From Nitratireductor indicus C115 (GTDB taxonomy: Bacteria; Pseudomonadota; Alphaproteobacteria; Rhizobiales; Rhizobiaceae): 64,000 bases of DNA. A model generated the notes under the pieces. That model worked only from the letters and a program-made list of their open reading frames with translations. It did no database searches and was not told the DNA's origin. Positions 1 through 64,000 of this stretch are shown here, piece by piece (within the stretch, counting starts at the first letter, position 1; each line of letters starts with the position of its first letter). The stretch lies in NCBI RefSeq assembly GCF_000300515.1, contig NZ_AMSI01000001.1, positions 186,001 to 250,000 on the forward strand, in the 5' to 3' direction. A program made the position numbers and the translations under genes.

Positions 1-1088
1 GTGAAGTGCGCGTACCTGAGACGCTGCTGAAACACGACAAGGCCGGTAAGGTAGTGACGGATTCCCGGGGGCATCCCCTCGTCAATCCTTCCCGTTTTCG
101 CTCTGCTGCACGGCGCGCTATCCGCGCCATCGGTTACGAGCAGGACGGCTTCCACTGGAAGACCGCAAAAATCGACGTTTTGCTGCACGGCCAGTCGCCG
201 GATATCGGCCAGGGCGTGGACAACGCCGCCGACCGGCAGGGCGAAGAGGGCGCGGGCGATCAGGGCATCATGTTCGGCTATGCCTGCCGCGAAACCCCGG
301 ATTTGATGCCGGCCCCGATCTATTATTCGCACAAGATCCTGCAGCTCCTTGCCGATGCGCGCAAGGAAGGCAAGGGCGATGTCGGCAAGCTCGGTCCCGA
401 TGCCAAGGCGCAGGTCACCGTCCGCTATGTCGACGGCAAGCCGGTCGAAGTCACCGAGATCGTTCTGTCGACCCAGCACATGGATGAAAGCTGGGACAGC
501 AAGAAGGTGCGCAGCGTCGTGGAGCCCTACATCATGGAGGCCCTTTCGACCGGTGGCATCGCTGTCGCCTCCAACTGCAACTGGTACATCAATCCGACCG
601 GCAAGTTCGTGATCGGCGGTCCCGATGGCGATGCCGGCCTCACGGGCCGCAAGATCATCGTGGACACCTATGGCGGCGCGGCTCCGCACGGCGGCGGCGC
701 GTTCTCGGGCAAGGACACGACCAAGGTCGATCGTTCCGCAGCCTACGCCGCACGCTATCTCGCCAAGAACGTGGTCGCTGCCGGTCTTGCCGACCGTTGC
801 ACGATCCAGCTTTCCTACGCCATCGGCGTTGCCCAGCCCCTGTCGGTCTATGTCGACCTGCACGGCACGGGCCGCGTTTCCGAAGAGGAAATCGAACTGG
901 CCGTGCGCAAGGTCATGGATTTGTCGCCCACGGGGATCCGCAAGCATCTCGATCTCAACCGCGCGATTTATGCAAAGACATCGGCTTACGGCCATTTTGG
1001 ACGCAAGGCTGGCCGCGATGGATCCTTCTCATGGGAGCGGACGGACCTGGTCAAGGCGCTGAAGCAGGAGCTGGCAAAGGCCGCTTGA
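1..1088 (+). CDS. metK: S-adenosylmethionine synthetase, 5' end outside window
   Basis: Makes S-adenosylmethionine from methionine and ATP in the cytoplasm. The reading frame is already open at base 1 and the first visible residues (EVRVPE) are interior to the protein, so roughly the first 50-60 residues lie upstream of the window. Visible family motifs are the [13 protein letters not shown] stretch, the [12 protein letters not shown] block, HMDES with the following VEPYI, the glycine-rich [11 protein letters not shown] segment and [13 protein letters not shown]. The C-terminus ends in a short Lys/Ala tail. The next gene is trmB, an SAM-consuming tRNA methyltransferase, separated by a terminator-like hairpin. 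Identification is firm; only the start is missing. Confidence 0.97.
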
Positions 1089-1133
1089 GCGCCCGTTGGC
1101 AGGGAAACCCCGCCATGGCTGAAATGAAAATGT

Positions 1134-1178
1134 GAAGCGCCGCCGCGAATCCCCCGGGATGCGCGGCGCTTCGGTTTC
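1134..1178 (+). terminator. Hairpin after metK
   Basis: A perfect 10-bp inverted repeat (GAAGCGCCGC at 1134-1143, GCGGCGCTTC at 1163-1172) with a 19-nt loop lies 45 bp after the metK stop. It is followed only by a weak T-tract (GGTTTC), so it may be an inefficient terminator or an mRNA-stabilising structure that lets some transcription run on into trmB. Confidence 0.5.
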
Positions 1179-1250
1179 TGGGACTGTCTGGCGCGAGCGC
1201 CGGGAATGAGGAAAGTGGCGCGGAAATGCGTCCGGTACTGGGGAACATGC

Positions 1251-1958
1251 ATGGCTGAAGAGCGGCGCACCCGATCGACGGAAGCCTTTTACGGGCGCAG
1301 ACATGGCAAGACGCTGCGCCCGCGTCAGGGTGCGGCGCTGGACGCTTTCCTGGCAGCAACGCTGATCGATCTGGAGAAGCCGTCGCCTGCGGAAATTTCC
1401 GAGCTTTTTTCCGTTGCCGTGACATCCGTTCGCCTGGAGATCGGTTTTGGCGGCGGAGAGCATCTTCTGACGCAGGTTGAGCGCTACCCCGAAACGGGCT
1501 TCATTGGCGTGGAACCTTTCGTCAATGGCATGGCAAAACTTGCAGCCGCAGCGGAAGAAGGCGAAACCGGACGACCGTCAAACCTGCGTGTCTATGACGA
1601 CGATGCGACTGAGGTGCTCGATTGGCTGCCTGAAGGCTGCGTTGAGGGCATTGACCTTCTTTATCCCGATCCGTGGCCGAAGAAGCGGCACTGGAAGCGG
1701 CGTTTCGTGAGCCAGGTCAATCTGGACCGCTTTGCCCGGGTTCTGAAGCCGGGCGGGTTGTTCCGCTTTGCCTCCGATATCGACACCTATGTGAACTGGA
1801 CATTGATGCATTGCCGTGTCCATCCGGCGTTCGAATGGGTGGCGCAAAGCGCGCTCGACTGGCGCACCCCCTATGAGGGGTGGCCTGGCACGCGGTACGA
1901 AGCCAAGGCAATCCGCGAAGGCCGCCCCCCGGCCTATCTGACCTTCCGCCGCCTGTAG
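1251..1958 (+). CDS. trmB: tRNA (guanine-N7-)-methyltransferase
   Basis: Methylates G46 in the variable loop of tRNAs using SAM. The 235-residue protein has the SAM-binding [11 protein letters not shown] motif near residue 65, a GVEPF acidic turn, and the family signature [16 protein letters not shown] in the middle, followed by RVLKPGG and RFASD. The frame is open from 1206, but I prefer the ATG at 1251 ([13 protein letters not shown]) because homologs begin shortly before the RTRS...[12 protein letters not shown] segment. It lies directly downstream of metK on the same strand, a gene pair that I recall from Brucella-like genomes. Length and motifs are normal. Confidence 0.93.
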
Positions 1959-2049
1959 GGCATCCCGCGCTCTGCCTTCGTGCCGCGCGAATGCGGAACG
2001 GCACGGGACAGATCGGTTGAAAGCGCTCCGGCCCTGCCATGGCTGTGGT

Positions 2050-2421
2050 TCACGCGGCGTCGGCGCTCGCATGCGGTTTTCCGAACAGGCCGATATGTGT
2101 GTCGCCCCAATCCTTCAACGCGAGAAGAATGGGCTGCAGGCTGCGGCCAAGTTCGGACAGGCTGTATTCCACCTTGGGCGGAACCTGCGCGTAAACCTTG
2201 CGTTCGATCAGACCGTCGGCTTCCAGATCGCGCAATTGATTGGTCAGCATGCGTTGCGTGACGCCGGGAATGCGGCGGCGTATTTCGTTGAAACGCAGCA
2301 CCTCTTCCTCCATCAGATGGAAGATGATGACGCATTTCCACTTGCCGTCGATCAGGCTGATGGCTGCTTCCACGGCGCATCCCGGATTTCGGCTGAAGTT
2401 CGAATGGCGTACCTTGCTCAA
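2050..2421 (-). CDS. HxlR-family transcriptional regulator (TTG start)
   Basis: A 123-residue winged-helix regulator of the HxlR type. Visible features are the N-terminal Cys (NPGCAVEAAISLIDGKWK), the recognition-helix region RFNEIRRRIPGVTQRMLTNQLRDLEADGLIERK, and the wing VPPKVEYSLSELG, all at usual spacing. The start codon is TTG at 2419-2421, supported by an AAAAAGGA ribosome-binding site 7-8 bases upstream and no later in-frame ATG before the conserved domain. HxlR proteins often sense electrophiles or quinones through the N-terminal Cys. It is divergent from the oxidoreductase at 2526 across a 104-bp gap, so it probably controls that gene and itself. Confidence 0.88.
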   Translation of the reverse strand: MSKVRHSNFSRNPGCAVEAAISLIDGKWKCVIIFHLMEEEVLRFNEIRRRIPGVTQRMLTNQLRDLEADGLIERKVYAQVPPKVEYSLSELGRSLQPILLALKDWGDTHIGLFGKPHASADAA

Positions 2422-2525
2422 AACGGTATCCTTTTTGACACTATAGGCATCGTTTGTGCGTATTGGCTTAATTCAAATGTAGATTAAGTTGCGCCCTCAA
2501 CGAACGCAATCCAAAGGAGAGGCGC
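2422..2525. promoter_or_regulatory. Divergent promoter region, HxlR regulator / alcohol dehydrogenase
   Basis: AT-rich 104-bp gap between two divergent starts. On the plus strand it holds a TTGACA element at 2435-2440 and an AAAGGAGAG ribosome-binding site just before 2526. On the minus strand the TTG start of the regulator is preceded by AAAAAGGA. I see no perfect long palindrome, so the operator cannot be placed. Confidence 0.4.
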
Positions 2526-3539
2526 ATGAAAGCCGTTGCCTATCAGGTTCCCGGAACCATTGACCGTGAAGACGCTCTCGTCGACATCGAGCTGGAAACG
2601 CCGAAGCCCGGCGCGCGCGATCTTCTGGTTGAGGTGAAGGCGGTTTCGGTCAATCCGGTCGATACCAAGATCCGGCGTGCCGTCGCTCCTTCGGAAGGGG
2701 ACTGGAAAGTGCTCGGTTGGGATGCGTCCGGTATCGTCAAGGCCGTGGGCGAAGGCGTGACCATGTTCAAGCCCGGCGACGAGATCTGGTATGCGGGATC
2801 GCTGGTTCGTCAGGGCACCAACAGCGAACTCCATCTGGTCGACGAGCGCATTGTCTCCCTGAAGCCGGCCTCGCTGAGCTGGGCTGAAGCGGCGGCTCTG
2901 CCGCTTACCTCCATTACGGCATGGGAAATGCTCTTCGACCGCCTCAACGTGATGCGACCGGTGCCGGGCGTGCCCAATCTGGCGCTCATCATCGGGGGCG
3001 CGGGTGGCGTCGGCTCCATTGCCATCCAGCTTTTGCGGGCCCTGACCGACGTGACGGTCATCGCCACGGCTTCGCGGCCCGAAACGCAGGCCTGGGTGAA
3101 GGAGCTTGGCGCTCACCACGTGATCGATCATTCCAGACCCTTGGCAGCCGAGGTGGAAGCATTGGGCGTCGGAGCGCCGGGCTTTGTCTTCTCCACCACC
3201 GAAACCGGCAGTCATCTGGATCAGGTGGTGCAGCTCATTGCGCCGCAGGGCCGGTTTGGCCTGATTGACGATCCCGAAATGCTCAACATCAAGGATTTCA
3301 AGCGCAAGTCGGTTTCCATCCATTGGGAATGGATGTTTACCCGCCCCGTCTTCGGCACGCAGGACATTGCTGAACAGAACCGCTTGCTCGGTGAGGTCGC
3401 CAGACTGGTGGACGAAGGCAAAATCCGCACAACGCTCGTAGAGACGATGGGCACGATCAACGCTGCAAATCTCAAGAAGGCCCACACGCTGATCGAGAGC
3501 GGAAAATCGCGCGGCAAGGTGGTTCTCGAAGGGTTTTAG
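2526..3539 (+). CDS. Zinc-type alcohol dehydrogenase-like / quinone oxidoreductase (MDR superfamily)
   Basis: A 337-residue NAD(P)H-dependent medium-chain reductase. It has the N-terminal GroES-like domain (AVSVNPVDTKIR, GWDASGIVKAVGEGV, FKPGDEIWYAG) and a Rossmann domain with IIGGAGGVGSIAIQLLRAL near residue 160. It lacks the zinc-ligand Cys cluster, so it belongs to the zinc-free ZADH/quinone-reductase branch despite the common family name. These enzymes reduce quinones or activated alkenes. Its divergent HxlR neighbour suggests induction by electrophile or quinone stress. A strong AAAGGAGAG site precedes the ATG. The substrate cannot be told from sequence. Confidence 0.85.
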   Translation: MKAVAYQVPGTIDREDALVDIELETPKPGARDLLVEVKAVSVNPVDTKIRRAVAPSEGDWKVLGWDASGIVKAVGEGVTMFKPGDEIWYAGSLVRQGTNSELHLVDERIVSLKPASLSWAEAAALPLTSITAWEMLFDRLNVMRPVPGVPNLALIIGGAGGVGSIAIQLLRALTDVTVIATASRPETQAWVKELGAHHVIDHSRPLAAEVEALGVGAPGFVFSTTETGSHLDQVVQLIAPQGRFGLIDDPEMLNIKDFKRKSVSIHWEWMFTRPVFGTQDIAEQNRLLGEVARLVDEGKIRTTLVETMGTINAANLKKAHTLIESGKSRGKVVLEGF

Positions 3540-3542
3540 AGC

Positions 3543-3600
3543 CTTCTGCAGTCGGGTGATTCCACCAGACATCCGCGCAACCGGGAATGCACAGAAGATG
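3543..3600. repeat. Dispersed palindromic repeat, copy 1 (diverged)
   Basis: Intergenic sequence TTCTGCAGTCGGGTGATTCC followed by ACCAGACATCCGCGCAA resembles two other intergenic stretches here (27046-27090 and, inverted, 54390-54430). They share an imperfect TCAGRTGG/CCACCTGA inverted repeat followed by GACRTCYGCRCAA. It lies in the gap between the tails of two convergent genes. Confidence 0.45.
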
Positions 3601-3645
3601 GAGCGGGGGCAGCGTTTTCATGAAGCGAGGCCCCGCTCCGGCGGT

Positions 3646-4350
3646 TCAGGACGACACATAGTCCAGCAATCCCTGTCCGCCATTCTCAATATCGTATTGC
3701 ATCGCGCTGCGGGCCTCTTCCGGCTCCTTTGCCCGCAGAGCCGCGATAATGCGCACATGTGGATGTGGGTCCCAGCCCTCCGGCACGCCTGAATCATACA
3801 GATGGGTCAGAATGGGCCCGCATCGAACCCAGAGCCCCTCGACGATTTCATAGGTGACCGGCAGATCTGCGATCCGGCACAGTTCCAGATGGAACTGTGT
3901 ATTGAGATCGACCGCCGCAAGGAAATCCTCCTCGCGCTGGGCCGCGGCAATGCCCGCATGTATCTGTTCGAGCCCGTTGATCTGTTCTTCCGTTGCGCAG
4001 ATAGCCGCTTTCTCGGCGCACCGCCCCTCCAGATCGACACGGATGCTGCGGATTTCCAGAAGCTGGTCGCGCGTCAACTGCGGAACGGTCACCGTGCCGC
4101 GTGCATCCAGCATCAGTGCCCGCTCGACGACAAGCCGCGTAAGCGCCTCGCGCATCGGTGTCGCGCTGATGCCGAAACGCGCCGAAATGGGCCTGAGCGG
4201 CAGCTGGTCTCCAGGCTTCAGCCGGCCACGCATCAAGGCGGAGCGCAGCTCCGAATATGCCTGGTTGCTCAGGCTCTCTTTGACGATAGGTCGCACCCAA
4301 GCCTTTGTTTCGTTTTCTGTTTCCGGCGCGAGCCGGGGCTGTCTGCTCAT
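3646..4350 (-). CDS. GntR-family (FCD domain) transcriptional regulator
   Basis: A 234-residue regulator. The N-terminal winged helix covers about residues 25-95 (SNQAYSELRSALMRGRLKPGDQLPLRPISARFGISATPMREALTRLVVERAL) and the C-terminal FCD-type helical domain carries the usual metal/ligand positions (R..LE, N..FH, H..I). FCD-type GntR proteins usually bind small organic acids. It is divergent from the operon beginning at 4471, and a near-perfect operator-like palindrome covers the shared promoter, so it is very likely the local regulator of the 4.5-16.2 kb operon. The inducing ligand is unknown. Confidence 0.9.
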   Translation of the reverse strand: MSRQPRLAPETENETKAWVRPIVKESLSNQAYSELRSALMRGRLKPGDQLPLRPISARFGISATPMREALTRLVVERALMLDARGTVTVPQLTRDQLLEIRSIRVDLEGRCAEKAAICATEEQINGLEQIHAGIAAAQREEDFLAAVDLNTQFHLELCRIADLPVTYEIVEGLWVRCGPILTHLYDSGVPEGWDPHPHVRIIAALRAKEPEEARSAMQYDIENGGQGLLDYVSS

Positions 4351-4363
4351 AGGTCAAATCCTG

Positions 4364-4398
4364 TTGACAGGGGTGTTATAACAAATAACATATAACAC
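4364..4398 (+). promoter_or_regulatory. Promoter and GntR operator palindrome
   Basis: The halves GTGTTATA (4373-4380) and TATAACAC (4391-4398) form a perfect inverted repeat with a 10-bp spacer, and TGTTATAACA (4375-4384) is itself a perfect 10-bp palindrome. A TTGACA -35 hexamer lies at 4364-4369 with a TAACAT -10-like element at 4386-4391 (16-bp spacing), inside the palindrome. A repressor bound here would block the plus-strand operon and sits next to the regulator's own start at 4350. Confidence 0.65.
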
Positions 4399-4470
4399 GA
4401 GGCTGGAAAGCCGTCTCTTCGAGGAAATGACAGCTGTCATGGGAGGGGCTTTCCGAGGAGGAGAAAATTC

Positions 4471-5529
4471 ATGCTTGCGCTGCGCAAGGCGAAGCCCGCA
4501 TTTGGTGCGGAGCTTGCCGATTTGCCTGTTCCCGTGCATCCGCCCGAACGCGGTTCGGTGCGTATTCGCGTCGGGGCGGCGGGCATCTGCGGAAGCGACC
4601 TTCATGCCTATGAATGGACGGGCGGCTATCAGTTCATGGAGCGGCTCATGCCGCTCACGCTCGGTCACGAATTTGCCGGAACGGTTGTCGAGGCGGGTAA
4701 CGGTGTTTCCGCTCTCGCCATCGGCGATCGCGTCGTTTGCTGGCCGACGATCTTCTGTGGCTCCTGCGTGGGTTGCATCGCCGGCCGGCCCGAAGAGTGC
4801 CGTTCCCGCCGCGTCATCGGCCTGCACTGCGATGGCGGGTTTGCCGAATTCGTCGATGTTCCGGAAGCCAACTGCTTTCGCCTTCCCGATGAGGTGCCGA
4901 TGGATGTGGCAGCGCTTGCCGAGCCGCTGGCCGTCTCCGTCAACGCCGTCGACCTTGCCGAGGTCGAGCCGGGCGATGCCGTCGTGGTGCTGGGGCCGGG
5001 GCCCATCGGTATGGCCGCGGCCTGGGTCGCGCAGCAGCGCGGTGCGGACGTCCTGCTGGCGGGTTTCAAAGATGACGCGCGGCTCGATTGCGCGCGGCGC
5101 CTGGGGCTCATCCGCACGGCCGATCTGGCAAGCGAGACGCTGGACGCAGCCGTGGCGCGCGTTTTCGGTCGGGAGGCGGATCGGGTGATCGAGGCGACGG
5201 GTCATGCGGCTTCGGTTTCGGATGGTCTTTCGGTTTTGCGCCCCCGCGGCATTGTTGTCGTGGCGGGCATTCATCATGAGGCGTGTGAGCTGGATTTAAC
5301 CCGCTTCGTCCGGGAAAAGAAACAATTGCGGGGCGCGCACGATACGACGGAGCGTGCTTTCCGGGAAGCGATCTCGTTGCTTGTGGCCCACGGCCCGCAA
5401 TTGGCTCCCATGATCTCGTTGCGCGCGCCGCTTTCGCAGGCCGAAGGCGCATTCGAAAAAGCGCGCAGCCGCACGGCGGTCAAGGTTCTGCTGCTGCCGC
5501 AAACCCCTTCAGATGAGGATTTGGTATGA
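4471..5529 (+). CDS. Zinc-containing alcohol/polyol dehydrogenase (MDR family)
   Basis: A 352-residue NAD-dependent medium-chain dehydrogenase of the threonine/sorbitol dehydrogenase type. Catalytic zinc ligands appear as CGSDLH near residue 39 and GHEFAG near 65. The structural zinc lobe has its four Cys spaced C-x2-C-x2-C-x7-C (CGSCVGC...C). The Rossmann motif is VVVLGPGPIGMAAA. It is the first gene of the GntR-controlled operon and has a strong AGGAGGAG ribosome-binding site. Its stop overlaps the next start as ATGA at 5526-5529. It likely oxidises a secondary alcohol of the operon's substrate; the exact substrate is not evident. Confidence 0.88.
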   Translation: MLALRKAKPAFGAELADLPVPVHPPERGSVRIRVGAAGICGSDLHAYEWTGGYQFMERLMPLTLGHEFAGTVVEAGNGVSALAIGDRVVCWPTIFCGSCVGCIAGRPEECRSRRVIGLHCDGGFAEFVDVPEANCFRLPDEVPMDVAALAEPLAVSVNAVDLAEVEPGDAVVVLGPGPIGMAAAWVAQQRGADVLLAGFKDDARLDCARRLGLIRTADLASETLDAAVARVFGREADRVIEATGHAASVSDGLSVLRPRGIVVVAGIHHEACELDLTRFVREKKQLRGAHDTTERAFREAISLLVAHGPQLAPMISLRAPLSQAEGAFEKARSRTAVKVLLLPQTPSDEDLV

Positions 5530-6527
5530 CCGAGATGACCCGTTCCGTCATTGCGGATGGCGCCGGCGGAAGCGATGTATTGCGCATCGTCGAGCGCCCG
5601 CTGCCCGCATGCGGCCCGAACGAAATGATCGTGCGCGTGCATGCGGCCGGCATCAATCGCCCGGATGTGATGCAGCGTCAGGGCAACTATCCGCCCCCGC
5701 CAGGCGCAACGGATGTTCTGGGTCTGGAACTGGCGGGCACCGTTGAAAGCGTCGGCGAAGCCGTCACGCGCTTTGCGCCGGGCGCCCGCGTCATGGCGCT
5801 GGTGGCCTCCGGCGCCTATGCCGAGCGGGCCGTGGTGCACGAAGATGTCGCCATCGGCATACCCGACGCCATGGGATTCGTCGAAGCCGGCGCGGTGCCG
5901 GAAACCTACTTCACGGTCTGGAGCAATGTTTTCGAGCGGGCCGGGCTGGTTTCTGGCGAAACGCTTCTCGTTCACGGTGGCACGTCCGGCATCGGCTCGA
6001 CGGCGATCCAGCTCGCCAAGGCGCGGGGTTCCACGGTGATTGCCACCGCCGGCACCGACGAAAAATGCGATGCCTGCGTCAAGATCGGCGCCGATCATGC
6101 CATCAACTACCGCAAGGCCGACTTCGTTGAAGAAGCTCGCAGGCTTACGGATGGGCGTGGCCCCGATGTCATCCTCGACATGGTGGGGGCGCCTTATTTT
6201 CAGCGCAACCTGGACCTTGTCGCCGTCGATGGCCGCATCGCGCAGATCGCCTTTCAGTATGGCAGCAAGGCGGAGCTCGATCTCGGTCCGTTGCTCTTCA
6301 AGCGGCTGACATTGACCGGATCGACGCTGCGCGCCCGCCCTGTTGCGATGAAGGCGAGGCTTGCCCGCGCGCTGGAGGAGAATGTCGTTCCGCTCCTCGC
6401 CCGCAAGGAGGCCTGGCCGATCATCGATAGCGTTTTTCCATTTGACCAGGTCGCCCGTGCCCATGAGCGCATGGATGGCGGAAATCATGTCGGCAAGATC
6501 GTTCTGACAATGACGCACGAAGCTTGA
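5526..6527 (+). CDS. NAD(P)H-quinone oxidoreductase (QOR/PIG3 type)
   Basis: A 333-residue zinc-free MDR protein. Visible are AAGINRPDVMQRQGNYPPPPGATDVLGLELAG near the N-terminus, the LLVHGGTSGIGSTAIQLAK nucleotide-binding motif near residue 150, and GRIAQIAFQYG later on, matching the PIG3-like quinone oxidoreductase family. It overlaps the preceding dehydrogenase by 4 bp, so the two are translationally coupled, and is followed 19 bp later by the ThDP enzyme. In this operon it could reduce an enone intermediate or recycle reducing equivalents through quinone; neither can be shown from sequence. Confidence 0.87.
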   Translation: MTEMTRSVIADGAGGSDVLRIVERPLPACGPNEMIVRVHAAGINRPDVMQRQGNYPPPPGATDVLGLELAGTVESVGEAVTRFAPGARVMALVASGAYAERAVVHEDVAIGIPDAMGFVEAGAVPETYFTVWSNVFERAGLVSGETLLVHGGTSGIGSTAIQLAKARGSTVIATAGTDEKCDACVKIGADHAINYRKADFVEEARRLTDGRGPDVILDMVGAPYFQRNLDLVAVDGRIAQIAFQYGSKAELDLGPLLFKRLTLTGSTLRARPVAMKARLARALEENVVPLLARKEAWPIIDSVFPFDQVARAHERMDGGNHVGKIVLTMTHEA

Positions 6528-6546
6528 GCTTCATCAAGAGGATGCA

Positions 6547-8286
6547 ATGAACCAGCAAAGCGAAATCAAGGCCGGCACCGCCAATGAGACGGGAGCGCAT
6601 GTGCTTGCCGCAGCGCTCCAGCGGCACGGGGTGAAGGAGATTTTCGGGCAATCGATCCCGTCGGCTCTCTTCCTCGCAGCACCTCACTACGGCATTCGCC
6701 AGATCGGCTATCGCACCGAGAATGCAGGCGCTGCCATGGCGGATGCCTATGCGCGCATTTCCGGCAAGGTCCCGGTGGTGACGGCGCAAAACGGCCCTGC
6801 CGCCACGCTCCTTGTGCCGGGCCTTGCCGAGGCGTTGAAGGCGTCCGTGCCGATTGTCGCGATCGTGCAGGACGTGCATCGCTCCTTCACCGACAAGAAC
6901 GCCTTCCAGGAGCTCGATCATTTCGCCCTCTTCTCCGGCGTTGCCAAATGGGTGCGCCGGGTGGCCGATCCGTCGCGCATCGATGATTATGTCGACATGG
7001 CATTCACCGCTGCGGCCAGCGGCCGTTGCGGTCCGGCGGTTCTTCTCGTGCCGGTCGATGTGCTCGATGCCCATCCTGAACTGCGCGCCGATGCACCGCG
7101 CCGCGCCGCGCAGATGGGGCATTTTCCGCTCGACCGCACGGTGGCCGATCCGAACCGAGTCGCGGAAGCGGCGTCCGTTCTGGCCAAGGCGCGCGCGCCC
7201 ATCGTCATTGCGGGCGGCGGTGTGCATATCTCCGGCGCACAGGAAGAGCTCGCGGCTCTTCAGGCAATGGGCTTTCCGGTCGCAACGACGGTCATGGGCA
7301 AGGGGTCCGTGGACGAGACCGCGCCGCTTTCCGTCGGTGTGGTCGGTTATTTCATGGCTCCGGGCAGCCGCACGGCTCATCTCCGCGATCTGGTGACTGA
7401 AGCCGATGTGGTGCTTCTCGTCGGTAACCGGACGAACCAGAACGGAACCGACAGCTGGTCGCTGTACCCCGACAGCGCGACCTATATCCATCTCGACGTC
7501 GACAGCGCCGAGATCGGCCGCAACTACGAGGCGCTGCGTCTGCAGGGCGACGCAAAGCTCTCGCTTGCGGCACTCAACGCCGCGCTTTCGTCCTGTGATC
7601 TGTCGGGTGCGGAGAGCCGGCGCGAGGCATTGGAGGCGAAGATCGCCGGTGGCCGGGAAGCCGCCGCCACCGACCTTGCCCGCCTCGTCGATATGGAGGC
7701 CGCGCCGCTGCGTCCCGAGCGCATCATGGCCGACATCGACAAGACGATCACGCCCGATGCGATTGTCGTTGCCGATGCGAGCTACTCCTCGATCTGGATT
7801 TCCAACGGTCTCACGGCCCGCCGTGGCGGCCAGCGCTTTCTCACGCCGCGCGGTCTTGCCGGCCTCGGCTGGGGCCTGCCTTTCGCCATCGGCGCGAAGG
7901 CGGCCCGCCCGGAAGCGCCGGTTGTCTGCGTAACCGGCGATGGCGGTTTCGCCCATGTCTGGGCAGAGATGGAGACGGCCCGGCGAATGAAGTTGCCGAT
8001 CGTGATCGTGGTGTTGAACAACCAGATTCTAGGTTACCAGAAACACGCCGAACTCGCGATTTTCGGCGATCACACGGATGTCTGCCACTTCGAAGCGGTT
8101 GATCACGCGGCCATAGCGCGCGCCTGCGGTTGTGAAGGCGTGCGTGTGGAGCGTGCGGATGATTTCGCGCCGGCGCTGGAAGCAGCACTCGCCGGAGGGG
8201 GCGTGACGGTGATCGATGTGGTCACCGACGAGCGGGCTCACCCGCCGATCAGCGTTTTCCAGGGTAAGACCACGCTCGATTACTGA
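6547..8286 (+). CDS. ThDP-dependent enzyme, acetolactate synthase-like
   Basis: A 579-residue thiamine-diphosphate enzyme with the three usual domains. The N-terminal pyrimidine-binding domain carries the activating Glu in YRTENAGAAMADAYAR near residue 60, the middle domain binds cofactor or is structural (about 190-330), and the C-terminal domain has the diphosphate/Mg motif starting GDGGFAHVW and ending VVLNN. It resembles acetolactate synthase large subunits, but there is no small regulatory subunit next to it and it sits in a catabolic operon. Other members of this fold cleave C-C bonds in cyclic diketones or transfer acyl groups, so a ring-opening or lyase role is plausible. The precise reaction is not established. 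Confidence 0.83.
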   Translation: MNQQSEIKAGTANETGAHVLAAALQRHGVKEIFGQSIPSALFLAAPHYGIRQIGYRTENAGAAMADAYARISGKVPVVTAQNGPAATLLVPGLAEALKASVPIVAIVQDVHRSFTDKNAFQELDHFALFSGVAKWVRRVADPSRIDDYVDMAFTAAASGRCGPAVLLVPVDVLDAHPELRADAPRRAAQMGHFPLDRTVADPNRVAEAASVLAKARAPIVIAGGGVHISGAQEELAALQAMGFPVATTVMGKGSVDETAPLSVGVVGYFMAPGSRTAHLRDLVTEADVVLLVGNRTNQNGTDSWSLYPDSATYIHLDVDSAEIGRNYEALRLQGDAKLSLAALNAALSSCDLSGAESRREALEAKIAGGREAAATDLARLVDMEAAPLRPERIMADIDKTITPDAIVVADASYSSIWISNGLTARRGGQRFLTPRGLAGLGWGLPFAIGAKAARPEAPVVCVTGDGGFAHVWAEMETARRMKLPIVIVVLNNQILGYQKHAELAIFGDHTDVCHFEAVDHAAIARACGCEGVRVERADDFAPALEAALAGGGVTVIDVVTDERAHPPISVFQGKTTLDY

Positions 8287-8323
8287 AAAACAGCAAACGG
8301 ATTCAAATCCAAGGGAGGAAGAC

Positions 8324-9526
8324 ATGAAACGTTTCGGACTGATGACGACCAGCGCCCTCGCACTCGCCATGATGGCGACCGGCGCGCTTGCCGATGTGAA
8401 ATTCGGCGCACTGTACCCCTTCAGCGGGCAGTTGGCCCTGCTCGGCGAGGAAAGCGCCCGCGGTCTGGAGATCGCTGTCGACGAGATCAACGCTGCCGGC
8501 GGTGTGCAGGGTGAGAAGGTCGTCCTGGAACGCGGCGATGCGGTGGACAACAACCAGGCGATTGGCGAAGCACGCCGTCTCATCTCGGTCGCCGCTGTCA
8601 AGGCGATCTTCGGTTCCTATTCTTCGGCGCGTTCCATCGCGGCAAGCCAGGTGGCCGAGCTCGCGGGTGTTCCCTATTTTGAACTGGGCGCCGTGGCCGA
8701 TGAAGTCACCAGCCGCGATTTCAAATATCTGTTCCGCACCAATCCGACGGCAGACCACATGGGCAAGCTCATCGTGGACATGATCGTCAACAAGGTCGCG
8801 CCGGGCATAGGCAAGGACCCGAAGGATCTGAAGATCGGTATCATCCACGAGGATTCGAGTTACGGAACCTCCGTCGCCGGCCATCAGGAGCGCTACGGCA
8901 AGGAGGCCGGCCTCAACATCGTCACCACCCAGGGCTATCCTGCCGCCACGGTGGACATGTCCTCGATCGTGCTCGATCTGAAGCAGCGCGAAGTGGATGT
9001 GGTTCTTCAGACCTCGTACCAGAACGATTCTGTGCTGTTCCTCCAGCAGGCCAATGAGGCCGGCTACAAGCCGGCGGCGATCATCGGCGGCGGCGGTGGT
9101 TATTCGATGATCCCGACTGCCGAGGCGGTCGGCAAGGATGTCATCGAAGGCGTGCTCGATGCGGATTTCACCCAATATGCGGTCAACACCGAGTTCACGC
9201 CTGGCCTGGAAGCCTTTGTCGAGGCCTACAAGGCTAAATACGGCAGCGAACCGCGCTCGGGTCACTCGCTCAACAATTACGTGGGCGCCATGGCCATCCT
9301 GAAGGCCATCGACAAGGCCGGCAGCTTCGAGCCTGACGCCATCGTCGAGGCCGTTGCGGGCATCGATATTCCGCAGGGCGAAACCGCAGCCGGTTATGGC
9401 GTGCAGTTCGGTGCGGGCAACCAGAACGAACGCGCTTCGATGATGGGCATGCAGTGGCAGGACGGAAAGCTCGTCACGGTTTATCCGGACGCCGCTGCCG
9501 CTGCCGACATGCGGTTCGCCAACTGA
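8324..9526 (+). CDS. Branched-chain-amino-acid-type ABC transporter substrate-binding protein
   Basis: A 400-residue periplasmic type I binding protein (LivJ/LivK family). It begins with a clear signal peptide (MKRFGLMTTSALALAMMATGALA, cleavage before DVKFG) and continues with FGALYPFSGQLALLGEESARGLEIAVDEINAAGG. The frame is open upstream, but the ATG at 8324 has an AAGGGAGGA ribosome-binding site and starts the signal sequence. It is encoded with permeases LivH, LivM-G and LivF. Members of this family bind far more than branched-chain amino acids, including aromatic acids and amides, and the enzymes around it suggest the ligand is the operon's carbon source. Confidence 0.92.
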   Translation: MKRFGLMTTSALALAMMATGALADVKFGALYPFSGQLALLGEESARGLEIAVDEINAAGGVQGEKVVLERGDAVDNNQAIGEARRLISVAAVKAIFGSYSSARSIAASQVAELAGVPYFELGAVADEVTSRDFKYLFRTNPTADHMGKLIVDMIVNKVAPGIGKDPKDLKIGIIHEDSSYGTSVAGHQERYGKEAGLNIVTTQGYPAATVDMSSIVLDLKQREVDVVLQTSYQNDSVLFLQQANEAGYKPAAIIGGGGGYSMIPTAEAVGKDVIEGVLDADFTQYAVNTEFTPGLEAFVEAYKAKYGSEPRSGHSLNNYVGAMAILKAIDKAGSFEPDAIVEAVAGIDIPQGETAAGYGVQFGAGNQNERASMMGMQWQDGKLVTVYPDAAAAADMRFAN

Positions 9527-9535
9527 TCCTCCCCA

Positions 9536-9565
9536 CCGGGCGGGGTGCTTTCGTGCCTCGCCCGG
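9536..9565 (+). promoter_or_regulatory. Intercistronic stem-loop between binding protein and permease
   Basis: CCGGGCGGGG (9536-9545) pairs with CCTCGCCCGG (9556-9565) in a 10-bp stem with one G-U pair and a 10-nt loop, between the binding-protein stop and livH. No T-tract follows. Such hairpins typically protect the upstream binding-protein mRNA so that it is made in excess over the membrane components. Confidence 0.55.
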
Positions 9566-9593
9566 ACCGCACCCGTTTAACCAGCGAGGCGTC

Positions 9594-10478
9594 ATGGAAA
9601 CATTTCTCCAGGTCGTAGCCAACGGTCTGATGCTCGGCGGTCTGTTCGCCATTATCAGCATCGGCCTCACCCTGATCTTCGGCATCATCAAGGTGGTGAA
9701 TTTCGCCCATGGCGAATTCCTCATGGCGGGAATGTTCCTGACCTACCTGATCACAACCCAGCTGGGCCTGCATCCCTATGCGAGCGTGGTGGTCGTTGCA
9801 CCCGCCCTGTTCGTGCTCGGCGCTGTCACGCAGAAGCTGCTGATCCAGCCTCTTCTCTCGGCCCGCGACGAACATGTGCAGATTTTCGCCACGGTCGGCC
9901 TGTCCACGGCAATGATCAATCTGGCGCTTCTCATCTTCGGCGCCGATATCGCCAACACGCCGTCATCCGGCCTGCGCAGCTCCATCCAGCTCGGTCCAGT
10001 GCGTATCCTCGAAGGCCAGCTCTATATCCTTATCTGTGCGGCGCTTCTCGTCGTCGGTCTGGAATTTTTCCTGCGCCGCACGCAAACGGGCAGGGCCATT
10101 CGCGCGGTCGCTCAAAATCGTGCTGCGGCCCAGCTCATGGGCATCAATGTCAACTGGATCTACGTGTTGAGCTTCGGCATCGGCGCGGCCTGCGTAGGGC
10201 TTGCCTCATCGTTGGTAGCGCCGCTTTATCCGACGTCCAGCACCATCGGCACCTATTTCGTGCTGACGGCTTTCGTCGTGGTTGTTCTTGGCGGTCTGGG
10301 GTCTATCCCCGGAGCCTTTGTCGGCGCGATCATCATCGGCCTGCTGGATTCGCTTGCCGGTTTCTACATCGGTTCGGACCTGCGGGAGGCCGTCGTCTTC
10401 GGCGTGTTCCTTGTCATCCTGATCCTGAAGCCCTCCGGCCTGTTCGGAACGCGGCTGAAACTGTCGCACATCAGCTAG
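9594..10478 (+). CDS. LivH-type ABC transporter permease
   Basis: A 294-residue inner-membrane protein with about eight hydrophobic segments. Signature stretches are ISIGLTLIFGIIKVVNFAHGEF near residues 20-40, the coupling loop RRTQTGRAIRAVAQNRAAAQLMGIN around 155-185, and VVVLGGLGSIPGAFVGAIIIGLLDS near 225. It forms the translocation pore with the LivM part of the next gene, from which it is separated by 10 bp. It is normal in length and motifs. Confidence 0.93.
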   Translation: METFLQVVANGLMLGGLFAIISIGLTLIFGIIKVVNFAHGEFLMAGMFLTYLITTQLGLHPYASVVVVAPALFVLGAVTQKLLIQPLLSARDEHVQIFATVGLSTAMINLALLIFGADIANTPSSGLRSSIQLGPVRILEGQLYILICAALLVVGLEFFLRRTQTGRAIRAVAQNRAAAQLMGINVNWIYVLSFGIGAACVGLASSLVAPLYPTSSTIGTYFVLTAFVVVVLGGLGSIPGAFVGAIIIGLLDSLAGFYIGSDLREAVVFGVFLVILILKPSGLFGTRLKLSHIS

Positions 10479-10488
10479 CGAGGACGCC

Positions 10489-12297
10489 GTGACCTTTACC
10501 AAGACACTTCCCGCTTCCCGTGGCCTGCCTTTGGCTGCCATGGGCGTGGTCGCGCTGCTTGCGGCGTTGTTCCTCATCCCCGTCGTGATTGGAGATGAGT
10601 TCGTCTATCACATCTTCATCACCATCTGCCTTTTCGCGGGCCTCTCCACGGCGTGGAACATTGTCGGTGGCTATGCGGGGCAGCTCTCCCTGGGGCACGC
10701 AATGTTCTATGGCATCGGGGGCTATGCCGGCGTGATCCTGATGAACATGGGCATCAGTCCCTGGCTCGGCATGTTCGTCGGCGCTGGCGTGGCGGCGCTG
10801 GTTGCCGTGGTGGTCAGCTATCCCTGCTTCCGCCTTCAGGGGCCCTTTTTCGCGCTCGCCACGATTGCCTTCCTGGAGGTCTTTCGCGTGCTCGCCCTGC
10901 ATTTTCGCGGGCTGACCGGCGGCGCAATGGGCTTGATGATCCAGCTCAAGCTCGGCTGGGAATGGATGGTGTTCCGCGAGCGCCTCCCCGCGCTCATCAT
11001 TGCCTTCGGCCTTATGCTGGTTTGTCTCGCGGTCGCGCACCTCATTCGCAGTCACCGGCTGGGCTTCTACCTGGTTGCAACGCGCGAGCGTGAATCGGCT
11101 GCCCGTGCTGCCGGCGTGCAGACGGTCAAAGTGCGCCTCATCGCCGTTGCGGTGTCGGCAGCGCTGGCCGCCATGCTGGGCACGTTCCACGCCATGTATC
11201 TCACCTTTATCGAGCCGGCGGCGATGTTCTCGCTCTCCTTCTCGATCCAGATCGCCATGTTCGCCCTCATCGGTGGCATCGGCACAATATACGGCCCGCT
11301 CCTGGGGGCTGCCCTTCTGGTGCCTGTCACGGAATTCGCACGCGGCATGCTCGGCGCCGAGGCACTCGGCCTGCATGGTTTCGTCTATGGCGTGGTTCTG
11401 GTTCTCGCCGTGCTCTTCATGCCGAACGGCATCATGGGCGCGTTGCAGCGTTTCACCGCCCGCAGGACTGGCGGGGAAGAGCAAGCTGTCCAGGCAGGGC
11501 CTGTGGTCGCTGCCGCGCGCACTGCCGAAAGCCCCGAGGAGCGTCCGGCAATCGGACGTGAGGTCATGCGGGTCGAAAATCTCGACAAGCATTTCGGCGG
11601 CCTGCATGTCACCAACAATGTCAGCTTCTCGTTGCGCGAAGGCGAAATTCTGGGTCTCATCGGCCCCAATGGCGCCGGCAAGACGACCGTCTTCAACATG
11701 ATTTCGGGCTTCCTCCAGCCCGATAGCGGCAGCGTTTCGGTGCTCGACCGCGAAGGGCGTTTCCAGAACCCCGTCACGCCGGGCGATTTCGCGGCCCTTG
11801 GCGTCGGACGCACCTTCCAGATCGTTCAGCCCTTCGCCGCGATGACGGTTGAGGAAAACATCATGGTCGGAGCGTTCTATCGCCACCACGATGTCAACGA
11901 CGCGCGCGAGGCCGCGCGCGAAACCGCGCATCGCATGGGGCTTGCGCCCTGGCTGAACGCCGAGGCGAGGGGGCTGACCATCGGCGGGCTGAAGCGGCTG
12001 GAGGTGGCGCGCGTCATGGCCATGGAACCGCGCATCCTTCTGCTTGACGAGGTCATGGCCGGCATCAACCAGACGGATGTGCGCCGCGCCATCGACCTCA
12101 TGCTTTCGATCCGCGATACGGGCGTCAGCATCATCGCCATCGAGCATGTGATGCAGGCGGTCATGTCTCTCTCCGATCGGGTGATCGTTCTCAACTCCGG
12201 GGAGATCGTCGCCGAAGGCAAGCCGCATGACGTGGTGCGCGATCCCGACGTGATTGAGGCTTATCTCGGAAAGGACTTCGCCCATGCTCAATATTGA
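10489..12297 (+). CDS. Fused LivM-type permease / LivG-type ATPase
   Basis: A single 602-residue protein joining two subunits that are often separate. Residues 1 to about 325 form a LivM permease (FAGLSTAWNIVGGYAGQLSLGHAMFYGIGGYAG, ATRERESAARAAGV coupling loop, IGGIGTIYGPLLGA). A Glu/Ala-rich linker follows, then a LivG ATPase with Walker A GPNGAGKT near residue 392, Q-loop FQIVQPF, and Walker B ILLLDEVMAGIN. The ABC signature is atypical, reading TIGGLKRLE where LivG usually has LSYGQQRRLE. The start is GTG. Its last 14 bp overlap livF. Fusion should fix the subunit ratio; it acts at the inner membrane. Confidence 0.92.
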   Translation: MTFTKTLPASRGLPLAAMGVVALLAALFLIPVVIGDEFVYHIFITICLFAGLSTAWNIVGGYAGQLSLGHAMFYGIGGYAGVILMNMGISPWLGMFVGAGVAALVAVVVSYPCFRLQGPFFALATIAFLEVFRVLALHFRGLTGGAMGLMIQLKLGWEWMVFRERLPALIIAFGLMLVCLAVAHLIRSHRLGFYLVATRERESAARAAGVQTVKVRLIAVAVSAALAAMLGTFHAMYLTFIEPAAMFSLSFSIQIAMFALIGGIGTIYGPLLGAALLVPVTEFARGMLGAEALGLHGFVYGVVLVLAVLFMPNGIMGALQRFTARRTGGEEQAVQAGPVVAAARTAESPEERPAIGREVMRVENLDKHFGGLHVTNNVSFSLREGEILGLIGPNGAGKTTVFNMISGFLQPDSGSVSVLDREGRFQNPVTPGDFAALGVGRTFQIVQPFAAMTVEENIMVGAFYRHHDVNDAREAARETAHRMGLAPWLNAEARGLTIGGLKRLEVARVMAMEPRILLLDEVMAGINQTDVRRAIDLMLSIRDTGVSIIAIEHVMQAVMSLSDRVIVLNSGEIVAEGKPHDVVRDPDVIEAYLGKDFAHAQY

Positions 12298-12988
12298 GGG
12301 CATCGATGCCGGCTACGGCGCCACAACGATCCTGAACGGCGTATCGCTCGAAGTGAACCAGTCCGAGGTGGTGACCATTGTCGGTGCGAATGGCGCAGGC
12401 AAGACCACGACGCTGCGCACCATCGCCGGGCTTCTGAAGCCGACCACAGGGCGTATCCTGTTCGAGGGAGAAGATATCACGAAGATGTCTGCCCATGACA
12501 TTGTCGAACTGGGCATCACCCTCATCCCCGAGGGGCGCCAGCTGTTTCCCGACATGACGGTGCGCGAAAACCTGCTCATGGGCGCCTATCGCCGCGGCGC
12601 TCGTGACCATCAGGCCGAGACGATGGACCATGTGATGGAGCTTTTTCCGCGCATCCGCGAGCGGCTCGATCAGCATGCTTCCTCGCTTTCAGGCGGCGAG
12701 CAGCAGATGGTGGCCATCGCGCGCGGCATGATGGCACGGCCGAAGCTCCTGATGTTCGATGAGCCGTCGTTGGGTCTGGCGCCCATCATCGTGGCGCAGG
12801 TGTTCGAGGTGATCGGCAAAATCGTAGCGAGCGGAGCGACCGTGCTCATCGTGGAGCAGAATGTCTTCAACACGCTCAAGGCCGCCGACCGGGGTTATGT
12901 CCTGGAAAACGGCTCCATCGTCCTGTCCGATACGGCAGAGGCGCTGTTGAAGGACGATCACGTAAGGCAGGCTTATCTGGGGATCTGA
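12284..12988 (+). CDS. LivF-type ABC transporter ATPase
   Basis: A 234-residue ATP-binding subunit. Walker A is GANGAGKTT near residue 37, the Q-loop region is followed by EGRQLFPDMTVRENLLMGAY, the signature is SLSGGEQQMVAIARGM, and Walker B is LLMFDEPSLGLAP. The frame is open from 12254 but the ATG at 12284 (MLNIEGIDAGYG) starts the domain. It overlaps the stop of the LivM-LivG gene by 14 bp. It forms the ATPase pair with the LivG domain of that fusion. Confidence 0.93.
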   Translation: MLNIEGIDAGYGATTILNGVSLEVNQSEVVTIVGANGAGKTTTLRTIAGLLKPTTGRILFEGEDITKMSAHDIVELGITLIPEGRQLFPDMTVRENLLMGAYRRGARDHQAETMDHVMELFPRIRERLDQHASSLSGGEQQMVAIARGMMARPKLLMFDEPSLGLAPIIVAQVFEVIGKIVASGATVLIVEQNVFNTLKAADRGYVLENGSIVLSDTAEALLKDDHVRQAYLGI

Positions 12989-12992
12989 ACGA

Positions 12993-13802
12993 ATGAGCGA
13001 ACGTGAACTGAACCCGCGCGCCATGGCCGCGCGCGACAGCCATGCCGGCCGCCGCGTGCTGGTGACGGGAGCGGCAAATGGCATCGGCCGGGCTATCGCG
13101 CTTGGGTTTGCCGCGCGTGGCGCCACCGTCGGCGTTGCCGATCTGCGCGCCGAGGATGTGGCGCGGGCGGTGGCGGAAATAGAAGCTGCCGGACGCGGCA
13201 AGGCCGTCGGCCTTACCGTCGATGTCGCCGACTACATTGCCCTCGAAGCAGCCGCCGGCGAAGCGGCGAATGCGATGGGGGGCACCTTCGATACGGTCAT
13301 CAACAACGCCGGAATCTCGCCCAAGCATGAAGGTGTCGCCCACAAGGTCTGGGAGATGGATCCGGCGGAATGGCGCCGCGTGGTCGATGTGAACCTCACG
13401 GGCACCTTCAATACGATCCGGCTTCTTTCCGGATCGATGCGCGCGGCGCAGCGCGGCTGGATCGTCAACACCTCGTCGGTCGCCGGCAAGACCTATTCGC
13501 CCATTGTCGCCTGCCATTACGCCGCCACCAAATCCGCCATTATCGGCTTCACGAAGCATCTTGCGGCGGAACTCGGTCCTTACGGCATTCGGGTGAATGC
13601 GCTGGCGCCCGGTCGCATCGAAACACCGATGGTCCGCGGCGTCGCGCCGGAGATCAACGAGGAGCAGGTGCGCCTGACCCCGATGGCGCGGCTTGGCCAG
13701 CCGGAGGAAGTGGCCGATGTCGCCCTCTGGCTCACCTCCGCCGAATCGAGTTTCGTGACCGGCCAGACGGTGGATGTCGCTGGCGGCCTCTACATGACCT
13801 GA
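12993..13802 (+). CDS. Short-chain dehydrogenase/reductase
   Basis: A 269-residue NAD(P)-dependent SDR. The cofactor motif is VTGAANGIGRAIALGFAARG near residue 25, followed by NNAG, the catalytic Ser in NTSSVAG, and YxxxK in CHYAATKSAIIGF. It follows livF by 4 bp, and its TGA overlaps the possible ATG of the next gene (TGATG at 13800-13804), so SDR and the AroE-like protein are translationally linked. It probably oxidises a ring or chain hydroxyl of the imported compound; the substrate is unknown. Confidence 0.88.
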   Translation: MSERELNPRAMAARDSHAGRRVLVTGAANGIGRAIALGFAARGATVGVADLRAEDVARAVAEIEAAGRGKAVGLTVDVADYIALEAAAGEAANAMGGTFDTVINNAGISPKHEGVAHKVWEMDPAEWRRVVDVNLTGTFNTIRLLSGSMRAAQRGWIVNTSSVAGKTYSPIVACHYAATKSAIIGFTKHLAAELGPYGIRVNALAPGRIETPMVRGVAPEINEEQVRLTPMARLGQPEEVADVALWLTSAESSFVTGQTVDVAGGLYMT

Positions 13803-13822
13803 TGGAGCCGGAAAGAAAGCCG

Positions 13823-14617
13823 ATGACCAGCATTACTGGACGCACCCGCATTTTCGGTATCATTGCCGACCCGATCCATCACGTGAAGACGCCGGAAGTC
13901 TTCAACAGCCTGCTTGCAGCCGAAAAGGCCGATGGCGTGCTCGTGCCCGTCCATGTGACCCCTCCAGGGCTTGCGGATATGCTGGCGGGCTTTCGCGCCA
14001 TGCAAAACCTTGGCGGTTTCATCGTCACCGTGCCGCACAAGCCTTCGGTTGTCGATCTGTGTGACGAATTGACCGAAGAGGCCCGCCGGGTCGGGGCCGT
14101 CAACTGCGTCCGCCGCGAGGTGGATGGGCGCCTTGTCGGCGCCATTCTCGACGGTATCGGCTTTGTCGAGGGATTGCGCGCTGCGAACATCGAACCGAAG
14201 GGCATGCGCGCCTATGTGGCGGGTGCGGGGGGAGCGGCAAGTGCGGTCGCTTTCGCGCTGGCGGCAGCCGGCGTGGCGTCCCTCACGGTCGCGAACCGCA
14301 CCGAGGCCAGGGCGCGCGCCCTTTGCGAGCGCATAGCCGTTGCCTATCCAGAACTTCCGCTTTCGACCGATGCCGCACGCGTGGCCGATCAGGATCTCAT
14401 CATGAATGCCACGTCGCTTGGCATGCAGAAGGGCGACGCATTGCCGGTGGATGCGGCGCAGCTGCATGCCGGTCAGGTGGTCGCCGAGGCCATCATGCAT
14501 CCGGCCATGACGCCTCTCCTGCAAGCCGCCGAAGCGGCCGGCTGCCGCGTTCAGCCGGGCCTTCCCATGCTGGAGAACCAGATACGCCTGATGGCGCAGC
14601 ACATGCGGGCCTTTTGA
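13823..14617 (+). CDS. Shikimate/quinate dehydrogenase-like protein with altered substrate site
   Basis: A 264-residue AroE-family NADP oxidoreductase. Conserved parts are IVTVPHK (catalytic Lys), VGAVNC, LDGIGFVEGLR (keeps the catalytic Asp), the AGAGGAASAVAFALAAAG nucleotide fold and NATSLGMQKGD. In AroE the N-terminal motif that binds the shikimate carboxylate reads PIxHSxSP; here it is PIHHVKTP, so both serines are lost, and the usual N-T-D triad reads I-L-D. This argues for a different substrate, as does the catabolic operon. The start may be ATG 13802, one base into the SDR stop, or ATG 13823 after a GGAAAGAAAG site; I prefer 13823. Its own stop overlaps the next ATG. Confidence 0.82.
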   Translation: MTSITGRTRIFGIIADPIHHVKTPEVFNSLLAAEKADGVLVPVHVTPPGLADMLAGFRAMQNLGGFIVTVPHKPSVVDLCDELTEEARRVGAVNCVRREVDGRLVGAILDGIGFVEGLRAANIEPKGMRAYVAGAGGAASAVAFALAAAGVASLTVANRTEARARALCERIAVAYPELPLSTDAARVADQDLIMNATSLGMQKGDALPVDAAQLHAGQVVAEAIMHPAMTPLLQAAEAAGCRVQPGLPMLENQIRLMAQHMRAF

Positions 14618-16242
14618 TGCCGATCGAGCCGTCCGGGACCGCGTTCGATTTCATCATTGTCGGCGGGGGCACAGCGGGTTGCATTCTGGCCGAGCGCCTG
14701 AGCGCGGATGGGCGTCATACGGTGGCCCTGCTCGAGGCGGGCGGTGAGGCGCGAAGCCCGTGGACCGTGGTGCCGGCCGGTTTCTACAAGCTGCTCACCA
14801 ATCCAAGCTATAACTGGAACTTCCGCACCGAACCCGAACCCGCCACCTGCATGCGCGAGATCGCCGTGCCGCGTGGCAAGGGGCTGGGCGGCTCCACCCT
14901 GATCAACGGCATGATCTATGTGCGCGGCCAGCCCCAGGACTACAATCGCTGGGCGCAGCGCGGCTGCACGGGATGGGGTTTCGACGATGTGGAACCGGTC
15001 TTCCGCCGCCTTGAAACCTATGTCGGACCAGATCCGGATGATGCGCGTGGAAAGGATGGCCCTTTGCCGGTCTGCGAGGTGGAGGAGCGACCGGCCATCG
15101 CCGAAGCTTTCATTTCCGCGGGGGAGGCGGCGGGCTATCGCCGCAACCCTGACTATAACGGGGTCTCACAGGATGGTTTCGGCTATTATCAGGTGAACCA
15201 GAAGAGCGGTCGGCGCGTCAGCGCGGCTGCAGCCTGGCTTGCGCCGGCGCGGGGCCGCAAGAACCTCGCGGTGCTGACGGACACCTTCGCGGTGAAGCTC
15301 CTCCTGTCCGAGGGGCGTGCTGCCGGTGTCGAGGTGAAACGGCCTGGAAAGGCGGAGCGCCTGTCTGCCCGCTGCGAGGTGATCCTGGCAGCTGGTGCCG
15401 TGCAGTCCCCTCAGCTTCTGGAGCTGTCGGGCATCGGCAGGCCTGAAGTATTGAAGGCAGCAGGCATCGAGCCCCGTCATATCCTGTCGGGGGTGGGGGA
15501 AAATTATCTCGATCATTTCTGCACCCGGATGAACTGGCGCGTGAGCCGCCCCGAAACGCTTAACGAGGAAACGCGCGGCTGGCGTCTTCTGCGCGCGGTG
15601 GCGCGCTATGCGCTGGCGCGGAAAGGCGTGCTCACCTTCGGCACAGGGCTTGCGCACGGTTTCGTGCGCACGCGTGAGGGGCTGGAGGGGCCGGACGTCC
15701 AGTTCTTCTTCATGCATGCGAGCTATGCCAACGCAGCCGAGCGCAAGCTCGACCGCTTTCCCGGAATGACGCTCGGCGTCACACAGCTGCGGCCGGAATC
15801 GCGCGGCACCATCCACATTGTCTCTCCCGACCCCGCAAGGCAGCCGGCCATCAGGCCGAACTTCCTTGCAACGGCGGAGGATCGCCGCGCCATGGTCGAA
15901 GGCATGAAGATCGGCCGCACGGTCATGGAACAGGCGCCGATGGACGCCTTCCGCGTGCGCGAGATGAGCCCCGGCAAGGACTGCGTGAGCGAAGAGGATT
16001 GGCTGGATTTCGCCCGACGCAATGGACAGACCATCTATCACACCGCGGGAACCTGCCGCATGGGCGGGGAGGCCGACCCGGAGTGTGTCGTCGACGCGCG
16101 TTTGCGGGTGCGTGGAATAAAGGGGCTGCGCATCATCGATGCATCCGTCATGCCGGAAATGGTCTCCGGCAACACCCAGGCGGCCGTTATGATGATTGCC
16201 GACAAGGGGGCCGATCTGGTGCTTGCCGACACGCGAGGCTGA
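14617..16242 (+). CDS. GMC-family FAD oxidoreductase (choline dehydrogenase-like)
   Basis: A 541-residue flavoprotein. The FAD-binding motif is FIIVGGGTAGCILAERLSADG near residue 12, followed by the GMC signatures GKGLGGSTLINGMIYVRGQPQDYNRW and AGAVQSPQLLELSGIG. The C-terminal active-site block is IYHTAGTCRMG, then VSGNTQAAVMMIADKGADL. It starts at ATG 14617, one base inside the stop of the AroE-like gene. GMC dehydrogenases oxidise primary or secondary alcohols and pass electrons to quinone or oxygen. It is the last gene of the operon; the substrate cannot be named. Confidence 0.9.
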   Translation: MPIEPSGTAFDFIIVGGGTAGCILAERLSADGRHTVALLEAGGEARSPWTVVPAGFYKLLTNPSYNWNFRTEPEPATCMREIAVPRGKGLGGSTLINGMIYVRGQPQDYNRWAQRGCTGWGFDDVEPVFRRLETYVGPDPDDARGKDGPLPVCEVEERPAIAEAFISAGEAAGYRRNPDYNGVSQDGFGYYQVNQKSGRRVSAAAAWLAPARGRKNLAVLTDTFAVKLLLSEGRAAGVEVKRPGKAERLSARCEVILAAGAVQSPQLLELSGIGRPEVLKAAGIEPRHILSGVGENYLDHFCTRMNWRVSRPETLNEETRGWRLLRAVARYALARKGVLTFGTGLAHGFVRTREGLEGPDVQFFFMHASYANAAERKLDRFPGMTLGVTQLRPESRGTIHIVSPDPARQPAIRPNFLATAEDRRAMVEGMKIGRTVMEQAPMDAFRVREMSPGKDCVSEEDWLDFARRNGQTIYHTAGTCRMGGEADPECVVDARLRVRGIKGLRIIDASVMPEMVSGNTQAAVMMIADKGADLVLADTRG

Positions 16243-16304
16243 AACACCGAGCAGGCAGAGCCGGCAGGCTTGATGCTACGGAAACTCGAATGATCGCCTG
16301 AAAC

Positions 16305-16334
16305 GAAAAAGCCTTCGCACCGAAATGCGAAGGC
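16305..16334 (-). terminator. Rho-independent terminator for the minus-strand binding-protein gene
   Basis: GCCTTCGCA (16311-16319) and TGCGAAGGC (16326-16334) form a perfect 9-bp stem with a 6-nt loop. Read on the minus strand it is followed by TTTTT, placed just after the binding-protein stop. It probably also insulates the converging GMC operon. Confidence 0.8.
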
Positions 16335-16359
16335 CAGTCTTGTTGGTCGTTGTTCTTGT

Positions 16360-17184
16360 TCAGCCGCCGAAGCCGAAGCCGGCGGGCATATCGGTGAGCA
16401 TGACGCCGAACGGCTCGAGGCTCTTGAGGATCCAGGTCTGGTTGTTGCCGATGCGGCGGTTGTATTCCGCCCAGGCCGAAACGAAGCTCTTGAAGGTTTC
16501 GTCCGTACCGTAATTGACCGCGATGACCGACGGTGTGGAGAGAACGGGCGTCGGAACCTTCACCGCGCCGATGGCCGGCGCCTTCTTTGAGATCACCAGA
16601 CCGTTCAGCATGGTGTTGACGAGGGCGTCCGCCTTGCCGGTGGTCACGGCCACGATGGCCTCGTCACGGGTCTTGAAGCGCAGGATGTTCGCCTTGGGAA
16701 GATATTGCTGCGTCATCAGGTCCTGCGCGGAGCCGAGGTCGACGGCGAATGTGTATTGCGGGTCGTTGAGCTCATTCCAGCTCTTGCCGTTCAGTTCGTC
16801 CTTCGCCGACACCAGCACGAAGCTGTTGTAATAGGTGGGATCGGAGAACGAGACCGACATGGCGCGAACCGGCGTTGCCGTCACGGCGAAGGCCATATCC
16901 ACCTTGCCGCTCTGCACGTCGAGAATGGCGTTGGCCCAGCTGGATTCGACGACTTCGAGCTTCACGTCCAGCGTCTTGGCAATGTCGTTCGCCATGTCGA
17001 TGACAAAGCCCTGCCACTCGCCGGTGCGCGGATCCTTGTTGAAGTAGGGCACCTCGTTGAGGATTGCCGGAATGCGCAGCACGCCGCGCGAGCGGATGTC
17101 GTCGATCGTTCCGGCATGTGCCACGCCGGTCAAAAGCGATAGCGCGACGGTTGCCGCGCCGCAGATCTTGGAAATCAGGTTCAT
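16360..17184 (-). CDS. Polar amino acid ABC transporter substrate-binding protein
   Basis: A 274-residue periplasmic protein of the family-3 (HisJ/GlnH) type. It has a signal peptide ending TGVAHA before GTIDDIRSRGVLRI. Domain features are EWQGFVIDMANDIAK, SGKVDMAFAVTATPVRA and VDLGSAQD. A GGAGG ribosome-binding site precedes the ATG. It is transcribed downstream of the LysR gene on the minus strand, while the matching-type permease and ATPase lie on the plus strand at 24.5-25.9 kb, so the transporter seems to be split across the cluster. Ligand is probably an amino acid handled by the neighbouring enzymes. Confidence 0.9.
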   Translation of the reverse strand: MNLISKICGAATVALSLLTGVAHAGTIDDIRSRGVLRIPAILNEVPYFNKDPRTGEWQGFVIDMANDIAKTLDVKLEVVESSWANAILDVQSGKVDMAFAVTATPVRAMSVSFSDPTYYNSFVLVSAKDELNGKSWNELNDPQYTFAVDLGSAQDLMTQQYLPKANILRFKTRDEAIVAVTTGKADALVNTMLNGLVISKKAPAIGAVKVPTPVLSTPSVIAVNYGTDETFKSFVSAWAEYNRRIGNNQTWILKSLEPFGVMLTDMPAGFGFGG

Positions 17185-17275
17185 GTCAGGTCCTCCATCG
17201 TTCCCCGAGAGTTTGTGAGGTCCGGCTCCGCGCCTCTTTTATGGAGGGCGCGGCGTTTTCGGCCGAAAGACAGCC

Positions 17276-17327
17276 TATCCGCGGATACCGCAGGGACAAT
17301 GCTAGAGACGCGGAGCAACTTATCCGC
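17276..17327. promoter_or_regulatory. Palindrome and repeated half-site upstream of the binding protein
   Basis: TATCCGCGGATA at 17276-17287 is a perfect 12-bp palindrome 92 bp upstream of the binding-protein start, and the half TATCCGC recurs at 17321-17327. This spacing fits a regulator-binding region for the binding-protein gene, possibly for the LysR protein, but that protein also has a different candidate site (18322-18364). Confidence 0.4.
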
Positions 17328-17344
17328 TTTTTTATATGTTGGCT

Positions 17345-18274
17345 TCAAAGCGGCGGATGAGAGAACTCGCCGCCGCGCGGCGGATCGAGAACGGGTCCGA
17401 CGAGTTCGCGCTGGCAATCTTCGAAGAGCTGCTGCACCGTTGAATGAGTCTGCAGGAATCCGGCCGTGCCGAAATAGACGCGCACTTCCGGCAGGTTGGT
17501 GAGCTTGGTCGATTTGATTGTCACGTCTTCGGGAGCGATGCACCAGGAGGGGATGATGGAGAAGCCGAGACCTTCCTCTACGCAGCGCTTTACGCTCGAA
17601 CTGCCCGAGGTGGAAATGACCGGCTGCACGATGGCGCCGTCGCGGCTCAGGAAATCGACGGCGAGATTGCGCAGCGTCTGGCCGGGCTCGAAGGTGATGA
17701 AGGGACGTCCCTCGGCCCAGGCCGGAATATCCTGCTGGCTGGGAATATCGCCCCATTCCCGTGGATAGACCAGGCTCAGGCGATAGCTGCCGAGCAGGCG
17801 CTGCGGCACCACCGGATCGCCGAAATAGCGCTCGGAGATGCAGACATCGAGACTGCCGTTCTTGACGAGCTCCGCCAGAACCGTGTCGCGCTCATAGACG
17901 GCGAACTCCATTTCAGGGAAGTTCTCGCGAAACCGGGCCAGTACCTGCGGAAAGAGGTAGAAGAAGATCGCCTGCGGCATGCCCACCCGCAGCGACGAGC
18001 GTTGGTTCTCGATCAGCTTGGTCAGCCGCTCGAGCATGATGTCGAGCTCCGGGTGCAGGAGATTGTAGAGCGCGCGTCCGCGCGGCGTCAGCGCGATGCG
18101 TTTTGCCCCCTGCTCGGATTCGATCAGCTTGCCCTTCAGAATCTGCTCCAGCCGACGCACGTGATTGGCCGCCGACTGGTAGCTCAGGTTCAGCTCGCGT
18201 GCGGCGCCTGAAAAGGACCCGTGCCGGGCGACCTGATAGAAGGTCTGGATGAGCGTGAGGCTTATCTTGGCCAT
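17345..18274 (-). CDS. LysR-family transcriptional regulator
   Basis: A 309-residue LysR-type regulator. The N-terminal winged helix (residues 1-65) shows TLIQTFYQVARHGSFSGAARELNLSYQSAANHVRRLEQ, and the C-terminal periplasmic-binding-like effector domain begins near residue 92 (SSLRVGMPQAIFFYLFPQVLARFRENFP). It is divergent from the D-amino-acid dehydrogenase operon with a 124-bp gap and reads toward the binding-protein gene. It is therefore the likely regulator of the whole 16.3-27 kb cluster. The effector is unknown. Confidence 0.92.
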   Translation of the reverse strand: MAKISLTLIQTFYQVARHGSFSGAARELNLSYQSAANHVRRLEQILKGKLIESEQGAKRIALTPRGRALYNLLHPELDIMLERLTKLIENQRSSLRVGMPQAIFFYLFPQVLARFRENFPEMEFAVYERDTVLAELVKNGSLDVCISERYFGDPVVPQRLLGSYRLSLVYPREWGDIPSQQDIPAWAEGRPFITFEPGQTLRNLAVDFLSRDGAIVQPVISTSGSSSVKRCVEEGLGFSIIPSWCIAPEDVTIKSTKLTNLPEVRVYFGTAGFLQTHSTVQQLFEDCQRELVGPVLDPPRGGEFSHPPL

Positions 18275-18321
18275 GATCGTATTCCCCTTCCTGCAGCCTT
18301 AAGGGGCGCACGCCTTCTATC

Positions 18322-18364
18322 CGATACAAATTTCGTGAACTTGCAAGGCCGTCATCTTGTATCG
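18322..18364. promoter_or_regulatory. Inverted repeat in LysR / dehydrogenase divergent promoter
   Basis: CGATACAA (18322-18329) and TTGTATCG (18357-18364) form a perfect 8-bp inverted repeat with a 27-bp spacer in the gap between the LysR gene and the divergent operon. Paired distant half-sites of this sort fit a LysR-type tetramer contacting recognition and activation sites. Confidence 0.5.
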
Positions 18365-18398
18365 ACGGTGAAAGCGGCCTGCCATCAATATCCGGGGC

Positions 18399-19610
18399 AT
18401 GACAACCATCCCGGTTTGCGCGATGAGAGCCCGTTCACTTTCCAGTCTTCCGTCCGCCGTCGTTATCGTCGGTTCGGGCATTGTGGGCGCCGCCACGGCC
18501 TATTTCCTGGCGCGGCGCGGGATCGAGGTCCGTCTCGTGGAGGCCGTCGCGCCCGCAGCTGAAGCGACCGGAGCAGCCGATGGCGCGGTGTCGGTTGCCA
18601 GCAAGCGACCAGGCCCCATGATGGAAGCTGCTCTGGCGGGTGTCCGCCTCTATCGTGAACTGGAATCGGAGGGCCTGTTCTCCGGCTTCTTCAAGACGCG
18701 CTCGACCTTCATCGTTGCGGCCTCACAGGCCGAATGCGCCGTTCTGGAAGCACATTCCGCTGCGCTGGCGGGTGCTGGTGTCCGCATCGATATCCTCCAG
18801 CATGAAGAGCTTCGCCAGCGCATGCCTGCTGTGTCGGGCGAGGCGATGATGGCTGTCGAGGTTCATGATGAAGGCCATGCCATCGGTTATCAGATCGTCC
18901 ACCGCCTTCTCACGGCGGCGGGCATCGTCGTCCATCGCGGCGCAGTGGTGGAAGGCTTCCTCCCGTCATCGAGCGGCAATGGCGTTCGCGGTGTGATGAC
19001 GAAGCATGGCCCTGTCGAGGGTGACGCGGTCGTGGTCGCCGCCGGCACGGGCTCGGGGGCCTTGCTCGGCTTTTCCGATGTGCTGACGCCGCGCAAGGGC
19101 CAGCTTCTGGTGACCGAGCGCGCGCCTGAGCTGAATGCCGGTCTGCCAGGGGCCATCATGTCAGGGCGCTATCTTCTGTCCAAGGGAAGCCAGAATTCGG
19201 GACATGGTGCGCCCGCGCGCGGGCTTGGCCTGGTCATCGACCCGCTGCGCACCGGCCAGTTTCTGATCGGCGGGACCCGCGAGGATCATGGCGACCGCAC
19301 GCTCAACGATGTGGAGGCCGTTGCAAAGATACTGCGCGATGCCGTGGCGCTTCTGCCGGGCCTTGCAAATGTGCGCCTTCTGCGCAGCTTCGCAGGCAGC
19401 CGCACGGCGGTTGCCGACGGGCTTCCCCTGATCGGCCGCGTTCCAGGTCGCGACAATCTTTTTGTGGCGACCGGTTTCGAAGGCGATGGCATCTGCCTTG
19501 GCCCGCTTACGGGCAAGGTGGTTGCCGATCTCGTTTGCGGCGAAGCTCCTTCGCTTGACCTGCGTCCGTTCGATCCCGCCCGTTTCGGTGCATGCGAGGT
19601 GGCGGCATGA
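18399..19610 (+). CDS. FAD-dependent D-amino acid dehydrogenase, beta-type subunit
   Basis: A 403-residue DadA/glycine-oxidase-fold flavoprotein. The FAD motif is VVIVGSGIVGAATAYFLARRGIEV near residue 20, and the C-terminal FAD contacts appear as RSFAGSRTAVADGLPLIGRVPG and VATGFEGDGICLGPLTGK. It is followed without gaps by a small 2Fe-2S protein and a large FAD/NAD protein, which together match the three-subunit D-hydroxyproline/D-amino-acid dehydrogenase type described from Pseudomonas. This subunit would carry the amino-acid oxidation site. It overlaps the next gene as ATGA at 19607-19610. The start at 18399 is preceded by a weak GGGG site; ATG 18423 is possible. Confidence 0.82.
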   Translation: MTTIPVCAMRARSLSSLPSAVVIVGSGIVGAATAYFLARRGIEVRLVEAVAPAAEATGAADGAVSVASKRPGPMMEAALAGVRLYRELESEGLFSGFFKTRSTFIVAASQAECAVLEAHSAALAGAGVRIDILQHEELRQRMPAVSGEAMMAVEVHDEGHAIGYQIVHRLLTAAGIVVHRGAVVEGFLPSSSGNGVRGVMTKHGPVEGDAVVVAAGTGSGALLGFSDVLTPRKGQLLVTERAPELNAGLPGAIMSGRYLLSKGSQNSGHGAPARGLGLVIDPLRTGQFLIGGTREDHGDRTLNDVEAVAKILRDAVALLPGLANVRLLRSFAGSRTAVADGLPLIGRVPGRDNLFVATGFEGDGICLGPLTGKVVADLVCGEAPSLDLRPFDPARFGACEVAA

Positions 19611-19861
19611 GCGGCGCGACCTTCTTCTGGATGGGCCGGAGCATCCCTTTTCAAGAGGGCGAAAGCATTGCCTCTGCGCTGGATGCCGCGGGCATGGTGT
19701 CTTTCGGACCGGGCGTGCCACCGTCGCAGATGCGCTTTTTCTGCGGCATCGGCGCGTGCCAGTGCTGCCTTGTGCGCGTCGATGGAGCGACCCGTGAGGC
19801 TTGCCTTACAGCGGCTGCAGCCGGGCTTGAGGTCGAGCCGGCGGGAGGTGCGCATGGCTGA
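19607..19861 (+). CDS. 2Fe-2S ferredoxin-like small subunit of amino acid dehydrogenase
   Basis: An 84-residue protein of the Fer2_4/SoxA-N type. The cluster-binding Cys lie in FFCGIGACQCC and REACL, giving a C-x4-C-x2-C...C pattern with one extra Cys. It overlaps the upstream flavoprotein by 4 bp and the downstream flavoprotein by 8 bp, so the three are co-translated and very likely form one complex. Its role is electron transfer between the two flavin subunits. Confidence 0.85.
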   Translation: MSGATFFWMGRSIPFQEGESIASALDAAGMVSFGPGVPPSQMRFFCGIGACQCCLVRVDGATREACLTAAAAGLEVEPAGGAHG

Positions 19862-21215
19862 TCCGGATGTGCTCATCGTTGGAGCGGGGCCGGCGGGGCT
19901 TGCTGCAGCCGTCGAACTCGCGGCCTCCGGCGTCTCTGTCGAACTGGCCGAACAGCGCGGGACCATTGGCGGCGCGATCTATCGTCAACCCATTTCAGCT
20001 GCGACCCCGGTCCCGCAGGCTGCCGCCGCCAAAGCACGCTGGCGCTCCCTGTCGGCGGCCTTTGACGAAAGCGGGGTCCGGGTTCGCCATGCCACGGTGT
20101 TTCTTGGGATAGAGGCCGATGGGCAGGTTCTTTTGGACGACCGCCGCAGCGGCGGGGTCGTGTGCCTCCGTCCGAAGGTCGTTATTCTCGCCACCGGCGC
20201 GGTCGAGACCGTCCACCCGCGTCCAGGCTGGCATCTCGCGGGCGTGACGACGGCTGGTGGCCTGCAGGTGATGATGAAGGAGCGGGGCCGTGCGCCCGAG
20301 GGTCGCGTCATTCTGGCCGGAAACGGCCCCTTGCTGATTGCGGTTGCAGCGCAGATGGCGCGCCTCGGCAATCCACCCGTTGCGGTGGTTGAGGCGGGCG
20401 ATCCTTTCCGCCGACCCGCCGCCGGCCTCGGATTGCTCGCCTTTCCGGGACTGTTGCGCGAAGCGGCAGGCTACGTCCTTGACGTCAAACGCCACCGTGT
20501 ACCCTGGCTGCGCGGAACCCGGCTTGCCGCCATCGAACCCCAAGGAGAAGGTTTCGCCGTCACCCTGGAGGATGCGCGTGGAACCCGGCGGATGGAGGTT
20601 GATCGCGTCGCCTTGCACGATGGCATCAGGCCGAACGATTTCGGTTTGCCGCAGGTCGGCGGACGCGGTGAGGGGCCGTTGGTTCTTCATGCCGGCGATT
20701 GCCGCGAAGCGCTCGGTGCGCCGGCAGCCGGGGCCGATGGCCATCGTGCCGCCCGCGAGGCGATCCGCCATCTTGGTGCGGACCGCACGGCCAATTCGCG
20801 GGAAGGCCGCGACATCGCGCGTTACCGCAAGGCGCAGGCACTGCTTGCAAGGCTCTTTGCGCCTTTGCCCGAGGCGCTGCCGTTTGAAAACCTTCCTGAT
20901 GAAACCCTCCTCTGCCGCTGCGAGGGACGGACGGTCGGTGATCTGCGCGCTCTCTGCGAGATGCCGGATCGGCTGACGGGTCGCGAGGTCAAGCACAATG
21001 GGCGTTTTGCTATGGGGGCATGCCAGGGACGCTTCTGCGCGGCCAACACGGCAGTGCTGATGGCGCGCATGCGCCCCGAAGCGCCTGCGCCGACACCTGT
21101 GGATCTGACCGGCCGCCGCTGGCCGGCACGACCTGTTTCCATTGGCGCGCTGATGCAGGCAGCACCCGAAAACACCGATCAAGACAAAGAAATGACTGAC
21201 GAGGTTCACAAATGA
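19854..21215 (+). CDS. NAD(P)/FAD-dependent oxidoreductase, alpha-type subunit with BFD-like domain
   Basis: A 453-residue protein. The N-terminal FAD motif is VLIVGAGPAGLAAAVELAASGVSV, an ATGAVET motif follows, and a second nucleotide site shows VILAGNGPLLIAVAAQMARLG near residue 145. The C-terminal region has LLCRCEGRTVGDLRALCE and GACQGRFCA, a BFD-like 2Fe-2S domain. This layout matches the large subunit of heteromeric D-hydroxyproline, opine or cyanide-forming dehydrogenases. The ATG at 19854 overlaps the small subunit. It likely passes electrons onward to the respiratory chain. The overlap with the next gene is ATGA at 21212-21215. Confidence 0.83.
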   Translation: MADPDVLIVGAGPAGLAAAVELAASGVSVELAEQRGTIGGAIYRQPISAATPVPQAAAAKARWRSLSAAFDESGVRVRHATVFLGIEADGQVLLDDRRSGGVVCLRPKVVILATGAVETVHPRPGWHLAGVTTAGGLQVMMKERGRAPEGRVILAGNGPLLIAVAAQMARLGNPPVAVVEAGDPFRRPAAGLGLLAFPGLLREAAGYVLDVKRHRVPWLRGTRLAAIEPQGEGFAVTLEDARGTRRMEVDRVALHDGIRPNDFGLPQVGGRGEGPLVLHAGDCREALGAPAAGADGHRAAREAIRHLGADRTANSREGRDIARYRKAQALLARLFAPLPEALPFENLPDETLLCRCEGRTVGDLRALCEMPDRLTGREVKHNGRFAMGACQGRFCAANTAVLMARMRPEAPAPTPVDLTGRRWPARPVSIGALMQAAPENTDQDKEMTDEVHK

Positions 21216-22609
21216 TGCAGACGCAACGCGTAACCGTTTCCGCTCACAAGGCGGCCGTCGTCCGCAACCCCTTCGATGGCTCCCTTGTCGGTGAGGTCGT
21301 CGAGGCAGCGCCCGCCGAAATCTCGGCTGCGGTTCTCCGCGCCAGAGGTGCCGGGCATGATTTCCGCCATTCCACTCCGGCCGAACGCCGTGCGATGCTC
21401 AATGCGCTGGCTGCCGAGATCGCTTCGGATGCGGAAAATCTGGCGCGCATCATCTCCTCGGAGATGGGGAAGACCATTCGCGAAGCGCGCAATGAGGTGC
21501 GCCGCGCGCAGAACACGCTGAAGCTCTCCGGCGATGCAGCGACCTTCCTCGATGGTGAAGTGCTCAACTGCGCAATCGTCGAGGGCGGTGCCCGGCGGCA
21601 GGCGATGGTGACCTACGAGCCCGTCGGCGTCATCGGTGCGATAACCCCGTTCAACTACCCGCTCAATCTTCTCTGCCACAAGCTGGGCCCGGCAATCGCC
21701 GCTGGCAATGCGGTGGTGGCAAAACCGTCGCCCAAGGCGCCGCTGGCGGCTGCCCGCCTGCGCGAACTGGCCTTGAAGGCCGGTTGGCCGGACCATCTCT
21801 TCCAGATCGTTCAGGGTGGTGCCGAGGCGGCGCTGGCGCTCGTTTCCGCGCAGATCGACCTCCTCTCCTTCACGGGTGGTCCAGCGGCCGGCCTTGCTCT
21901 CAAGAATGCCAGCGGCCTCGTCCGATGCCTGATGGAGCTTGGCGGCAACGACCCGCTTTTCGTGCTGCCCGACGCCGATCTCGACAAGGCGGTGGCCACC
22001 ACCATCGGTCACCGTTTCGAGATCGCCGGACAGAGCTGCGCCGCGGTGAAGAAACTCTACCTCCACCGCGACATCGAAAAGACCTTCACCGAAAAGCTGC
22101 TCGCTGCCGTGGATGCGGTCGAGTTCGGCGATCCCTCGCGGGACGATACGGATATGGGAACCGTGATCGACCTTGCCGCCGCACAAACGGTGGCGGAGCG
22201 GGTCGAGGCGACGCTCGCCTCCGGCGCGCGCCTTTTGCATGGGGGCACCCATGATGGGACCCTCTTCGCTCCGACCGTGATTTCCGATGTGGCGCCTCAT
22301 GCGCCGGTTATCGCCGACGAGACGTTCGGCCCCATCATCGCCATCCGCAGCTTCACCGATGCGGGCGAGGCGATCGCCGAAGTGAACGCCGGGGCCTATG
22401 GGCTCCAGGCGGGTGTTTTCACCAACGATCACGCGCTGATCAAGCGCTTCTCCCGCGATCTGATCGTGGGTGGCGTGATGATCAACGAAGGTCCGGATTT
22501 CAGGGCGGAGCATGTGCCTTTCGGCGGCGTCAAGCGCAGTGGTCTCGGGCGCGAGGGGGTGCGGATCGCCCTGCGCGAGATGTCGGAACCCAAAGTGGTG
22601 ATCGACTGA
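21212..22609 (+). CDS. Aldehyde dehydrogenase (NAD(P)-dependent)
   Basis: A 465-residue ALDH-superfamily enzyme. Visible are VGVIGAITPFNYPLNLLCHKLGPAIAAGNAVVAKPS near residue 130, the catalytic Glu in MELGGNDP near 247, the nucleophile Cys in GQSCAAVKK near 280, and the C-terminal PFGGVKRSGLGREG. It overlaps the dehydrogenase alpha subunit (ATGA), so it is part of the same operon. It probably oxidises a semialdehyde derived from the amino acid, such as alpha-ketoglutarate semialdehyde or aminoadipate semialdehyde; the sequence alone does not distinguish these. Confidence 0.88.
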   Translation: MMQTQRVTVSAHKAAVVRNPFDGSLVGEVVEAAPAEISAAVLRARGAGHDFRHSTPAERRAMLNALAAEIASDAENLARIISSEMGKTIREARNEVRRAQNTLKLSGDAATFLDGEVLNCAIVEGGARRQAMVTYEPVGVIGAITPFNYPLNLLCHKLGPAIAAGNAVVAKPSPKAPLAAARLRELALKAGWPDHLFQIVQGGAEAALALVSAQIDLLSFTGGPAAGLALKNASGLVRCLMELGGNDPLFVLPDADLDKAVATTIGHRFEIAGQSCAAVKKLYLHRDIEKTFTEKLLAAVDAVEFGDPSRDDTDMGTVIDLAAAQTVAERVEATLASGARLLHGGTHDGTLFAPTVISDVAPHAPVIADETFGPIIAIRSFTDAGEAIAEVNAGAYGLQAGVFTNDHALIKRFSRDLIVGGVMINEGPDFRAEHVPFGGVKRSGLGREGVRIALREMSEPKVVID

Positions 22610-22620
22610 GGGGGAGAGCC

Positions 22621-23370
22621 ATGCGGATCGCTGTTTTCGGCGCGTCGGGGCGGGTCGGCACGAAGCTGGTGGAGCTGGTTCTTGCCAATCCGGGGTTGGA
22701 CCTGGTGGCTGCTCTTGTCTCTCCGGGGTCGCGGCTGGTCGGTTCGCCCGTTGCGGGCGGCAGCCTGGAATACCGCCCGGCCGAAGCGGCGATGAACACG
22801 CATAACGACGTGATGATCGACTTTTCCACGCCCTCTGCGAGTCTGGCTTTGCAGAAAGATGTGGGCACCAAACCCATCCCGATGGTGATCGGCACCACCG
22901 GCTTTTCACCGGAGGAGCAGGAACGCCTGATCGAGTGGTCCACTCATCGCCCGCTTCTCGTCAGCGCCAATTTCGCCCGTGGGTTCGAAGCCTTCCGCCT
23001 GGGCGCGGTGGAGTTTGCCGGGCGGATGCCGGACGCGGAAGCATCCGTCGGCGAGATTTATCACGCCCGCAAGAAGAACGAACCTTCAGGCACGTCGCGA
23101 TTGCTGGCACGCGATCTTTTCGAGAAACGCAGCCGGACGATGGGCTTTGCAGCGCCTGAACCGCCGGTTTCCGTGCGCCGGGAAGGCGACACGGTGGGCG
23201 TCAACGAGGTGCGTTTCGACATGGGATCGGCCGAGCTGGTCATGACCTACCGGGTTCATGCGCTGGCGGCCTATGCCGAGGGCGCTTTGGCGGCGGCCCA
23301 ATGGCTGGTGTCCCGCAATGGCGGTCCCGGGCTTTACAGCCTCGCGGACAGCCTGGCCGGAAAAGGATGA
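22621..23370 (+). CDS. DapB-like (dihydrodipicolinate reductase family) protein with altered catalytic site
   Basis: A 249-residue protein with the DapB layout: Rossmann start VFGASGRVGTKLVELV, GTTGFS near residue 91, SANFARGF near 115, and the substrate loop at 144-159. In DapB that loop carries two adjacent His, a Lys and PSGT. Here it reads Y147-H148, K151 and P155-S156-G157-T158, so the position of the usual general acid (E. coli His159) is Tyr while the rest is kept. Housekeeping dapB is normally elsewhere and this copy lies between ALDH and DapA-like genes in a catabolic operon. It may reduce a different cyclic imine. Confidence 0.75.
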   Translation: MRIAVFGASGRVGTKLVELVLANPGLDLVAALVSPGSRLVGSPVAGGSLEYRPAEAAMNTHNDVMIDFSTPSASLALQKDVGTKPIPMVIGTTGFSPEEQERLIEWSTHRPLLVSANFARGFEAFRLGAVEFAGRMPDAEASVGEIYHARKKNEPSGTSRLLARDLFEKRSRTMGFAAPEPPVSVRREGDTVGVNEVRFDMGSAELVMTYRVHALAAYAEGALAAAQWLVSRNGGPGLYSLADSLAGKG

Positions 23371-23383
23371 TGAGGACGAAAGG

Positions 23384-24310
23384 ATGACGACGATGAACGA
23401 ACTGGCAAACCGCTTCAAGGGTGTGTTCACCGCGCTGGTCACCCCGTTCAGGGACGGTGCGGTCGACTACGCTGCTTACGATGCTCTGGTCGAACGGCAG
23501 CTTGCGGCCGGCGTCGCAGGCCTCGTGCCGGTTGGTACCACGGGCGAGGCGGCAACACTTTCCGACGAGGAAGCCGAAGAGCTGATCGCACGCACCGTCC
23601 GGCTGGCAAGCGGCCGGGCACTGGTGATGGCAGGCGCCGGCGCCAACGACACGAGCAAGACCGTCGACAAGGTGAAGCGCGCGGAAAGGGCAGGTGCCGA
23701 TGCGCTTCTGATTGTCACGCCCTATTACAACAAGCCGACCCAGGAAGGGTTGATCGCCCACTATGGCGCTGCCGCCGAGGCAACCGGCTTGCCGATCATG
23801 CTCTATTCGGTTCCCGGCCGTTGCGGCGTCGAGATTGCGCCCGAAACCTGCGCGACCCTGATGCAGCGGCATTCCAATATCGTTGCCATGAAGGAAGCGG
23901 GCGGCGATGCGGGCCGGGTGACGCGCCTGCGCCAGGCATGCGGCGAAAGCCTTATCATTCACTCCGGCGACGATGGGCTTACCCTGCCGTTCCTGTCGCT
24001 CGGCGCGCTCGGTGTCACGAGCGTCGTTGCCAATGTCGCTCCCGGCGAAATGGTGCGTATGGTTGAGGCCTGGCAGAGGGGCGAGACGACGAGGGCGCTC
24101 GCCTTGCACGAGATGATCGCAGAATTGACCGATGCCATGTTCATCGAAAGCAATCCGGGTCCGGTCAAGGCCGCACTTGCCCTGTCGAATCTTGCCGGGC
24201 CCGAAATGAGGCTGCCCATGGTGCCGGTGTCGAGCGGCAATCGCGAGAAGCTTGCCGGTGTGCTCGGGCGCTTTGCCTCCGCCTCCTCCTCCTTCCAAGA
24301 AATGCGCTAA
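23384..24310 (+). CDS. DapA-like (4-hydroxy-tetrahydrodipicolinate synthase family) aldolase/lyase
   Basis: A 308-residue TIM-barrel class I aldolase. The active-site set of true DapA is complete: GTTGEAATLS (Thr52, Thr53), TPYYNKPTQEGL, Tyr141 and Arg146 in YSVPGR, and Schiff-base Lys170 in VAMKEAGGD. Arg in PGR is the residue that binds the substrate carboxylate in DapA. Despite this its setting is catabolic, beside an odd DapB homolog and an amino-acid transporter. It could be a second DHDPS, or a lyase/deaminase for a similar dicarboxylate. The start is ATG 23384 (MTTMNE) or 23393. Compare the different DapA-family gene at 52512. Confidence 0.82.
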   Translation: MTTMNELANRFKGVFTALVTPFRDGAVDYAAYDALVERQLAAGVAGLVPVGTTGEAATLSDEEAEELIARTVRLASGRALVMAGAGANDTSKTVDKVKRAERAGADALLIVTPYYNKPTQEGLIAHYGAAAEATGLPIMLYSVPGRCGVEIAPETCATLMQRHSNIVAMKEAGGDAGRVTRLRQACGESLIIHSGDDGLTLPFLSLGALGVTSVVANVAPGEMVRMVEAWQRGETTRALALHEMIAELTDAMFIESNPGPVKAALALSNLAGPEMRLPMVPVSSGNREKLAGVLGRFASASSSFQEMR

Positions 24311-24363
24311 CGGTCGCGAGAACCTTTGCATTGTCTGTAGCGGATGGACATAGAACAGTGAAC

Positions 24364-24391
24364 GGGCCGCGATTGTCGGCAATTGCGGCCC
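24364..24391 (+). promoter_or_regulatory. Stable stem-loop in the DapA-like/permease gap
   Basis: GGGCCGCGATTG (24364-24375) pairs with CAATTGCGGCCC (24380-24391) through a TCGG tetraloop; the 12-bp stem has one G-U pair. There is no T-tract, so it is more likely an mRNA-stability or attenuation structure than a terminator. It lies just before a short ORF and the permease gene. Confidence 0.5.
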
Positions 24392-24417
24392 AAGAACAAA
24401 GAGAACGGGGAATCAGG

Positions 24418-24495
24418 ATGATCGCCAAGACAAGCAGCGCCTGGCGCCGCCGGAGCATTTCCGACGACGCCATGCCGGCAAGGGGAACGCGATGA
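24418..24495 (+). CDS. Possible 25-codon leader ORF coupled to the permease
   Basis: ATG at 24418 opens a 25-codon frame (MIAKTSSAWRRRSISDDAM, then PARGTR and TGA) whose stop overlaps the permease start as ATGA. It follows an ACGGGG/CAGG purine stretch and a stable hairpin. It has a run of three Arg. It could be a leader peptide that couples translation into the permease, or chance; there is no homology I recognise. Confidence 0.3.
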   Translation: MIAKTSSAWRRRSISDDAMPARGTR

Positions 24496-25157
24496 GCTAC
24501 AACTGGGATTTTCATTCGGTCTGGCAGTATTACGATCTCTTTCTCTGGGGATTGTGGATCAGCGTCGTCTACACCTTCGGGTCCATTTTCTTCGGCGTCA
24601 TCATCGGCTTTCTGACCTGCGCTGCGCGTCTGTCGCACTGGCGCGTTCTCAACGTCATCGCCCGGGTCTACCAGGAGATATTCCGCTGCACCCCGTTGCT
24701 CGTTCAGTTGCTGTGGTTCTATTACGCCTTCCCGCTCCTGATCGGCGCATCGATAGACAATCGCGTCGCGGGCATGCTGACGCTGTCGCTTTATGTCGGC
24801 GCCTTTTATGCGGAGATTTTCAGGGGCGGCATCGTTTCCATCGACCGGGGGCAGCGCGAGGCCGCTGCCGCAATCGGCATGAGCCCCTGGCAGTCGATGA
24901 AGCGCATCATCCTGCCGCAGGCGCTGAAGCGCGTTCTACCCTCGTTCATCAACCAGTCGGTGATCCAGTTCAAGAACACCTCTCTGGTCTCGGTCATTTC
25001 CGTGGCCGACCTTGCCTATATGGCCGCCGTGGTGAACGGGCAGACCTATCGCCCGCTTGAATCCTACACGGTGATGGCTGCGCTCTACATCCTGATGCTC
25101 CTGCCTCTGACGCAGGCTGCCGACTGGATCGAAAAGCGGCTTCGCGTGAGCGACTGA
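24492..25157 (+). CDS. Polar amino acid ABC transporter permease (HisM/GlnP type)
   Basis: A 221-residue inner-membrane permease. It shows the N-terminal SVVYTFGSIFFGVIIGFLTCAARLS segment, TPLLVQLLWFYYAFP, and the EAA loop QREAAAAIGMSPWQSMKRIILPQALKRVLPSFINQSVIQFKNTSL. Only one permease gene is present, so the pore is presumably a homodimer. It pairs with the ATPase that follows 8 bp later and with a family-3 binding protein, probably the one at 16360. Confidence 0.92.
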   Translation: MSYNWDFHSVWQYYDLFLWGLWISVVYTFGSIFFGVIIGFLTCAARLSHWRVLNVIARVYQEIFRCTPLLVQLLWFYYAFPLLIGASIDNRVAGMLTLSLYVGAFYAEIFRGGIVSIDRGQREAAAAIGMSPWQSMKRIILPQALKRVLPSFINQSVIQFKNTSLVSVISVADLAYMAAVVNGQTYRPLESYTVMAALYILMLLPLTQAADWIEKRLRVSD

Positions 25158-25165
25158 GTGGAGGC

Positions 25166-25945
25166 ATGACCATGAACGCACAAGCACGGAATTCCACCCC
25201 CATCATCGAAGCGCTGTCCCTGCATAAGAGCTATGGCAAGCACGAGGTGTTGAAAGGGCTTGATCTCAGCCTCGACCGCGGTGAGGTGGTGGCTCTGATC
25301 GGCCCCTCCGGTTCGGGAAAGTCGACCTTTATTCGCTGCCTCAACATGATGGAAATCCCCACGGGCGGCACGGTGCGCTTTCGCCAGAAGACGGTCGGCG
25401 ATCATTTCCGCGACAAGGGCGGGGAGATTGGCATCGGCACGCTGCGGCGCCATGTCGGTATGGTCTTCCAGCACTTCAACCTGTTTCCGCACAAGACGGT
25501 GCTGCAGAACGTGACCGAAGGTCCGATCGTGGTCTGCAAGACCCCGAGAAAGGAAGCCGAGGAGCGGGCAATGGACCTCCTGTCCCAGGTCGGACTGGCG
25601 GAGAAGCACGGTGCCTATCCAAACCATCTATCAGGCGGGCAGAAGCAGCGCGTGGCCATCGCCCGTGCCCTTGCCATGGAGCCGGAAGTGCTTCTCCTCG
25701 ATGAGGTGACGAGCGCTCTAGACCCGGAACTGGTCGGGGAGGTTCTGTCCGTGATCCGGGGGTTGGCGGAAAAGGGTATGACCATGGCCATCGTCACCCA
25801 TGAAATGGCTTTCGCGGCGGATGTCGCCAGTCGCGTCCTGTTTCTCGATCAGGGCGTCATAGCCGAGTCCGGATCGGCAGATCAGGTCATTCTCAACCCG
25901 CAGAACCCCCGCCTTCAGGGGTTCGTTTCCCGGTTCAGGGGGTGA
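25166..25945 (+). CDS. Amino acid ABC transporter ATPase (HisP/GlnQ type)
   Basis: A 259-residue ATPase with Walker A GPSGSGKST near residue 45, Q-loop VFQHFNLFPHKTVLQNVTEGP, signature LSGGQKQRVAIARALAMEP, Walker B VLLLDEVTSALDPELVGEVL and a His switch in VTHEM. All motifs are intact. Its stop overlaps the GTG at 25942 and lies 5 bp before the ATG of the next gene. It powers the amino-acid transporter of the cluster. Confidence 0.94.
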   Translation: MTMNAQARNSTPIIEALSLHKSYGKHEVLKGLDLSLDRGEVVALIGPSGSGKSTFIRCLNMMEIPTGGTVRFRQKTVGDHFRDKGGEIGIGTLRRHVGMVFQHFNLFPHKTVLQNVTEGPIVVCKTPRKEAEERAMDLLSQVGLAEKHGAYPNHLSGGQKQRVAIARALAMEPEVLLLDEVTSALDPELVGEVLSVIRGLAEKGMTMAIVTHEMAFAADVASRVLFLDQGVIAESGSADQVILNPQNPRLQGFVSRFRG

Positions 25946-25950
25946 TTGGA

Positions 25951-27027
25951 ATGCAGCCGTTCAAGGTCTCGATCTTCGGCGCGGGCAAGGTGGGCGCGGC
26001 CCTTGCGGGCGCGCTTGCCGGAAGGCCGGGTTTTGCGGTCGAGGTGATCGACTGTTCCGAAGATGCGATAGACCGGCTGCGCGGTCTCGACCTGCCGGTG
26101 GGTGTGCGTTCCTATGGCTATCGCGATGAATTGCCCTCGCTTCTGGCGGGCTGCGATGCGGTGGTGGCTGCTGTGCCCGAGGCCGCTCGTCCGGAAATCG
26201 CCGCAGCGGCTGTGCAGGCAGGTGCACATTATCTCGATTTCTCGCCGGCCCGCGAGCGCATGCGTGAAATTCTGGCACCGCTCGCGCAACGTCGCGCCGT
26301 AATGATGGGATGCGGCGTTTCGCCGGGGGTCATCGATAATGTCGCGACAGGTCTTCTGGAAACCCTTGCGCCGGTCAGCGACCTTACCATTCGCGTCGGG
26401 GCCATACCGCGCTTTCCCACGAATCGGCTCGGCTATGGCCATATCTGGAATGTGGGCAGCCTGATCGACGAATACACTCTGCCGAGCGCGGCGTTGCGGG
26501 ACGGGCAGGCGGTGAACCTTGCGCCGCTCGAGGAGTATGAGCAGATTCGCATCGACGGCGTGACCTATGAGGGGTTTGTAACCTCCGGCGGCTTGGAGGA
26601 CCTTTCGCTTCTGGCCGAGGCAGGACCGCGCAACATCACCTTCAAGACCCTGCGCTATCCCGGACATCTGGATTACATGCGCTTTCTGCTCGATGATCTT
26701 GGTCTTCGGAACCGGCGCGACATGCTGCGCACGCTTCTGATGAACGGCTTGCCGGAAATCGCTGACGACGTGCTCGTCCTTGCCGTGACGGCGAAGGGAA
26801 TGCGGGATGGAAACTCGTGCGAGAAGACGGTGGTCCACCGCTTCCAGCCTGAGGGTGAAGACGGCCCGTTCAACGCCCTGAGCTCGGTTGCCGCCGGCTA
26901 TGCGGCAAGCCTGCTATCGCGCCTTCGCGCAGGTGAAATCGCGAAGGCGGGCTTCGTCGCTCATCATCGCTTGAAGGCGTCCGAGCTTCTCAGCGGCGAG
27001 TTTTTGGGGCCGCTTCTCAAGGCCTAG
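25951..27027 (+). CDS. Saccharopine/lysine dehydrogenase-like oxidoreductase
   Basis: A 358-residue protein with the Rossmann start VSIFGAGKVGAALAGALAG followed by the saccharopine-dehydrogenase-type domain (VVAAVPEAARPEIAAAAVQAGAHYLDFSPAR, MGCGVSPGVIDNVATGLLE, TLRYPGHLDYMRFLLDDLG). The closest described functional relatives that I know are L-lysine 6-dehydrogenases and saccharopine reductases. It closes the transporter operon. It may form or reduce a cyclic or semialdehyde intermediate of a lysine-like substrate. Start ATG 25951 is preceded by GGGGGTGATTGG; a GTG at 25942, overlapping the ATPase stop, is an alternative. Confidence 0.78.
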   Translation: MQPFKVSIFGAGKVGAALAGALAGRPGFAVEVIDCSEDAIDRLRGLDLPVGVRSYGYRDELPSLLAGCDAVVAAVPEAARPEIAAAAVQAGAHYLDFSPARERMREILAPLAQRRAVMMGCGVSPGVIDNVATGLLETLAPVSDLTIRVGAIPRFPTNRLGYGHIWNVGSLIDEYTLPSAALRDGQAVNLAPLEEYEQIRIDGVTYEGFVTSGGLEDLSLLAEAGPRNITFKTLRYPGHLDYMRFLLDDLGLRNRRDMLRTLLMNGLPEIADDVLVLAVTAKGMRDGNSCEKTVVHRFQPEGEDGPFNALSSVAAGYAASLLSRLRAGEIAKAGFVAHHRLKASELLSGEFLGPLLKA

Positions 27028-27045
27028 GTGTTTAGTCCCGGCATT

Positions 27046-27129
27046 TTGCAGTCAGATGGAACCATCTGACGTCCGCACAAATGCGGGCAAAGAGATAGAT
27101 CGGTTCAGGGGAAACGGTGAACCGATCTA
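27046..27129. repeat. Dispersed palindromic repeat, copy 2, with a second hairpin
   Basis: TCAGATGG (27052-27059) and CCATCTGA (27062-27069) form a near-continuous palindrome followed by CGTCCGCACAAATGCGGG, which matches the element at 54390-54430 read in reverse. Next to it TAGATCGGTTCA (27096-27107) and TGAACCGATCTA (27118-27129) form a perfect 12-bp stem with a 10-nt loop. The element lies between two convergent genes and may serve as their terminator. Confidence 0.55.
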
Positions 27130-27142
27130 GACCCGCAGCCCT

Positions 27143-27604
27143 TCAACCGGCGCTGTCTCCTGCGCCAAGGAGACGGTTGAGCTCCAGGCGCAGTTGATCG
27201 GGGTTGGCGAGTTCGGCTTCGATCCGCGCATGCAAGTTACGCCACAGGGGCACGGCCCTGGCCAGCACAGCCTCTCCCTCCCGCGTCAGTTTCAAAAGCC
27301 GGGCACGCCTGTCTGCGGGGTCGGTTATGGTCTTCACAAGGCCTCTGCGCTCCAGCGGTTTGAGATTGGCGGTCAGGGTCGTGCGATCCATTGCCAGTAG
27401 CTCGGCCACGCTGCGCAGATTGGGTGGCTGCGGCTGGTTGAGGGACATAAGCAGGGAAAACTGTCCGCTCGATATGCCGAGCGGTTTGAACACCACGTCG
27501 AAACGCCGTGCAAGCGCGCGTGCTGCCCTCTGCGCATGAAGGCATAAACAGCTGTCGCGCACGAGAAGAGTTGTCGAAAGGTCAGGCTTGTCAGGAGCGT
27601 TCAT
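27143..27604 (-). CDS. MarR-family transcriptional regulator
   Basis: A 153-residue winged-helix dimeric regulator. The recognition region is LRSVAELLAMDRTTLTANLKPLERRGLVKTITDPADRRARLLKLTREGE, with the typical DRR wing. The N-terminus carries two nearby Cys (DSCLCLHAQ), which could sense oxidants. It is divergent from the VOC-family gene at 27708, with a perfect palindrome over that gene's putative promoter, so it probably represses both. Confidence 0.9.
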   Translation of the reverse strand: MNAPDKPDLSTTLLVRDSCLCLHAQRAARALARRFDVVFKPLGISSGQFSLLMSLNQPQPPNLRSVAELLAMDRTTLTANLKPLERRGLVKTITDPADRRARLLKLTREGEAVLARAVPLWRNLHARIEAELANPDQLRLELNRLLGAGDSAG

Positions 27605-27612
27605 GGGGTCGG

Positions 27613-27646
27613 TTGACAGTGAGTATCCATTTACGTTGATATCAAC
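27613..27646 (+). promoter_or_regulatory. Promoter with MarR operator palindrome
   Basis: TTGACA (27613-27618) and TTGATA (27636-27641) sit 17 bp apart and form a good promoter reading into the VOC gene. The -10 element is inside GTTGATATCAAC (27635-27646), a perfect 12-bp palindrome typical of MarR-type operators. Confidence 0.65.
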
Positions 27647-27707
27647 TTAGTTTGTGGAGCGTCAATTCCGTTGATGCATCTTCGCCCGACCAAGAAGGAA
27701 TATGGCC

Positions 27708-28154
27708 ATGAAAATTGTGACGAGCTTGAGCTTCCGGGGCCAGTGCCGCGAGGCGTTCGAGTTTTATGCAAAGGTGTTGGGCGGCAAGATCACGGCGGCC
27801 TTTCCCTATGGCGACGGGCCGCCGGACATGCCGATCACCGATGAGAAATACAAGACCTGGTTGATGCATTGCTGGCTTGAGGTGGGCGACCAGGCACTGA
27901 TGGGAGCCGACATGGATCTGGGCTGGAGCCCGAACATCGACAAGCCGAAGAACGGTTTCGATGTCACGCTGCATACGGACGACAAGGCCAAGGCCCAGCA
28001 CTGGTTCGATCAGCTTGTGGAAGGCGGTAGGGTGGTCATGCCGTTTGAGGAAACCTTCTGGTCGCCGGGCTTCGGTTCGTTGGTCGATAAGTTTGGCATT
28101 CCCTGGATGATCAACACCGCCCCTTCATCGGATTGGAAACCGCAAGCGGGCTGA
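27708..28154 (+). CDS. VOC-superfamily (PhnB/glyoxalase-like) protein
   Basis: A 148-residue protein of the PhnB-like branch of the vicinal-oxygen-chelate fold. Visible are VTSLSFRGQCREAFEFYAKVLGGKI at the start, a central HCWLEVGDQALMGAD and the C-terminal VVMPFEETFWSPGFGSLVDKFGIPWMIN. Such proteins are annotated variously as glyoxalase-like, bleomycin-resistance-like or demethylubiquinone methyltransferase-like, and their biochemical role is usually unknown. I chose ATG 27708 because AGGA lies 8 bases upstream; ATG 27702 (two codons longer) is too close to that site. MarR control suggests a protective or detoxification role. Confidence 0.83.
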   Translation: MKIVTSLSFRGQCREAFEFYAKVLGGKITAAFPYGDGPPDMPITDEKYKTWLMHCWLEVGDQALMGADMDLGWSPNIDKPKNGFDVTLHTDDKAKAQHWFDQLVEGGRVVMPFEETFWSPGFGSLVDKFGIPWMINTAPSSDWKPQAG

Positions 28155-28448
28155 TAGCTTCGGTATCGTCATTCCATGACTGCAGGCCACGCCCTGACGG
28201 CGTGGCCGACCGGCTGTTCGGGAAGCTTGTGGCAGCGGATGGGCATGTTGCCGCATGGCTTCCATCTTCTCGTGGCGATACCGGCGCCATGGATCGGCCT
28301 CTGCGCTATCCAGATCATGGCGAGCTACGGGGCGAAATCGAGAAAAATAATGCGCGCAGGACGTGAAGAAGCCAAACTTCTTTAACAGTGGCGGTATAGC
28401 ATCCGCCTCCTGACATTTGGTCTCGTCAATAGGCAGCGCTTCGATCTC

Positions 28449-29009
28449 GTGAACCCATCCGCACCAGCCCGCAAGGTGAAAGAAGGCATGGCATTCGAAG
28501 GCGATGCCATAACGTATCGAAGCGACTTTCCCCTATGGCTTCGGTTTTTCCTGCTGCCATGGGTGCCTATATGCCTCCCGTTCATTTCATTATACGTGCA
28601 GAATTCGAAAGGGATCGATTGGGCCAATCCGCCGGTTGCCGGAATGATATTTGGAACTCTTGGCTTCCTGCTCGTGCCATTGGCTTTCTCGGGGTTTTTG
28701 CTCGGTATGGCGCTTTTCGGTTCCTCGACCGGGCTGAGGCTCGACCCCGGCGCAGGAGAGGCGGTTCTGGAGCGAAAGGCCCCTTTTCGACGCCGGCTGA
28801 CGCGATACGCCCTTGGTGATGTCAGGATATTCAAGGTTGAGCTCGAGGCCGATTATCCTGCCTATGACGCCGCAATCGTCACCTTGCGGATGCCCGACGG
28901 CAGAAAGGTCAGGCTGGAAGGCTTCTGGCGGGATGACGATGCCAAATACTGGGTGGAACAGATCCGCAGGATCACAAATCCCGGGAGCAGCCAGGTATCA
29001 CCCGCCTAG
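28449..29009 (+). CDS. Hypothetical membrane protein with two transmembrane segments
   Basis: I do not recognise the family. The 186-residue frame has two hydrophobic segments (FPLWLRFFLLPWVPICLPFISLYV near residues 27-50 and AGMIFGTLGFLLVPLAFSGFLLGMALF near 63-90). A soluble beta-rich C-terminal part (residues 95-180) follows, with RLDPGAGEAVLERKAPFRRRLTRYALGDVRIFKVE, a pattern like PH-like domains anchored to membranes. The frame opens at GTG 28449; ATG 28488 (MAFEGD) is an alternative. It stands alone between the VOC gene and the bioYB operon. Codon use looks normal for the window. Confidence 0.6.
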   Translation: MNPSAPARKVKEGMAFEGDAITYRSDFPLWLRFFLLPWVPICLPFISLYVQNSKGIDWANPPVAGMIFGTLGFLLVPLAFSGFLLGMALFGSSTGLRLDPGAGEAVLERKAPFRRRLTRYALGDVRIFKVELEADYPAYDAAIVTLRMPDGRKVRLEGFWRDDDAKYWVEQIRRITNPGSSQVSPA

Positions 29010-29129
29010 CAGTGGCGGGCATTTCCCCGCGTTGCGCGACGTGAGGCCGGATTTATTCAGTGAAAAGCCAGCCTGCCTTCGGCGTCGCCGGAACGGTGAG
29101 GATGCGTAGCTTCGGCAAGCGCTCATAAA

Positions 29130-29139
29130 TTATCTATAA
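29130..29139. promoter_or_regulatory. BioR box, distal copy
   Basis: TTATCTATAA, an exact copy of the box at 29338-29347, lies 239 bp before the bioY start. It matches the known alphaproteobacterial BioR (GntR-family biotin repressor) site pattern. Two identical sites 208 bp apart suggest cooperative or looping repression. Confidence 0.65.
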
Positions 29140-29337
29140 AAATCGAATCTAACGCGGAAGCCCGCATTCATGAGTCGGGCCGGAAAAATAGCGGCGGTTC
29201 CGCTTGGACAGTGTGCGCAAGCCGCTGGACGTTAGGGCTTGCAACGGCGCGCCTGCTTCCCCGTCAAATGCCTCCAAGCGAGCGGCTATTGTCATTTCCA
29301 AACAATTATGGATTCATTTAGAGATAGATTCGTTTAA

Positions 29338-29348
29338 TTATCTATAAT
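29338..29348 (+). promoter_or_regulatory. BioR box overlapping the -10 of bioY-bioB
   Basis: TTATCTATAA at 29338-29347 overlaps a perfect TATAAT (29343-29348) just 20 bp before the bioY start. A repressor bound here would block RNA polymerase directly. AAGGAGA follows at 29356-29362 as ribosome-binding site. The rest of the 359-bp gap (29010-29368) holds the distal box and no ORF I can support. Confidence 0.8.
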
Positions 29349-29368
29349 TTTACACAAGGAGAACCAGG

Positions 29369-29944
29369 ATGAGCAGAACTGCCCTCAAGCCGTTTGATCG
29401 CCGATTAGCGCTGTCGGCGCGTATGGTGTTGATCATTGTCGCCGGCGCCGTGTTGATGACGATTGCCGCCAAGGTGCAGATACCGTTCTGGCCGGTGCCG
29501 ATGACCCTGCACACAATGGCAGTCATGGCTTTTGCCGTGGTGTTGGGGCCGCGCATTGCCGTCTCCATCTTCCTCGCCTATCTCGCGGCAGGGGCCGTGG
29601 GCCTTCCGGTGTTTTCGGGTTCGCCCGAACGCGGCATCGGCTTTTCCTACATGGTTGGCCCGACGGGCGGTTATCTTCTGGGCTATCTCATCGCCTCTTG
29701 GTTTGTGGGCGTTATGGCCGCCGGCAAGGGTACGCCGGGGCGGCTTGTGGCGATGCTTGCCGGAATGGTGCCGGTCTATGCAATCGGCATGGCGTGGCTC
29801 GCCCTTTATGTTCCGGCGGGGCAGCTTCTCGCCGTCGGTGCTTTGCCCTTCCTTCTGGGAGATATTACCAAGATTGCCGTCGTTGCGGTGGTCTGCGCCG
29901 CGCTGCCGGCAACGGTTGCTCGTCTTCAGGGGCAATCGGAATGA
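29369..29944 (+). CDS. bioY: Biotin ECF transporter substrate-specific component BioY
   Basis: A 191-residue integral membrane protein that binds biotin with high affinity. It has about six hydrophobic segments and the BioY hallmarks [66 protein letters not shown] and a C-terminal [22 protein letters not shown]. No bioM/bioN genes are adjacent, so it works alone or with ECF units elsewhere. It overlaps bioB as ATGA (29941-29944) and is preceded by two BioR boxes, consistent with biotin-repressed uptake and synthesis. Confidence 0.95.
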
Positions 29945-30945
29945 GCGCGGCGGACCAAACGATCCGGCACGACTGGACGGTCGAGCAGATTGTGACCCTG
30001 CACGAGCTGCCATTGCTTGAACTGGTAGGACGCGCCAACGCCGTCCATCGCCGGTATCACGATCCGAACAGGGTCCAGAAGGCGAGCCTTTTGTCCATCA
30101 AGACCGGCGGATGTCCGGAGAACTGCGCCTATTGTCCGCAATCGGCCCATCACCGCGAGGTCGCGCTGACCCGCGACCGCCTGATGGACCCTGCAAGGGT
30201 GCTTGCCATGGCTGCGAAGGCCAGAGCCGCGGGCGCGGAGCGTTTCTGCATGGGAGCAGCATGGCGCCAGGTGCGCGATGGCAAGGAGTTCGATGCCGTG
30301 ATTGCGATGGTCGAGGGCGTTCGCGCCCTCGGCATGGAAGCCTGCGTCACACTCGGCATGCTGAAGCCGCATCAGGCTGAACGGCTGGCTGCGGCGGGCC
30401 TGACCGCCTACAACCACAATCTCGACACCAGCCCGGAATTCTACGGTCGCATCATCAGCACCCGCACCTATGAGGACCGCCTGGAAACGCTCGCAACGGT
30501 GCGCGCCTTTGGCATCGACCTGTGCTGCGGTGGGATCATCGGCATGGGCGAAACGGTGCGCGACCGCGCCTCGATGCTGCAGGTTCTTGCGGCAATGGCA
30601 CCTCACCCCGAAAGCGTGCCGATCAATGCGCTCGTACCGGTCAAGGGAACGCCGCTGGCGGACCGGCCGCTTATCGACCCTCTGGAGCTGGTGCGCATGG
30701 TGGCGACGACCCGCCTTGTCATGCCCGTGGCAACGATCCGTCTTTCCGCCGGGCGCTCGACCCTCAACCGTGAGGCGCAGATCCTGTGTCTTCTGGCGGG
30801 CGCGAACTCCGTGTTCTATGGCGAAGCGCTGCTCACCACCCCCAATGCGGAGATCGGCGAGGATGCCGAACTTTTTGCCGCAATCGGCAAGCCGCGCCGC
30901 GCCGGGGGTGCACAGGCCGTCGAGCTTGCACATGGCGGGCAATGA
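29941..30945 (+). CDS. bioB: Biotin synthase
   Basis: A 334-residue radical-SAM enzyme that inserts sulfur into dethiobiotin. The 4Fe-4S motif is CPENCAYC near residue 55, in the context [20 protein letters not shown]. Other family stretches are [41 protein letters not shown] and [14 protein letters not shown]. The ATG overlaps the bioY stop. The other biotin genes (bioF, D, A) are not in the window, so this organism separates bioB from them or lacks part of the route. Confidence 0.96.
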
Positions 30946-30993
30946 GATCGGATATCCGCGGTCTCCCGCAGAAAGGGCACACCGAACCCCGGA

Positions 30994-32193
30994 TCAGATG
31001 AGCATCTCCCGCACCGCATTCAAAAGAAACTCGTCCTGATAATTGCCTGCGACAAAGGACAGGCCAACCGGGCAATGTTCAACGCTCAACAGCGGTGCGG
31101 AGATTTCCGGCAGGCGCGCAGCACCGGAAAATGCGGTGATCGTCATGGCCGGGTCGTAGAAAGCCATCACCGCCTCGAGCGTGTTCAACGAGCCTTTCCG
31201 GGGCGCAATGGTCGGTGTCGTCGGAAATGAGATCACCGTGTCCGGGGTGAAGAAGGCATTGATCTGCCTGAAGAGGCGCTCGCGGTTTGCCAGCCTGTCC
31301 AGCGCCGCGATGCGGTCGAACCGCTGGACATTTCCATAGGCCATCGAGAAGGTGAAGCCGAGCTCCGGCTTGCAGGCTTCGATCCAGTTGCCGACCGTGC
31401 TCTGAAACTCCGCGGTTTGCAGATCGCGCAGCCCATTCAGATTGCATGCCGAAAGCTCGCTCTGCTCTCCGATGATTTCGGAAAAACGCACCCTTTCAAG
31501 GGCAAGCCCGGCGCGGCTGGCGATGCGTTCCAATGCGCTGGCAGCCTGATCCTGAACGGCCGGAGATGCAATGCTCATCGCATCTTCGAGGATGATAATC
31601 CGCCCCGGCGAAGGGGGTGGCGCTGCCGGGCCGTTGAGCATGACCCGCATTGCGGCGTCGAGCACGTCGAGCCGTTCGGCAAGCACACCCACGGTGCTGA
31701 CGCTTGGCTGAAACGGCAGGACGCCTGCCTCGGAAATCCGGTGCGTGGATGGGCGCATCCCCCACAGGCCGCAGAGGCTTGCGGGCACGCGGATCGAGCC
31801 GCCGGCATCCGTGCAAAGCGAGAAATCCGCGATACCGTTGGCGACTGAAGCGGCGGAGCCGCTGGACGAGCCGCCGGGAATCCTGTCCGGCGCTTTCGCG
31901 TTGCGGGGTGTGCCGAAATGGAAACTCTCCCCGTCGAGGCTGTAGGTGAATTCATCCGCCACGGCCTTCCCCACGCACCGCGCTCCGGCGGCAAGCAACT
32001 GGTCCACGCAAAGGGCGTTGTGAACCGGCGCGGGATGCGCATTGCGCCAGGCGGGGCTCCCATAGGAAGTTTTATGCCCGGCGATATCGATATTGTCTTT
32101 CACGGTGAAGCGCAGCTTGTCCAGCGGGCCATGGCGCAGCGGGGCAAGGTCAAGCTGCTCGACCAGTCCGAGGTCGATTGCGCGGTCAAGCAT
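30994..32193 (-). CDS. Amidase-signature family hydrolase
   Basis: A 399-residue amidase-signature enzyme. The catalytic Lys is in LRFTVKDNIDIAG, and the Ser-cisSer pair is in PGGSSSGSAASVANGIADFSLCTDAGGSIRVPASLCG, all intact. The C-terminal part is shorter than in GatA (about 480 residues), and no gatB/gatC is adjacent, so it is a stand-alone amide hydrolase and not part of tRNA amidation. A GGGAGG ribosome-binding site precedes the ATG. It converges on bioB. The substrate is not evident. Confidence 0.87.
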   Translation of the reverse strand: MLDRAIDLGLVEQLDLAPLRHGPLDKLRFTVKDNIDIAGHKTSYGSPAWRNAHPAPVHNALCVDQLLAAGARCVGKAVADEFTYSLDGESFHFGTPRNAKAPDRIPGGSSSGSAASVANGIADFSLCTDAGGSIRVPASLCGLWGMRPSTHRISEAGVLPFQPSVSTVGVLAERLDVLDAAMRVMLNGPAAPPPSPGRIIILEDAMSIASPAVQDQAASALERIASRAGLALERVRFSEIIGEQSELSACNLNGLRDLQTAEFQSTVGNWIEACKPELGFTFSMAYGNVQRFDRIAALDRLANRERLFRQINAFFTPDTVISFPTTPTIAPRKGSLNTLEAVMAFYDPAMTITAFSGAARLPEISAPLLSVEHCPVGLSFVAGNYQDEFLLNAVREMLI

Positions 32194-32584
32194 GAGGTTT
32201 TCCTCCCGAAGGGCGAATCTGAATGGTGTCTGATCCAGCTCTACACCACCGCGATGGCGCGCTCGCTATGGTTGTCTGCTTTGCACAGTTTTGGAAGCTT
32301 CGTGAAGATGTGATCCGCACGGCCAGGCAGTGGGATATTACGCTTCAATGCGGGGTGACTGGCGAGGAGCTATTGTCCTGACGTCCATGGCATTTCCTGA
32401 AGGCGTGATGCGTTTGCGCGCCCAATTCGGTGATTCAGACCGGAATGAAAATCCCCCAAAGGCTGCGGAGGTGGACAAGCGATTGGATGGTCTGGCTTGG
32501 GGTGGTTTGTGGAACGACCGCTATTAAACTGGGGTTGGCGGAAGCCGACCTTTATCGAATCAGAGGAGCGCGCTAGGCTAGAGG
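32194..32584. other. 391-bp gap with no supported gene
   Basis: Short frames on both strands cross this stretch (65 codons plus, 104 codons minus overlapping the next gene), but neither has a convincing ribosome-binding site or a recognisable domain. The sequence seems less GC-rich than its surroundings, which may hint at decayed or imported DNA. Confidence 0.4.
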
Positions 32585-33169
32585 ATGACTGAATTTCGTT
32601 CTGGGCTTCCGATAGTTTCATTTGCTGATCAACCCGCACTGGAGAGTTGGTTGTCGGCTCAGCCGAGTGATTCAAACGGTGCATGGATCAAATTTCCTAA
32701 GAAGGGTTCAAGTGTCGCCAGTGTCACCAAAGCTCAGGCGATCGACAGTGCCCTTTGCTATGGCTGGATCGACGGCCAACTCGACAAATATGACGCTGAG
32801 AGCTGGCTTATACGCTTTACCCCACGCCGACCGCGCAGCAAGTGGTCGGATGTAAATCGGAAACGCGCGCTGGAGCTGATTTCGCAGGGGCGTATGCAGG
32901 CATCTGGACAGTTGGAAGTCGATAAAGCGAAGGTTGATGGCAGATGGGAGGCGGCGTATGCATCAGCTAGCAAAGCTGAGGTCCCACCAGATTTGCAGGC
33001 CGCGCTCGATGCGAACCCGAAGGCAGCAGCTTTCTTCGCTACGCTCACTGGCGCTAACCGATATTCGATCTTGTATCGGATCGGATCGGTGAAGAAACCT
33101 GAAACCAGAGCCCGAAAAATCGGGGACTTCGTTGATATGCTAGAACGCGGAGAGACCGTTCACGGCTGA
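32585..33169 (+). CDS. YdeI/OmpD-associated family protein
   Basis: A 194-residue cytoplasmic protein. The YdeI signatures are QPALESWLSAQPSDSNGAWIKFPKKGS at the N-terminus, the central ALCYGWIDGQLDKYDAESWLIRFTPRRPRSKWSDVNRKRALELISQGRM, and a C-terminal YSILYRIGSVKKPETRARKI. The family has been linked to bacteriocin resistance in enterics but its biochemical role is unsettled. Its codon use is a little more AT-rich than neighbours (GAT, GAA, CAA frequent), which, with the empty gap upstream, may indicate transfer. It stands alone. Confidence 0.85.
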   Translation: MTEFRSGLPIVSFADQPALESWLSAQPSDSNGAWIKFPKKGSSVASVTKAQAIDSALCYGWIDGQLDKYDAESWLIRFTPRRPRSKWSDVNRKRALELISQGRMQASGQLEVDKAKVDGRWEAAYASASKAEVPPDLQAALDANPKAAAFFATLTGANRYSILYRIGSVKKPETRARKIGDFVDMLERGETVHG

Positions 33170-33419
33170 AACCGCCGGGCTGCTGAAGCGGTTTTCGGGA
33201 TCGGCGACGGCGGTCCTTAATGTCCGCTATTGAAGTCGGAAGCAGTCATCAAAGTCGGCCCGCGTCTATGGCGGTTGTTTCATCCGCTGCCACCAGGACC
33301 AACCGGTCGGAAAGCGGCCCCACTGCAGACATCCGGGCAACAGGCTATGCTTCGAAAACCGCACGATATCGTACGCCAATCGAAAGCTCTATCACGCTAT
33401 AAATGAAAATCGGTGGGGA

Positions 33420-33509
33420 TGGCGGAGAGAGAGGGATTCGAACCCTCGATACGGTTTCCCGTATACACGCGTTCCAGGCGTGCGCCTTCAACCACTCGGC
33501 CACCTCTCC
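33420..33509 (-). tRNA. tRNA-Ser (anticodon GGA)
   Basis: On the minus strand the 90-nt gene starts GGAGAGGTGGCCGAGTGGTT and ends in the T-arm GAGGG-TTCGAAT-CCCTC, acceptor TCTCTCC, discriminator G and an encoded CCA. The anticodon stem is CACGC/GCGTG with loop CTGGAAC (anticodon at 33473-33475 on the plus strand). The long variable arm (ATACGGGAAACCGTAT) is typical of tRNA-Ser. The 250 bp between it and the upstream YdeI gene contain nothing else I can support. Confidence 0.97.
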
Positions 33510-33728
33510 GGCAGCGCAGGCCGCTTTCGCGGTTGCGCCGAGGCTCACTTAGTCGATCTGATCGTGAATGCCAAGACCGCGATGTGACAGTTTTGCAATT
33601 TGCTGCGCATGACGGCCCTTCCCACTTCACCAAAGCTCAACTTTCCGTGCAGCGATTGCCATTCCGGTCTTCCCCGCCTATCTCTCGGAACAGGACAGGG
33701 CGTTCGAAATCCGCCGGCAGGAGGCTTC

Positions 33729-34043
33729 ATGGTGCGTTTCTTCTTCAGGGTGCTCGCAACCTTCGCCCTCGCCGTGGCCGTGGTCATGGCGGTGATCGAC
33801 GCGACACGCTCCATAGCGGCTTCCGCACCGGTCTTCACGCCGCTCGGCGAGAGCTGGTTCTCCGTGGCGCCCGAAAGCCTGAACCTCGCCCAGGCGGTGG
33901 TCCAGCGCTACACGCTGCCCGTTCTCTGGGACCCGGTCATGATCTTCATCCTGACCCTGCCGGGCTGGCTCGTCTTCGCGGTCCTGTCCCTCGTCTTCTA
34001 TGCCATTGGCCACAAGCGCCGGCGCACGGTGATGCTGGCCTGA
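33729..34043 (+). CDS. Small membrane protein of unknown function
   Basis: A 104-residue protein with an N-terminal hydrophobic segment (FFFRVLATFALAVAVVMAVI, residues 4-23) and a second near residues 71-92 (MIFILTLPGWLVFAVLSLVFYAI), ending in a basic tail GHKRRRTVML. The loop between them (about 45 residues) contains PLGESWFSVAPESLNLAQAVVQRY and would be periplasmic if the N-terminus is inside. The ATG at 33729 has CAGGAGG just upstream. It is 21 bp before msrA on the same strand. I do not recognise the family beyond a conserved alphaproteobacterial small membrane protein. Confidence 0.75.
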   Translation: MVRFFFRVLATFALAVAVVMAVIDATRSIAASAPVFTPLGESWFSVAPESLNLAQAVVQRYTLPVLWDPVMIFILTLPGWLVFAVLSLVFYAIGHKRRRTVMLA

Positions 34044-34064
34044 ACCACCCAAAGGAGGAGTAGC

Positions 34065-34736
34065 ATGTCATTCCTCGATGCACTCATCGGCTCGAAGAAG
34101 CTCGCAATGCCCACCAGCGACGATGCCCTGCCGGGACGCCCCGAGGCGATCCCCACCGCGGAACGCCATTATGTGTCCGGCCATCCCTTGAAGGGGCCTT
34201 ATCCGGAAGGGCTGGAGACGGCCTATTTCGGCATGGGGTGCTTCTGGGGTGCGGAGCGCCTGTTCTGGCAGAAGGATGGCGTCTGGGTCACCGCGGTCGG
34301 CTATGCCGGCGGTCTCACCCCCAACCCGACCTATCGCGAGACCACCACCGGCCTCACCGGTCATGCGGAGATCGTGAAGGTGGTCTACGATCCGCGCAAG
34401 GTTTCCTATGGGGAGCTTCTGAAGCTTTTCTGGGAAAGCCATGATCCCACCCAGGGCATGCGCCAGGGAAACGACGTCGGCACCACATACCGTTCCGCTA
34501 TCTTCACCACCGGCGAAGCGCAGCTCGCCGAGGCCAAAGCCTCGCGCGATCACTATCAGGCGGCCCTCAAGGCGGCAGGCCGGGAGGCGATCACAACCGA
34601 GATCGCGCCAGCCCCGGAATTCTACTATGCCGAGGAAGAACACCAGCAATATCTCGGCAAGAATCCCTATGGCTATTGCGGCCTTCAGGGAACCGGCGTC
34701 GCCTGTGCCGGCGAGCCGCCGGCTGTTGCCGGCTGA
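34065..34736 (+). CDS. msrA: Peptide-methionine (S)-S-oxide reductase
   Basis: Repairs oxidised Met residues in proteins. The 223-residue protein has the catalytic Cys in [13 protein letters not shown] near residue 60, [51 protein letters not shown] and a C-terminal [11 protein letters not shown] whose Cys residues serve as resolving thiols. An AAAGGAGGAG ribosome-binding site lies before the ATG. Length fits the long MsrA branch with an N-terminal extension. It may be cotranscribed with the small membrane protein upstream. Confidence 0.95.
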
Positions 34737-34962
34737 AGGCTTCCGGCTCTTTTCCGAACGGTCAAAATTCCGCGTGAATTTTCACGCGGGCCATGCAACA
34801 GTGCCGTCATGGGGAGGGAAAAACCTCCCGCTCACGCTGTTTCGCGCCGTCATCTTGCGGCCGGCGAAACGCCCTTTAACGGGCGCATGGGCTGCGCGCG
34901 AAAGTCATGGGCGCAGCCGTTGCGGCTCAAACAGCCATGGCAACTGACAGGGTGTGGATCAT

Positions 34963-35955
34963 ATGAAGCGTATCGTTCTCGGCCTCCTGGCCTCTTCCGC
35001 AATGACAGCGAGTGCCCTCGCGGCCGACATAGCCCCGGCCGTCATCTACGATCTGGGCGGCAAGTTCGACAAATCCTTCAACGAGGCCGCCTATAACGGC
35101 GCCGAACGGTTCAAGCAGGAAACCGGCATCGAGTATGTCGATTTCGAAATCTCCAACGATGCCCAGCGCGAGCAGGCCCTGCGCCGTTTCGCAGAAGACG
35201 GCCGCAACCCCATCGTGATGGCGGGCTTCACCTGGGTGGATTACCTGAAGAAAGTGGCGCCGGAATATCCCGACACCAACTTCACCATCATCGACGACAA
35301 GGTCGAGGAACCCAATGTCCGCTCCGTCACCTTCAAGGAGCAGGAAGGATCCTATCTGGTGGGCATGCTCGCCGCGATGGCTTCCAAGACCGGCACGGTC
35401 GGTTTCGTGGGCGGCATGCAGGTTCCGTTGATCGGCAAGTTCGAATGCGGCTATGTGGGCGGCGCCAAGGCGGCCAACCCCGACGCCAAGGTGATCCGCA
35501 ACTATACGGGCGATACGCCCTCTGCATGGAACGACCCGACGAAGGGCGGTGAGATCACCCGCACGCAGATGGCCCAGGGCGCGGATGTGATCTATCATGC
35601 GGCTGGCGGTACGGGCGTCGGTGTGCTGCAGGCGGCGGCGGATGCCGGCAAGCTCGGCATCGGCGTCGATTCCAATCAGAATGGCCTTCAGCCCGGTCAC
35701 GTGCTCACTTCCATGGTCAAGCAGGTGGATGTCGCGGTCTATGATTCCTTCATGGATGCCAAGAATGGCGAGTTCACCTACGGCGTCGAGGATCTCGGCC
35801 TTGCCGACGATGGTGTGGGTTACGCCATGGACGATAACAACAAGGACCTGGTGACCGATGAGATGAAGACTGCCGTCGAGGCCGTCAAGGCGAAGATCGT
35901 CGCCGGCGAAATCACCGTGCACAATTTCCTCGACGACAACGCCTGCCCCTATTGA
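34963..35955 (+). CDS. BMP-family (nucleoside-type) ABC transporter substrate-binding protein
   Basis: A 330-residue periplasmic binding protein of the BmpA/Med/TmpC family, whose characterised members bind purine nucleosides. The signal peptide is MKRIVLGLLASSAMTASALAA, cleaved before DIAPAV. Family stretches are IYDLGGKFDKSFNEAAYNGAERF, VRSVTFKEQEGSYLVGMLAAMASKTGTVGFVGGM and ADVIYHAAGGTGVGVLQAA. There is no lipobox, unlike many BMP proteins. A GTG three codons upstream (34954) is an alternative start. No ATPase or permease is adjacent; the partners must be elsewhere. A strong terminator follows. Confidence 0.9.
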   Translation: MKRIVLGLLASSAMTASALAADIAPAVIYDLGGKFDKSFNEAAYNGAERFKQETGIEYVDFEISNDAQREQALRRFAEDGRNPIVMAGFTWVDYLKKVAPEYPDTNFTIIDDKVEEPNVRSVTFKEQEGSYLVGMLAAMASKTGTVGFVGGMQVPLIGKFECGYVGGAKAANPDAKVIRNYTGDTPSAWNDPTKGGEITRTQMAQGADVIYHAAGGTGVGVLQAAADAGKLGIGVDSNQNGLQPGHVLTSMVKQVDVAVYDSFMDAKNGEFTYGVEDLGLADDGVGYAMDDNNKDLVTDEMKTAVEAVKAKIVAGEITVHNFLDDNACPY

Positions 35956-35977
35956 GGCGGCGTCCGCAAGGAATCGG

Positions 35978-36003
35978 AAAAGGGCCGCCTGCGGCCCTTT
36001 TTT
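35978..36003 (+). terminator. Rho-independent terminator after the BMP-family gene
   Basis: AAAAGGGCCG (35978-35987) pairs with CGGCCCTTTT (35992-36001) through a CCTG tetraloop, and the T run continues to 36003. It is a textbook terminator 22 bp after the stop. A small AGATCGG/CCGATCT inverted repeat follows at 36009-36025. Confidence 0.9.
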
Positions 36004-36077
36004 CGTTCAGATCGGCCACCGATCTATGGTAGGCCCGCATTGTTTCTTCTTCGCCGTCCGGTTTTCAGGAGTGCTCC

Positions 36078-37457
36078 ATGTCCGATCTCGCCCCGGTTCT
36101 CACCCAGCTCGACAATTCGCTTGACCAGAGCCTGGAGCGGCTCTTCGATCTCCTGCGCATTCGCTCGATCTCCACCGATCCGGCCTTTTCCGATGAATGC
36201 CGCAAGGCAGCCGAGTGGCTGGTGGAAGACCTGAAGTCGATCGGTTTCGATGCAAGCGTGCGTGATACGACGGGTCATCCGATGGTCGTTGCCCATCACG
36301 AGGGCGAAGGGCCGCATGTTCTGTTCTACGGCCATTACGACGTTCAGCCTGTCGATCCGCTGAACCTGTGGAACGACGATCCCTTCGATCCGAAGGTGAA
36401 GGAGATCGAGCCGGGTCGCAAGGTCATCACCGGGCGCGGTTCCGCCGACGACAAGGGCCAGCTCATGACCTTCGTGGAAGCCTGCCGCGCCTACAAGGCC
36501 GTGCATGGCAAGCTGCCCTGCCGGGTCAGTATCCTGTTCGAGGGGGAGGAGGAGTCAGGTTCTCCGTCGCTGAAACCCTTCCTGGAAGCGAATGCCGGCG
36601 AACTGAAGGCCGATTTCGCGCTGGTCTGTGACACGGGCATGTGGGACCGCGACACGCCGGCTGTCTGTGTCGGCCTGCGCGGGCTGGTCGGCGAGGAGAT
36701 CGTCGTGAAAGCGGCGGATCGCGATCTGCATTCGGGCGAGTTTGGCGGAGCGGCGGCCAACCCCATCACCATCCTGGCGCGGGTGCTGGGCGATCTGCAC
36801 GACGAAACCGGTCGCGTCACGGTGCCGGGTTTCTACGAAGGTGTGGACGAAACGCCGAAATCGGTTCTGGAAAGCTGGGCATCGCTCGGCGAGACGGCGG
36901 AAACCTTTCTTGGCCCCATCGGCCTGTCGAAGCCGTTCGGCGAAAAGGATCGTTCGGTTCTCGAACTGGTCTGGGCGCGTCCCACCGCCGAGGTGAACGG
37001 CATCATCGGCGGTTACACCGGCAAGGGCTTCAAGACGGTCATCCCCGCCGAAGCGTCAGCGAAAGTCTCCTTTCGTCTGGTGCACAACCAGGATCCGGTG
37101 AAGATTCGCGCAGCCTTTCGCGCCTTTGTCGAGGAGCGCATTCCCTCCGATTGCTCGGTCGAGTTCTATCCGCATGGCGGGTCGCCGGCCTTCCAGCTGG
37201 ATTACGACATGCCGCTTGTCGTCAAGGCGCAGGCAGCGCTGACCGAGGAATGGCCGAAACCGGCCATCGCGGTCGCCATGGGCGGGTCCATTCCGATTGT
37301 TGGCGATTTCCGTCGCATGCTCGGCATGGAATCGCTGCTTGTTGGTTTCGGCCTGTCCGATGACCGCATCCATTCACCGAACGAAAAATACGAAATGAGT
37401 TCCTTCCATCACGGCCAGCGCTCCTGGGCTCGCATTCTCGACATGCTGGGCAAGTGA
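36078..37457 (+). CDS. M20-family metallopeptidase (dipeptidase)
   Basis: A 459-residue zinc peptidase. Metal ligands and catalytic positions are visible in FYGHYDVQPVDPLNLWNDDPF near residue 77, GRGSADDKGQLM, and LFEGEEESGSPSLKPFLE; the later part has DLHSGEFGGAAANP and a C-terminal His in SFHHGQRSWARIL. This matches the carnosinase/CNDP-like dipeptidases of clan MH. The protein has no signal peptide and is likely cytoplasmic, finishing peptide breakdown. It lies 22 bp before the RNase D gene on the same strand. Confidence 0.92.
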   Translation: MSDLAPVLTQLDNSLDQSLERLFDLLRIRSISTDPAFSDECRKAAEWLVEDLKSIGFDASVRDTTGHPMVVAHHEGEGPHVLFYGHYDVQPVDPLNLWNDDPFDPKVKEIEPGRKVITGRGSADDKGQLMTFVEACRAYKAVHGKLPCRVSILFEGEEESGSPSLKPFLEANAGELKADFALVCDTGMWDRDTPAVCVGLRGLVGEEIVVKAADRDLHSGEFGGAAANPITILARVLGDLHDETGRVTVPGFYEGVDETPKSVLESWASLGETAETFLGPIGLSKPFGEKDRSVLELVWARPTAEVNGIIGGYTGKGFKTVIPAEASAKVSFRLVHNQDPVKIRAAFRAFVEERIPSDCSVEFYPHGGSPAFQLDYDMPLVVKAQAALTEEWPKPAIAVAMGGSIPIVGDFRRMLGMESLLVGFGLSDDRIHSPNEKYEMSSFHHGQRSWARILDMLGK

Positions 37458-37479
37458 GATGGCGCAGGGAAAAAACAAG

Positions 37480-38097
37480 ATGACCATACGCTTTCACCGC
37501 AATGATTTGCCAGACCTAGACAATTATCAGGTGGACGCTGTCGCCATCGACACCGAGACGCTTGGCCTTCGCCCACATCGCGATCGCCTCTGCGTGGTGC
37601 AGCTTTCGCCGGGCGATGGAACCGCGGACGTGGTGCAGATCGATGCCGGGCAGAAGAAGGCGCCGAACCTCGTCGCTCTCCTGAAAAATCGCAAGATCGC
37701 CAAGCTGTTTCACTATGCGCGGTTTGATATCGCGGTGCTCTACAATGCCTTCGGTGTGATGGCCGATCCGGTGTTTTGCACCAAGATCGCCTCGCGTCTC
37801 ACCCGCACCTACACGGACCGTCACGGGTTGAAGGATTTGTGTAACGAACTGATCGGCGTCTCGCTGTCCAAGGCGCAGCAATCCTCCGATTGGGCGGCGA
37901 AGGATCTTTCGCCCGAGCAGTTGGAATATGCGGCTTCGGATGTCCTGTATCTGCACCAGCTGCGCGACAAGCTCTTGGAGCGGCTTCAGCGGGAAAACCG
38001 CCTGCGAGAGGCCGAAGCCTGCTTCCGGTTTCTGCCGACCCGCGCTCGGCTCGATCTGATGGGTTGGGAAGAAGAGGACATCTTCGCTCATAGCTGA
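37480..38097 (+). CDS. rnd: Ribonuclease D (short form)
   Basis: A 205-residue 3'-5' exonuclease of the DEDDy class. Exo I is VAIDTETLGLRPHRDRLCVVQLS near the N-terminus, Exo II is LFHYARFDIAVLYNAFG, and Exo III is LEYAASDVLYLHQL (Tyr and Asp). E. coli RNase D is about 375 residues with C-terminal HRDC domains, which are absent here; this is the short alphaproteobacterial form. I chose ATG 37480 (MTIRFHRNDLP) because AGGGA lies 9 bases upstream; ATG 37459 is the alternative. It acts in tRNA 3' maturation or RNA turnover. Confidence 0.87.
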   Translation: MTIRFHRNDLPDLDNYQVDAVAIDTETLGLRPHRDRLCVVQLSPGDGTADVVQIDAGQKKAPNLVALLKNRKIAKLFHYARFDIAVLYNAFGVMADPVFCTKIASRLTRTYTDRHGLKDLCNELIGVSLSKAQQSSDWAAKDLSPEQLEYAASDVLYLHQLRDKLLERLQRENRLREAEACFRFLPTRARLDLMGWEEEDIFAHS

Positions 38098-38253
38098 GTG
38101 TGCGGAGCATGGTGGCTTGTCCCTGAGCGGGTGTGGAAACCATGGCTTTACCGTTTTCATTCACTTTTGACTTAACTGCGCCTTAAACCGCTGGCTCTTA
38201 CTCTTCGTCCGATCTGGGTGAAGAGTGTTTGAGTCTGCGGGGCAGGGTACGGT

Positions 38254-40578
38254 ATGGCGCGTGATACGCGAAAAGGCAGGATCGAGCCGACTTTCGACGC
38301 GCCGCAGGCGCGCGGGAGCAAGGGCGATCTGAGACTTGGCGATAGCGACCGTGTCGTTCCCTCGCGTCAAAGACGAGCCGGCAAAAGCAAGGCCTCGACC
38401 GGCAAGGGCAAGGCCACTGGTCGCAAGCCCGTGCGCCGCAAGAGCGGCAGCGGTTCCGGCGGCGGACTGTTCGGTTTTCTGAGGGGCGCGGTCTATTGGT
38501 CTCTGGTGCTCGCGCTATGGTGTGGCATCGCCGGGGTTGGCGTCGTTGCTTATTATGGTGCCAAGATGCCTGCGGCCACCAGCTGGGAGATTCCCGACCG
38601 CCCGCCGAATGTGAAGATCGTCTCCGCCGACAACAAGCTCATTGCCAATCGCGGCATGACCGGCGGCGAGGCGGTGGGCCTGCATGAAATGTCGCCCTTT
38701 ATTCCGGAGGCCGTCATCGCCATCGAGGACCGGCGGTTCTATTCTCATTTCGGAGTGGATCCGGTGGGGCTGGGGCGTGCGGTGGCTGAAAACCTGATGG
38801 CCGGCCGTCTCACCCAGGGCGGCTCCACGCTCACGCAGCAGCTTGCCAAGAACTTGTTCCTGAAGCCTGACCGCACCATCGAACGCAAGGTGCAGGAGGT
38901 GCTGCTGGCACTCTGGCTGGAGCAGAAGCACTCCAAGGACCAGATTCTGGAGATGTATCTGAACCGGGTCTATTTCGGTTCCGGCGCCTATGGCGTGGAA
39001 GCGGCGTCCCGGCGCTATTTCAACAAGTCCGCCCGCGATGTCAGCCTGTCGGAGGCGGCTCTTCTGGCGGGGCTTCTCAAGGCGCCGTCGCGGCTTTCGC
39101 CCGCGCGCGATCCGCAGGCCGCCGAAAGCCGCGCCCAGGTGGTGCTTGCCGCCATGCGCGACCAGGGCATGATCGGCGATGGCGAGATGACCACCGCCAT
39201 GAGCCAGCCGGCAACGCGTGCCGCCGCCTATTGGACGGGATCGGAACACTATGTGGCCGACCGCATCATGGAGGAGCTTCCCGGCCTGATCGGCGGCGAC
39301 ATCGCCTCCGACGTGGTGGTGGAAACGACGGTCGATCTGCGTCTTCAAAAGCAGGCGGAAAAGACAATTCGCGCGATGATCGACGAGAAGGGCGGCAAGC
39401 TCTCCGTAAGCCAGGGCGCGCTGGTCTCCATCGATACGGGCGGCGCGGTTCGCGCCATGGTGGGTGGTTATGACTACGCCAACAGCCAGTTCGACCGCGC
39501 CTCCGAGGCGCGCCGTCAACCGGGCTCCGCGTTCAAGCCCTTCGTTTTCATGGCGGCTCTGGAGCAGGGCCGCAGGCCCGACAGCATCCGCAACGACGCG
39601 CCGATCAAGATCGGCAACTGGAAACCGGAAAACTACAAGGGCAAATATCATGGCCCCGTCACGCTCTCCGAGGCGCTGGCCCGGTCGCTGAATTCGGTCG
39701 CCGCCCAGCTTGCCATGGAGGCAGGCCCCAAGACGGTGGTCGAACTTGCCCATCGCATGGGCATCGAATCCGATTTGAACGCCAACGCGTCCATCGCGCT
39801 CGGCACCTCGGAGGTGACGCCGCTGGAACTGACCGCCGCCTATCTGCCTTTCGCGACCGGTGGCCTGCGCCCCGAGGTCTATTTCGTCAGCCGTGTCACC
39901 ACCACTTCCGGCAAGGTGCTTTACGACCATGGCAAGGCACGCATGACACGGGTGGCAAGCCCGGAGATCATCGGCATGATGAATTCGATGATGCAGGGAA
40001 CCATTGATTTCGGTAGCGCGCGCGCCGCCGATATAGGCCGCCCTGCCGCCGGCAAGACCGGAACGACGCAGCAGTCGCGCGATGCCTGGTTCGTGGGCTA
40101 CACCGCCGACCTCGTGACCGGCGTCTGGTTCGGAAATGACGCGGCCAAGGCCACCAAGGCAACGGGCAGCAATCTGCCTGTTCCGGCCTGGCGTGCATTC
40201 ATGGAGGAAGCGGAGAAGGGTAAGGCCGTGCGTCCGCTGCCGGGTTCCTGGAGCCCGGGCGGATCGGGCGGAACACCCTCGCGTCTGCCGCCCATGAATG
40301 GCATTGGTGGCGGCATTGCGTCGCGGGATTCCGCTCCCGCGCGTCCGGTGCCGCAGGCAGCGGTTGGCAATCGCCCCGCTGAGCGCCCTGCAGCGCCTGC
40401 GCCCGCGGTGTCGCGGTCCAGCCGGCCCGTTCCTTCGGCAAATGTGCCCCGCCCTGCCGCAAATGTCGGCCGCGACGACCGCACGGCCTCGATCCGCAGA
40501 CCGGTTCCTCCGGGCGATGTCGGAGGAGCGCAGCAGAAGCGCCCGACATCGATTCTCGACGTGATCATGGGAAATTGA
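38254..40578 (+). CDS. Class A penicillin-binding protein (PBP1A family)
   Basis: A 774-residue bifunctional peptidoglycan synthase. A basic, Gly/Ser-rich cytoplasmic N-terminus (1-75, RRAGKSKASTGKGKATGRK) precedes one membrane anchor (residues about 80-105). The GT51 glycosyltransferase domain has the catalytic Glu158 in AIEDRRFYSHFG and GGSTLTQQLAKN. The transpeptidase domain has S425-x-x-K428 in PGSAFKPF, S478-L-N480, and K601-T-G-T. The C-terminal 90 residues are Pro/Ala/Arg-rich and probably disordered in the periplasm. All catalytic residues are intact. It acts on the outer face of the inner membrane. Confidence 0.95.
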   Translation: MARDTRKGRIEPTFDAPQARGSKGDLRLGDSDRVVPSRQRRAGKSKASTGKGKATGRKPVRRKSGSGSGGGLFGFLRGAVYWSLVLALWCGIAGVGVVAYYGAKMPAATSWEIPDRPPNVKIVSADNKLIANRGMTGGEAVGLHEMSPFIPEAVIAIEDRRFYSHFGVDPVGLGRAVAENLMAGRLTQGGSTLTQQLAKNLFLKPDRTIERKVQEVLLALWLEQKHSKDQILEMYLNRVYFGSGAYGVEAASRRYFNKSARDVSLSEAALLAGLLKAPSRLSPARDPQAAESRAQVVLAAMRDQGMIGDGEMTTAMSQPATRAAAYWTGSEHYVADRIMEELPGLIGGDIASDVVVETTVDLRLQKQAEKTIRAMIDEKGGKLSVSQGALVSIDTGGAVRAMVGGYDYANSQFDRASEARRQPGSAFKPFVFMAALEQGRRPDSIRNDAPIKIGNWKPENYKGKYHGPVTLSEALARSLNSVAAQLAMEAGPKTVVELAHRMGIESDLNANASIALGTSEVTPLELTAAYLPFATGGLRPEVYFVSRVTTTSGKVLYDHGKARMTRVASPEIIGMMNSMMQGTIDFGSARAADIGRPAAGKTGTTQQSRDAWFVGYTADLVTGVWFGNDAAKATKATGSNLPVPAWRAFMEEAEKGKAVRPLPGSWSPGGSGGTPSRLPPMNGIGGGIASRDSAPARPVPQAAVGNRPAERPAAPAPAVSRSSRPVPSANVPRPAANVGRDDRTASIRRPVPPGDVGGAQQKRPTSILDVIMGN

Positions 40579-40686
40579 CTTTCACGGTCCGCTTTTGCCT
40601 ATCGCTTTCCCGCCCGCGCTCGCCTACATAGAAACCGGAACGCGAAGGGAAGCCTCTCTTCTGCGCAGTGCGAAAGGCCAGGCGAG

Positions 40687-41427
40687 ATGGACGAGCGCAA
40701 GACACTGGTTCTAACCGGCGCCAGCCGAGGCATAGGTCACGCCACAGTGAAGCGCTTTTCCCGTGAGGGGTGGCGGGTCATCACCTGTTCGCGGCAGGAT
40801 TTCGCGGAAAACTGCCCTTGGCCGGCGGGGCCTGAAGATCACATCAAGGTTGATTTATCCGATCAGGAAGACGTGGGCATTGCCATTGCCGAAATCCGCC
40901 ATCGGCTCGAGGCCAATGGCGGGCGTCTGGACGCGCTGGTGAACAACGCCGCCATCTCGCCCAAGCTAGAGGGCGGCAAGCGCATGAACTCCATCGATAC
41001 GCCGATGCATGTCTGGCGCGATGTCTTTCAGGTGAATTTCTTTGCGCCCATCATGCTGGCGCGAGGCCTCTTCCGGGAACTTGGCAATGCCAAGGGCTCC
41101 ATCGTCAATGTGACGTCCATCGTCGGCAGCCGCGTTCATCCGTTCGCAGGCACGGCCTATGCCACCTCAAAGGCTGCACTCGTTGCGTTGACCCGCGAGA
41201 TGGCGGCCGATTTCGGCCCGCATGGCATCCGCGTCAATGCCATTGCCCCCGGCGAAATCGAGACTTCGATCCTTTCGCCGGGAACCGACAAGCTGGTGGA
41301 GGCCATCCCGCTGCGACGTCTCGGCCAGACCTCCGAAGTTGCCGATACGATCTTCTTCCTCTGCTCGGGGCAGTCCTCTTACGTGACGGGTGCCGAAATC
41401 CATATCAATGGCGGTCAGCACGTCTGA
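40687..41427 (+). CDS. Short-chain dehydrogenase/reductase (FabG-like)
   Basis: A 246-residue SDR with LTGASRGIGHATVKRF near the N-terminus, ALVNNAAISPKLEGG, the catalytic Ser in VNVTSIVG, and YxxxK in AYATSKAALVALTREMAADFG. The end HINGGQHV is typical of the FabG-type group. Compared with fatty-acid FabG it has an insertion after NNAAISPK that lengthens the substrate loop. It stands alone between the PBP and a convergent host-attachment-family gene. The substrate cannot be assigned. Confidence 0.87.
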   Translation: MDERKTLVLTGASRGIGHATVKRFSREGWRVITCSRQDFAENCPWPAGPEDHIKVDLSDQEDVGIAIAEIRHRLEANGGRLDALVNNAAISPKLEGGKRMNSIDTPMHVWRDVFQVNFFAPIMLARGLFRELGNAKGSIVNVTSIVGSRVHPFAGTAYATSKAALVALTREMAADFGPHGIRVNAIAPGEIETSILSPGTDKLVEAIPLRRLGQTSEVADTIFFLCSGQSSYVTGAEIHINGGQHV

Positions 41428-41466
41428 CCGCGTTCCCTTCGGCTCCTGTCGCTCCGACGATTTCGT

Positions 41467-41499
41467 CATGGATCCTCGGGTCAAGCCCGAGGATCCATG
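41467..41499. repeat. Palindromic intergenic element
   Basis: CATGGATCCTCGGG (41467-41480) and CCCGAGGATCCATG (41486-41499) form a perfect 14-bp inverted repeat with a TCAAG loop. The core GATCCTCGGGTCAAGCCCGA resembles a palindrome that I recall as frequent in alphaproteobacterial intergenic regions. It sits between convergent genes and could end transcription from both sides, although it has no T-tract. Confidence 0.6.
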
Positions 41500-41576
41500 C
41501 GGGAACCGTCCTGCCCATCCCCTACCGCGACGCTTCTCCCCGCAAGCAGCAGGGGATGAACAGCGGGGTCAGTCCC

Positions 41577-42029
41577 TCATGCGTTCTGAAGCAACGCTTT
41601 CTCGATCTGGTCCACGGGATGGTTGGTGAGCGTCTTGGCGATTTCGCCGATTACACGCTCCTCGACCTCCTTGTGTATTTCCTTGCGCAACTCGCCCAGC
41701 ACCAGGGGAGGCGCGACGAGAACGAGGCGTTCAAACGTGCCGCGATGGGCCATTTTGTAGAGCCTGTCTGCGATATCTGAAGCGAAGCGTTCCTTCTCGA
41801 TGCGGTGCCAGTCGGCATCCTCCATTGCGCTGCGATGCGGCGTGGTTCCGTCCACATTGCGTCCAGGCCTGTCAGTGCCCTGCTCGCGGGTCGGCGGGTT
41901 TTCCTCATGCATGGTGCGAACGACTTGGAGATTGGGATAGGTCGCATCGCCCTCATTGCGCAGGAACAGTGCCTTTTCGCCGTCTGCGACGACAACCCAT
42001 GCATCGTGAACAAGCCGGAAATCAGCCAT
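41577..42029 (-). CDS. Host attachment family protein
   Basis: A 150-residue protein of the host-attachment (Host_attach/baeRF-like) family. It begins MADFRLVHDAWVVVADGEKALFLRNEGD and ends with LVAPPLVLGELRKEIHKEVEERVIGEIAKTLTNHPVDQIEKALL, which resembles the eRF1-domain-like fold. In rhizobia a member was linked to plant attachment, but the molecular role may concern ribosomes or RNA. The frame runs further upstream, but the ATG at 42029 has GGAG close by and starts the conserved part. It is divergent from cysG. Confidence 0.83.
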   Translation of the reverse strand: MADFRLVHDAWVVVADGEKALFLRNEGDATYPNLQVVRTMHEENPPTREQGTDRPGRNVDGTTPHRSAMEDADWHRIEKERFASDIADRLYKMAHRGTFERLVLVAPPLVLGELRKEIHKEVEERVIGEIAKTLTNHPVDQIEKALLQNA

Positions 42030-42247
42030 TTCGCTTCTCCTTCTAGCGTGTAGCCCCGGGAAAACGCAGGCTATGCCTTTCCCGTTCCCACACTTTCGAT
42101 ATGGGGATGCGGGGAAGGATTTGCTTCCCGAACGCCTGCCTGAGAAAAAGCAATCTTGTCGCACCCGCATGGCCGGCCGGTGCATTTCTTCAGTGCAGGG
42201 CGCTTAACCGTCATTATTCCGGGCATCGTTCACAAGGCCCGAAGACC

Positions 42248-43675
42248 ATGACGAGATCCGGTACGAAATTAACGGCATTCCCCGTTTTCATGCGGGTCGA
42301 AGGGCGGTTCGTGGTGATTGTCGGCAACGGTGCGGAAGCCTTGGCCAAGGCACGCCTTCTCGGCCAGTCGAGCGCCGATCTGGTGATTGTGGCCGACGCT
42401 CCTGAGCCTGAATTGACGGCCTGGGCTACGGAAAATTCCGCCCGCCTGATCCATGCGCCTTATGACGCGCGCTATATCGGGAAGGCAGCTCTCATTTTCG
42501 CCGCCACGGATGACGAGGCGCTCGATACCCGCATTGTCGCCGATGCGCATGCACTCAGGATTCCGGTCAATGCGGTCGACCGCCCCGCTTTGTGCGATTT
42601 CTACACACCCGCACTCGTGAACCGCGCGCCGCTGGCGATTGCCATAGGCACGGAGGGCGCAGGCCCTGTGCTTGCGCAGATGGTCCGCGCGCGCATCGAC
42701 CGCATGCTTTCGCCGTCGCTTGGCGCGTTGGCGGGGCTTGCCACCCAGTATCGTGATGCCGTGGAGAGGCTTGTGCCGCGCGGCCTTCCGCGCCGCCGCT
42801 TCTGGAAAGCCTTCTTTACCGGCGAAACGGCGCGCGCCACCGAGCGTGGCGATCTTGCCGCAGCGCGCCGCAGTGCATCCTCCCTCCTCGCCGCGCTCGA
42901 CGATCAGCCGGGCCACGTGGCGCTTGTCGGCGCCGGTCCGGGCGCCGAGGATCTTCTCACGCTGCGCGCCCAGCGCCTGCTGATGGAAGCCGATGTGATC
43001 GTCCACGATGCGCTGGTGCCCGACGCCGTGATCGCCATGGGGCGCCGCGATGCCGAGCGCATCGGGGTCGGCAAGCGCAAGGGTTGCCATTCCAAGACCC
43101 AGGCCGAGATCAATGCGCTTCTGGTTGAGCTTGGCCGTGACGGCCGCCGCGTCGTGCGTCTCAAATCGGGCGATCCGCTGATCTTCGGCCGTGCCGGCGA
43201 GGAAATGGCCGCACTGCGCGAAGCCGGTATCTCCTACGAGGTGGTTCCCGGCGTGACGGCAGCTTTCGCCGCCGCTGCCGATTTCGAGCTGCCATTGACC
43301 TTGCGTGGGGTCGCATCCTCCCTCGTCCTCACCACCGGCCACGATCTGAAGGGCGACACGCTTCCCGATTGGGCAAGCCTTGCCCTCTCCGGCGCAACCG
43401 TGGCGGTTTACATGGGGCGTTCCGTCGCCGCCGATGTCGCAGGCCGGCTGATCGATGCCGGGCTTTCGCCCGATACAGCGGTGGCCGTCGTGGAGAATGC
43501 GAGCCTGGAAGGCCGCAGGCTTCTCCATGGCACGCTCGCTGATCTGCCGTCTCTTGCCCGCCGCAGCGAGCTTACGGGCCCGGTCATGACCCTGATCGGC
43601 GACGCTGTCGCCGGTGCGAATTTCGAGCGCTCCGGAGCGCTGGCTACCCTTGAAAAGCAACTGGAGCGTGCCTGA
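42248..43675 (+). CDS. cysG: Siroheme synthase (multifunctional CysG)
   Basis: A 475-residue fusion that makes siroheme for sulfite reductase. The N-terminal precorrin-2 dehydrogenase/ferrochelatase part (residues 1-200) starts FPVFMRVEGRFVVIVGNGAEALAKARLL. The C-terminal uroporphyrinogen-III methyltransferase (about 215-470) shows VALVGAGPGAEDLLTLRAQRLLMEADVIVHDALV, RLKSGDPLIFGRAGEE and VPGVTAAFAAAA. The longer frame from 42101 is rejected; ATG 42248 starts the conserved part. Its stop overlaps the DUF2849 start (TGATG). It heads the assimilatory sulfate reduction operon. Confidence 0.94.
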   Translation: MTRSGTKLTAFPVFMRVEGRFVVIVGNGAEALAKARLLGQSSADLVIVADAPEPELTAWATENSARLIHAPYDARYIGKAALIFAATDDEALDTRIVADAHALRIPVNAVDRPALCDFYTPALVNRAPLAIAIGTEGAGPVLAQMVRARIDRMLSPSLGALAGLATQYRDAVERLVPRGLPRRRFWKAFFTGETARATERGDLAAARRSASSLLAALDDQPGHVALVGAGPGAEDLLTLRAQRLLMEADVIVHDALVPDAVIAMGRRDAERIGVGKRKGCHSKTQAEINALLVELGRDGRRVVRLKSGDPLIFGRAGEEMAALREAGISYEVVPGVTAAFAAAADFELPLTLRGVASSLVLTTGHDLKGDTLPDWASLALSGATVAVYMGRSVAADVAGRLIDAGLSPDTAVAVVENASLEGRRLLHGTLADLPSLARRSELTGPVMTLIGDAVAGANFERSGALATLEKQLERA

Positions 43676-43983
43676 TGAAGATCCTAGCCGCCAACCGCCT
43701 GACCGATGGCGAAACCGTCTGGCTTGGCGCCGGCGATTGCTGGGTCGAGTCCATCGATGCGGCGCATGTGGCCCGCGACAAGGAGGATGAGGAGCGTCTT
43801 CTGGCAGTAGGCAAGGGCGGTCTGGCATCGAACCAGGTTATCGATGTCACGCTGGTCGACATTGAAACAGTCGAGGGCCGCATTCATCCGTTGCGTCTGC
43901 GCGAGCGCATCCGCGCCGGCGGCCCCTCCATCCATCCCGACCTCGGCAAGCAGGCGCGCCTCAACGCGCGCAGTGCAGCCTGA
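43675..43983 (+). CDS. DUF2849 family protein in sulfite-reduction operon
   Basis: A 102-residue soluble protein beginning MKILAANRLTDGETVWLGAGDCWVESIDAAHVARDKEDEE and ending HPLRLRERIRAGGPSIHPDLGKQARLN. It matches the DUF2849 family, which is found beside sulfite/nitrite reductase genes in alphaproteobacteria. The biochemical role is unknown; constant linkage suggests a maturation or assembly factor for the reductase. It overlaps cysG by one base and precedes the reductase by 23 bp. Confidence 0.85.
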   Translation: MKILAANRLTDGETVWLGAGDCWVESIDAAHVARDKEDEERLLAVGKGGLASNQVIDVTLVDIETVEGRIHPLRLRERIRAGGPSIHPDLGKQARLNARSAA

Positions 43984-44006
43984 GCGGCAATATCCGGGAC
44001 GAGACC

Positions 44007-45677
44007 ATGTATCGCTATGACGAGTTCGACCACGCTTTCGTGAAAGCCCGCGTCGAGGAATTCACGGACCAGGTGCAGCGCCGCCTTTCCGGCGAGTTGA
44101 CTGAAGACGAGTTCAAGCCGCTGCGGCTGATGAACGGCGTCTATCTTCAGCTGCATGCCTATATGCTGCGCATCGCCATCCCCTATGGCACGCTCTCTCC
44201 GCGCCAGCTGCGCAAGCTCGCCCATATCGCGCGCACCTATGACAAGGGCTATGGCCATTTCACCACGCGCCAGAACCTCCAGTTCCATTGGCCGAAGCTG
44301 ACGGATATTCCGCGCATTCTCGAAGAGCTGGCCGAGGTTGAGATGCATGCCATCCAGACGTCGGGCAACTGCATTCGCAACGTCACGGCGGATCATTTTG
44401 CCGGCGCGGCGGCCGATGAGGTCGCCGACCCGCGCCCCTATGCGGAAATCCTGCGTCAGTGGTCATCGCTGCATCCCGAGTTCACCTACCTGCCGCGCAA
44501 GTTCAAGATCGCCGTTACCGGCGCCGAACGCGACCGCGCTGCGATCGAGGTTCACGACATCGGCCTGCATCTCAAGAAGAATGCAGACGGTGAGCTGGGC
44601 TTTGCGGTTTTCGTGGGCGGCGGCCTGGGCCGCACACCCATGATCGCAAAGAAGATCCGCGACTTCCTGCCGGAGGAGGACCTGCTCTCCTACGTTACCG
44701 CTATCCTGCGGGTCTATAATCTCAACGGTCGCCGCGACAACAAATACAAGGCCCGCATCAAGATCCTCGTCCATGAGACGGGAACGGAAGAGCTGAAGGC
44801 TGCGGTGGAAACGGAATTTGCGGCACTTCGCGAAAGCGAACTCAAACTGCCCGAGGCGGATATCCGCGCCATCGAAGCCTACTTTGCTCCACCGCGCCTG
44901 AAAGCGAGGCCGGAAGGTGACGCAGTCGTGGCAGGCGCGGTGCAGAAGAGCCCCGCCTTTGCCCGCTGGGTGGCGCGCAATGCCACCACGCATCGCAACC
45001 CCGACTATGCCTGTGTAACCGTCTCACTGAAGGGGATTGGCGAGGTGCCGGGCGATGCGAGCGACGATCAGATGGATGCGATTGCCGATATAGCGGAACG
45101 TTACGGCAATGACGAAATCCGCGTCAGCCATGAGCAGAACCTGATTCTGCCGCATGTCGCGCGCGCAGACCTTCCAGCGGTTCATGCCGCGCTGGTGGAA
45201 ATCGGGCTTGCGACGGCGAATGCCGGGCTTGTGACCGATATCATTGCCTGCCCCGGCCTTGATTACTGCGCGCTTGCAAATGCCCGCTCGATCCCCGTCG
45301 CGCAGGAGATTTCGCAGCGTTTCGCTTCCCCTGAACGGCAGGAAGCGATCGGTGATCTGCAGATAAAAATCTCCGGCTGCATCAATGCTTGCGGGCATCA
45401 TCATGTAGGTCACATCGGTATTCTCGGCGTCGAGAAAAAGGGAGCGGAGCTCTATCAGGTCACGCTCGGCGGCTCGGCGCGCGAAGGTTCCACCATTGGA
45501 GAAATCATTGGCCGTGGTTTCGGTCCGGACGAGATTGCCGGAGCCGTGGAAACCATCGTCGAAACGTATCTTTCCCACCGCGAAGGACAGGAGGAAACTT
45601 TCTTCGCCGCCTATCGCCGTCTGGGTGTAGCGCCGTTCAAGGAGGCTCTTTATGGGCACGAGGCACGGGCTGCCTGA
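44007..45677 (+). CDS. cysI: Assimilatory sulfite reductase hemoprotein (nitrite/sulfite reductase family)
   Basis: A 556-residue siroheme and 4Fe-4S enzyme reducing sulfite to sulfide. It has the two nitrite/sulfite reductase repeats. The first shows GHFTTRQNLQFHWPKL and TSGNCIRNVTADHFAGA, and the second ACPGLDYCALANARS and KISGCINACGHHHVGHIG. The four cluster Cys occur in CxxxxxC (CPGLDYC) and CxxxC (CINAC). No flavoprotein subunit (cysJ) is adjacent, so electrons may come from ferredoxin or another reductase. Upstream is DUF2849, and its last 26 bp overlap cysH. Confidence 0.93.
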   Translation: MYRYDEFDHAFVKARVEEFTDQVQRRLSGELTEDEFKPLRLMNGVYLQLHAYMLRIAIPYGTLSPRQLRKLAHIARTYDKGYGHFTTRQNLQFHWPKLTDIPRILEELAEVEMHAIQTSGNCIRNVTADHFAGAAADEVADPRPYAEILRQWSSLHPEFTYLPRKFKIAVTGAERDRAAIEVHDIGLHLKKNADGELGFAVFVGGGLGRTPMIAKKIRDFLPEEDLLSYVTAILRVYNLNGRRDNKYKARIKILVHETGTEELKAAVETEFAALRESELKLPEADIRAIEAYFAPPRLKARPEGDAVVAGAVQKSPAFARWVARNATTHRNPDYACVTVSLKGIGEVPGDASDDQMDAIADIAERYGNDEIRVSHEQNLILPHVARADLPAVHAALVEIGLATANAGLVTDIIACPGLDYCALANARSIPVAQEISQRFASPERQEAIGDLQIKISGCINACGHHHVGHIGILGVEKKGAELYQVTLGGSAREGSTIGEIIGRGFGPDEIAGAVETIVETYLSHREGQEETFFAAYRRLGVAPFKEALYGHEARAA

Positions 45678-46416
45678 TCTGGCAGCCGACGAGTGGAAAG
45701 ACGCTGAAAGGCTCGCCGCGGCGCTCAATGAGCGCTTCGGGCATCTGCCGGCGCGTGAGATCGTCGCCGTGGCGGTCGATCTTTTTCGCGAGGCAGGCGG
45801 CATTGCCGCGATCTCCTCTTTCGGTGCGGATTCAGCCGCATTGCTGCACATCGTCGCCGAAGCGGACCCGGCCTTGCCGGTGGCGTTTCTGGATACGGGG
45901 CAGCATTTCGGGGAAACCCTGGATTACCGCGATCAGTTAGCTGCGGATATGGGACTTTCCAACATCGTGATCGTAAAGCCACGGGATGAAGTCGTCGCGG
46001 CAGATGACCCCGATGGCGTTCTGCATCGCAGCAATACAGATCGTTGCTGCGCGATCCGCAAGGTCGAGCCCATGGCCCGCGCCGTCGCGCCATATCGGGC
46101 GTGGTTCACCGGGCGCAAGCGCAACCAGGCATCGACCCGCGCGGCGATGCCTGTGTTCGAGGCTGTAGGACCGCGTATCAGGATCAACCCTCTCGCGCGC
46201 TGGACCACGCACGACCAGGCTGCCTATATGGAAAAGCATGCCCTGCGCCAGAATCCCCTGGTTGCCTTCGGTTATCTTTCCATCGGCTGCTTTCCCTGCA
46301 CGACGCCCGTCCAGCCCGGAGAGGATCCGCGTTCGGGCCGCTGGTCCGGCAAAGCCAAGACCGAGTGCGGTATTCATCTCGGCGGTCTCGAGACCGTTCT
46401 TTCCCCATCCGCCTGA
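45652..46416 (+). CDS. cysH: Adenylyl-sulfate (APS) reductase, thioredoxin-dependent
   Basis: A 254-residue PAPS/APS reductase-family enzyme producing sulfite. It has SSFGADSAALLHIVAEAD (PP-loop), LDTGQHFGETLDYRDQ, the TDRCCAIRKVEP Cys pair, FTGRKRNQASTR, GCFPCTTPV and the catalytic KTECGIHL Cys near the C-terminus. The CC...CxxC set that binds a 4Fe-4S cluster marks it as the APS-using type, not the PAPS-using enterobacterial type. The start overlaps cysI by 26 bp behind a GGAGG site. Confidence 0.94.
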   Translation: MGTRHGLPDLAADEWKDAERLAAALNERFGHLPAREIVAVAVDLFREAGGIAAISSFGADSAALLHIVAEADPALPVAFLDTGQHFGETLDYRDQLAADMGLSNIVIVKPRDEVVAADDPDGVLHRSNTDRCCAIRKVEPMARAVAPYRAWFTGRKRNQASTRAAMPVFEAVGPRIRINPLARWTTHDQAAYMEKHALRQNPLVAFGYLSIGCFPCTTPVQPGEDPRSGRWSGKAKTECGIHLGGLETVLSPSA

Positions 46417-46429
46417 CAGGAATTTTCCT

Positions 46430-46951
46430 ATGACAACTCCAGAACCGCGTGTGTGGACTGAAACAGGCTGGCAAGGCAGCGATTGGCGCCATGGTGCCAA
46501 TGCGGACGCACTGTCCGGAGCCGGCCGCGTCATACTGCCTCTCGAAGCGTTTCTCGCCCTGGACGCGCAAACACTGAAGCAGAATGTGGCGCATATCGGT
46601 GTGCTTCTCTCTCCCGGTGAGGCGCTGGATACCATCCTGCCGTTCCTGCCGGAGCTTCCGCTCGTGGCGCTGGCCTTTCCGGCATTCAATGACGGGCGCA
46701 GCTATTCCAAGGCCGAACTCCTGCGTTCCCGTCACGGATACCGCGGCGAGGTGCGCGCGACCGGCGACGTTCTGATCGATCAGATATCTCACATGCTGCG
46801 TGTCGGCTTTTCCACGTTGGAAATCACCAATCCGCGGACGCTGTCGCTTCTGGAACGCGGCAAGAAGCCAGGCTTGCCCTTGCATTACCAGCCCTCGGCC
46901 CGCCCCGCGGCCGCTCCGGGTTCTTATGGCTGGCGGCGGCTTTCAGCCTGA
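46430..46951 (+). CDS. DUF934 family protein, sulfite-reduction associated
   Basis: A 173-residue protein of the DUF934 family, annotated elsewhere as an oxidoreductase probably involved in sulfite reduction; no cofactor motif supports that label. It has LPLEAFLALDAQTLKQNVAHIGVLLSPGE, FPAFNDGRSYSKAELLRSRHGYRGEVRATGDVLIDQISHMLRVGF and a C-terminal RPAAAPGSYGWRRLSA. The start is 13 bp after cysH with AGGA upstream. It completes the operon; a terminator follows. Confidence 0.87.
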   Translation: MTTPEPRVWTETGWQGSDWRHGANADALSGAGRVILPLEAFLALDAQTLKQNVAHIGVLLSPGEALDTILPFLPELPLVALAFPAFNDGRSYSKAELLRSRHGYRGEVRATGDVLIDQISHMLRVGFSTLEITNPRTLSLLERGKKPGLPLHYQPSARPAAAPGSYGWRRLSA

Positions 46952-46977
46952 AGGGACTGTGGTCTAAATCCGTTACA

Positions 46978-47007
46978 AAAAAGGGAGGCCAGGCAGCTTC
47001 CCTTTTT
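46978..47007 (+). terminator. Rho-independent terminator of the cys operon
   Basis: AAAAAGGGAGGC (46978-46989) pairs with GCTTCCCTTTTT (46996-47007) in a 12-bp stem with one G-U pair and a 6-nt loop, ending in five T. It lies 26 bp after the DUF934 stop. The remaining 300 bp up to rpsU hold its leader and promoter, which I could not place, and no supported ORF. Confidence 0.85.
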
Positions 47008-47309
47008 CGTACCGGACTTGCATTCAGGTCTCTGCCCGCACTTCGGCAACGCGGCAAGACCGCGAGCCTGACTCGAAATCCCGACTTTTCTACCTATATT
47101 TACCTGCAAGGGGTGCATTCCGAGATTCTTTTGCTATGGTGCACCACCCTTGAGTCGCCCCGTTATGGGCGCAACCTAGCATCCCTGCCGTCGGCGCTGT
47201 TTCCGACCCTTGCATTGATGCGATCAAGTTCGAATGCGAGCTGCTCCCGCGTCTTTCGACGCATCGACCATGCTCAACCTTTGAAACGCGAACCGAAGAA
47301 GGAAGTCCA

Positions 47310-47537
47310 TTGCAGGTTATTGTCCGCGACAACAATGTCGATCAGGCCCTCCGCGTGCTCAAGAAGAAGATGCAGCGCGAAGGTGTTTTCCGTGAAATGA
47401 AAGCGCGCCGTTCGTATGAGAAGCCTTCCGAGAAGCGCACGCGTCAGCGCGCTGAGGCTATCCGGCGTGCACGCAAGCTGGCCCGCAAGCAGGCTCAGCG
47501 CGAAGGTCTTCTGCCCAAGAAGCGCCGCGCCGCTTAA
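47310..47537 (+). CDS. rpsU: 30S ribosomal protein S21 (TTG start)
   Basis: A 75-residue ribosomal protein: [20 protein letters not shown], then [23 protein letters not shown] and a very basic C-terminus ending LLPKKRRAA. The initiation codon is TTG at 47310; no ATG occurs before the conserved QVxVRDNNV, and GAAGGAAG lies 6-12 bases upstream. A weak start codon may limit S21 levels or allow regulation. A strong terminator follows at 47607. Confidence 0.96.
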
Positions 47538-47606
47538 GCGACGGGCGTCGTTCCTGACGCAGCCGAATGCGCGTTCAGATATGTTCTGCCGGCGGTTTTG
47601 CTGGAT

Positions 47607-47650
47607 AAAAACGAGGACGGTGCGGCGAAAGCCCCGTCCTCGTTTTTCTT
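47607..47650 (+). terminator. Strong terminator after rpsU
   Basis: AAAAACGAGGACGG (47607-47620) pairs with CCGTCCTCGTTTTT (47634-47647) in a perfect 14-bp stem with a 13-nt loop. The A run on the 5' side makes it usable from the opposite strand too, for the minus-strand gene at 47696. Confidence 0.92.
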
Positions 47651-47695
47651 GATAGGCGGTTGTTGTCCAGCGGCGGTTTGTGTGTGCGGACTTCG

Positions 47696-47905
47696 CTATC
47701 CGGCCCGCCGCTCGGCCTTGTCGAGCTTGCCCAGAAGATTGCTGAACTCGTCGGGCAAATCCTGTTCCACCGAGAACTGCGGCATTGCCTGCAGTGTCCG
47801 GACATTTTCTGGACGCCCAAGACGCTGCCTGACGTTGCGTGCAACGTCAACGCGTACCGCGCCGGTCATCCGCTCCTGTCTATCGTCTTGATGTGCCATA
47901 ATCTT
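47696..47905 (-). CDS. Small hypothetical protein with NepR-like C-terminus
   Basis: The frame extends 101 codons (to 48001), but I favour an internal start near MAHQDDRQERMTGAVRV (about 69 residues). The C-terminal stretch EQDLPDEFSNLLGKLDKAE resembles the tail of NepR anti-sigma factors, which have a P-D-x-F-x-x-L-L-x-x-L-D-x-A-E pattern. The usual NepR neighbours (phyR, ecfG, histidine kinase) are absent, so the similarity may be superficial. It lies between the rpsU terminator and the hydroxyproline operon. Confidence 0.45.
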   Translation of the reverse strand, partial: KIMAHQDDRQERMTGAVRVDVARNVRQRLGRPENVRTLQAMPQFSVEQDLPDEFSNLLGKLDKAERRAG

Positions 47906-48021
47906 TTGCTCGTCTTCACGAATACTGTTCGTGATTAGAAAACACTCCATGATGGAAATCGTTCCACCATTATGGCTGCAGCGTTCAGGATCGCGCCGCA
48001 TGGTAAAATTTTCCTAAAATT

Positions 48022-49050
48022 TTAAATGCCGGACCATGTATCCGCCAGCCGGTAGCCCTCCGGCCATGGGTCCTCGGGGTCCAGCATGAGCTGGTGCGTC
48101 CCCGTCACCCAGCCTCGCCCGGCAATCTCGGGGATGATCGCGGGGCGGCCCCCAACGCTGGTTTCCTTTGTGATGCGGCACGAAAATCTGGAACCCAGAA
48201 TTGAAACGCCGGTAAAATGGTCGCCGATCTTCATGAGACCGCGCGCGTGAAGCACGGCCATGCGCGCGGAGCATCCCGTGCCGGTGGGGGAGCGGTCGAG
48301 CTTTGCCGGTTTGATCACCACCGTGTTGCGCCCTACGAGCATGTCCTGCTTGCGCTGTAGGGGGAGGGCAAGCTGGCAAAAGGAAATATGATCCCATTCG
48401 GGATTTTCGGGATGACTGAAGCCGAGCTGTTCATTGGCGGCGGCCGTGATTCTGGCTCCGATCTCCGCCAGTTCCCGTGCCTCGTCCGGCCTCACTACGA
48501 AACCGAGGGCTGCGGCATCTGCAATCACGAAGCTGTCGCCGCCATAGGCCGTGTCCACCGTCAGTGTGCCGAGGCCCGGCACTTCCAGAGAGGCATCAAG
48601 CCGGTCGGCGAAGGAAGGGACATTCGTGACGCGAATGCGCTCCGCCTTGCCGTTCCGGCATTCGGCGGTGACCTCCACGAGGCCGCCCGGTGCTTCCAGA
48701 ACAAGGTGGGTCTCCGGCTCCTGCATGGCCACGATGCCCGTATCGAGCAGCACGGTGGCAACGCAGATCGAATTGGAGCCCGACATGGGCGGCGTGTCCT
48801 CGGGTTCCATGATGATGAACCCCATATCCGCATGCGGGTTCTTCGGTGGAACGAGAAGGTTCACGTGCCGGAAGACACCGCCGCGCGGCTCATTGAGCAG
48901 GAAGTTGCGCAGGGTCTGGTCGCTGGCGATGAAGTTGCGCTGTTCCCAGAGTGTCTGGCCCGGCGGCGGCGCGACGCCGCCCACGATCACATCGCCCACT
49001 TCGCCTTCCGCGTGACAGGACACGACGTGGATGACCTTGGTCGAGCGCAT
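48022..49050 (-). CDS. Proline-racemase-family protein with Ser/Thr active site (probable hydroxyproline dehydratase)
   Basis: A 342-residue enzyme of the proline racemase superfamily. The first catalytic position, Cys in PMCGHG of epimerases, is Ser90 here ([11 protein letters not shown]). The second, Cys in SPCGTG, is Thr256 ([11 protein letters not shown]); a nearby Cys260 is not at the catalytic position. Racemases and epimerases need both Cys, and trans-3-hydroxy-L-proline dehydratases are known with Thr in place of one. I infer a dehydratase-like activity on 3-hydroxyproline rather than epimerisation. It is the last gene of the hydroxyproline operon, 39 bp after the enolase-family gene. 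Confidence 0.8.
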
Positions 49051-49089
49051 GAGCGATCTCCTTTGCTCCGTGGATATCTCACGGCCGCT

Positions 49090-50193
49090 CTACCTGAACG
49101 ACAGCACCGGCTTTCCAAGCACGTCAAAATCCGGTTCGATCCCGAGACCCGGCCCGCTTGGGGTCTTCATGCCGCCATTGTCGCGCTTCGGTGCATTGGC
49201 CGCGATGGTCTTCGTTCCGTAGGAATTGAAATCCGTCGCAGAGAAAACGAAGTCCGAAGGCGTCGCCTGCGCCAGATGCGCAATGGCCGCCGTCACGATA
49301 TCGCCGCCCCATGTGTCTTCGATCGTCATGGGAATGCCGTGCGCCACGCAGACATCGCGCATGGTGCGCGCCTTGGTCAGGCCACCGACTTTCGAAATCT
49401 TCAGGTTGATTACGTCGAAGGCGTCGTCGCCAAGACCGCGAACGAGCATGTCGAGACCGGTAATGTTCTCGTCCATGACGAAGGGCTTGGCGGTGCGGTT
49501 TCGGATCGACAGGCACTCCTCATAGGTCGCGCAGGGTTGTTCGATATAGACATCGAGGTCCGATACCGCGTCGACCACCCGCGCCGCTTCATGCCGGGTC
49601 CAGCCGGTATTGGCATCGGCCACAAGGATATCCGTATCGTCGAGAATGGTGCGGCAGGCACGAATGCGGTCGATGTCGTCATCTGCATTGCCGCCGACCT
49701 TGAGCTGAAACTTGGTGTAGCCCTCGGCCTTGTAGCTCGCGATTTTCGCCGCCATCGTTTCAGGGTCTTCCTGCGAGATGGCGCGGTAAAGGCGCACTTC
49801 GTCCTGCGCTGTGCCGCCCAGAAGTGTCACCAGCGGCAGGTTGGCGGCCTTGCCCAAAAGATCCCAGCAGGCGATGTCGAGCGGTGCCTTCACATAGGGA
49901 TGGCCTCTCAATGCGGCATCCATGGCCCGGTTGATTGCGCCCAGATTGGTGGGGTCGAGGCCGATCAGCTTGGGCGCGATCTCCTCCATGCCCGCGCGAA
50001 CGCCGCGTGCGTAGGACGGCAGATAGGCGGAACCGAGCGGGCAGCATTCGGCATAGCCGGTAAGCCCGCTATCGGTTTCGATCGCCACCACTGTGGAATC
50101 GAACACTTCAACGAAATTGCCGTTCGACCACGAATAGCGGCCTTCCTTGAGGGGAAGGTCCACCTGGTAGGCATGGACTGCGGTGATCTTCAT
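49090..50193 (-). CDS. Enolase-superfamily (mandelate racemase/MLE) enzyme, probable hydroxyproline (betaine) epimerase or cis-3-hydroxyproline dehydratase
   Basis: A 367-residue protein with the N-terminal capping domain (1-120) and a TIM barrel. Mg ligands are Asp193 (VADANTGW), Glu218 (YIEQPC) and Asp241 (VMDENI). Acid/base lysines are Lys165 (FQLKVGG) and Lys265 ([10 protein letters not shown]). The paired lysines on opposite sides fit 1,1-proton transfer enzymes such as proline-betaine/hydroxyproline-betaine epimerase, and the related cis-3-hydroxy-L-proline dehydratase. Its place between two proline-racemase-family genes supports a hydroxyproline substrate. Which of the two reactions it performs is undecided. 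Confidence 0.8.
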
Positions 50194-50226
50194 TCTGGTC
50201 CCCTCTCCGATTGTAAGGATGGCAAC

Positions 50227-51228
50227 CTACGACACGGTGAAACCGTGCGCATAGGGATCGCGGTCGTCGATGATGATGGTATTGAACCCCGTTACCCGCG
50301 CCCAGCCGGCAACCGACGGAATGATGGCAGGTCGTCCGGCAATTTCCGTTTCCGCTTCCACGCGCCCCTCGAAGAGCGAACCGATGATGCTCTCGTGCAC
50401 GAAATCCTCACCCGTTTTCAAGAGCCCCTTGGCGTGCCATTGGGCCATCCGGGCGGAGGTCCCGGTGCCGCAGGGTGAGCGGTCGATGGCCTTGTCGCCA
50501 TAGAATACGGCGTTGCGCGCGTGCGCGTCATTCCTGGTGGGCCGGCCCGTCCACAAAATGTGACTCAAGCCGCGAATTTCGGGCTTTTCGGGATGCACAA
50601 ACTCATACTTTTCGTTCAGCGCCGCCCGCAGCTTCGGGCTCCAGCCGATCAGGTCGCCCGCAGAATGCTCCGCCATGTCGGAGAAGGCTTCCTGCGGCTC
50701 GACGATGGCGTAGAAATTGCCGCCATAGGCAACGTCCACCGTAACCTCACCCAGCCCCTCCACGACGGCCGTCAGATCGGTGGAGTGCAGGAAGGCCGGA
50801 ACATTGGTCAGCCGCACCTTTTCGACGAACCGCGCGTTCTGCTCGTATTGCGCAACAACCAGGCCGGCCGGCGTGTCCAGCCTCACCACGCCCGGCTCGC
50901 GCGGCCGGATCAGGCCGTTCTCGATGCCGATGGTGATCGTGCCGATCGTGCCGTGGCCGCACATGGGCAGGCAGCCCGACGTTTCGATGAAGAGGATGCC
51001 GATATCGCAGTCCTCGCGCGTGGGCGGATAGAGTATGGAGCCCGACATCATGTCGTGGCCGCGTGGCTCGAACATCAGACCGGTGCGGATCCAGTCGAAC
51101 TCGGCGAGAAAATGAGCCCGCTTTTCGAGCATGGTCGCGCCCTTCAGAAGCGGGCCGCCGCCCGCCACCACGCGCACCGGATTGCCGCAGGTGTGGCCAT
51201 CGATACAGGTGAAGGTGCTGACCGCCAT
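50227..51228 (-). CDS. 4-hydroxyproline 2-epimerase
   Basis: A 333-residue proline-racemase-superfamily enzyme with both catalytic Cys: Cys90 in PMCGHGTIG and Cys253 in RSPCGTGTSAR. It starts MAVSTFTCIDGHTCGNPVRVV, typical of the 4-hydroxyproline epimerase group. It converts trans-4-hydroxy-L-proline to cis-4-hydroxy-D-proline, the substrate of the flavoprotein encoded just upstream. The frame continues far upstream, but ATG 51228 with AAAGGAAG just before it is the true start. Genes on both sides belong to the same pathway, so the assignment is well supported. Confidence 0.9.
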   Translation of the reverse strand: MAVSTFTCIDGHTCGNPVRVVAGGGPLLKGATMLEKRAHFLAEFDWIRTGLMFEPRGHDMMSGSILYPPTREDCDIGILFIETSGCLPMCGHGTIGTITIGIENGLIRPREPGVVRLDTPAGLVVAQYEQNARFVEKVRLTNVPAFLHSTDLTAVVEGLGEVTVDVAYGGNFYAIVEPQEAFSDMAEHSAGDLIGWSPKLRAALNEKYEFVHPEKPEIRGLSHILWTGRPTRNDAHARNAVFYGDKAIDRSPCGTGTSARMAQWHAKGLLKTGEDFVHESIIGSLFEGRVEAETEIAGRPAIIPSVAGWARVTGFNTIIIDDRDPYAHGFTVS

Positions 51229-51239
51229 GGGGCTTCCTT

Positions 51240-52499
51240 TCAGAACCGGTCGGGCCGGAAGGGCGAGATGTCTATGGAAGGGTTTTCGCCCAGAATGAGC
51301 TCGCTGACCAGCCTGGCCGTGGCGGCCGATTGCGTGAGACCGAGATGCCCATGGCCGAAGGCATGGATGACGCGCGGCGAGCGTGGCGAACGGCCGATCA
51401 CGGGCAGGGAATCGGGCATGGAAGGGCGTGAGCCCATCCATTCCACGCCACCCTCGCGTTTCAGGCCGGGCAGGAAGGCGGCCGCCTTGTCGAGCATGTG
51501 CTTCGACCGCTTGAAATTCACCGGTGCATCGAAGCGCGCCAGTTCCGACGCGCCGCCGACGCGGATACCCGTTTCCAGCGGGGTGATGACAAAGCCATGG
51601 GCAGCAAAGATGAGCTGCCGTTTGAGATCGAATGCGCCGGGTGGCAGCGTGGTGTTGTAGCCGCGCTCGGGCGTCACCGGCAGCGCATCGCCAAGCGTGG
51701 CGGCAAGCGTTTTCGACCAGGGTCCGGCGGCGAGAACCGCGTGCTGCGCCTCGATCTCGCGACCGTTCTCCAGCGTCAGCCGCACGCCGCGGGCGGTCTC
51801 GCCAAGCGACGCGACATGCCCCGTCATTACCTCGACGCCGCGGTCCTGCGCGGCCTTCAGTACTGCCAGAGCATAGTCGCGTGGATCGCTCACCGTCTGC
51901 CATTGCGGCATGAAAACCGCTTTTGTGAGACGCGGCGAAAGACCGGGTTGCAGCTCCCCCAGCCGCTCCCCATCCACATGCTCGACCTCGATGCCGGCTT
52001 CCTGGCAGCGTTTCCACGCTGCGAGAGAGGCGCGCCACTCGGCCTCGCTTTCATAGAGCTCCAGTGCGCCGTCGCGCCGCACCAGATGATCGATGCCGGC
52101 TTCCCTGGTCAGCTTTGCCGTTTCTTCCGTGGTCAGCCGGTTGAGCGCGGCCTGCGCGGCGGTGCTTGCCTCGATGCGGTCGGGCATGCTGGCGCGCAGG
52201 AAGCGCAGCAGCCACGGCAGCATGGCCGGAAATTCCGCAGGCGGTATGGCAAGTGGCCCGAGCGGATCAAGCAGCCATTTCGGCGCCTTGAACAGGATGC
52301 CGGGAGAGGCGAGCGGCAGGATTGCCGGAAACGCGAATGCGCCCGCATTGCCGCGGCTTGCGGCATTGGCTGGCATGTCGCGTTCGATCAAAAGCACTCG
52401 CTGCCCTGAGGCGGCGAGACGGAACGCCGTGGCGATGCCGATAATGCCGCCGCCGACAATGGCGACGTCATGGAGTTCCGCTTCCTGCGTCGCGCTCAT
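51240..52499 (-). CDS. DadA-type FAD oxidoreductase, probable D-hydroxyproline dehydrogenase
   Basis: A 419-residue flavoprotein with VAIVGGGIIGIATAFRLAASGQRVLLIER near the N-terminus, ASRGNAGAFAFPAILPLASPG, and a C-terminal MGSRPSMPDSLPVIGRSPRSPRVIHAFGHGHLGLTQSAATARLVSELI. Together this is the DadA fold. By context it oxidises cis-4-hydroxy-D-proline to 1-pyrroline-4-hydroxy-2-carboxylate and passes electrons to the membrane chain. It is the single-polypeptide type, in contrast to the three-subunit enzyme at 18.4-21.2 kb. It is 11 bp from the epimerase gene and 12 bp from the DapA-family gene. Confidence 0.86.
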   Translation of the reverse strand: MSATQEAELHDVAIVGGGIIGIATAFRLAASGQRVLLIERDMPANAASRGNAGAFAFPAILPLASPGILFKAPKWLLDPLGPLAIPPAEFPAMLPWLLRFLRASMPDRIEASTAAQAALNRLTTEETAKLTREAGIDHLVRRDGALELYESEAEWRASLAAWKRCQEAGIEVEHVDGERLGELQPGLSPRLTKAVFMPQWQTVSDPRDYALAVLKAAQDRGVEVMTGHVASLGETARGVRLTLENGREIEAQHAVLAAGPWSKTLAATLGDALPVTPERGYNTTLPPGAFDLKRQLIFAAHGFVITPLETGIRVGGASELARFDAPVNFKRSKHMLDKAAAFLPGLKREGGVEWMGSRPSMPDSLPVIGRSPRSPRVIHAFGHGHLGLTQSAATARLVSELILGENPSIDISPFRPDRF

Positions 52500-52511
52500 G
52501 TGGGCACCCGG

Positions 52512-53420
52512 TCAGGCAGCGAGCTGGGAAAGATCGGGCAATGCAGGCCGTGCGGCGAGCGCATCGCGAACGACCTGTTCCACCCGCTTGCGGTTCTCGC
52601 CGGAAAGCGGCATGCGCGGCATGCGAACATGTTCCGTGGAACCGAGTTCAAGGGCTTCCACCAGCTTGATGTTCTGCACGAGATAAGTGGAGACATCGAG
52701 ATCGAGCAGCGGGCGGAACCAGCGATAGATCGCGCGCGCTTCGTTCCAGCGGCCTGCCTTGGCAAGGCGGTAGATCGCCACCGTTTCGCGCGGGAAGGCG
52801 ACAACGAGGCCGGCCACCCAGCCGACGGCGCCCATGGCAAGCGCCTCGAGCGCAAGATTGTCGACGCCGGTGAAGACGTCGAAGCGGTCGCCGAAATGCG
52901 ACAGGATTTCCGTCGTGCGACGGATATCGTCGGAGGATTCCTTCACGGCGACAAAGCGCTTGTCGGCGGCCAGCTTCTCCATGATCTCGACGGTCACATC
53001 GACGCGATAGGCGACCCGGTTGGAATAGATCATCACCGGCAGGTCACCTGCCTGCGCGACCGCGCTCAGCGTTGCGACCGTTTCTTCCGGATTGGTGTGA
53101 TAGATCGGGCTTGGCACAACCATCAGCCCGGCAGCACCTGCCTTGGCGGCTTTTCTGGCAAGCTCCGCCGCGTCGCGCGTTGCTGCTTCCGCAATGGTCA
53201 GAAGGACAGGCTTGCTGCCGGCCACCGATTGCGCGGTCTTCAGCACCGCAAGGCGCTCCTCATGCGACAGCATGAAGCCTTCGCCAAGGGAGCCGCAGAC
53301 GATCAGGCCGTCGCTGCCGGCTTCCATCTGCAATGCGAAGCAACGCTCCATCTCTTTGTGATCGAGCGTGTCGTCTGTGGTGAACTTCGTGGTGACAGCC
53401 GGAAAAACACCTTTCCACAT
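52512..53420 (-). CDS. DapA-family protein, probable 1-pyrroline-4-hydroxy-2-carboxylate deaminase
   Basis: A 302-residue class I aldolase-fold enzyme. Schiff-base Lys160 lies in VAVKESSDD, with Tyr132 in MIYSNRVAYRV and the GSLGEGFML loop near residue 44. It lacks the GTTGE loop and the PGR arginine of true DapA, which distinguishes it from the gene at 23384. By context it deaminates the D-hydroxyproline dehydrogenase product to alpha-ketoglutarate semialdehyde. The ATG at 53420 follows AGAGGAG; a longer start at 53447 lacks one. It is the first gene of the operon, divergent from the GntR regulator. Confidence 0.85.
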   Translation of the reverse strand: MWKGVFPAVTTKFTTDDTLDHKEMERCFALQMEAGSDGLIVCGSLGEGFMLSHEERLAVLKTAQSVAGSKPVLLTIAEAATRDAAELARKAAKAGAAGLMVVPSPIYHTNPEETVATLSAVAQAGDLPVMIYSNRVAYRVDVTVEIMEKLAADKRFVAVKESSDDIRRTTEILSHFGDRFDVFTGVDNLALEALAMGAVGWVAGLVVAFPRETVAIYRLAKAGRWNEARAIYRWFRPLLDLDVSTYLVQNIKLVEALELGSTEHVRMPRMPLSGENRKRVEQVVRDALAARPALPDLSQLAA

Positions 53421-53534
53421 GCCCGTAACTCCTCTCGGAAAGCGCATCCGCCTTATGTGCGGCGATGCGACCAGGGACCGTCAGCCTGCCAGCCAAAAAG
53501 ACTGCAGACCAGTCATGAAGACTCTTTAACTCAG

Positions 53535-53546
53535 ATTGGATCCAAT
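53535..53546. promoter_or_regulatory. GntR operator palindrome ATTGGATCCAAT
   Basis: A perfect 12-bp palindrome in the 188-bp gap between the hydroxyproline operon and the divergent GntR regulator. It is followed by a further ATACAAT half-like motif. TTGGATCCAA-type sites are typical of FCD-class GntR regulators, so this is the likely operator for both directions. Confidence 0.65.
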
Positions 53547-53608
53547 ATACAATAGGGGAAATTGCAGCGACATGCGATGAATTGGGCAGGCCCAGGAGCA
53601 GGAAAACG

Positions 53609-54295
53609 ATGAAACTCGAAACCGTGGACATTCGGCAATCGGCTTCGGCAGCCGATGTGGTGTTCGAGGCTCTGCGCAAGGCCATCATCGAGGGCGAACT
53701 GGCGGAGGGTGAGCACCTGCGCCAGGACCATATCGCGCAGATGTTCAACACCAGCCGCATACCCGTGCGCGAGGCGTTGAAACGGCTGGAGCAAGAAGGT
53801 CTCGTTGCGAACGAGCGCTACAAGGGAACGGTCGTGGCAGCTCTTTCCTCTGCCGAAGTGGAGGAAATATTCGAGTTCCGGGCGCTGCTTGAAAGCGAGG
53901 TGATCCGACTGGCCGTGCCCCGGTTGAGTGAGGAGCAACTCGCTGAGGCCTATCGCCATCTTCAGGCTTTCGCCTCGGAGCCCGATGCTTCGCTTTGGGG
54001 CGAGATCAATCGAAACTTCCACTACAGTCTCTACGAGGCTGCCGGTCGCCCCTATCATCTACAGGTGATCCGCTCTTCGCTTGACCGGGTGGACCGCTAT
54101 CTGCGCGCCCAGCTCACCCTCACCAACGGAATGACGAGGGCCCGCGCCGAACATCAGGCGATCTACGATGCCTGTGCCCGAGGCGATGCGGACGAGGCGG
54201 CACGATTGACCCGTGCGCATATCCTGGACGCCAGCCGTTCCCTTCTGGTCTTTATCGAGGAGCGCCGGGCGGTGGCTCAGGCAGAAAGCCACTGA
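53609..54295 (+). CDS. GntR-family (FCD domain) regulator of hydroxyproline operon
   Basis: A 228-residue regulator. The winged helix (residues about 12-75) shows ADVVFEALRKAIIEGELAEGEHLRQDHIAQMFNTSRIPVREALKRLEQEGLV. The FCD effector domain has EFRALLESEVIRLAVPRLSEEQL, NRNFHYSLYEAAGRPY and a final AEHQAIYDACARGDADEAARLTRAHI. It starts at ATG 53609 behind AGGA; the frame also opens at TTG 53582. It is divergent from the operon with an operator palindrome in the gap, so it probably responds to hydroxyproline or a derived intermediate. Confidence 0.9.
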   Translation: MKLETVDIRQSASAADVVFEALRKAIIEGELAEGEHLRQDHIAQMFNTSRIPVREALKRLEQEGLVANERYKGTVVAALSSAEVEEIFEFRALLESEVIRLAVPRLSEEQLAEAYRHLQAFASEPDASLWGEINRNFHYSLYEAAGRPYHLQVIRSSLDRVDRYLRAQLTLTNGMTRARAEHQAIYDACARGDADEAARLTRAHILDASRSLLVFIEERRAVAQAESH

Positions 54296-54327
54296 AACGA
54301 AAACCTCGCGGCCGTTTCGGTGGTGCT

Positions 54328-54380
54328 AAAATGAAGGAGCGTCCCTTCCGTGACCGAAAGGGACGCTCCTTCATTTTGTT
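54328..54380. terminator. 20-bp perfect-stem bidirectional terminator
   Basis: The stem arms are 54328-54347 and 54358-54377, 20 perfect base pairs around a 10-nt loop, with AAAA on one side and TTTT on the other. Placed between the convergent GntR and Kazal-lipoprotein genes, it should stop transcription from both. Confidence 0.92.
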
Positions 54381-54389
54381 TCTCTAGCA

Positions 54390-54430
54390 TTTGTGCAGAC
54401 ATCAGGTGAAACCACCTGATTGAAGGATGC
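54390..54430. repeat. Dispersed palindromic repeat, copy 3
   Basis: ATCAGGTG (54401-54408) and CACCTGAT (54413-54420) form a perfect inverted repeat with an AAAC loop, preceded by CATTTGTGCAGAC. Read on the minus strand this matches the element at 27046-27090 (TCAGATGG/CCATCTGA followed by CGTCCGCACAAATG) and more weakly that at 3543. Confidence 0.55.
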
Positions 54431-54431
54431 T

Positions 54432-54833
54432 CTATCGGCAGGCTCCAGGCCGGATCACCCGATAGCCTTCGGCGCGTGCGCCACAGGCATTGCCGAATGT
54501 GCGGATGCTGCCGCCGCGCTTTGCGCAAACAGGGCGATATTCCATCGTGCAGGCCTGTGGCCGGTCAGGACGGCTCGACTGCGGGCGGCACTGACCGGGA
54601 TGCTGCACCCGGAAGCCCGCGGCACGCGCCATGCAGGCATTGGAGAAGGTGCGCTGGCGCGAACCGGCGCGCGCGCAGACCGGTGCATATTCGCGCGTGC
54701 AGATCTGCGGCCGGTCGGGCCGCGGCGGCAGGGGCCGGGTCGGCGGTTCTTCCACGACCACGGTACAGCTCGCAAGAATAATTGCCGCGCCGAACAGTGC
54801 GGCAAGACGTGTAATGAGTTTCGAAATCAGCAC
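54432..54833 (-). CDS. Lipoprotein with two Kazal-like domains
   Basis: A 133-residue secreted lipoprotein. A signal peptide with lipobox IILASC puts the lipidated Cys near residue 23. A Pro-rich linker (PPTRPLPPRPDRP) leads to two repeated Kazal-like modules. Module 1 runs from CTREYAPVCARAG to HPGQC and module 2 from CTMEYRPVCAKRG to RPGAC, each with a C-x6-C-x9-C-x12-C pattern. Kazal domains inhibit serine proteases; single-module versions occur in Rhizobiales. It may protect the envelope from host or competitor proteases. It stands alone next to another small lipoprotein gene. Confidence 0.83.
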   Translation of the reverse strand: MLISKLITRLAALFGAAIILASCTVVVEEPPTRPLPPRPDRPQICTREYAPVCARAGSRQRTFSNACMARAAGFRVQHPGQCRPQSSRPDRPQACTMEYRPVCAKRGGSIRTFGNACGARAEGYRVIRPGACR

Positions 54834-55005
54834 GGTAACCCCTCCTCAAAACTGCGGTCTCTCCGCATGATCAATCCGCGGGGAGATTAGCCGATTTTTG
54901 AACATTCGCTACCCAATTGTTCATGGATAGCCGCACTTCGCCGCCGATGGTTAGCGCATTTCAGGGCTCGCACTAAAGAACATCGGCGGTGTGGCGGAGT
55001 GTCTC

Positions 55006-55266
55006 TTAACGATAGCCTTTGTTGCATCCTTCGAGATTGCGGCTGTTGCAGGCGCTCGTTTCTGTGTTCGCCCGCGGTACGCAGTTCGCTTGGCGCGGGT
55101 CTCTGCTGGTGCAGTCCGAATTGTCATTGGAGTAAACGGAGCGCGGTGGAAGTGGCGCGGGCTCGCTGTTGCGCGATACCGTGTCTATGCATCCAGCAAT
55201 GGCGAGGGAGGATGACAGGAAGGCGGCCTTCAAAAAGGGCCGCCCGGAAATCGAGCTTGAAAACAT
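55006..55266 (-). CDS. Small Cys-containing lipoprotein, unknown function
   Basis: An 86-residue frame starting MFSSSISGRPFLKAAFLSSS with a lipobox LAIAGC, so Cys26 would be lipidated. The mature part is short and polar, with Pro-rich PAPLPPRSVY and four further Cys in SDCTSRDPRQANC, SACNSR and EGCNKGYR. I recognise no family. The signal sequence and lipobox argue for a real gene. Same strand as, and about 170 bp upstream of, the Kazal lipoprotein gene. Confidence 0.6.
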   Translation of the reverse strand: MFSSSISGRPFLKAAFLSSSLAIAGCIDTVSRNSEPAPLPPRSVYSNDNSDCTSRDPRQANCVPRANTETSACNSRNLEGCNKGYR

Positions 55267-55325
55267 GGATTGGTCCTAAAATGACCGCCAGACCGGCGGC
55301 AGGCGCCCCCACGCGTTGCAACACA

Positions 55326-56594
55326 CTATTTCAATCGGCGAACCGTGTCTTTTTCGGGGAAGCAAGTGGCCGCCAGACCGTTTTTCTCCTGCCAGGCACC
55401 GATGGAACGCCGTGTCTTGAATCCGGCGAGCCCGTCGGCGCCGCCCACGTCATGGCCGAGCTTCTCCAGACCGCGCTGCATGGCCGCCACGTCGCTGCGG
55501 CTGAAGCCGGAGACCTTCTGCCATGGGGCCACGAAACCATTGTCGCCATACATGATGCGGTCGCCCGCATGCCCGATGAAGAGCGCGTAAAGATCGCTCT
55601 CATTATAGTCCTTCAGGCGGTAGAAATTCGGCGTGACGATGAAGGCCGGGCCAAAGCGCCCTGCCGGAAGCATCAGATAGCCTTCGGCGCCGAGCTCATG
55701 GGCCGGAAAAGCCTTTCCGCCCACGCGTCTGATCCCCAGAGCCTGCCAGTCGGCAATGCTGCGACCCCGGTCGGGGCCTTCGAGCGAGCATGACACATTG
55801 CCGGGTAACACAACCTCAAACCCCCAGTCGCGTCCGTTCGCCCAGCCATGCCGGGCGAGATAGTTCGCGATCGAGGCCAGCGTGTCGAGTTCGGAGCCCC
55901 AGATGTCGGCGCTGCCGTCGCCATCGCCGTCCACCGCATACTTGAGATAGGAAGTCGGCATGAATTGCGGCTGGCCCATGGCTCCGGCCCAGGAAGAGCG
56001 CAGCATGCGCGCACCGACGCCGCGCTTCTCGACCATTTCGAGCGCTGCCAGCACTTCCTGCCGGAACATGTCCTTGCGGGTTGCCAGAAACGCTTTGGTG
56101 CCAAGCACCTCGAAGGCATCATAAGGGATCTTGGCGCTGCCAAATCCCGATTCCCGCCCCCAGACGGCCAGCAGGATACCACGCGGCACGCCATAGCGTT
56201 TCTCGATTGCGGCAAGACCGGACGTCAGCCTCTGCGCGCGCGCCTTGCCTCCGGAGACCACGCCTCCCACATGCTGGAAATAGGCGGAAGGCGCGCGGAA
56301 TTCCGCCTGGTGCTGCTTATCGCTGCGCGGCCTGCTTTCTCCGGGCAGAACGAGGTCCGGCAACTTTAGATTGGGCTTCACGCCCGCAAAGGCGGCGTTG
56401 AACGTATCGGTGGAAATCCCGCGCGCCCGTGCTTCCGGCCATAAATCCTTGGCAAGCCAGCTTTGGAACTGCTGCTCGACGGATTGTGCGGAGAGGGTTG
56501 TAGGGAAGGTGAGAAGACCTGCCAGAAGCGCTGCTGCGGTGAGACCTGCGGTGCGGCGTGAGAGACGCGAAAGCCGGGCCATACTGCTCTTCAT
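55326..56594 (-). CDS. Lytic murein transglycosylase (MltB family) with peptidoglycan-binding domain
   Basis: A 422-residue periplasmic enzyme that cleaves glycan strands. A signal peptide (SRRTAGLTAAALLAGLLTFPTTLSAQ) precedes the SLT_2 domain. That domain has FQSWLAKDLWPEARARGIS, the catalytic Glu in VWGRESGFGSAKIPYDAFEVL, and SSWAGAMGQPQFMPTSYLKYAVDGDGDG. The C-terminal peptidoglycan-binding module (about 355-420) shows DVAAMQRGLEKLGHDVGGADGLAGFKTRRSIGAWQEKNGL. No lipobox is present, unlike E. coli MltB. ATG 56594 is chosen; the longer frame to 56693 runs into recR. It is the last gene after recR, 16 bp away. Confidence 0.92.
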   Translation of the reverse strand: MKSSMARLSRLSRRTAGLTAAALLAGLLTFPTTLSAQSVEQQFQSWLAKDLWPEARARGISTDTFNAAFAGVKPNLKLPDLVLPGESRPRSDKQHQAEFRAPSAYFQHVGGVVSGGKARAQRLTSGLAAIEKRYGVPRGILLAVWGRESGFGSAKIPYDAFEVLGTKAFLATRKDMFRQEVLAALEMVEKRGVGARMLRSSWAGAMGQPQFMPTSYLKYAVDGDGDGSADIWGSELDTLASIANYLARHGWANGRDWGFEVVLPGNVSCSLEGPDRGRSIADWQALGIRRVGGKAFPAHELGAEGYLMLPAGRFGPAFIVTPNFYRLKDYNESDLYALFIGHAGDRIMYGDNGFVAPWQKVSGFSRSDVAAMQRGLEKLGHDVGGADGLAGFKTRRSIGAWQEKNGLAATCFPEKDTVRRLK

Positions 56595-56610
56595 GCTGCG
56601 TCTCGCCTCT

Positions 56611-57216
56611 TCAGAATGCGGTGCGTGATTTGAGGGCGGCGGCAAGCGTGCCCTCGTCCAGATAATCGAGTTCGCCGCCGACCGGCACGCCATGGGCGAG
56701 ACGGGTGACCTTCACATCCATGCCTGCCATCTGATCGGTGATGTAGTGGGCGGTGGTCTGGCCCTCGACGGTCGCATTGACCGCGAGAATGATCTCCGAA
56801 ACGCCGCCTTCTGCGACCCGGCTCACCAACCCCTTGATGTTGAGATCGTCCGGCCCCACGCCATCGAGTGGTGACAGCGTTCCGCCCAGCACGTGATAGC
56901 GAGCGTTCATCGCACCGGCCCGCTCCAGCGCCCACAGGTCGGAGACATCCTCCACGACGATGATCGTGGCCCCGTCTCGGCGCGGATCGGTACAGATGGT
57001 GCAAGGATCGCTGGTGTCGACATTGCCGCAGGTGGAGCAGATGCGCACGCGCTCAAGCGCCTCGGCCATGGCCGAGGAGAGCGGCGCGAAGAGCTGCTCC
57101 TTCTTCTTGATGAGATGCAGCGCAGCCCGCCGGGCCGAGCGCGGCCCAAGCCCCGGCACACGGGCCAGAAGCTGGATGAGGCGCTCGATTTCAGGGCCGG
57201 CGATGGCTTTCGACAT
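56611..57216 (-). CDS. recR: Recombination mediator protein RecR
   Basis: A 201-residue DNA-repair protein acting with RecO and RecF to load RecA. It has the HhH region [24 protein letters not shown], a zinc finger [16 protein letters not shown], and the Toprim domain ([41 protein letters not shown]). It is the third gene in the classic dnaX-ybaB-recR array, 18 bp after ybaB. Length and motifs are standard. Confidence 0.96.
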
Positions 57217-57234
57217 TGTGCTGCAAGCTCCCGG

Positions 57235-57558
57235 TCAGAACGGCAGCTTCATTCCCGGCGGGATCGGCAGGCCGGCCGTCATTTCCTGCGTCTTGCTCTG
57301 CATTTCGGCCTCGATCTTGGCCTTGGCGTCGTTGTGGGCGGCAAGGATCAGGTCTTCGAGAATTTCCGCCTCGTCTTCCTTGAGAAGCGAAGGATCGATC
57401 TTGATGCCCTTCAGCTCGAATTTGCCTGAAAGCGTCACCTTCACGGCGCCGCCTCCCGCCTGGCCCTCGGCCTCCATCTTCGAGATTTCTTCCTGCATGG
57501 CCTGAAATTTGGCCTGCATTTCCTTGGCCTTGCCCATGAGGCCCATGAGATCACGCAT
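57235..57558 (-). CDS. YbaB/EbfC family nucleoid-associated protein
   Basis: A 107-residue DNA-binding protein beginning [25 protein letters not shown], with the typical central [25 protein letters not shown] and a C-terminal amphipathic part ending [15 protein letters not shown]. It is nested between dnaX (17 bp upstream) and recR, its usual place. Members bind DNA as dimers and influence nucleoid structure or gene expression. Confidence 0.94.
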
Positions 57559-57575
57559 GTTGGTCTCCAGTTTGA

Positions 57576-59420
57576 TCAGAAGTCGTCGTCATCGTCGTCC
57601 GGCTCGATTGCCGCGACGGGGCCGGCCTCTTCCTCAGCCACCACGTCGGGAATGCGCACATCCACGATGCGCGCGCCGGGATATTGTTGCAGGATCGCCG
57701 CGACCACCGGATCTGCTTTGGCATCGGCGATGGCGCTTTCGCGCCGGCCGGTTTCCTGTTCCGCCAGCGTCTGGCTGCCGGGCTCGCTCGATATCGAGAC
57801 GATCCAGCGCCGCCCTGTCCAGTCCTTGAGCCGGTTGGTCAGATCGCCGAGCAACGTCTTGGGCGCATCGTCCGTGAGATTGACCGCAAGATGTCCCGGC
57901 TCGATGCGCACCAGCCGCACATAGCGCTTGAAGAGCACCTTGAAGGCCATGTCGCGCTTCGAATCGGCAAGATTGGCGATGTCCTCAAGTGAGGCGAGCG
58001 GCACGGCGTCGGGCTCGGCCTGCGGCGTCGCGATGGGCGCAGCCTGTATCGGGGCTTGCTCCTGCATGGGAGCCGCTTGCACCAGCCGCATCGTCTGCCC
58101 GCCGCCGGAAACCGGCATGCGCTGGCCGGCGACGGCACTCGCCATGGGCATGCCGCCCCCTTGTCCGCCGCCACTATTGGCCAGAGACGAGGCCGGTAGC
58201 CCTCCGGGTTGCCCACCGCCATTGCCTGCGCCTGCAGGGCGATTTTCCAGATCCTTCAACGCCTCGTCGAGGGTCGGCAGATTTGCCGCATGCGCGATAC
58301 GGATCAGCACCATCTCACCTGCCGCAACGGGCCGGTTGGAACTTTGCACCTCCTGAATACCCTTCAGGAGCATCTGCCAGGCGCGCGAAAGAACCCGTAT
58401 GGACAGCGATTTCGAAAAATCCGCGCCGCGTGTGCGTTCGTCCTCGGAAAGGGCGGCGTCCTCGGCGGCTTCCGGCACGAAGCGCAGTCGCGTCACCAGG
58501 TGGTTGAATTCGGCAAGATCGTTCAGCACCGTTGCCGGATCGGCGCCCACATCGTATTGCGCGCGGAATTCGGCAAGGGCCGCGGCCACATCGCCCTTCA
58601 TCAGGTGTTCGAACAGGTCGATCACCCGGCTGCGGTCGGCGAGCCCCAGCATGTCGCGCACGGTCTCGGCGGTCACCTTGCCGGAGGAATGGGCGATCGC
58701 CTGGTCGAAGATCGACTGGGCATCGCGCATCGAGCCTTCGGCAGCGCGCGCAATCATGGCGAGCGCCTCGTCCTCGGTCTCCACATTCTCCAGCCCGCCG
58801 ATGCGCGCCAGATCCGTCTTGATGACGGCGGCATCGATGCGGCGCAGGTCGAAGCGCTGGCAGCGCGACAGGATCGTGATGGGAACCTTGCGGATTTCTG
58901 TCGTGGCGAAGATGAATTTCACATGCGGCGGCGGTTCCTCAAGCGTCTTCAACAGGCCGTTGAAGGCCTGGTTGGAGAGCATGTGAACCTCGTCGATGAT
59001 GTAGACCTTGTAGCGGGCCGAAACGGGCGCGTAGCGCACCTGTTCGATGATCTCGCGGATGTCGTCGATGCCCGTATGCGAGGCGGCGTCCATCTCGATC
59101 ACGTCGACATGGCGCCCCTCGAGAATGGCGCGGCAATGCTCGCCCTCGCTTGAAAGGTCGACGCTCGGCTTGTCGATCGTGTCGGTCTTGTAGTTCAGCG
59201 CACGCGCCAGAATGCGGGCGGTCGTGGTCTTGCCCACGCCGCGAACGCCCGTCAGCATCCAGGCCTGGGCGATGCGCCCCGCCGAAAAGGCGTTGGTGAG
59301 CGTACGCACCATCGGCTCCTGGCCGATCAGCCCGGAAAAATCGCTTGGCCGGTATTTGCGCGCAAGAACGCGGTAGGCGCCGCCGTTCCTGTCCTGTGCG
59401 CTGGTGCCGGTTTCGCTCAT
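57576..59420 (-). CDS. dnaX: DNA polymerase III subunit gamma/tau
   Basis: A 614-residue clamp-loader ATPase. Walker A is GVRGVGKTT near residue 60, the sensor region is [37 protein letters not shown], and domain III follows. A Gly/Gln/Ala-rich linker (about 410-490, [11 protein letters not shown]) precedes the tau-like C-terminal domain, ending in an acidic EPDDDDDDF tail. Between Walker A and the sensor, where the E. coli protein has four zinc Cys, only one Cys is visible (GEHCRAI). No frameshift signal for gamma was found. It lies directly downstream of the SRP RNA gene. Confidence 0.96.
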
Positions 59421-59571
59421 TGGGCCGCTGCGCTCCGTCTGATGCCGTGATGTGCCCAGTGTTCACTTCCAGTTCGGCATTCGTCAATCGTTTGCCGAAC
59501 AAAATGGACAACAGAGCTCGCCACGTGGCCATTGCCTGAGGCGAAAGGACAAGGGGCGACAGGAAAAAGGT

Positions 59572-59667
59572 GGGAGGCTGGCACGGTGACCCGTGCCGGG
59601 CTCGTTAGGGCTGCTTCCTTCCGGACCTGACCCGGTTGGCGAGTGGCTCGTCCACCACCAACCTCCC
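59572..59667 (-). ncRNA. ffs: Signal recognition particle RNA (4.5S-type)
   Basis: On the minus strand the apical hairpin carries the universal CCGGGTCAGGTCCGGAAGGA and AGCAGCC, and the terminal helix pairs 5' GGGAGGTTGG with 3' CCAGCCTCCC. The size of about 96 nt fits bacterial short SRP RNA. It lies 151 bp upstream of dnaX, as in other alphaproteobacteria. The ends are estimated from the closing helix. Confidence 0.93.
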
Positions 59668-59798
59668 GGTCCCCATATCGGCAATCGCGGCGGCAAATGC
59701 AAGGGAGGATATGCGCTTTCCTGTGGCCCCATAATCATTCGCTTGCAGGCCGGGGCAGCTCAATCTAGCTTGGATCGCAAGAATACTGGGGAGACGCC

Positions 59799-60218
59799 AT
59801 GCTGCCGGGCACCAAGACAGGGTTTGAACTCGATCCGCGCCTCGATGCGGAGAGCATTCATGTCATGTGGCTTGGTCTGTGCGAATTGCGTCTGCGTGAC
59901 GACAAGCGCTGGCCCTGGCTGATTCTCATTCCGCAGCGGCCGGGGACCGAGGAAGTCCACGAGCTTACCCCGCTTGATCAGGCGATGGTCAGTTTCGAGA
60001 CCAATATGGTTGCCCAGACGCTCAAGGATATGACCGGTTGCACCAAGATCAACACGGCCGCCCTTGGCAATGTGGTGCGCCAGCTTCACATCCACGTGGT
60101 CGCCCGCAATGAGGGCGATGCCGGCTGGCCCGGGCCCGTCTGGGGCTATGGGGTACGCGAACCTTATCGGCGAGAAGCGTTGCATCAGCTTGCCGAAACG
60201 ATTCGCGGCAAGCTATGA
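59799..60218 (+). CDS. HIT-family protein
   Basis: A 139-residue nucleotide hydrolase/transferase-fold protein. It begins FELDPRLDAESIHVMWLGLCELRLRDDKRWPWLILIPQR and has the active-site QLHIHVVARN near residue 95. The classic motif is H-x-H-x-H; here the first His is Gln, while the central nucleophile-type His is kept. It starts behind GGGGAG at ATG 59799 and is 33 bp before nudC on the same strand, so both may process dinucleotides. The exact substrate is unknown. Confidence 0.87.
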   Translation: MLPGTKTGFELDPRLDAESIHVMWLGLCELRLRDDKRWPWLILIPQRPGTEEVHELTPLDQAMVSFETNMVAQTLKDMTGCTKINTAALGNVVRQLHIHVVARNEGDAGWPGPVWGYGVREPYRREALHQLAETIRGKL

Positions 60219-60251
60219 TCACTGGACCACGCTGAAGGTCCAAATCCCCAC

Positions 60252-61202
60252 ATGAACCAATCCGTCTTCGACAATCCGCGCGACGAGGCAAGCCTGCGCG
60301 TCGCGTTCTCCGGAAACCGCATCGACCGCCAGTCCGAAACCCGTACGGACGATTCCGCGCAAACTGCGTTAGGCCATCCCGATGCCCGGCTTCTTCTTAT
60401 GGGTGAGGGGCGCATCTGCCTGCGCATCGAGGGCGAGAACCGCTTTCGGCCCTATTTCCCCTTGTCCGAGGTCGAGACGCTTGGCGGGAAAGTGGCCGAA
60501 GCCGTGCTTCTGGGGCATGAGGATGATGTGCCCGTGCTTGCTGTTTCTTTTGGGGGCGATCCCGAAGCGCTGCCGGAAGACATAAAGGCAATCGATTTCC
60601 GTTCGGTCTATTCGCAGGGTCTGCTTGATGCGCCGGCGCTTGGCGCCATGGCGCAGGGCGGTGCGCTTCTCGCATGGCATGCGAATCACCGTTTCTGCGG
60701 CCGTTGCGGCGGCGAGACGGCGATGCGTGCAGGCGGTTACAAGCGCGTATGCGCTGCCTGCGGCCGCGAACATTTTCCCCGCACCGATCCCGTCGTCATC
60801 ATGCTGACGGTCAGGAACGGGCGCTGCCTTCTCGGGCGTGGTCCGCACTTTGCGCCCGGCATGATCTCCTGTCTCGCCGGTTTCGTGGAGCCGGGCGAGA
60901 CCATCGAGGCGGCGGTGCGCCGCGAGACGCTGGAAGAATCGAGCATTGCGGTCGGGCGTGTCTCGTATCACGCGAGCCAGCCCTGGCCTTTCCCTTACAC
61001 GTTGATGATCGGTTGCTATGCCGAAGGTCTGAGCGATGCCGTCGAGGTGGATGCCAAGGAACTGGAGGCTTGCCGCTGGTTCACGCGGGAGGAAGTGCTC
61101 GCCATGATCGACGGGAACCATCCCGAAGACTATCGCCTGCCGCCTCCCGGCGCCATTGCTTCCGTTCTGATCCGCGACTGGGCGGCGCAGGTTGAGGTGT
61201 GA
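60252..61202 (+). CDS. nudC: NADH pyrophosphatase / NAD-capped RNA hydrolase
   Basis: A 316-residue Nudix enzyme. A zinc ribbon (FCGRCGG and CAACGREHFPRTDPVVIML) precedes the Nudix box beginning GFVEPGETIEAAVRRETLEES, and the NudC-specific SQPWPFP follows. The box ends E-E-S-S where the consensus is E-E-x-G, so the final Gly is Ser. Catalytic Glu residues are intact. In E. coli NudC removes NAD caps from RNA and hydrolyses NADH. It follows the HIT gene by 33 bp and converges on pheA. Confidence 0.94.
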   Translation: MNQSVFDNPRDEASLRVAFSGNRIDRQSETRTDDSAQTALGHPDARLLLMGEGRICLRIEGENRFRPYFPLSEVETLGGKVAEAVLLGHEDDVPVLAVSFGGDPEALPEDIKAIDFRSVYSQGLLDAPALGAMAQGGALLAWHANHRFCGRCGGETAMRAGGYKRVCAACGREHFPRTDPVVIMLTVRNGRCLLGRGPHFAPGMISCLAGFVEPGETIEAAVRRETLEESSIAVGRVSYHASQPWPFPYTLMIGCYAEGLSDAVEVDAKELEACRWFTREEVLAMIDGNHPEDYRLPPPGAIASVLIRDWAAQVEV

Positions 61203-61245
61203 TCCGACCTCCACGAGGCGAAAGGCTGGTCGGGTATAGGTCGTC

Positions 61246-62115
61246 CTAGTCTTCGTCCTCGCTCTGCGCGGCGCGGAAGGGATGGGCTTCATAGACGCCC
61301 AGAATGCGCACTTCGCGTGAGAAGAAGCCCAGTTCCTCCAGGGCCAGAGCGACATTCTTGTCGTCTGGATGCCCTTCGATGTCGGCGTAAAAGAGTGTCG
61401 AGAAGAACTTGCCGCCGAGCTGGTAGCTCTCCAGCTTGGTCATGTTCACGCCGTTCGTGGCGAAGCCCCCCATGGCCTTGTACAATGCTGCCGGGACGTT
61501 GCGCACCCGGAAGATGAACGTCGTCACCATGGCCTGGTCGGGCGATGTGCGCTTCGCCCAGTGTTTCTCCTTGGAGAGAACCACAAACCGCGTGACATTG
61601 TTGTCGGCGTCCTCGACATGCTCCATGGCGATATCGAGGCCGTACATTTCGGCTGCGAGAAAAGGCGCCAGCGCTGCATTCGAACGCTCGCCCAGTTCCG
61701 CCACGAGCCGGGCAGCCCCCGCCGTATCGCCTGCCACCGTGCCTTTCCAGCGGTTCTTGCGGATCACATTGCGGCACTGCCCAAGCGCGTGGATATGGCT
61801 GTAGACAGTCTTGATTTCATCGGTCGAAACGCCGGGCAGAACCATCAGGTGAAAATGGATCGGCAGGAAATATTCTCCGACGATATGCAGTTTGGACTGC
61901 GGCAAGAGATAGTGAATATCCGCCACGCGACCGGCAAGCGTGTTTTCGATCGGAATCATGGCGAGGTCGCATTTGCCCGATTCAACGGCATTGAAGGCGT
62001 CCTCGAAGGTCGGGCAGGGCAGCGGGTCCATGTCCGGAAACATGTTGCGGCACGCCGTGTCGGAGTTGGCTCCGGGTTCGCCCTGGAAGGCAATCTTGTT
62101 GGTCTTGGGTGCCAT
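61246..62115 (-). CDS. pheA: Prephenate dehydratase (monofunctional)
   Basis: A 289-residue enzyme of phenylalanine synthesis. The catalytic domain (1-185) begins KIAFQGEPGANSDTACRNMFP and has PIENTLAGRVADIHYLL, VYSHIHALGQCRN and the conserved TRF (NNVTRFVVLSKEKHW). The ACT regulatory domain (about 195-280) shows KAMGGFATNGVNMTKLESYQLGGKFFSTLFYADIEGH. There is no chorismate mutase part. ATG 62115 lies 2 bp after the kdsB stop; a TTG at 62121 overlapping that stop is an alternative. It is cotranscribed with kdsB. Confidence 0.94.
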   Translation of the reverse strand: MAPKTNKIAFQGEPGANSDTACRNMFPDMDPLPCPTFEDAFNAVESGKCDLAMIPIENTLAGRVADIHYLLPQSKLHIVGEYFLPIHFHLMVLPGVSTDEIKTVYSHIHALGQCRNVIRKNRWKGTVAGDTAGAARLVAELGERSNAALAPFLAAEMYGLDIAMEHVEDADNNVTRFVVLSKEKHWAKRTSPDQAMVTTFIFRVRNVPAALYKAMGGFATNGVNMTKLESYQLGGKFFSTLFYADIEGHPDDKNVALALEELGFFSREVRILGVYEAHPFRAAQSEDED

Positions 62116-62117
62116 CT

Positions 62118-62864
62118 TCAAAGGTCCGTCTTCACTGAAAGGATTTCGCGAGCCCGCTCCAGATCCTCCGGCGTGTCGACACCGAGCGGCACGGAGGCCA
62201 CGATTTCGGCGTCGATGCGCATGCCGGCTTCCAGAGCGCGCAATTGTTCCAGCCTCTCGCGCCGCTCGAGCGGGGAGGGTGAAAGGGTGACGAAGCGCTC
62301 GAGCGCTGCGCGTCGATAGGCATAGATGCCGATATGATGGTAGAGCGGCCCGTCGCCCCAGGGCGCCGTGGCTCGCGTGAAATAAAGCGCGCGCAGACGT
62401 GCGGCATCGACCGGCGATGGCGTGCCTACGATCTTCACCACATTCGGATTGGTCTTCTCCGCTTCATGGACGATCTCGACGCCCAGCGTGGCGATATCGA
62501 CCGAGGGCTCTTCGAGAGGCCGCAGCACGGCCTCGATATCGGCCGGCGGTATCGTCGGCAGATCGCCCTGCAGGTTGATGATCGTATCGCAACGGCGTTC
62601 GGGATCGATCTTGCCCAGCGCTTCGAAGATGCGGTCTGAGCCCGTCTCGTGATCGCCACGCGTCATCACGGCTTCGAAGCCGGCTTTCTCCACCGCATTC
62701 GCGACCTCGCCCGAATCGGTCGCCACCACGATTCTGCCCATACCGCTCTCCGCGGCGCGGGTGGCAACCTGCACGATCATCGGACGGCCGGCGATATCGG
62801 CCATGGGCTTGCCGGGAAGGCGGGTTGAGGCCATCCGCGCTGGAATGAGGATGAGGACGGGCAT
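62118..62864 (-). CDS. kdsB: 3-deoxy-manno-octulosonate cytidylyltransferase
   Basis: A 248-residue enzyme that activates Kdo as CMP-Kdo for lipopolysaccharide core synthesis. It has the N-terminal [58 protein letters not shown] and [17 protein letters not shown]. The start is ATG 62864 ([11 protein letters not shown]); the longer frame to 62900 lacks support. It is divergent from cycM across a 197-bp gap. Confidence 0.95.
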
Positions 62865-63061
62865 GGGGTGCAATGCTCTCGGGAAACACACAGGTGGCAA
62901 AAAGTCTCACAGGTTGAGCCTTATATGTGTTGCAAGCGTCGAGCAAAAGACCTAGTTTCCGCGCGATTTTACCGGCATCGGCCGATCGCGGGGGACACGA
63001 GCGCTGGAGACGACGGTTTCCATCTTGCCGCGGGCGTCTGGAAAAGGGAGCCTCAGGGCGA

Positions 63062-63802
63062 ATGAACTCTTTCGAACTCAATAAGATCCTTGGCGCGCTG
63101 CTTGGCGCTGTCTTCGTCATCTTCTCCATCAACCTCGTCTCGGATGCGATTTTCCATTCGCCTGCGCCCGAGAAGCCCGGTTATGCGATCGAGGTCGCCG
63201 AGAGCGGAGGCGAAGGCGCTGGCAAGGAAGATGCTGCGCCTCAGTCCATCGCGCCGCTTCTGGCTTCTGCCGATCCGGCAAAGGGCGAGAACATCTTCAA
63301 GCGCTGCCAGGCTTGCCACACGGTTGAGGAGGGCGGCGCCAACAAGGTCGGCCCGAATCTCTGGGAGATTGTCGACCGTCCGATCGCCAGCCATGAGGGC
63401 TTCAGCTATTCGGCCGGCATGAAGGAATTCTCCGAAGGTAACAGCAAGCACTGGACCTACGAGAATCTGGATCACTTCCTGACCAATCCGAAGGGCTTCG
63501 TGTCCGGAACCGCCATGGCGTTCGCCGGTCTGAAGAAGATCGAGGACCGCGCCGACGTTATCGCTTATCTGCGCCAGCATGCGGCCAACCCGGTTCCTTT
63601 CCCGGCTGCTGAGACCGAAGGTGGCAGCGATGCTTCTGCGACTCCCGCAGAAGGTGCAGCACCCTCTCAGGATGCCGCTCCGGCCGAAGGTGCCACGCAG
63701 GACGCTGCTCCGACCGAGCAGGCTCCGGCTGAACAGGCCCCTGCAGAGCAAGCTCCGGCAACCGATGGTGCGACGCAGGAAGGCGGCGCGACCGCCAACT
63801 AA
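63062..63802 (+). CDS. cycM: Membrane-anchored cytochrome c (CycM type)
   Basis: A 246-residue class I c-type cytochrome. An uncleaved N-terminal anchor ([21 protein letters not shown], residues 6-26) precedes a linker and one heme site CQACH near residue 80. The axial Met is probably in [11 protein letters not shown] and the end of the domain has [11 protein letters not shown]. The last 65 residues are an Ala/Pro/Glu/Gln tail with short repeats ([12 protein letters not shown]), not part of the usual fold. It carries electrons in the periplasm between the bc1 complex and oxidase. A strong terminator follows. Confidence 0.93.
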
Positions 63803-63827
63803 CGAAAATTTAATTTCGTCACACTTG

Positions 63828-63854
63828 AAAAAGCCGGGTTCGCCCGGCTTTTTT
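63828..63854 (+). terminator. Rho-independent terminator after cycM
   Basis: AAAAAGCCGGG (63828-63838) pairs with CCCGGCTTTTT (63843-63853) through a TTCG tetraloop, with one more T at 63854. An ideal terminator 25 bp after the stop. Confidence 0.94.
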
Positions 63855-63952
63855 GTTGGGGCGCTGCATGGGGGCCGGGAACGCGACACCACTTGCCTTG
63901 CGCCAGCGATGGTCTACCTTCGACCGGGGAATGAAAAAAAGAGGAGTTCAGG

Positions 63953-64000
63953 ATGCGGGCAATCGGCGCGAGGACGAAAATGGCGGCTTGCCTGGCCGCG
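63953..64000 (+). CDS. Start of an exported protein, truncated by window end
   Basis: ATG 63953 behind AGAGGAG opens a frame MRAIGARTKMAACLAA that continues past the window edge. The basic N-terminus followed by a hydrophobic Ala/Cys/Leu stretch looks like the start of a signal peptide. The function cannot be told from 16 residues. Confidence 0.6.
   Translation, partial: MRAIGARTKMAACLAA

Follow-up and report, generated by a model that had tools for sequence, protein, structure and literature searches.

The window analysed here is a 64,000-nucleotide stretch of the Nitratireductor indicus C115 genome, of which positions 16360-27027 hold an 11-gene unit (Table 1). An earlier note on this DNA had listed a three-subunit dehydrogenase, an aldehyde dehydrogenase (ALDH), DapB and DapA homologs, a transporter and a lysine-dehydrogenase-like protein; every member of this set was found where the note had placed it, with the enzyme genes and the ABC permease and ATPase genes all on the plus strand. 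The unit is larger than the stretch that the note covered. Upstream of the listed genes there are two more, both on the minus strand, encoding a solute-binding protein (SBP) and a LysR-type regulator, and both are conserved with the unit. The ALDH gene, starting at 21212, has a 4-base overlap with the preceding dehydrogenase-subunit gene.

Table 1. Genes and sequence features of the unit, with positions in the window.
Feature	Position	Strand	Domains and remarks
Solute-binding protein, family 3 (SBP), of ABC importer	16360..17184	-	PF00497
LysR-type regulator, divergent from enzyme operon	17345..18274	-	PF03466, PF00126; kept in cluster loci
Perfect inverted repeat GATACAA-N27-TTGTATC; candidate LysR operator	18323..18363		In LysR-DAO gap
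DAO, catalytic FAD subunit of three-subunit dehydrogenase	18399..19610	+	PF01266
2Fe-2S subunit of three-subunit dehydrogenase	19607..19861	+	PF13510
FAD/pyridine-nucleotide subunit of three-subunit dehydrogenase	19854..21215	+	PF07992
Aldehyde dehydrogenase (ALDH)	21212..22609	+	PF00171
DapB-like reductase paralog	22621..23370	+	PF01113, PF05173
DapA paralog, DHDPS-type aldolase	23384..24310	+	TIGR00674 above cut-off
ABC permease	24492..25157	+	TIGR01726 above cut-off
ABC ATPase	25166..25945	+	PF00005
Saccharopine/lysine-dehydrogenase-like amine dehydrogenase (SDH)	25942..27027	+	PF16653, PF03435; GTG start

The inverted repeat lies within the conserved gap between the LysR gene and the DAO gene. 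It occurs only once in the 4.99-Mb genome, did not arise when the window was shuffled 100 times, and is present in exact form in 28 of the 44 named cluster loci. The repeat is probably the operator of the LysR regulator.

The cluster is conserved across dozens of soil and marine bacteria, Martelella mediterranea and Ciceribacter among them. The unit is intact in 40 of the 44 named loci; three others run into contig ends, and one (L092) is a variant. In comparison with Nitratireductor sp. ZSWI3, dN/dS ranged from 0.02 to 0.17 over the 11 genes, the larger values being rough at a dS of 0.5-1.8. The conservation thus goes beyond chance. Extra neighbour genes were surveyed at 48 loci as a possible clue to the substrate, but were set aside: the most widespread group, present at 16 loci, coincides with generic ABC ATPase matches, the next two occur at 6 and at 5 loci (the group at 5 loci being SDR-like by eye), and the rest are confined to near relatives. 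Housekeeping copies of dapA (G000:C5:345973-346833) and dapB (G000:C1:12995-13783) lie elsewhere in the genome and score above their counterparts in the cluster; the cluster copies of dapA and dapB are therefore paralogs. According to the earlier note, its proposal of a catabolic system would fall if the cluster dapA and dapB were the sole lysine-synthesis genes or if the cluster were not conserved as a unit. The second copies of both genes, and a gene content complete in all but four of the named loci, speak against either case, and this conserved content supports a dedicated, co-inherited unit for amino-acid uptake and oxidation. Whatever its substrate, the operon is well bounded, regulated and patchily distributed. 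Among the matches listed from the open-access literature, no description of the cluster or its pathway was found; the only paper retrieved there on DAP catabolism was PMC9602339.

The cluster DapA scored 310.7 bits against the dapA equivalog model TIGR00674 (cut-off, 206 bits). We examined its residues in 45 sequences (the window plus the 44 named loci; E. coli numbering). The catalytic residues Thr44, Thr45, Tyr107, Tyr133, Lys161 and Gly186, as well as Arg138, which binds the carboxylate of aspartate-4-semialdehyde (ASA), are kept in 45/45. At the lysine site, Ser48 is replaced with Ala in all 45 sequences, and His53, His56 and Glu84 are each altered in every one; Asn80 and Tyr106 are kept throughout. 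The housekeeping DapA of the same genome retains Ser48, His53, His56 and Glu84. The cluster DapA is thus predicted to be lysine-insensitive, and the loss of the lysine site would fit an enzyme working amid abundant lysine-like compounds. We agree with the note that this protein has true DHDPS residues; from the equivalog score and the residues tested, it is probably not deaminase-like.

For the ALDH, the nearest NCBIfam models are those of SafD and of lactaldehyde and phosphonoacetaldehyde dehydrogenases, and the protein is below the cut-offs of all 25 best-listed models. These results bear on a hydroxyproline-type operon, made up of a flavoprotein, a DapA-family deaminase and a ketoglutarate-semialdehyde dehydrogenase. 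The three enzyme superfamilies are the same, but the DapA scores above the dapA equivalog cut-off and has every DHDPS residue tested, the ALDH reached 233 bits against the 770-bit cut-off of the ketoglutaric semialdehyde model NF042993, and no epimerase is found among the conserved genes. We ruled out such an operon on these grounds, and give it hardly any credence.

The PF01266, PF13510 and PF07992 subunits, encoded by overlapping genes, constitute the gene set of a three-subunit amine dehydrogenase of the opine/D-hydroxyproline type. The best NCBIfam match of DAO is ThiO, under its cut-off. Of the three-subunit D-amino-acid dehydrogenase named previously, the three subunits stand but the D-amino-acid specificity is doubtful: the catalytic subunit is nearest to flavoproteins of the ThiO/glycine-oxidase type, and a sequence does not reveal stereochemistry.

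The DapB-like protein passes the Pfam cut-offs for DapB_N and DapB_C but remains below that of the dapB model TIGR00036 (112.3 versus 122 bits). At the position of catalytic His159, 44 of 46 sequences have Tyr, one has Arg and one has His. His160 is kept in 34/46 and Lys163 in 44/46; in the SGT motif, Ser and Gly are kept in 45/46 and Thr in 44/46. The DapB loop is altered or missing in two members. Although retained in most clusters, the gene is absent from four further ones (L138, L159, L160 and L161). These retain both dehydrogenases, the ALDH and DapA, as required by the pathway proposed below, and their DapA is the same at the ten positions checked, with the catalytic residues present and the lysine site absent. 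No relative of the DapB-like protein was found in viral contigs. The DapB-less clusters rule out DapB as a core enzyme; the protein is non-canonical and dispensable. With His159 gone from 45 of 46 sequences, a score below the dapB cut-off and four clusters without the gene, DapB can no longer be regarded as a defining partner of the system, as had been thought.

The Pfam domains of SDH and its nearest solved structure, 3abi, support the earlier assignment as a lysine-dehydrogenase-type enzyme; there is also a weak match to the carboxyspermidine dehydrogenase 8deb. We compared SDH with 34 paralogs, which we infer to be lysine dehydrogenases (LysDH) from their family and from an arrangement similar to that of lysdh and aasadh in Ruegeria (described in an excerpt of PMC4334477). 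SDH and these paralogs are identical at 44 conserved positions. At residue 162, however, SDH has Arg in 45/46 sequences versus Ala in 34/34 paralogs. Gln123 is replaced with Gly in 42/46 and Tyr234 with Phe in 41/46, and other fixed changes (Leu243 and Phe248) introduce bulkier side chains. The gain of Arg162 would be expected if the substrate has one more carboxylate than lysine; the bulkier side chains count against the DAP model proposed below. Ordinary catabolism of D/L-lysine or pipecolate, with SDH producing piperideine-6-carboxylate, ALDH producing aminoadipate and DapA and DapB as passengers, would agree with the 44 shared positions and with the adjacency of lysdh to aasadh in Ruegeria pomeroyi (same excerpt). 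It is nonetheless most improbable: the ALDH scored 214 bits against the L-piperidine-6-carboxylate dehydrogenase model, far under 730 bits, SDH is unlike all 34 paralogs at Arg162 and differs at other positions, and no cluster of sufficient length lacks DapA.

The variant locus L092, from Xanthobacteraceae bacterium Astr-EGSB 16, has no ALDH. Instead, second copies of ASADH and aspartokinase directly follow SDH, and aspartase is encoded one gene further on. The three enzymes in the place of the ALDH point to aspartate semialdehyde as an intermediate. No other such locus with ASADH or aspartokinase was found; L092 is alone among the 248 genomes of its family sample. Its aspartokinase passes a subfamily cut-off only, with PRK08210 as the best model; this model stands for DapG of Bacillus, an enzyme from an operon that naturally runs forward. 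The ASADH and aspartokinase of L092 could instead feed ASA to DapA biosynthetically. More generally, a lysine-insensitive DapA and a DapB paralog may make extra tetrahydrodipicolinate for some product. The combination of aspartokinase, ASADH, DapA and DapB in L092 corresponds to the forward route from aspartate, and loss of lysine feedback would suit overproduction. We consider this direction improbable, because the importer and the ALDH belong to the unit in 40/44 named loci, the ALDH cannot supply ASA, and the active site of DapB is altered, with some clusters having a broken copy or none at all.

The SBP is 64-97% identical across 40 named cluster loci. Its Arg binding the alpha-carboxylate is kept in 42/42 sequences, and the equivalent of LAO Asp161 is Thr in 42/42, which is unexpected for a plain L-alpha-amino acid substrate. 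According to an excerpt of PMC4192606, the nopaline-binding protein NocT is also without the alpha-ammonium Asp. The NocT-type signature combines Gly (NocT Gly97) at the position of LAO Ser72 with a small residue at Asp161; the cluster SBP has Thr, not Gly, at the former in 42/42. In addition, six paralogs of the SBP have Val or Ala in the place of Asp161; the operons of five of these also encode a flavoprotein together with a racemase or an enolase-type enzyme. Since paralogs of other operons share the loss, we dropped it as evidence for the substrate class and withdrew it as an argument for opines. An opine-like secondary amine derived from pyruvate and an ASA-derived unit is an unlikely substrate. 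The flavoprotein would free pyruvate and SDH would free ASA; ALDH would then produce aspartate, while DapA (with DapB where present) would rejoin some ASA and pyruvate towards lysine. The three-subunit flavoprotein is of the opine-oxidase type, SDH is saccharopine-type and weakly matches 8deb, and the SBP resembles NocT in its missing Asp. The constant retention of DapA is unaccounted for by this scheme, and the binding-site comparisons above weaken it.

Cells build diaminopimelate (DAP) from pyruvate and ASA. From the gene content and the residues described above, we tentatively suggest that the substrate of the cluster is DAP or a close relative, which would be oxidised and cleaved by DapA to pyruvate and ASA, the latter being converted to aspartate by ALDH. 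A six- or seven-carbon substrate of lysine or DAP size, as guessed before, is reasonable; dipicolinate, also named then, was set aside by reasoning, since it offers no amine for two amine dehydrogenases. In the proposed pathway, LysR would switch on the operon via the inverted repeat, and the family-3 ABC importer would take up the amino acid. SDH, with NAD(P), and the three-subunit flavoprotein, with electrons probably passing to quinone, would convert it to 4-hydroxy-tetrahydrodipicolinate (HTPA) or the ring-opened form. If DAP is the substrate, SDH would form tetrahydrodipicolinate, the flavoprotein would desaturate it, and water would add before cleavage by DapA; we know of no flavoprotein of the three-subunit class that desaturates tetrahydrodipicolinate. 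DapA would act as a retro-aldolase on HTPA, releasing pyruvate and ASA, and ALDH would oxidise ASA to aspartate. In L092, ASADH and aspartokinase would harvest ASA, which could yield ATP, followed by aspartase. DapB would be accessory, which does not account for its retention in most clusters. Both the order of the two oxidations and the retro-aldol direction are presumed here. By bookkeeping, turning DAP into aspartate and pyruvate takes three two-electron oxidations, a number matched by the two dehydrogenases and the ALDH. Somewhat more doubtful is the complete scheme in which DAP or its relative is dismantled by the steps of its own biosynthesis in reverse, with the dehydrogenases leading to HTPA, a feedback-blind DapA, and ALDH or ASADH harvesting aspartate.

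Another candidate substrate is a 4-hydroxy amino acid not related to DAP, such as 4-hydroxypipecolate or 4-hydroxylysine, which would involve like enzyme logic in fewer steps. The flavoprotein would produce a 4-hydroxy-2-oxo acid or cyclic imine, DapA would release pyruvate, and ALDH would oxidise the remaining aldehyde; no DapB is needed, in line with its dispensability. Such a substrate is rather unlikely, considering that Arg138 of DapA, holding the ASA carboxylate, is invariant, that L092 carries ASA-specific enzymes without the ALDH, and that SDH would be left without a role. If degradation of DAP or its relative is correct, it would be a second use of cell-wall diaminopimelate beside the decarboxylase route, a DHDPS freed from lysine feedback would have been recruited to catabolism, and genes now annotated as lysine biosynthesis would gain a function.

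Operons for trans-4-hydroxyproline encode D-hydroxyproline dehydrogenase, HypD and ketoglutarate-semialdehyde dehydrogenase. The cluster resembles them in having a flavoprotein dehydrogenase, a DapA-fold enzyme, an ALDH and an amino-acid importer, but its DapA is DHDPS-like, its ALDH is of another type, and it has an extra lysine-dehydrogenase-like enzyme and no epimerase. The octopine and nopaline systems of Agrobacterium employ a multi-subunit flavoprotein oxidase, a family-3 ABC importer and LysR, as the cluster does; the latter adds DapA, ALDH and SDH, and its SBP has only half of the NocT binding-site signature. With DAP/lysine biosynthesis the cluster shares the intact catalytic residues of DapA and, in L092, ASADH and aspartokinase; it differs in the missing lysine-feedback site, the non-canonical, dispensable DapB, the importer and oxidative enzymes, and the proposed reverse direction. 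The lysine 6-dehydrogenase pathway of Ruegeria pomeroyi consists of LysDH and aminoadipate-semialdehyde dehydrogenase (SPO0234-SPO0235; excerpt of PMC4334477). SDH is paralogous to proteins of the LysDH type, but has Arg162 and other fixed changes, and its partner ALDH belongs to a different subgroup. Finally, marine Pseudomonadota use DAP through the decarboxylase LysA (excerpt of PMC9602339). The proposed substrate is the same, whereas the LysA route passes through lysine; that paper leaves room for other DAP routes.

Pfam and NCBIfam assignments identified the DAO, 2Fe-2S and FAD subunits of a three-subunit dehydrogenase (flavoprotein), an aldehyde dehydrogenase (ALDH), DapB domains, DapA, an ABC permease, an ATPase and a saccharopine-dehydrogenase-type protein (SDH). 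The enzyme and transporter genes listed in the earlier note were all found where it had placed them, on the plus strand. DAO/2Fe-2S, 2Fe-2S/FAD subunit, FAD subunit/ALDH and ATPase/SDH overlap by 4, 8, 4 and 4 bases, respectively. The unit also includes a regulator gene and a binding-protein gene. Elsewhere in the window, two genes by eye resemble bioY and bioB, and there is a further DHDPS-family gene.

Coordinates of features in the window
Feature	Position	Strand	Remark
Full unit	16360-27027		11 genes
Family-3 solute-binding protein	16360-17184	minus	unit member outside the stretch of the earlier note
LysR regulator	17345-18274	minus	unit member outside the stretch of the earlier note
GATACAA-N27-TTGTATC	18323-18363		LysR-DAO gap
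bioY- and bioB-like genes	29369-30945		by eye
DHDPS-family gene	52566-53414	minus	G000:C1:238566-239414

The cluster dapA and dapB are paralogs and not the sole lysine-synthesis genes of this genome, since better-scoring copies of both lie elsewhere. Among 16 DHDPS-family places in the genome (4.99 Mb, 99.96% complete), the top-scoring one is another dapA, on contig 5, with the lysine-feedback residues kept; a second dapB, scoring above the cluster copy, lies at G000:C1:12995-13783. With numbering checked against the E. coli reference, the DHDPS catalytic residues, including Arg138, were intact in all 45 DapA proteins (the window and 44 named loci), which bears out the earlier claim of true DHDPS residues. 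Arg138 we take to hold the carboxylate of aspartate-4-semialdehyde (ASA), and Ser48, His53, His56 and Glu84 to form the lysine site; these four were altered in 45/45, while Asn80 and Tyr106 were kept. The cluster DapA is thus a DHDPS-type aldolase, predicted from its residues to escape lysine feedback. The pattern is compatible with either reaction direction.

The cluster is conserved as a unit. All 11 genes were present in 16 of 17 fetched neighbourhoods (the remaining one being a 4.3-kb contig). Scanning of named genomes gave 58 loci, 43 of cluster type, and a plasmid locus (L067) brought these to 44, a count that partly covers the same genomes as the unnamed loci and is not additive with theirs. 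Forty were complete, three were ended by a contig edge (L089, L104, L108) and one was a variant (L092). Left out were L103 and L112-L125, in which a DapB relative stands by itself or next to a dapA; in L103 (6253-9738, an Emcibacter MAG), a DapB-like protein (39%) lies immediately 3' of a TonB-dependent receptor, with no match to the cluster DapA. DapB matches at E <= 1e-20 occurred in 46 of 395 same-family genomes, of which 15, own included, carry the cluster type (1.6e-35 or better); the other 31 (30-39% identity) are presumably housekeeping DapB. At genus level, the cluster was found in 3 of the 8 genomes listed in this search. In the order sample (397 genomes), four had DapB at E <= 1e-30 and eight the binding protein at E <= 1e-80, own included in both; of the eight, four carry DapB, three are DapB-less clusters from a single genus (L159-L161), and the last is G678, covered by a 3.8-kb stretch. 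In the class sample (385 genomes), the binding protein at E <= 1e-60 was found in five: the own genome, one with a complete cluster (L151) and three with a binding protein at 41% identity.

The cluster occurs chiefly in Hyphomicrobiales (Nitratireductor, Ciceribacter, Martelella, Hoeflea, Pannonibacter, Devosia and others) and also in Rhodobacteraceae/Paracoccaceae, Azospirillum and a single MAG labelled Arenimonas; it is present on five plasmid records. Gene order varies, Rhodobacter-type loci having importer, SDH and LysR at the opposite side of the enzyme genes. In L076, whose cluster is complete in other respects, a transposase-like gene (4561-5781, minus; IS110-type by eye) separates the DAO gene from the 2Fe-2S gene. 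Purifying selection acts on all 11 genes, with dN/dS of 0.02-0.17 against Nitratireductor sp. ZSWI3 (L068) and 0.06-0.26 against L082, dS often exceeding 1.

The inverted repeat GATACAA-N27-TTGTATC occurs once in the whole genome and in 0 of 100 shuffles of the window. It was exact in 28 of 44 named loci and was the most conserved block in an alignment of 36 intergenic regions. We infer that LysR binds this repeat.

The variant, from Xanthobacteraceae bacterium Astr-EGSB 16, has LysR, the three-subunit dehydrogenase, DapB, DapA and SDH; ALDH and the ABC importer were searched for at the locus and not found. Upstream of LysR there is a TRAP transporter; immediately 3' of SDH are, in order, aspartate-semialdehyde dehydrogenase (ASADH), aspartokinase, a sodium symporter and aspartase. 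ASADH and aspartase score above equivalog cut-offs, the kinase above a subfamily cut-off only. Another ASADH (48% identical) and another aspartokinase passing equivalog cut-offs are present in that genome, so the locus genes are extra copies; G+C is even along the locus (0.62-0.69) and thus gives no sign of a chimeric contig. On the simplest reading, ASADH and aspartokinase would replace ALDH and the aldehyde would be ASA; alternatively, the two enzymes may supply ASA to DapA. The arrangement was seen in a single genome (1/248).

Among 46 DapB proteins (44 from named loci, plus L057 and the window), Tyr replaces His159 in 44, and His160 is kept in 34, Lys163 in 44, and Ser and Gly in 45. The loop is altered or missing in two (L095, Aminobacter carboxidus, and L057), and four clusters lack DapB, as revealed by SDH and binding-protein searches, the DapB-based sample being blind to them; DapB is therefore accessory. 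The DapA proteins of these four clusters match the other cluster DapAs at all ten positions checked. Three are of one genus (L159-L161); in the fourth, on a Chelatococcus sp. CO-6 plasmid (L138), an Asp/Glu-racemase-family gene follows SDH in place of DapB. A gene that by eye resembles an SDR is found next to each of L159, L160 and L161, and also in L067 and L092.

Many plasmids of Rhizobium, Azospirillum and Sinorhizobium encode relatives of SDH with 34-37% identity. Among four examined, an Lrp-type regulator adjoins two (L136, L139) and not L135; in L137 (Ruegeria sp. THAF33), ALDH directly follows. The latter is the arrangement of lysdh-aasadh of R. pomeroyi, whose functions are reported as verified (PMC4334477); from it and from the protein family, we infer that these relatives are lysine dehydrogenases. 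Such paralogs are common (67 of 171 same-family genomes); a whole-genome search at E <= 1e-70 found none in the window's genome. Between 46 cluster SDHs and 34 paralogs, 44 conserved positions are identical. Position 162 is Arg in 45/46 (exception L097) versus Ala in 34/34, 123 Gly in 42/46 versus Gln, 234 Phe in 41/46 versus Tyr, and 168 Ile in 40/46 versus Thr, each in 34/34 paralogs; the cluster SDHs also differ by Gly164, Leu243 and Phe248. Gain of Arg162 would fit a substrate with one carboxylate more than lysine, such as diaminopimelate (DAP); at positions 243 and 248, however, the cluster residues (Leu and Phe) have bulkier side chains than those of the paralogs.

In the binding protein, checked against the LAO reference, the Arg gripping the alpha-carboxylate is kept in 42/42 and the Asp161 equivalent is Thr in 42/42. 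NocT likewise lacks this Asp (PMC4192606). Its loss was dropped as an opine mark, since six paralogous binding proteins share it. Five related importer operons with LysR and a flavoprotein oxidoreductase look like amino-acid catabolic units; L145, L146 and L149 have an Asp/Glu-family racemase, L147 and L150 an enolase-superfamily enzyme, and four of the five a TPP-dependent enzyme.

The candidate substrate that would account for most parts is DAP or a close relative. After import, it would undergo two amine oxidations, by SDH and by the flavoprotein; DapA would then perform retro-aldol cleavage to pyruvate and ASA, and ASA would be oxidised to aspartate. We slightly favour the general view that the cluster serves catabolism, with ASA as the compound on which DapA and ALDH act; the full model, with DAP or a close relative, SDH plus flavoprotein, retro-aldol DapA and ALDH, is clearly more tentative and less likely than not.

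In S. meliloti 1021 pSymA (L065, 762869-763972), L064 and L066, another kind of ABC transporter accompanies a paralogous LysR and a paralogous three-subunit dehydrogenase, whose DAO is 56-57% identical; no match to the cluster Dap, ALDH or SDH genes was found there. Among the papers listed by full-text searches of open-access literature, none was found to describe the cluster or its pathway, and the same holds for the gene combination, the DapA predicted to be feedback-blind and the altered SDH; the enzyme families are all known already.

What the first reader, a model, noticed from the sequence alone, without database searches (positions are those of the whole stretch)
18399..27027. Candidate new amino acid catabolic system combining D-amino-acid dehydrogenase, ALDH, DapB-like, DapA-like and lysine-dehydrogenase-like proteins
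A three-subunit D-amino-acid dehydrogenase is overlapped by an ALDH gene and followed by DapB and DapA homologs, an amino-acid transporter and a saccharopine/lysine-dehydrogenase-like protein. Hydroxyproline operons use a dehydrogenase, a DapA-family deaminase and an ALDH, but not a DapB homolog or a lysine-type dehydrogenase. Here the DapA protein has true DHDPS residues, not deaminase-like ones. A six-carbon or seven-carbon substrate such as lysine, pipecolate, diaminopimelate or a dipicolinate-type imine is a reasonable guess.
Basis: partly seen in the sequence, partly recalled or inferred. Interest (0 to 1): 0.78.

Follow-up and report, generated by a model that had tools for sequence, protein, structure and literature searches.

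The report
Candidate reverse-lysine-pathway catabolic gene cluster
A conserved, separately regulated set of eleven genes in soil and marine relatives of Rhizobium looks like an uptake-and-breakdown pathway for a diaminopimelate-like amino acid that uses a lysine-synthesis enzyme in reverse to make pyruvate and aspartate; the food molecule itself is not proven.

Summary
The unit recurs in 39 loci. A palindrome, GATACAA-N27-TTGTATC, occurs once in the genome, between regulator and operon. The organism has separate biosynthetic dapA and dapB, so this is not its lysine pathway.

DapA2 keeps the catalytic residues of true dihydrodipicolinate synthase. DapB2 is a deep separate clade with the catalytic His replaced by Tyr. 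Two natural variants narrow the chemistry: one locus lacks the aldehyde dehydrogenase and instead carries extra aspartate-semialdehyde dehydrogenase and aspartate kinase genes plus an aspartase; four clusters lack DapB2.

Best reading: catabolism of a C7 diamino-dicarboxylate (probably diaminopimelate or a hydroxylated form). The flavin trimer and the lysine-dehydrogenase-like enzyme oxidise it, DapA2 acts as a retro-aldolase giving pyruvate and aspartate semialdehyde, and the aldehyde dehydrogenase makes aspartate. Substrate, direction and DapB2's role are inferred. I found no description of a dedicated catabolic dihydrodipicolinate synthase of this kind in ten searches of the open-access library.

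The parts
16360..17184 (-). periplasmic substrate-binding protein of a polar amino acid ABC importer
   Evidence: best PDB matches are ancestral/extant cyclohexadienyl dehydratases and amino-acid binding proteins, which do not name a ligand; present in 37 of 39 loci, on the operon strand after DapA2 in L043, L044, L047 and L049
17345..18274 (-). LysR-family regulator, divergent from the operon
   Evidence: PF00126/PF03466; 38 of 39 loci
18323..18363 (.). palindrome GATACAA-N27-TTGTATC, likely LysR operator
   Evidence: exact in 31 of 39 intergenic regions; one site in the own genome and one in each of 26 genomes chosen because they have it
18399..19610 (+). beta subunit (DAO, FAD) of a three-subunit flavin amino/imino acid dehydrogenase
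   Evidence: PF01266 185 bits; Arg-X-Trp FMN motif found in 0 of 39 rows
19592..19861 (+). gamma subunit, [2Fe-2S]
   Evidence: PF13510; C-X4-C-X2-C-X11,12-C in 39 of 39 rows
19854..21215 (+). alpha subunit (Pyr_redox, C-X-C...C-X4-C); start site approximate
   Evidence: PF07992; cysteine pairs in 39 of 39 rows; 29% to annotated opine oxidase OoxA
21212..22609 (+). aldehyde dehydrogenase, proposed aspartate semialdehyde to aspartate
   Evidence: PF00171 443 bits; catalytic Cys and Glu motifs in 38 of 38 rows; missing only in L035 (3.5 kb contig) and L038, where asd, aspartate kinase and aspartase lie downstream
22621..23370 (+). DapB2, divergent dihydrodipicolinate reductase homolog
23384..24310 (+). 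DapA2, DHDPS homolog proposed to act as retro-aldolase; start site approximate
   Evidence: TIGR00674 310 bits over cut-off 206; catalytic motifs kept in 40 of 40 rows
24492..25157 (+). ABC permease, polar amino acid type
   Evidence: PF00528; EhuC/GlnP/cystine permease models below cut-off
25166..25945 (+). ABC ATPase
   Evidence: PF00005; best NCBIfam model cystine TcyN, 321 of 406 bits needed
25942..27027 (+). saccharopine/lysine-dehydrogenase-like NAD(P) enzyme

Best explanation
An inducible uptake and catabolic pathway for a seven-carbon diamino-dicarboxylic acid, most likely diaminopimelate (DAP) or a hydroxylated DAP, under its own LysR regulator. The ABC importer brings it in. The lysine-dehydrogenase-like enzyme (NAD(P)+) and the flavin/iron-sulfur trimer (respiratory acceptor) oxidise the two alpha-amino carbons, giving tetrahydro- and then dihydrodipicolinate-type cyclic imines. 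These are hydrated to 4-hydroxy-tetrahydrodipicolinate (HTPA), with DapB2 as an auxiliary hydratase, tautomerase or salvage enzyme. DapA2 runs the DHDPS reaction backwards and releases pyruvate and L-aspartate semialdehyde. The ALDH oxidises the semialdehyde to aspartate; one lineage would use Asd plus aspartate kinase in reverse, followed by aspartase. Shown here: gene content, conservation, the single palindrome, DHDPS residues in DapA2, His-to-Tyr in DapB2, the two natural variants. Inferred: direction, substrate, order of oxidations, DapB2's job.
For: Unit conserved in 39 loci though rare: 4 of 397 order genomes match the DapB2 profile, own included. Canonical dapA/dapB sit elsewhere. DapA2 has the DHDPS catalytic residues, unlike six other DapA-family proteins aligned from the same genome. 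L038 lacks the ALDH and carries asd, aspartate kinase, a sodium symporter and aspartase downstream; that genome has another asd-like gene and another aspartate-kinase-like gene (34% identity) elsewhere, so these are extra copies. DapB-less clusters L140, L158, L159, L160 keep the trimer, ALDH, DapA2 with the same residues, importer and SDH-like gene, which leaves the trimer and SDH-like enzyme as the likely oxidants. The SDH-like model is nearest L-lysine dehydrogenase; DAP is 6-carboxy-lysine. The ATPase scores best against a cystine model, and an E. coli cystine uptake system is shared with DAP (PMC4383340, one passage).
Against: No enzyme or growth data. The asd/kinase/aspartase variant is a single locus; no second was found in 296 genomes of its family. 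L038 also lacks the ABC importer and the palindrome and may differ in use. The ALDH's best models are sulfoacetaldehyde, lactaldehyde and phosphonoacetaldehyde dehydrogenases, all below cut-off, so its sequence does not itself name aspartate semialdehyde. Running DHDPS backwards is uphill (chemical reasoning, not computed), and if DapB2 rather than the flavin trimer did the ring oxidation with NAD(P)+ it would be worse. DapB2 keeps its dinucleotide-binding motif in 39 of 40 rows, which a pure hydratase would not need. In DapB-less clusters the housekeeping DapB could stand in. No peptidoglycan hydrolase or DAP epimerase was recognised as a conserved neighbour; that check clustered flanking ORFs by homology and was not an annotation. 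The carbon skeleton rests on enzyme-family reasoning.
Confidence: 0.4

Rival explanations
1. Lysine or pipecolate catabolism: the SDH-like enzyme is a lysine 6-dehydrogenase, the trimer handles D-lysine or pipecolate, and the ALDH oxidises aminoadipate semialdehyde.
Against: Leaves DapA2, with the DHDPS residues, without a job. ALDH scores only 214 of 730 bits against the piperideine-6-carboxylate dehydrogenase model. Does not explain asd plus aspartate kinase plus aspartase in the ALDH-less locus L038.
Confidence: 0.12
2. Catabolism of an opine-like secondary amine: the trimer or SDH-like enzyme splits a C-N bond, releasing aspartate semialdehyde or pyruvate; DapA2 then acts on the released aldehyde.
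Against: Arg-X-Trp FMN motif of the beta subunit in 0 of 39 rows, although opine and D-hydroxyproline dehydrogenases are described with it. Gives no reason for DHDPS to be in every cluster seen, and DapB-less clusters would make dead-end HTPA.
Confidence: 0.14
3. Hydroxy-imino-acid route like hydroxyproline catabolism: trimer oxidises a D-hydroxy-imino acid such as 4-hydroxypipecolate, and DapA2 deaminates or cleaves it (pyruvate plus 3-aminopropanal, then beta-alanine).
For: Same three enzyme families (DAO type, DHDPS family, ALDH) as 4-hydroxyproline operons (PMC4113996, passages). DapB-less clusters need only these plus SDH.
Against: DapA2 keeps the DHDPS Arg in 40 of 40 rows. Asd/aspartate kinase would be useless for 3-aminopropanal or ketoglutarate semialdehyde. 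Explains neither SDH-like nor DapB2.
Confidence: 0.12
4. Biosynthetic unit: DapA2 and DapB2 run forward, and SDH or the trimer modifies the tetrahydrodipicolinate to make a lysine- or dipicolinate-type product.
For: Residues of DapA2 are those of the synthetic enzyme; in L038 aspartase, kinase, asd, DapA2 and DapB2 could read as a forward chain.
Against: Binding protein for an ABC importer in 37 of 39 loci, ALDH that would waste aspartate semialdehyde, flavin amino-acid dehydrogenase, no DapB2 in four clusters, DapB2 lacking the catalytic His.
Confidence: 0.1

Closest known systems
trans-4-hydroxy-L-proline operons (D-Hyp dehydrogenase, Pyr4H2C deaminase, ketoglutarate semialdehyde dehydrogenase)
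   Same: DAO-family flavin dehydrogenase, DHDPS-superfamily enzyme, ALDH and transporter in one unit (PMC4113996, passages).
   Different: DapA2 is a DHDPS by residues; no proline-racemase-family epimerase among the ten proteins scanned; DapB2 and an SDH-like dehydrogenase are added; one variant has asd and aspartate kinase.
Flavin-containing opine dehydrogenase OdhABC / Oox / Nox
   Same: beta-gamma-alpha gene order with overlapping ends; gamma-type [2Fe-2S] motif in 39 of 39 rows.
   Different: About 29% identity to annotated OoxA; beta-subunit Arg-X-Trp motif absent in 39 of 39 rows; alpha cysteine pairs 32-33 residues apart rather than the printed 15-20.
DHDPS/HTPA reductase pair of lysine synthesis (DapA, DapB)
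   Same: DapB fold and, for DapA2, the catalytic residues.
   Different: Extra copies in an amino acid uptake operon; DapB2 is a separate clade with His-to-Tyr at the catalytic site and is missing from four clusters.
L-lysine 6-dehydrogenase (PDB 3abi)
   Same: Closest structure and closest PDB sequence match of the SDH-like protein.
   Different: 22% identity over 336 aligned residues. Close homologs follow the unit; 82 plasmid records hold homologs under 60% to L038's copy, the listed more distant ones at 32-36%, and four of those opened lie in other contexts.

Membership tests
4-hydroxy-tetrahydrodipicolinate synthase (DHDPS) | catalytic T-T, Tyr, Tyr, Arg and Schiff-base Lys (numbering and roles recalled) | tested here: met
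   40 of 40 rows, and the own canonical DapA; not in six other family members aligned from the same genome
4-hydroxy-tetrahydrodipicolinate synthase (DHDPS) | curated model score over cut-off | tested here: met
   TIGR00674 310 bits, cut-off 206
4-hydroxy-tetrahydrodipicolinate synthase (DHDPS) | condenses pyruvate with aspartate semialdehyde | not testable with these tools
   needs assay; direction in vivo unknown
HTPA reductase (DapB) | curated equivalog score over cut-off | tested here: not met
   112 bits against cut-off 122; the own canonical copy scores 257
HTPA reductase (DapB) | catalytic His of the HHRHK motif (recalled as His159 in E. coli) | tested here: not met
   Tyr in 39 of 40 rows; in L041 the whole motif differs
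HTPA reductase (DapB) | overall fold and dinucleotide motif | tested here: met
Flavin opine/D-hydroxyproline dehydrogenase trimer | beta-gamma-alpha order and gamma-type [2Fe-2S] motif | tested here: met
   order in window; motif 39 of 39 rows
Flavin opine/D-hydroxyproline dehydrogenase trimer | alpha-subunit motif C-X-C-X15~20-C-X4-C as printed in PMC4575208 | tested here: not met
   cysteine pairs present in 39 of 39 rows, but spacer 33 in 36 rows and 32 in 3
Flavin opine/D-hydroxyproline dehydrogenase trimer | Arg-X-Trp FMN motif in the beta subunit | tested here: not met
   0 of 39 rows
L-lysine 6-dehydrogenase | saccharopine-dehydrogenase-type fold | tested here: met
L-lysine 6-dehydrogenase | oxidises the epsilon-amine of lysine | not testable with these tools
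   needs assay
4-hydroxyproline catabolic operon | DHDPS-family member is the deaminase type | tested here: inconclusive
   residues are those of DHDPS, but no characterised deaminase was aligned
Lysine biosynthetic dapA/dapB | the only dapA/dapB of the organism | tested here: not met
   canonical dapB C1:12992 and dapA C5:345973

The most novel reading that the evidence does not exclude
The cluster is a dedicated diaminopimelate catabolic pathway in which nature runs the first part of lysine biosynthesis backwards: a catabolic dihydrodipicolinate synthase cleaves HTPA to pyruvate and aspartate semialdehyde, and in one lineage aspartate semialdehyde dehydrogenase and aspartate kinase also run in reverse, conserving ATP, before aspartase delivers fumarate. 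The ring oxidation is done by a respiratory flavin trimer, and DapB2 has lost the reductase function.
Probability: 0.3. Interest if true: 0.8.

Novelty: new variant of a known kind. Interest (0 to 1): 0.58.

Why it matters
Diaminopimelate is in the walls of many bacteria (recalled), yet the open-access searches here found no paper on a pathway that degrades it by C-C cleavage. A catabolic, retro-aldol DHDPS would be a new role for an enzyme studied as an antibiotic target (recalled), would mean that genes annotated dapA or dapB on such plasmids are not lysine genes, and would give growth and enzyme tests with clear yes/no outcomes.

Tried and rejected
Rejected: the cluster as a spare lysine pathway (canonical copies elsewhere; importer and ALDH present). 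Rejected as main reading: DapB2 as the essential NAD(P)+-dependent ring oxidant, because four clusters lack it; housekeeping DapB standing in for it is not excluded, and the chromosome of Chelatococcus sp. CO-6 was not searched. Looked for wider regulon members through the palindrome: one site per genome, so no further pathway gene was found. Looked for conserved neighbours outside the unit by clustering flanking ORFs of 39 loci (25 largest groups printed): they look like ABC ATPases, shadow frames and close-relative synteny; no recurrent peptidase or epimerase was recognised. Looked for more loci like L038 in 296 genomes of its family: only itself. The S. meliloti pSymA trimer paralog sits in another operon. 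Distant SDH-like homologs (33-36%) on Azospirillum, Agrobacterium and Ri plasmids lie in other contexts in the four I opened. Literature: ten searches. Searches, on DAP catabolism, returned no paper; the papers were seen as listings only and looked unrelated. Only open-licence PMC papers are held. Passages only were seen of PMC4383340, PMC4575208, PMC9024752 and PMC4113996. first used a wrong iron-sulfur regular expression (16 of 39); one search used the gamma motif printed in PMC4575208 (39 of 39). One search repeated a region already seen.

Full report
What is there. On the minus strand, divergent, lie a LysR regulator (17345-18274) and a substrate-binding protein (16360-17184).

Conservation. 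DNA matches on plasmids of Martelella, Pannonibacter, Ciceribacter and Ensifer carry the same eleven genes in the same order. A genome-contig scan with a DapB2 alignment kept 80 of 311 relatives; the top 35 (L015-L049, 49% identity or more) belong to this unit. With the four plasmid loci that makes 39: DapA2 and DapB2 in 39 of 39; LysR, SDH-like and each trimer subunit in 38; ALDH and binding protein in 37. L035 is a 3.5 kb contig and explains most gaps; L038 is the other. In L043, L044, L047 and L049 the binding-protein gene lies inside the operon, after DapA2. DapB2 was the bait, so its presence in these loci is by construction. The unit is rare: 4 of 397 genomes of the order and 2 of 385 of the class (own genome included) hold DapB2-type genes; the class search listed five matches, three of them at 140-148 bits, which I take for ordinary DapB. 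With a DapA2 profile, 11 of 397 order genomes passed 1e-95; eight of these have the unit or a piece of it (two judged from adjacent DapB2 and DapA2 hits), three do not. Patchy and whole is the pattern of a transferable catabolic island.

Regulation. Between LysR and the operon a palindrome GATACAA-N27-TTGTATC is exact in 31 of 39 intergenic regions (window plus 38 loci); it is missing in L037, L038, L039, L043, L044, L047, L048 and L049. In the window it lies at 18323-18363. It occurs once in the own genome and once in each of 26 genomes chosen because they have it. A dedicated regulator with a one-operon regulon is the simple reading.

Not lysine biosynthesis. The genome has a canonical dapB (C1:12992, 257 bits against 109 for the cluster copy) and a canonical dapA (C5:345973) with the DHDPS residues.

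DapA2. In 40 of 40 aligned rows the Thr-Thr, Tyr, Tyr, Arg and Lys motifs of DHDPS are intact; of seven other DapA-family proteins of the own genome that I aligned (of 16 family matches), only the canonical one shares them. The Arg is recalled as binding the aspartate semialdehyde side. This argues for pyruvate plus aspartate semialdehyde in equilibrium with HTPA, and against a hydroxyproline-type deaminase, though no characterised deaminase was aligned.

DapB2. It is a separate clade (36 rows, support 100/100, branch 1.27), scores below the DapB cut-off, folds like DapB, keeps the dinucleotide motif and the SGT motif in 39 of 40 rows each, but has Tyr where canonical DapB has the catalytic His in 39 of 40 rows. 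In L041 the motif is eroded.

Two natural experiments. First, L038 (Xanthobacteraceae bacterium) has LysR, trimer, DapB2, DapA2 and SDH-like but neither ALDH nor ABC importer, and no palindrome. Downstream follow aspartate-semialdehyde dehydrogenase (asd, 456 bits over cut-off 223), an aspartate kinase-type gene (430 bits on its best full-length model, cut-off 474; 300 over 209 on the general domain model), a sodium symporter and aspartase (718 over 681); upstream of LysR lie TRAP transporter genes. The genome has another asd-like gene and another aspartate-kinase-like gene elsewhere. So where the ALDH is missing, enzymes that can take aspartate semialdehyde to aspartate and fumarate are present. 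This is one locus; no asd, kinase or aspartase homolog was found in the other 44 stretches examined, and 296 family genomes gave no second case. Second, four clusters (Chelatococcus plasmid L140 and three unnamed order members L158-L160, one genus) have everything except DapB2, with the same DapA2 residues. By their handle numbers the three genomes were in the set, where they gave no DapB2 match at 1e-50; the Chelatococcus chromosome was not searched. L164 starts at a contig end and is not counted. DapB2 thus looks auxiliary, and the likely oxidants are the trimer and the SDH-like enzyme. A racemase-like gene sits beside the unit in L140, L160 and L048: the L140 protein passes the Asp/Glu racemase cut-off (35.8 over 31), the other two, 60-64% identical to it, fall just under it (25.4 and 30.2).

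Other parts. The trimer has the beta-gamma-alpha order and the gamma-type iron-sulfur motif of opine and D-hydroxyproline dehydrogenases as described in PMC4575208 (passages), but the beta subunit lacks the Arg-X-Trp FMN motif in 39 of 39 rows and the alpha cysteine pairs are 32-33 residues apart, not 15-20 as printed. The SDH-like model is closest to Pyrococcus L-lysine dehydrogenase, then saccharopine and carboxyspermidine dehydrogenases. The ALDH's best curated models are sulfoacetaldehyde, lactaldehyde and phosphonoacetaldehyde dehydrogenases, all below cut-off. The ATPase scores best against a cystine model; an E. coli cystine uptake system is shared with diaminopimelic acid according to a passage of PMC4383340 citing Leive and Davis. 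This is a weak lead.

Mechanism. Putting these together: uptake; oxidation of the two alpha-amino carbons of a C7 diamino-dicarboxylate by SDH-like and trimer; ring imine hydrated to HTPA; retro-aldol by DapA2 to pyruvate and aspartate semialdehyde; oxidation to aspartate. DapB has been reported as possibly also a dehydratase (title of Devenish 2010 in the reference list of PMC9024752), so DapB2 as hydratase is plausible. A hydroxylated DAP would need fewer steps and would fit the DapB-less clusters best. The reverse DHDPS step is uphill by general chemistry and must be pulled by the ALDH or by Asd plus kinase. I give about 0.55 to 'DapA2 produces aspartate semialdehyde that ends as aspartate' and 0.40 to the full C7 model.

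Novelty. Ten searches of the open-licence library gave no description of such a cluster or of diaminopimelate catabolism by this route; most papers of subscription journals are not held. The components are known families; the combination, the variants and the proposed direction are, as far as these searches reach, new.

Noticed in passing
L041:10001-10735: Aminobacter carboxidus DapB2 has an eroded active-site motif, though the other cluster genes are found beside it.
   Followed up: no
L140:11086-11796, L160:10576-11322, L048:2846-3517: A racemase-like gene (PRK07475 type in L140) is linked to the unit in three lineages; two of the three fall just under the Pfam racemase cut-off.
   Followed up: partly
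L143:8495-11263: A Sinorhizobium meliloti pSymA paralog of the trimer (about 49% in the alpha subunit) sits with LysR, an amidase and an ABC importer: a different catabolic unit.
   Followed up: no
L142:9995-11098 and L144:9995-11098: Distant SDH-like homologs beside an Lrp-type regulator on Ti/Ri plasmids, one near two FAD oxidoreductases.
   Followed up: no
L022:4389-6973: In this locus the DAO and [2Fe-2S] genes are further apart than in the others (starts about 2.6 kb apart against about 1.15 kb), as if something were inserted.
   Followed up: no
window 52566-53414: Another DapA-family gene in the window (174 bits, PF00701), one of 16 family matches in the genome; motifs unlike DHDPS.
   Followed up: partly
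L016: The locus titled Arenimonas (gammaproteobacterium) MAG groups within Rhizobiaceae DapB2 rows; likely a mis-binned contig.
   Followed up: no
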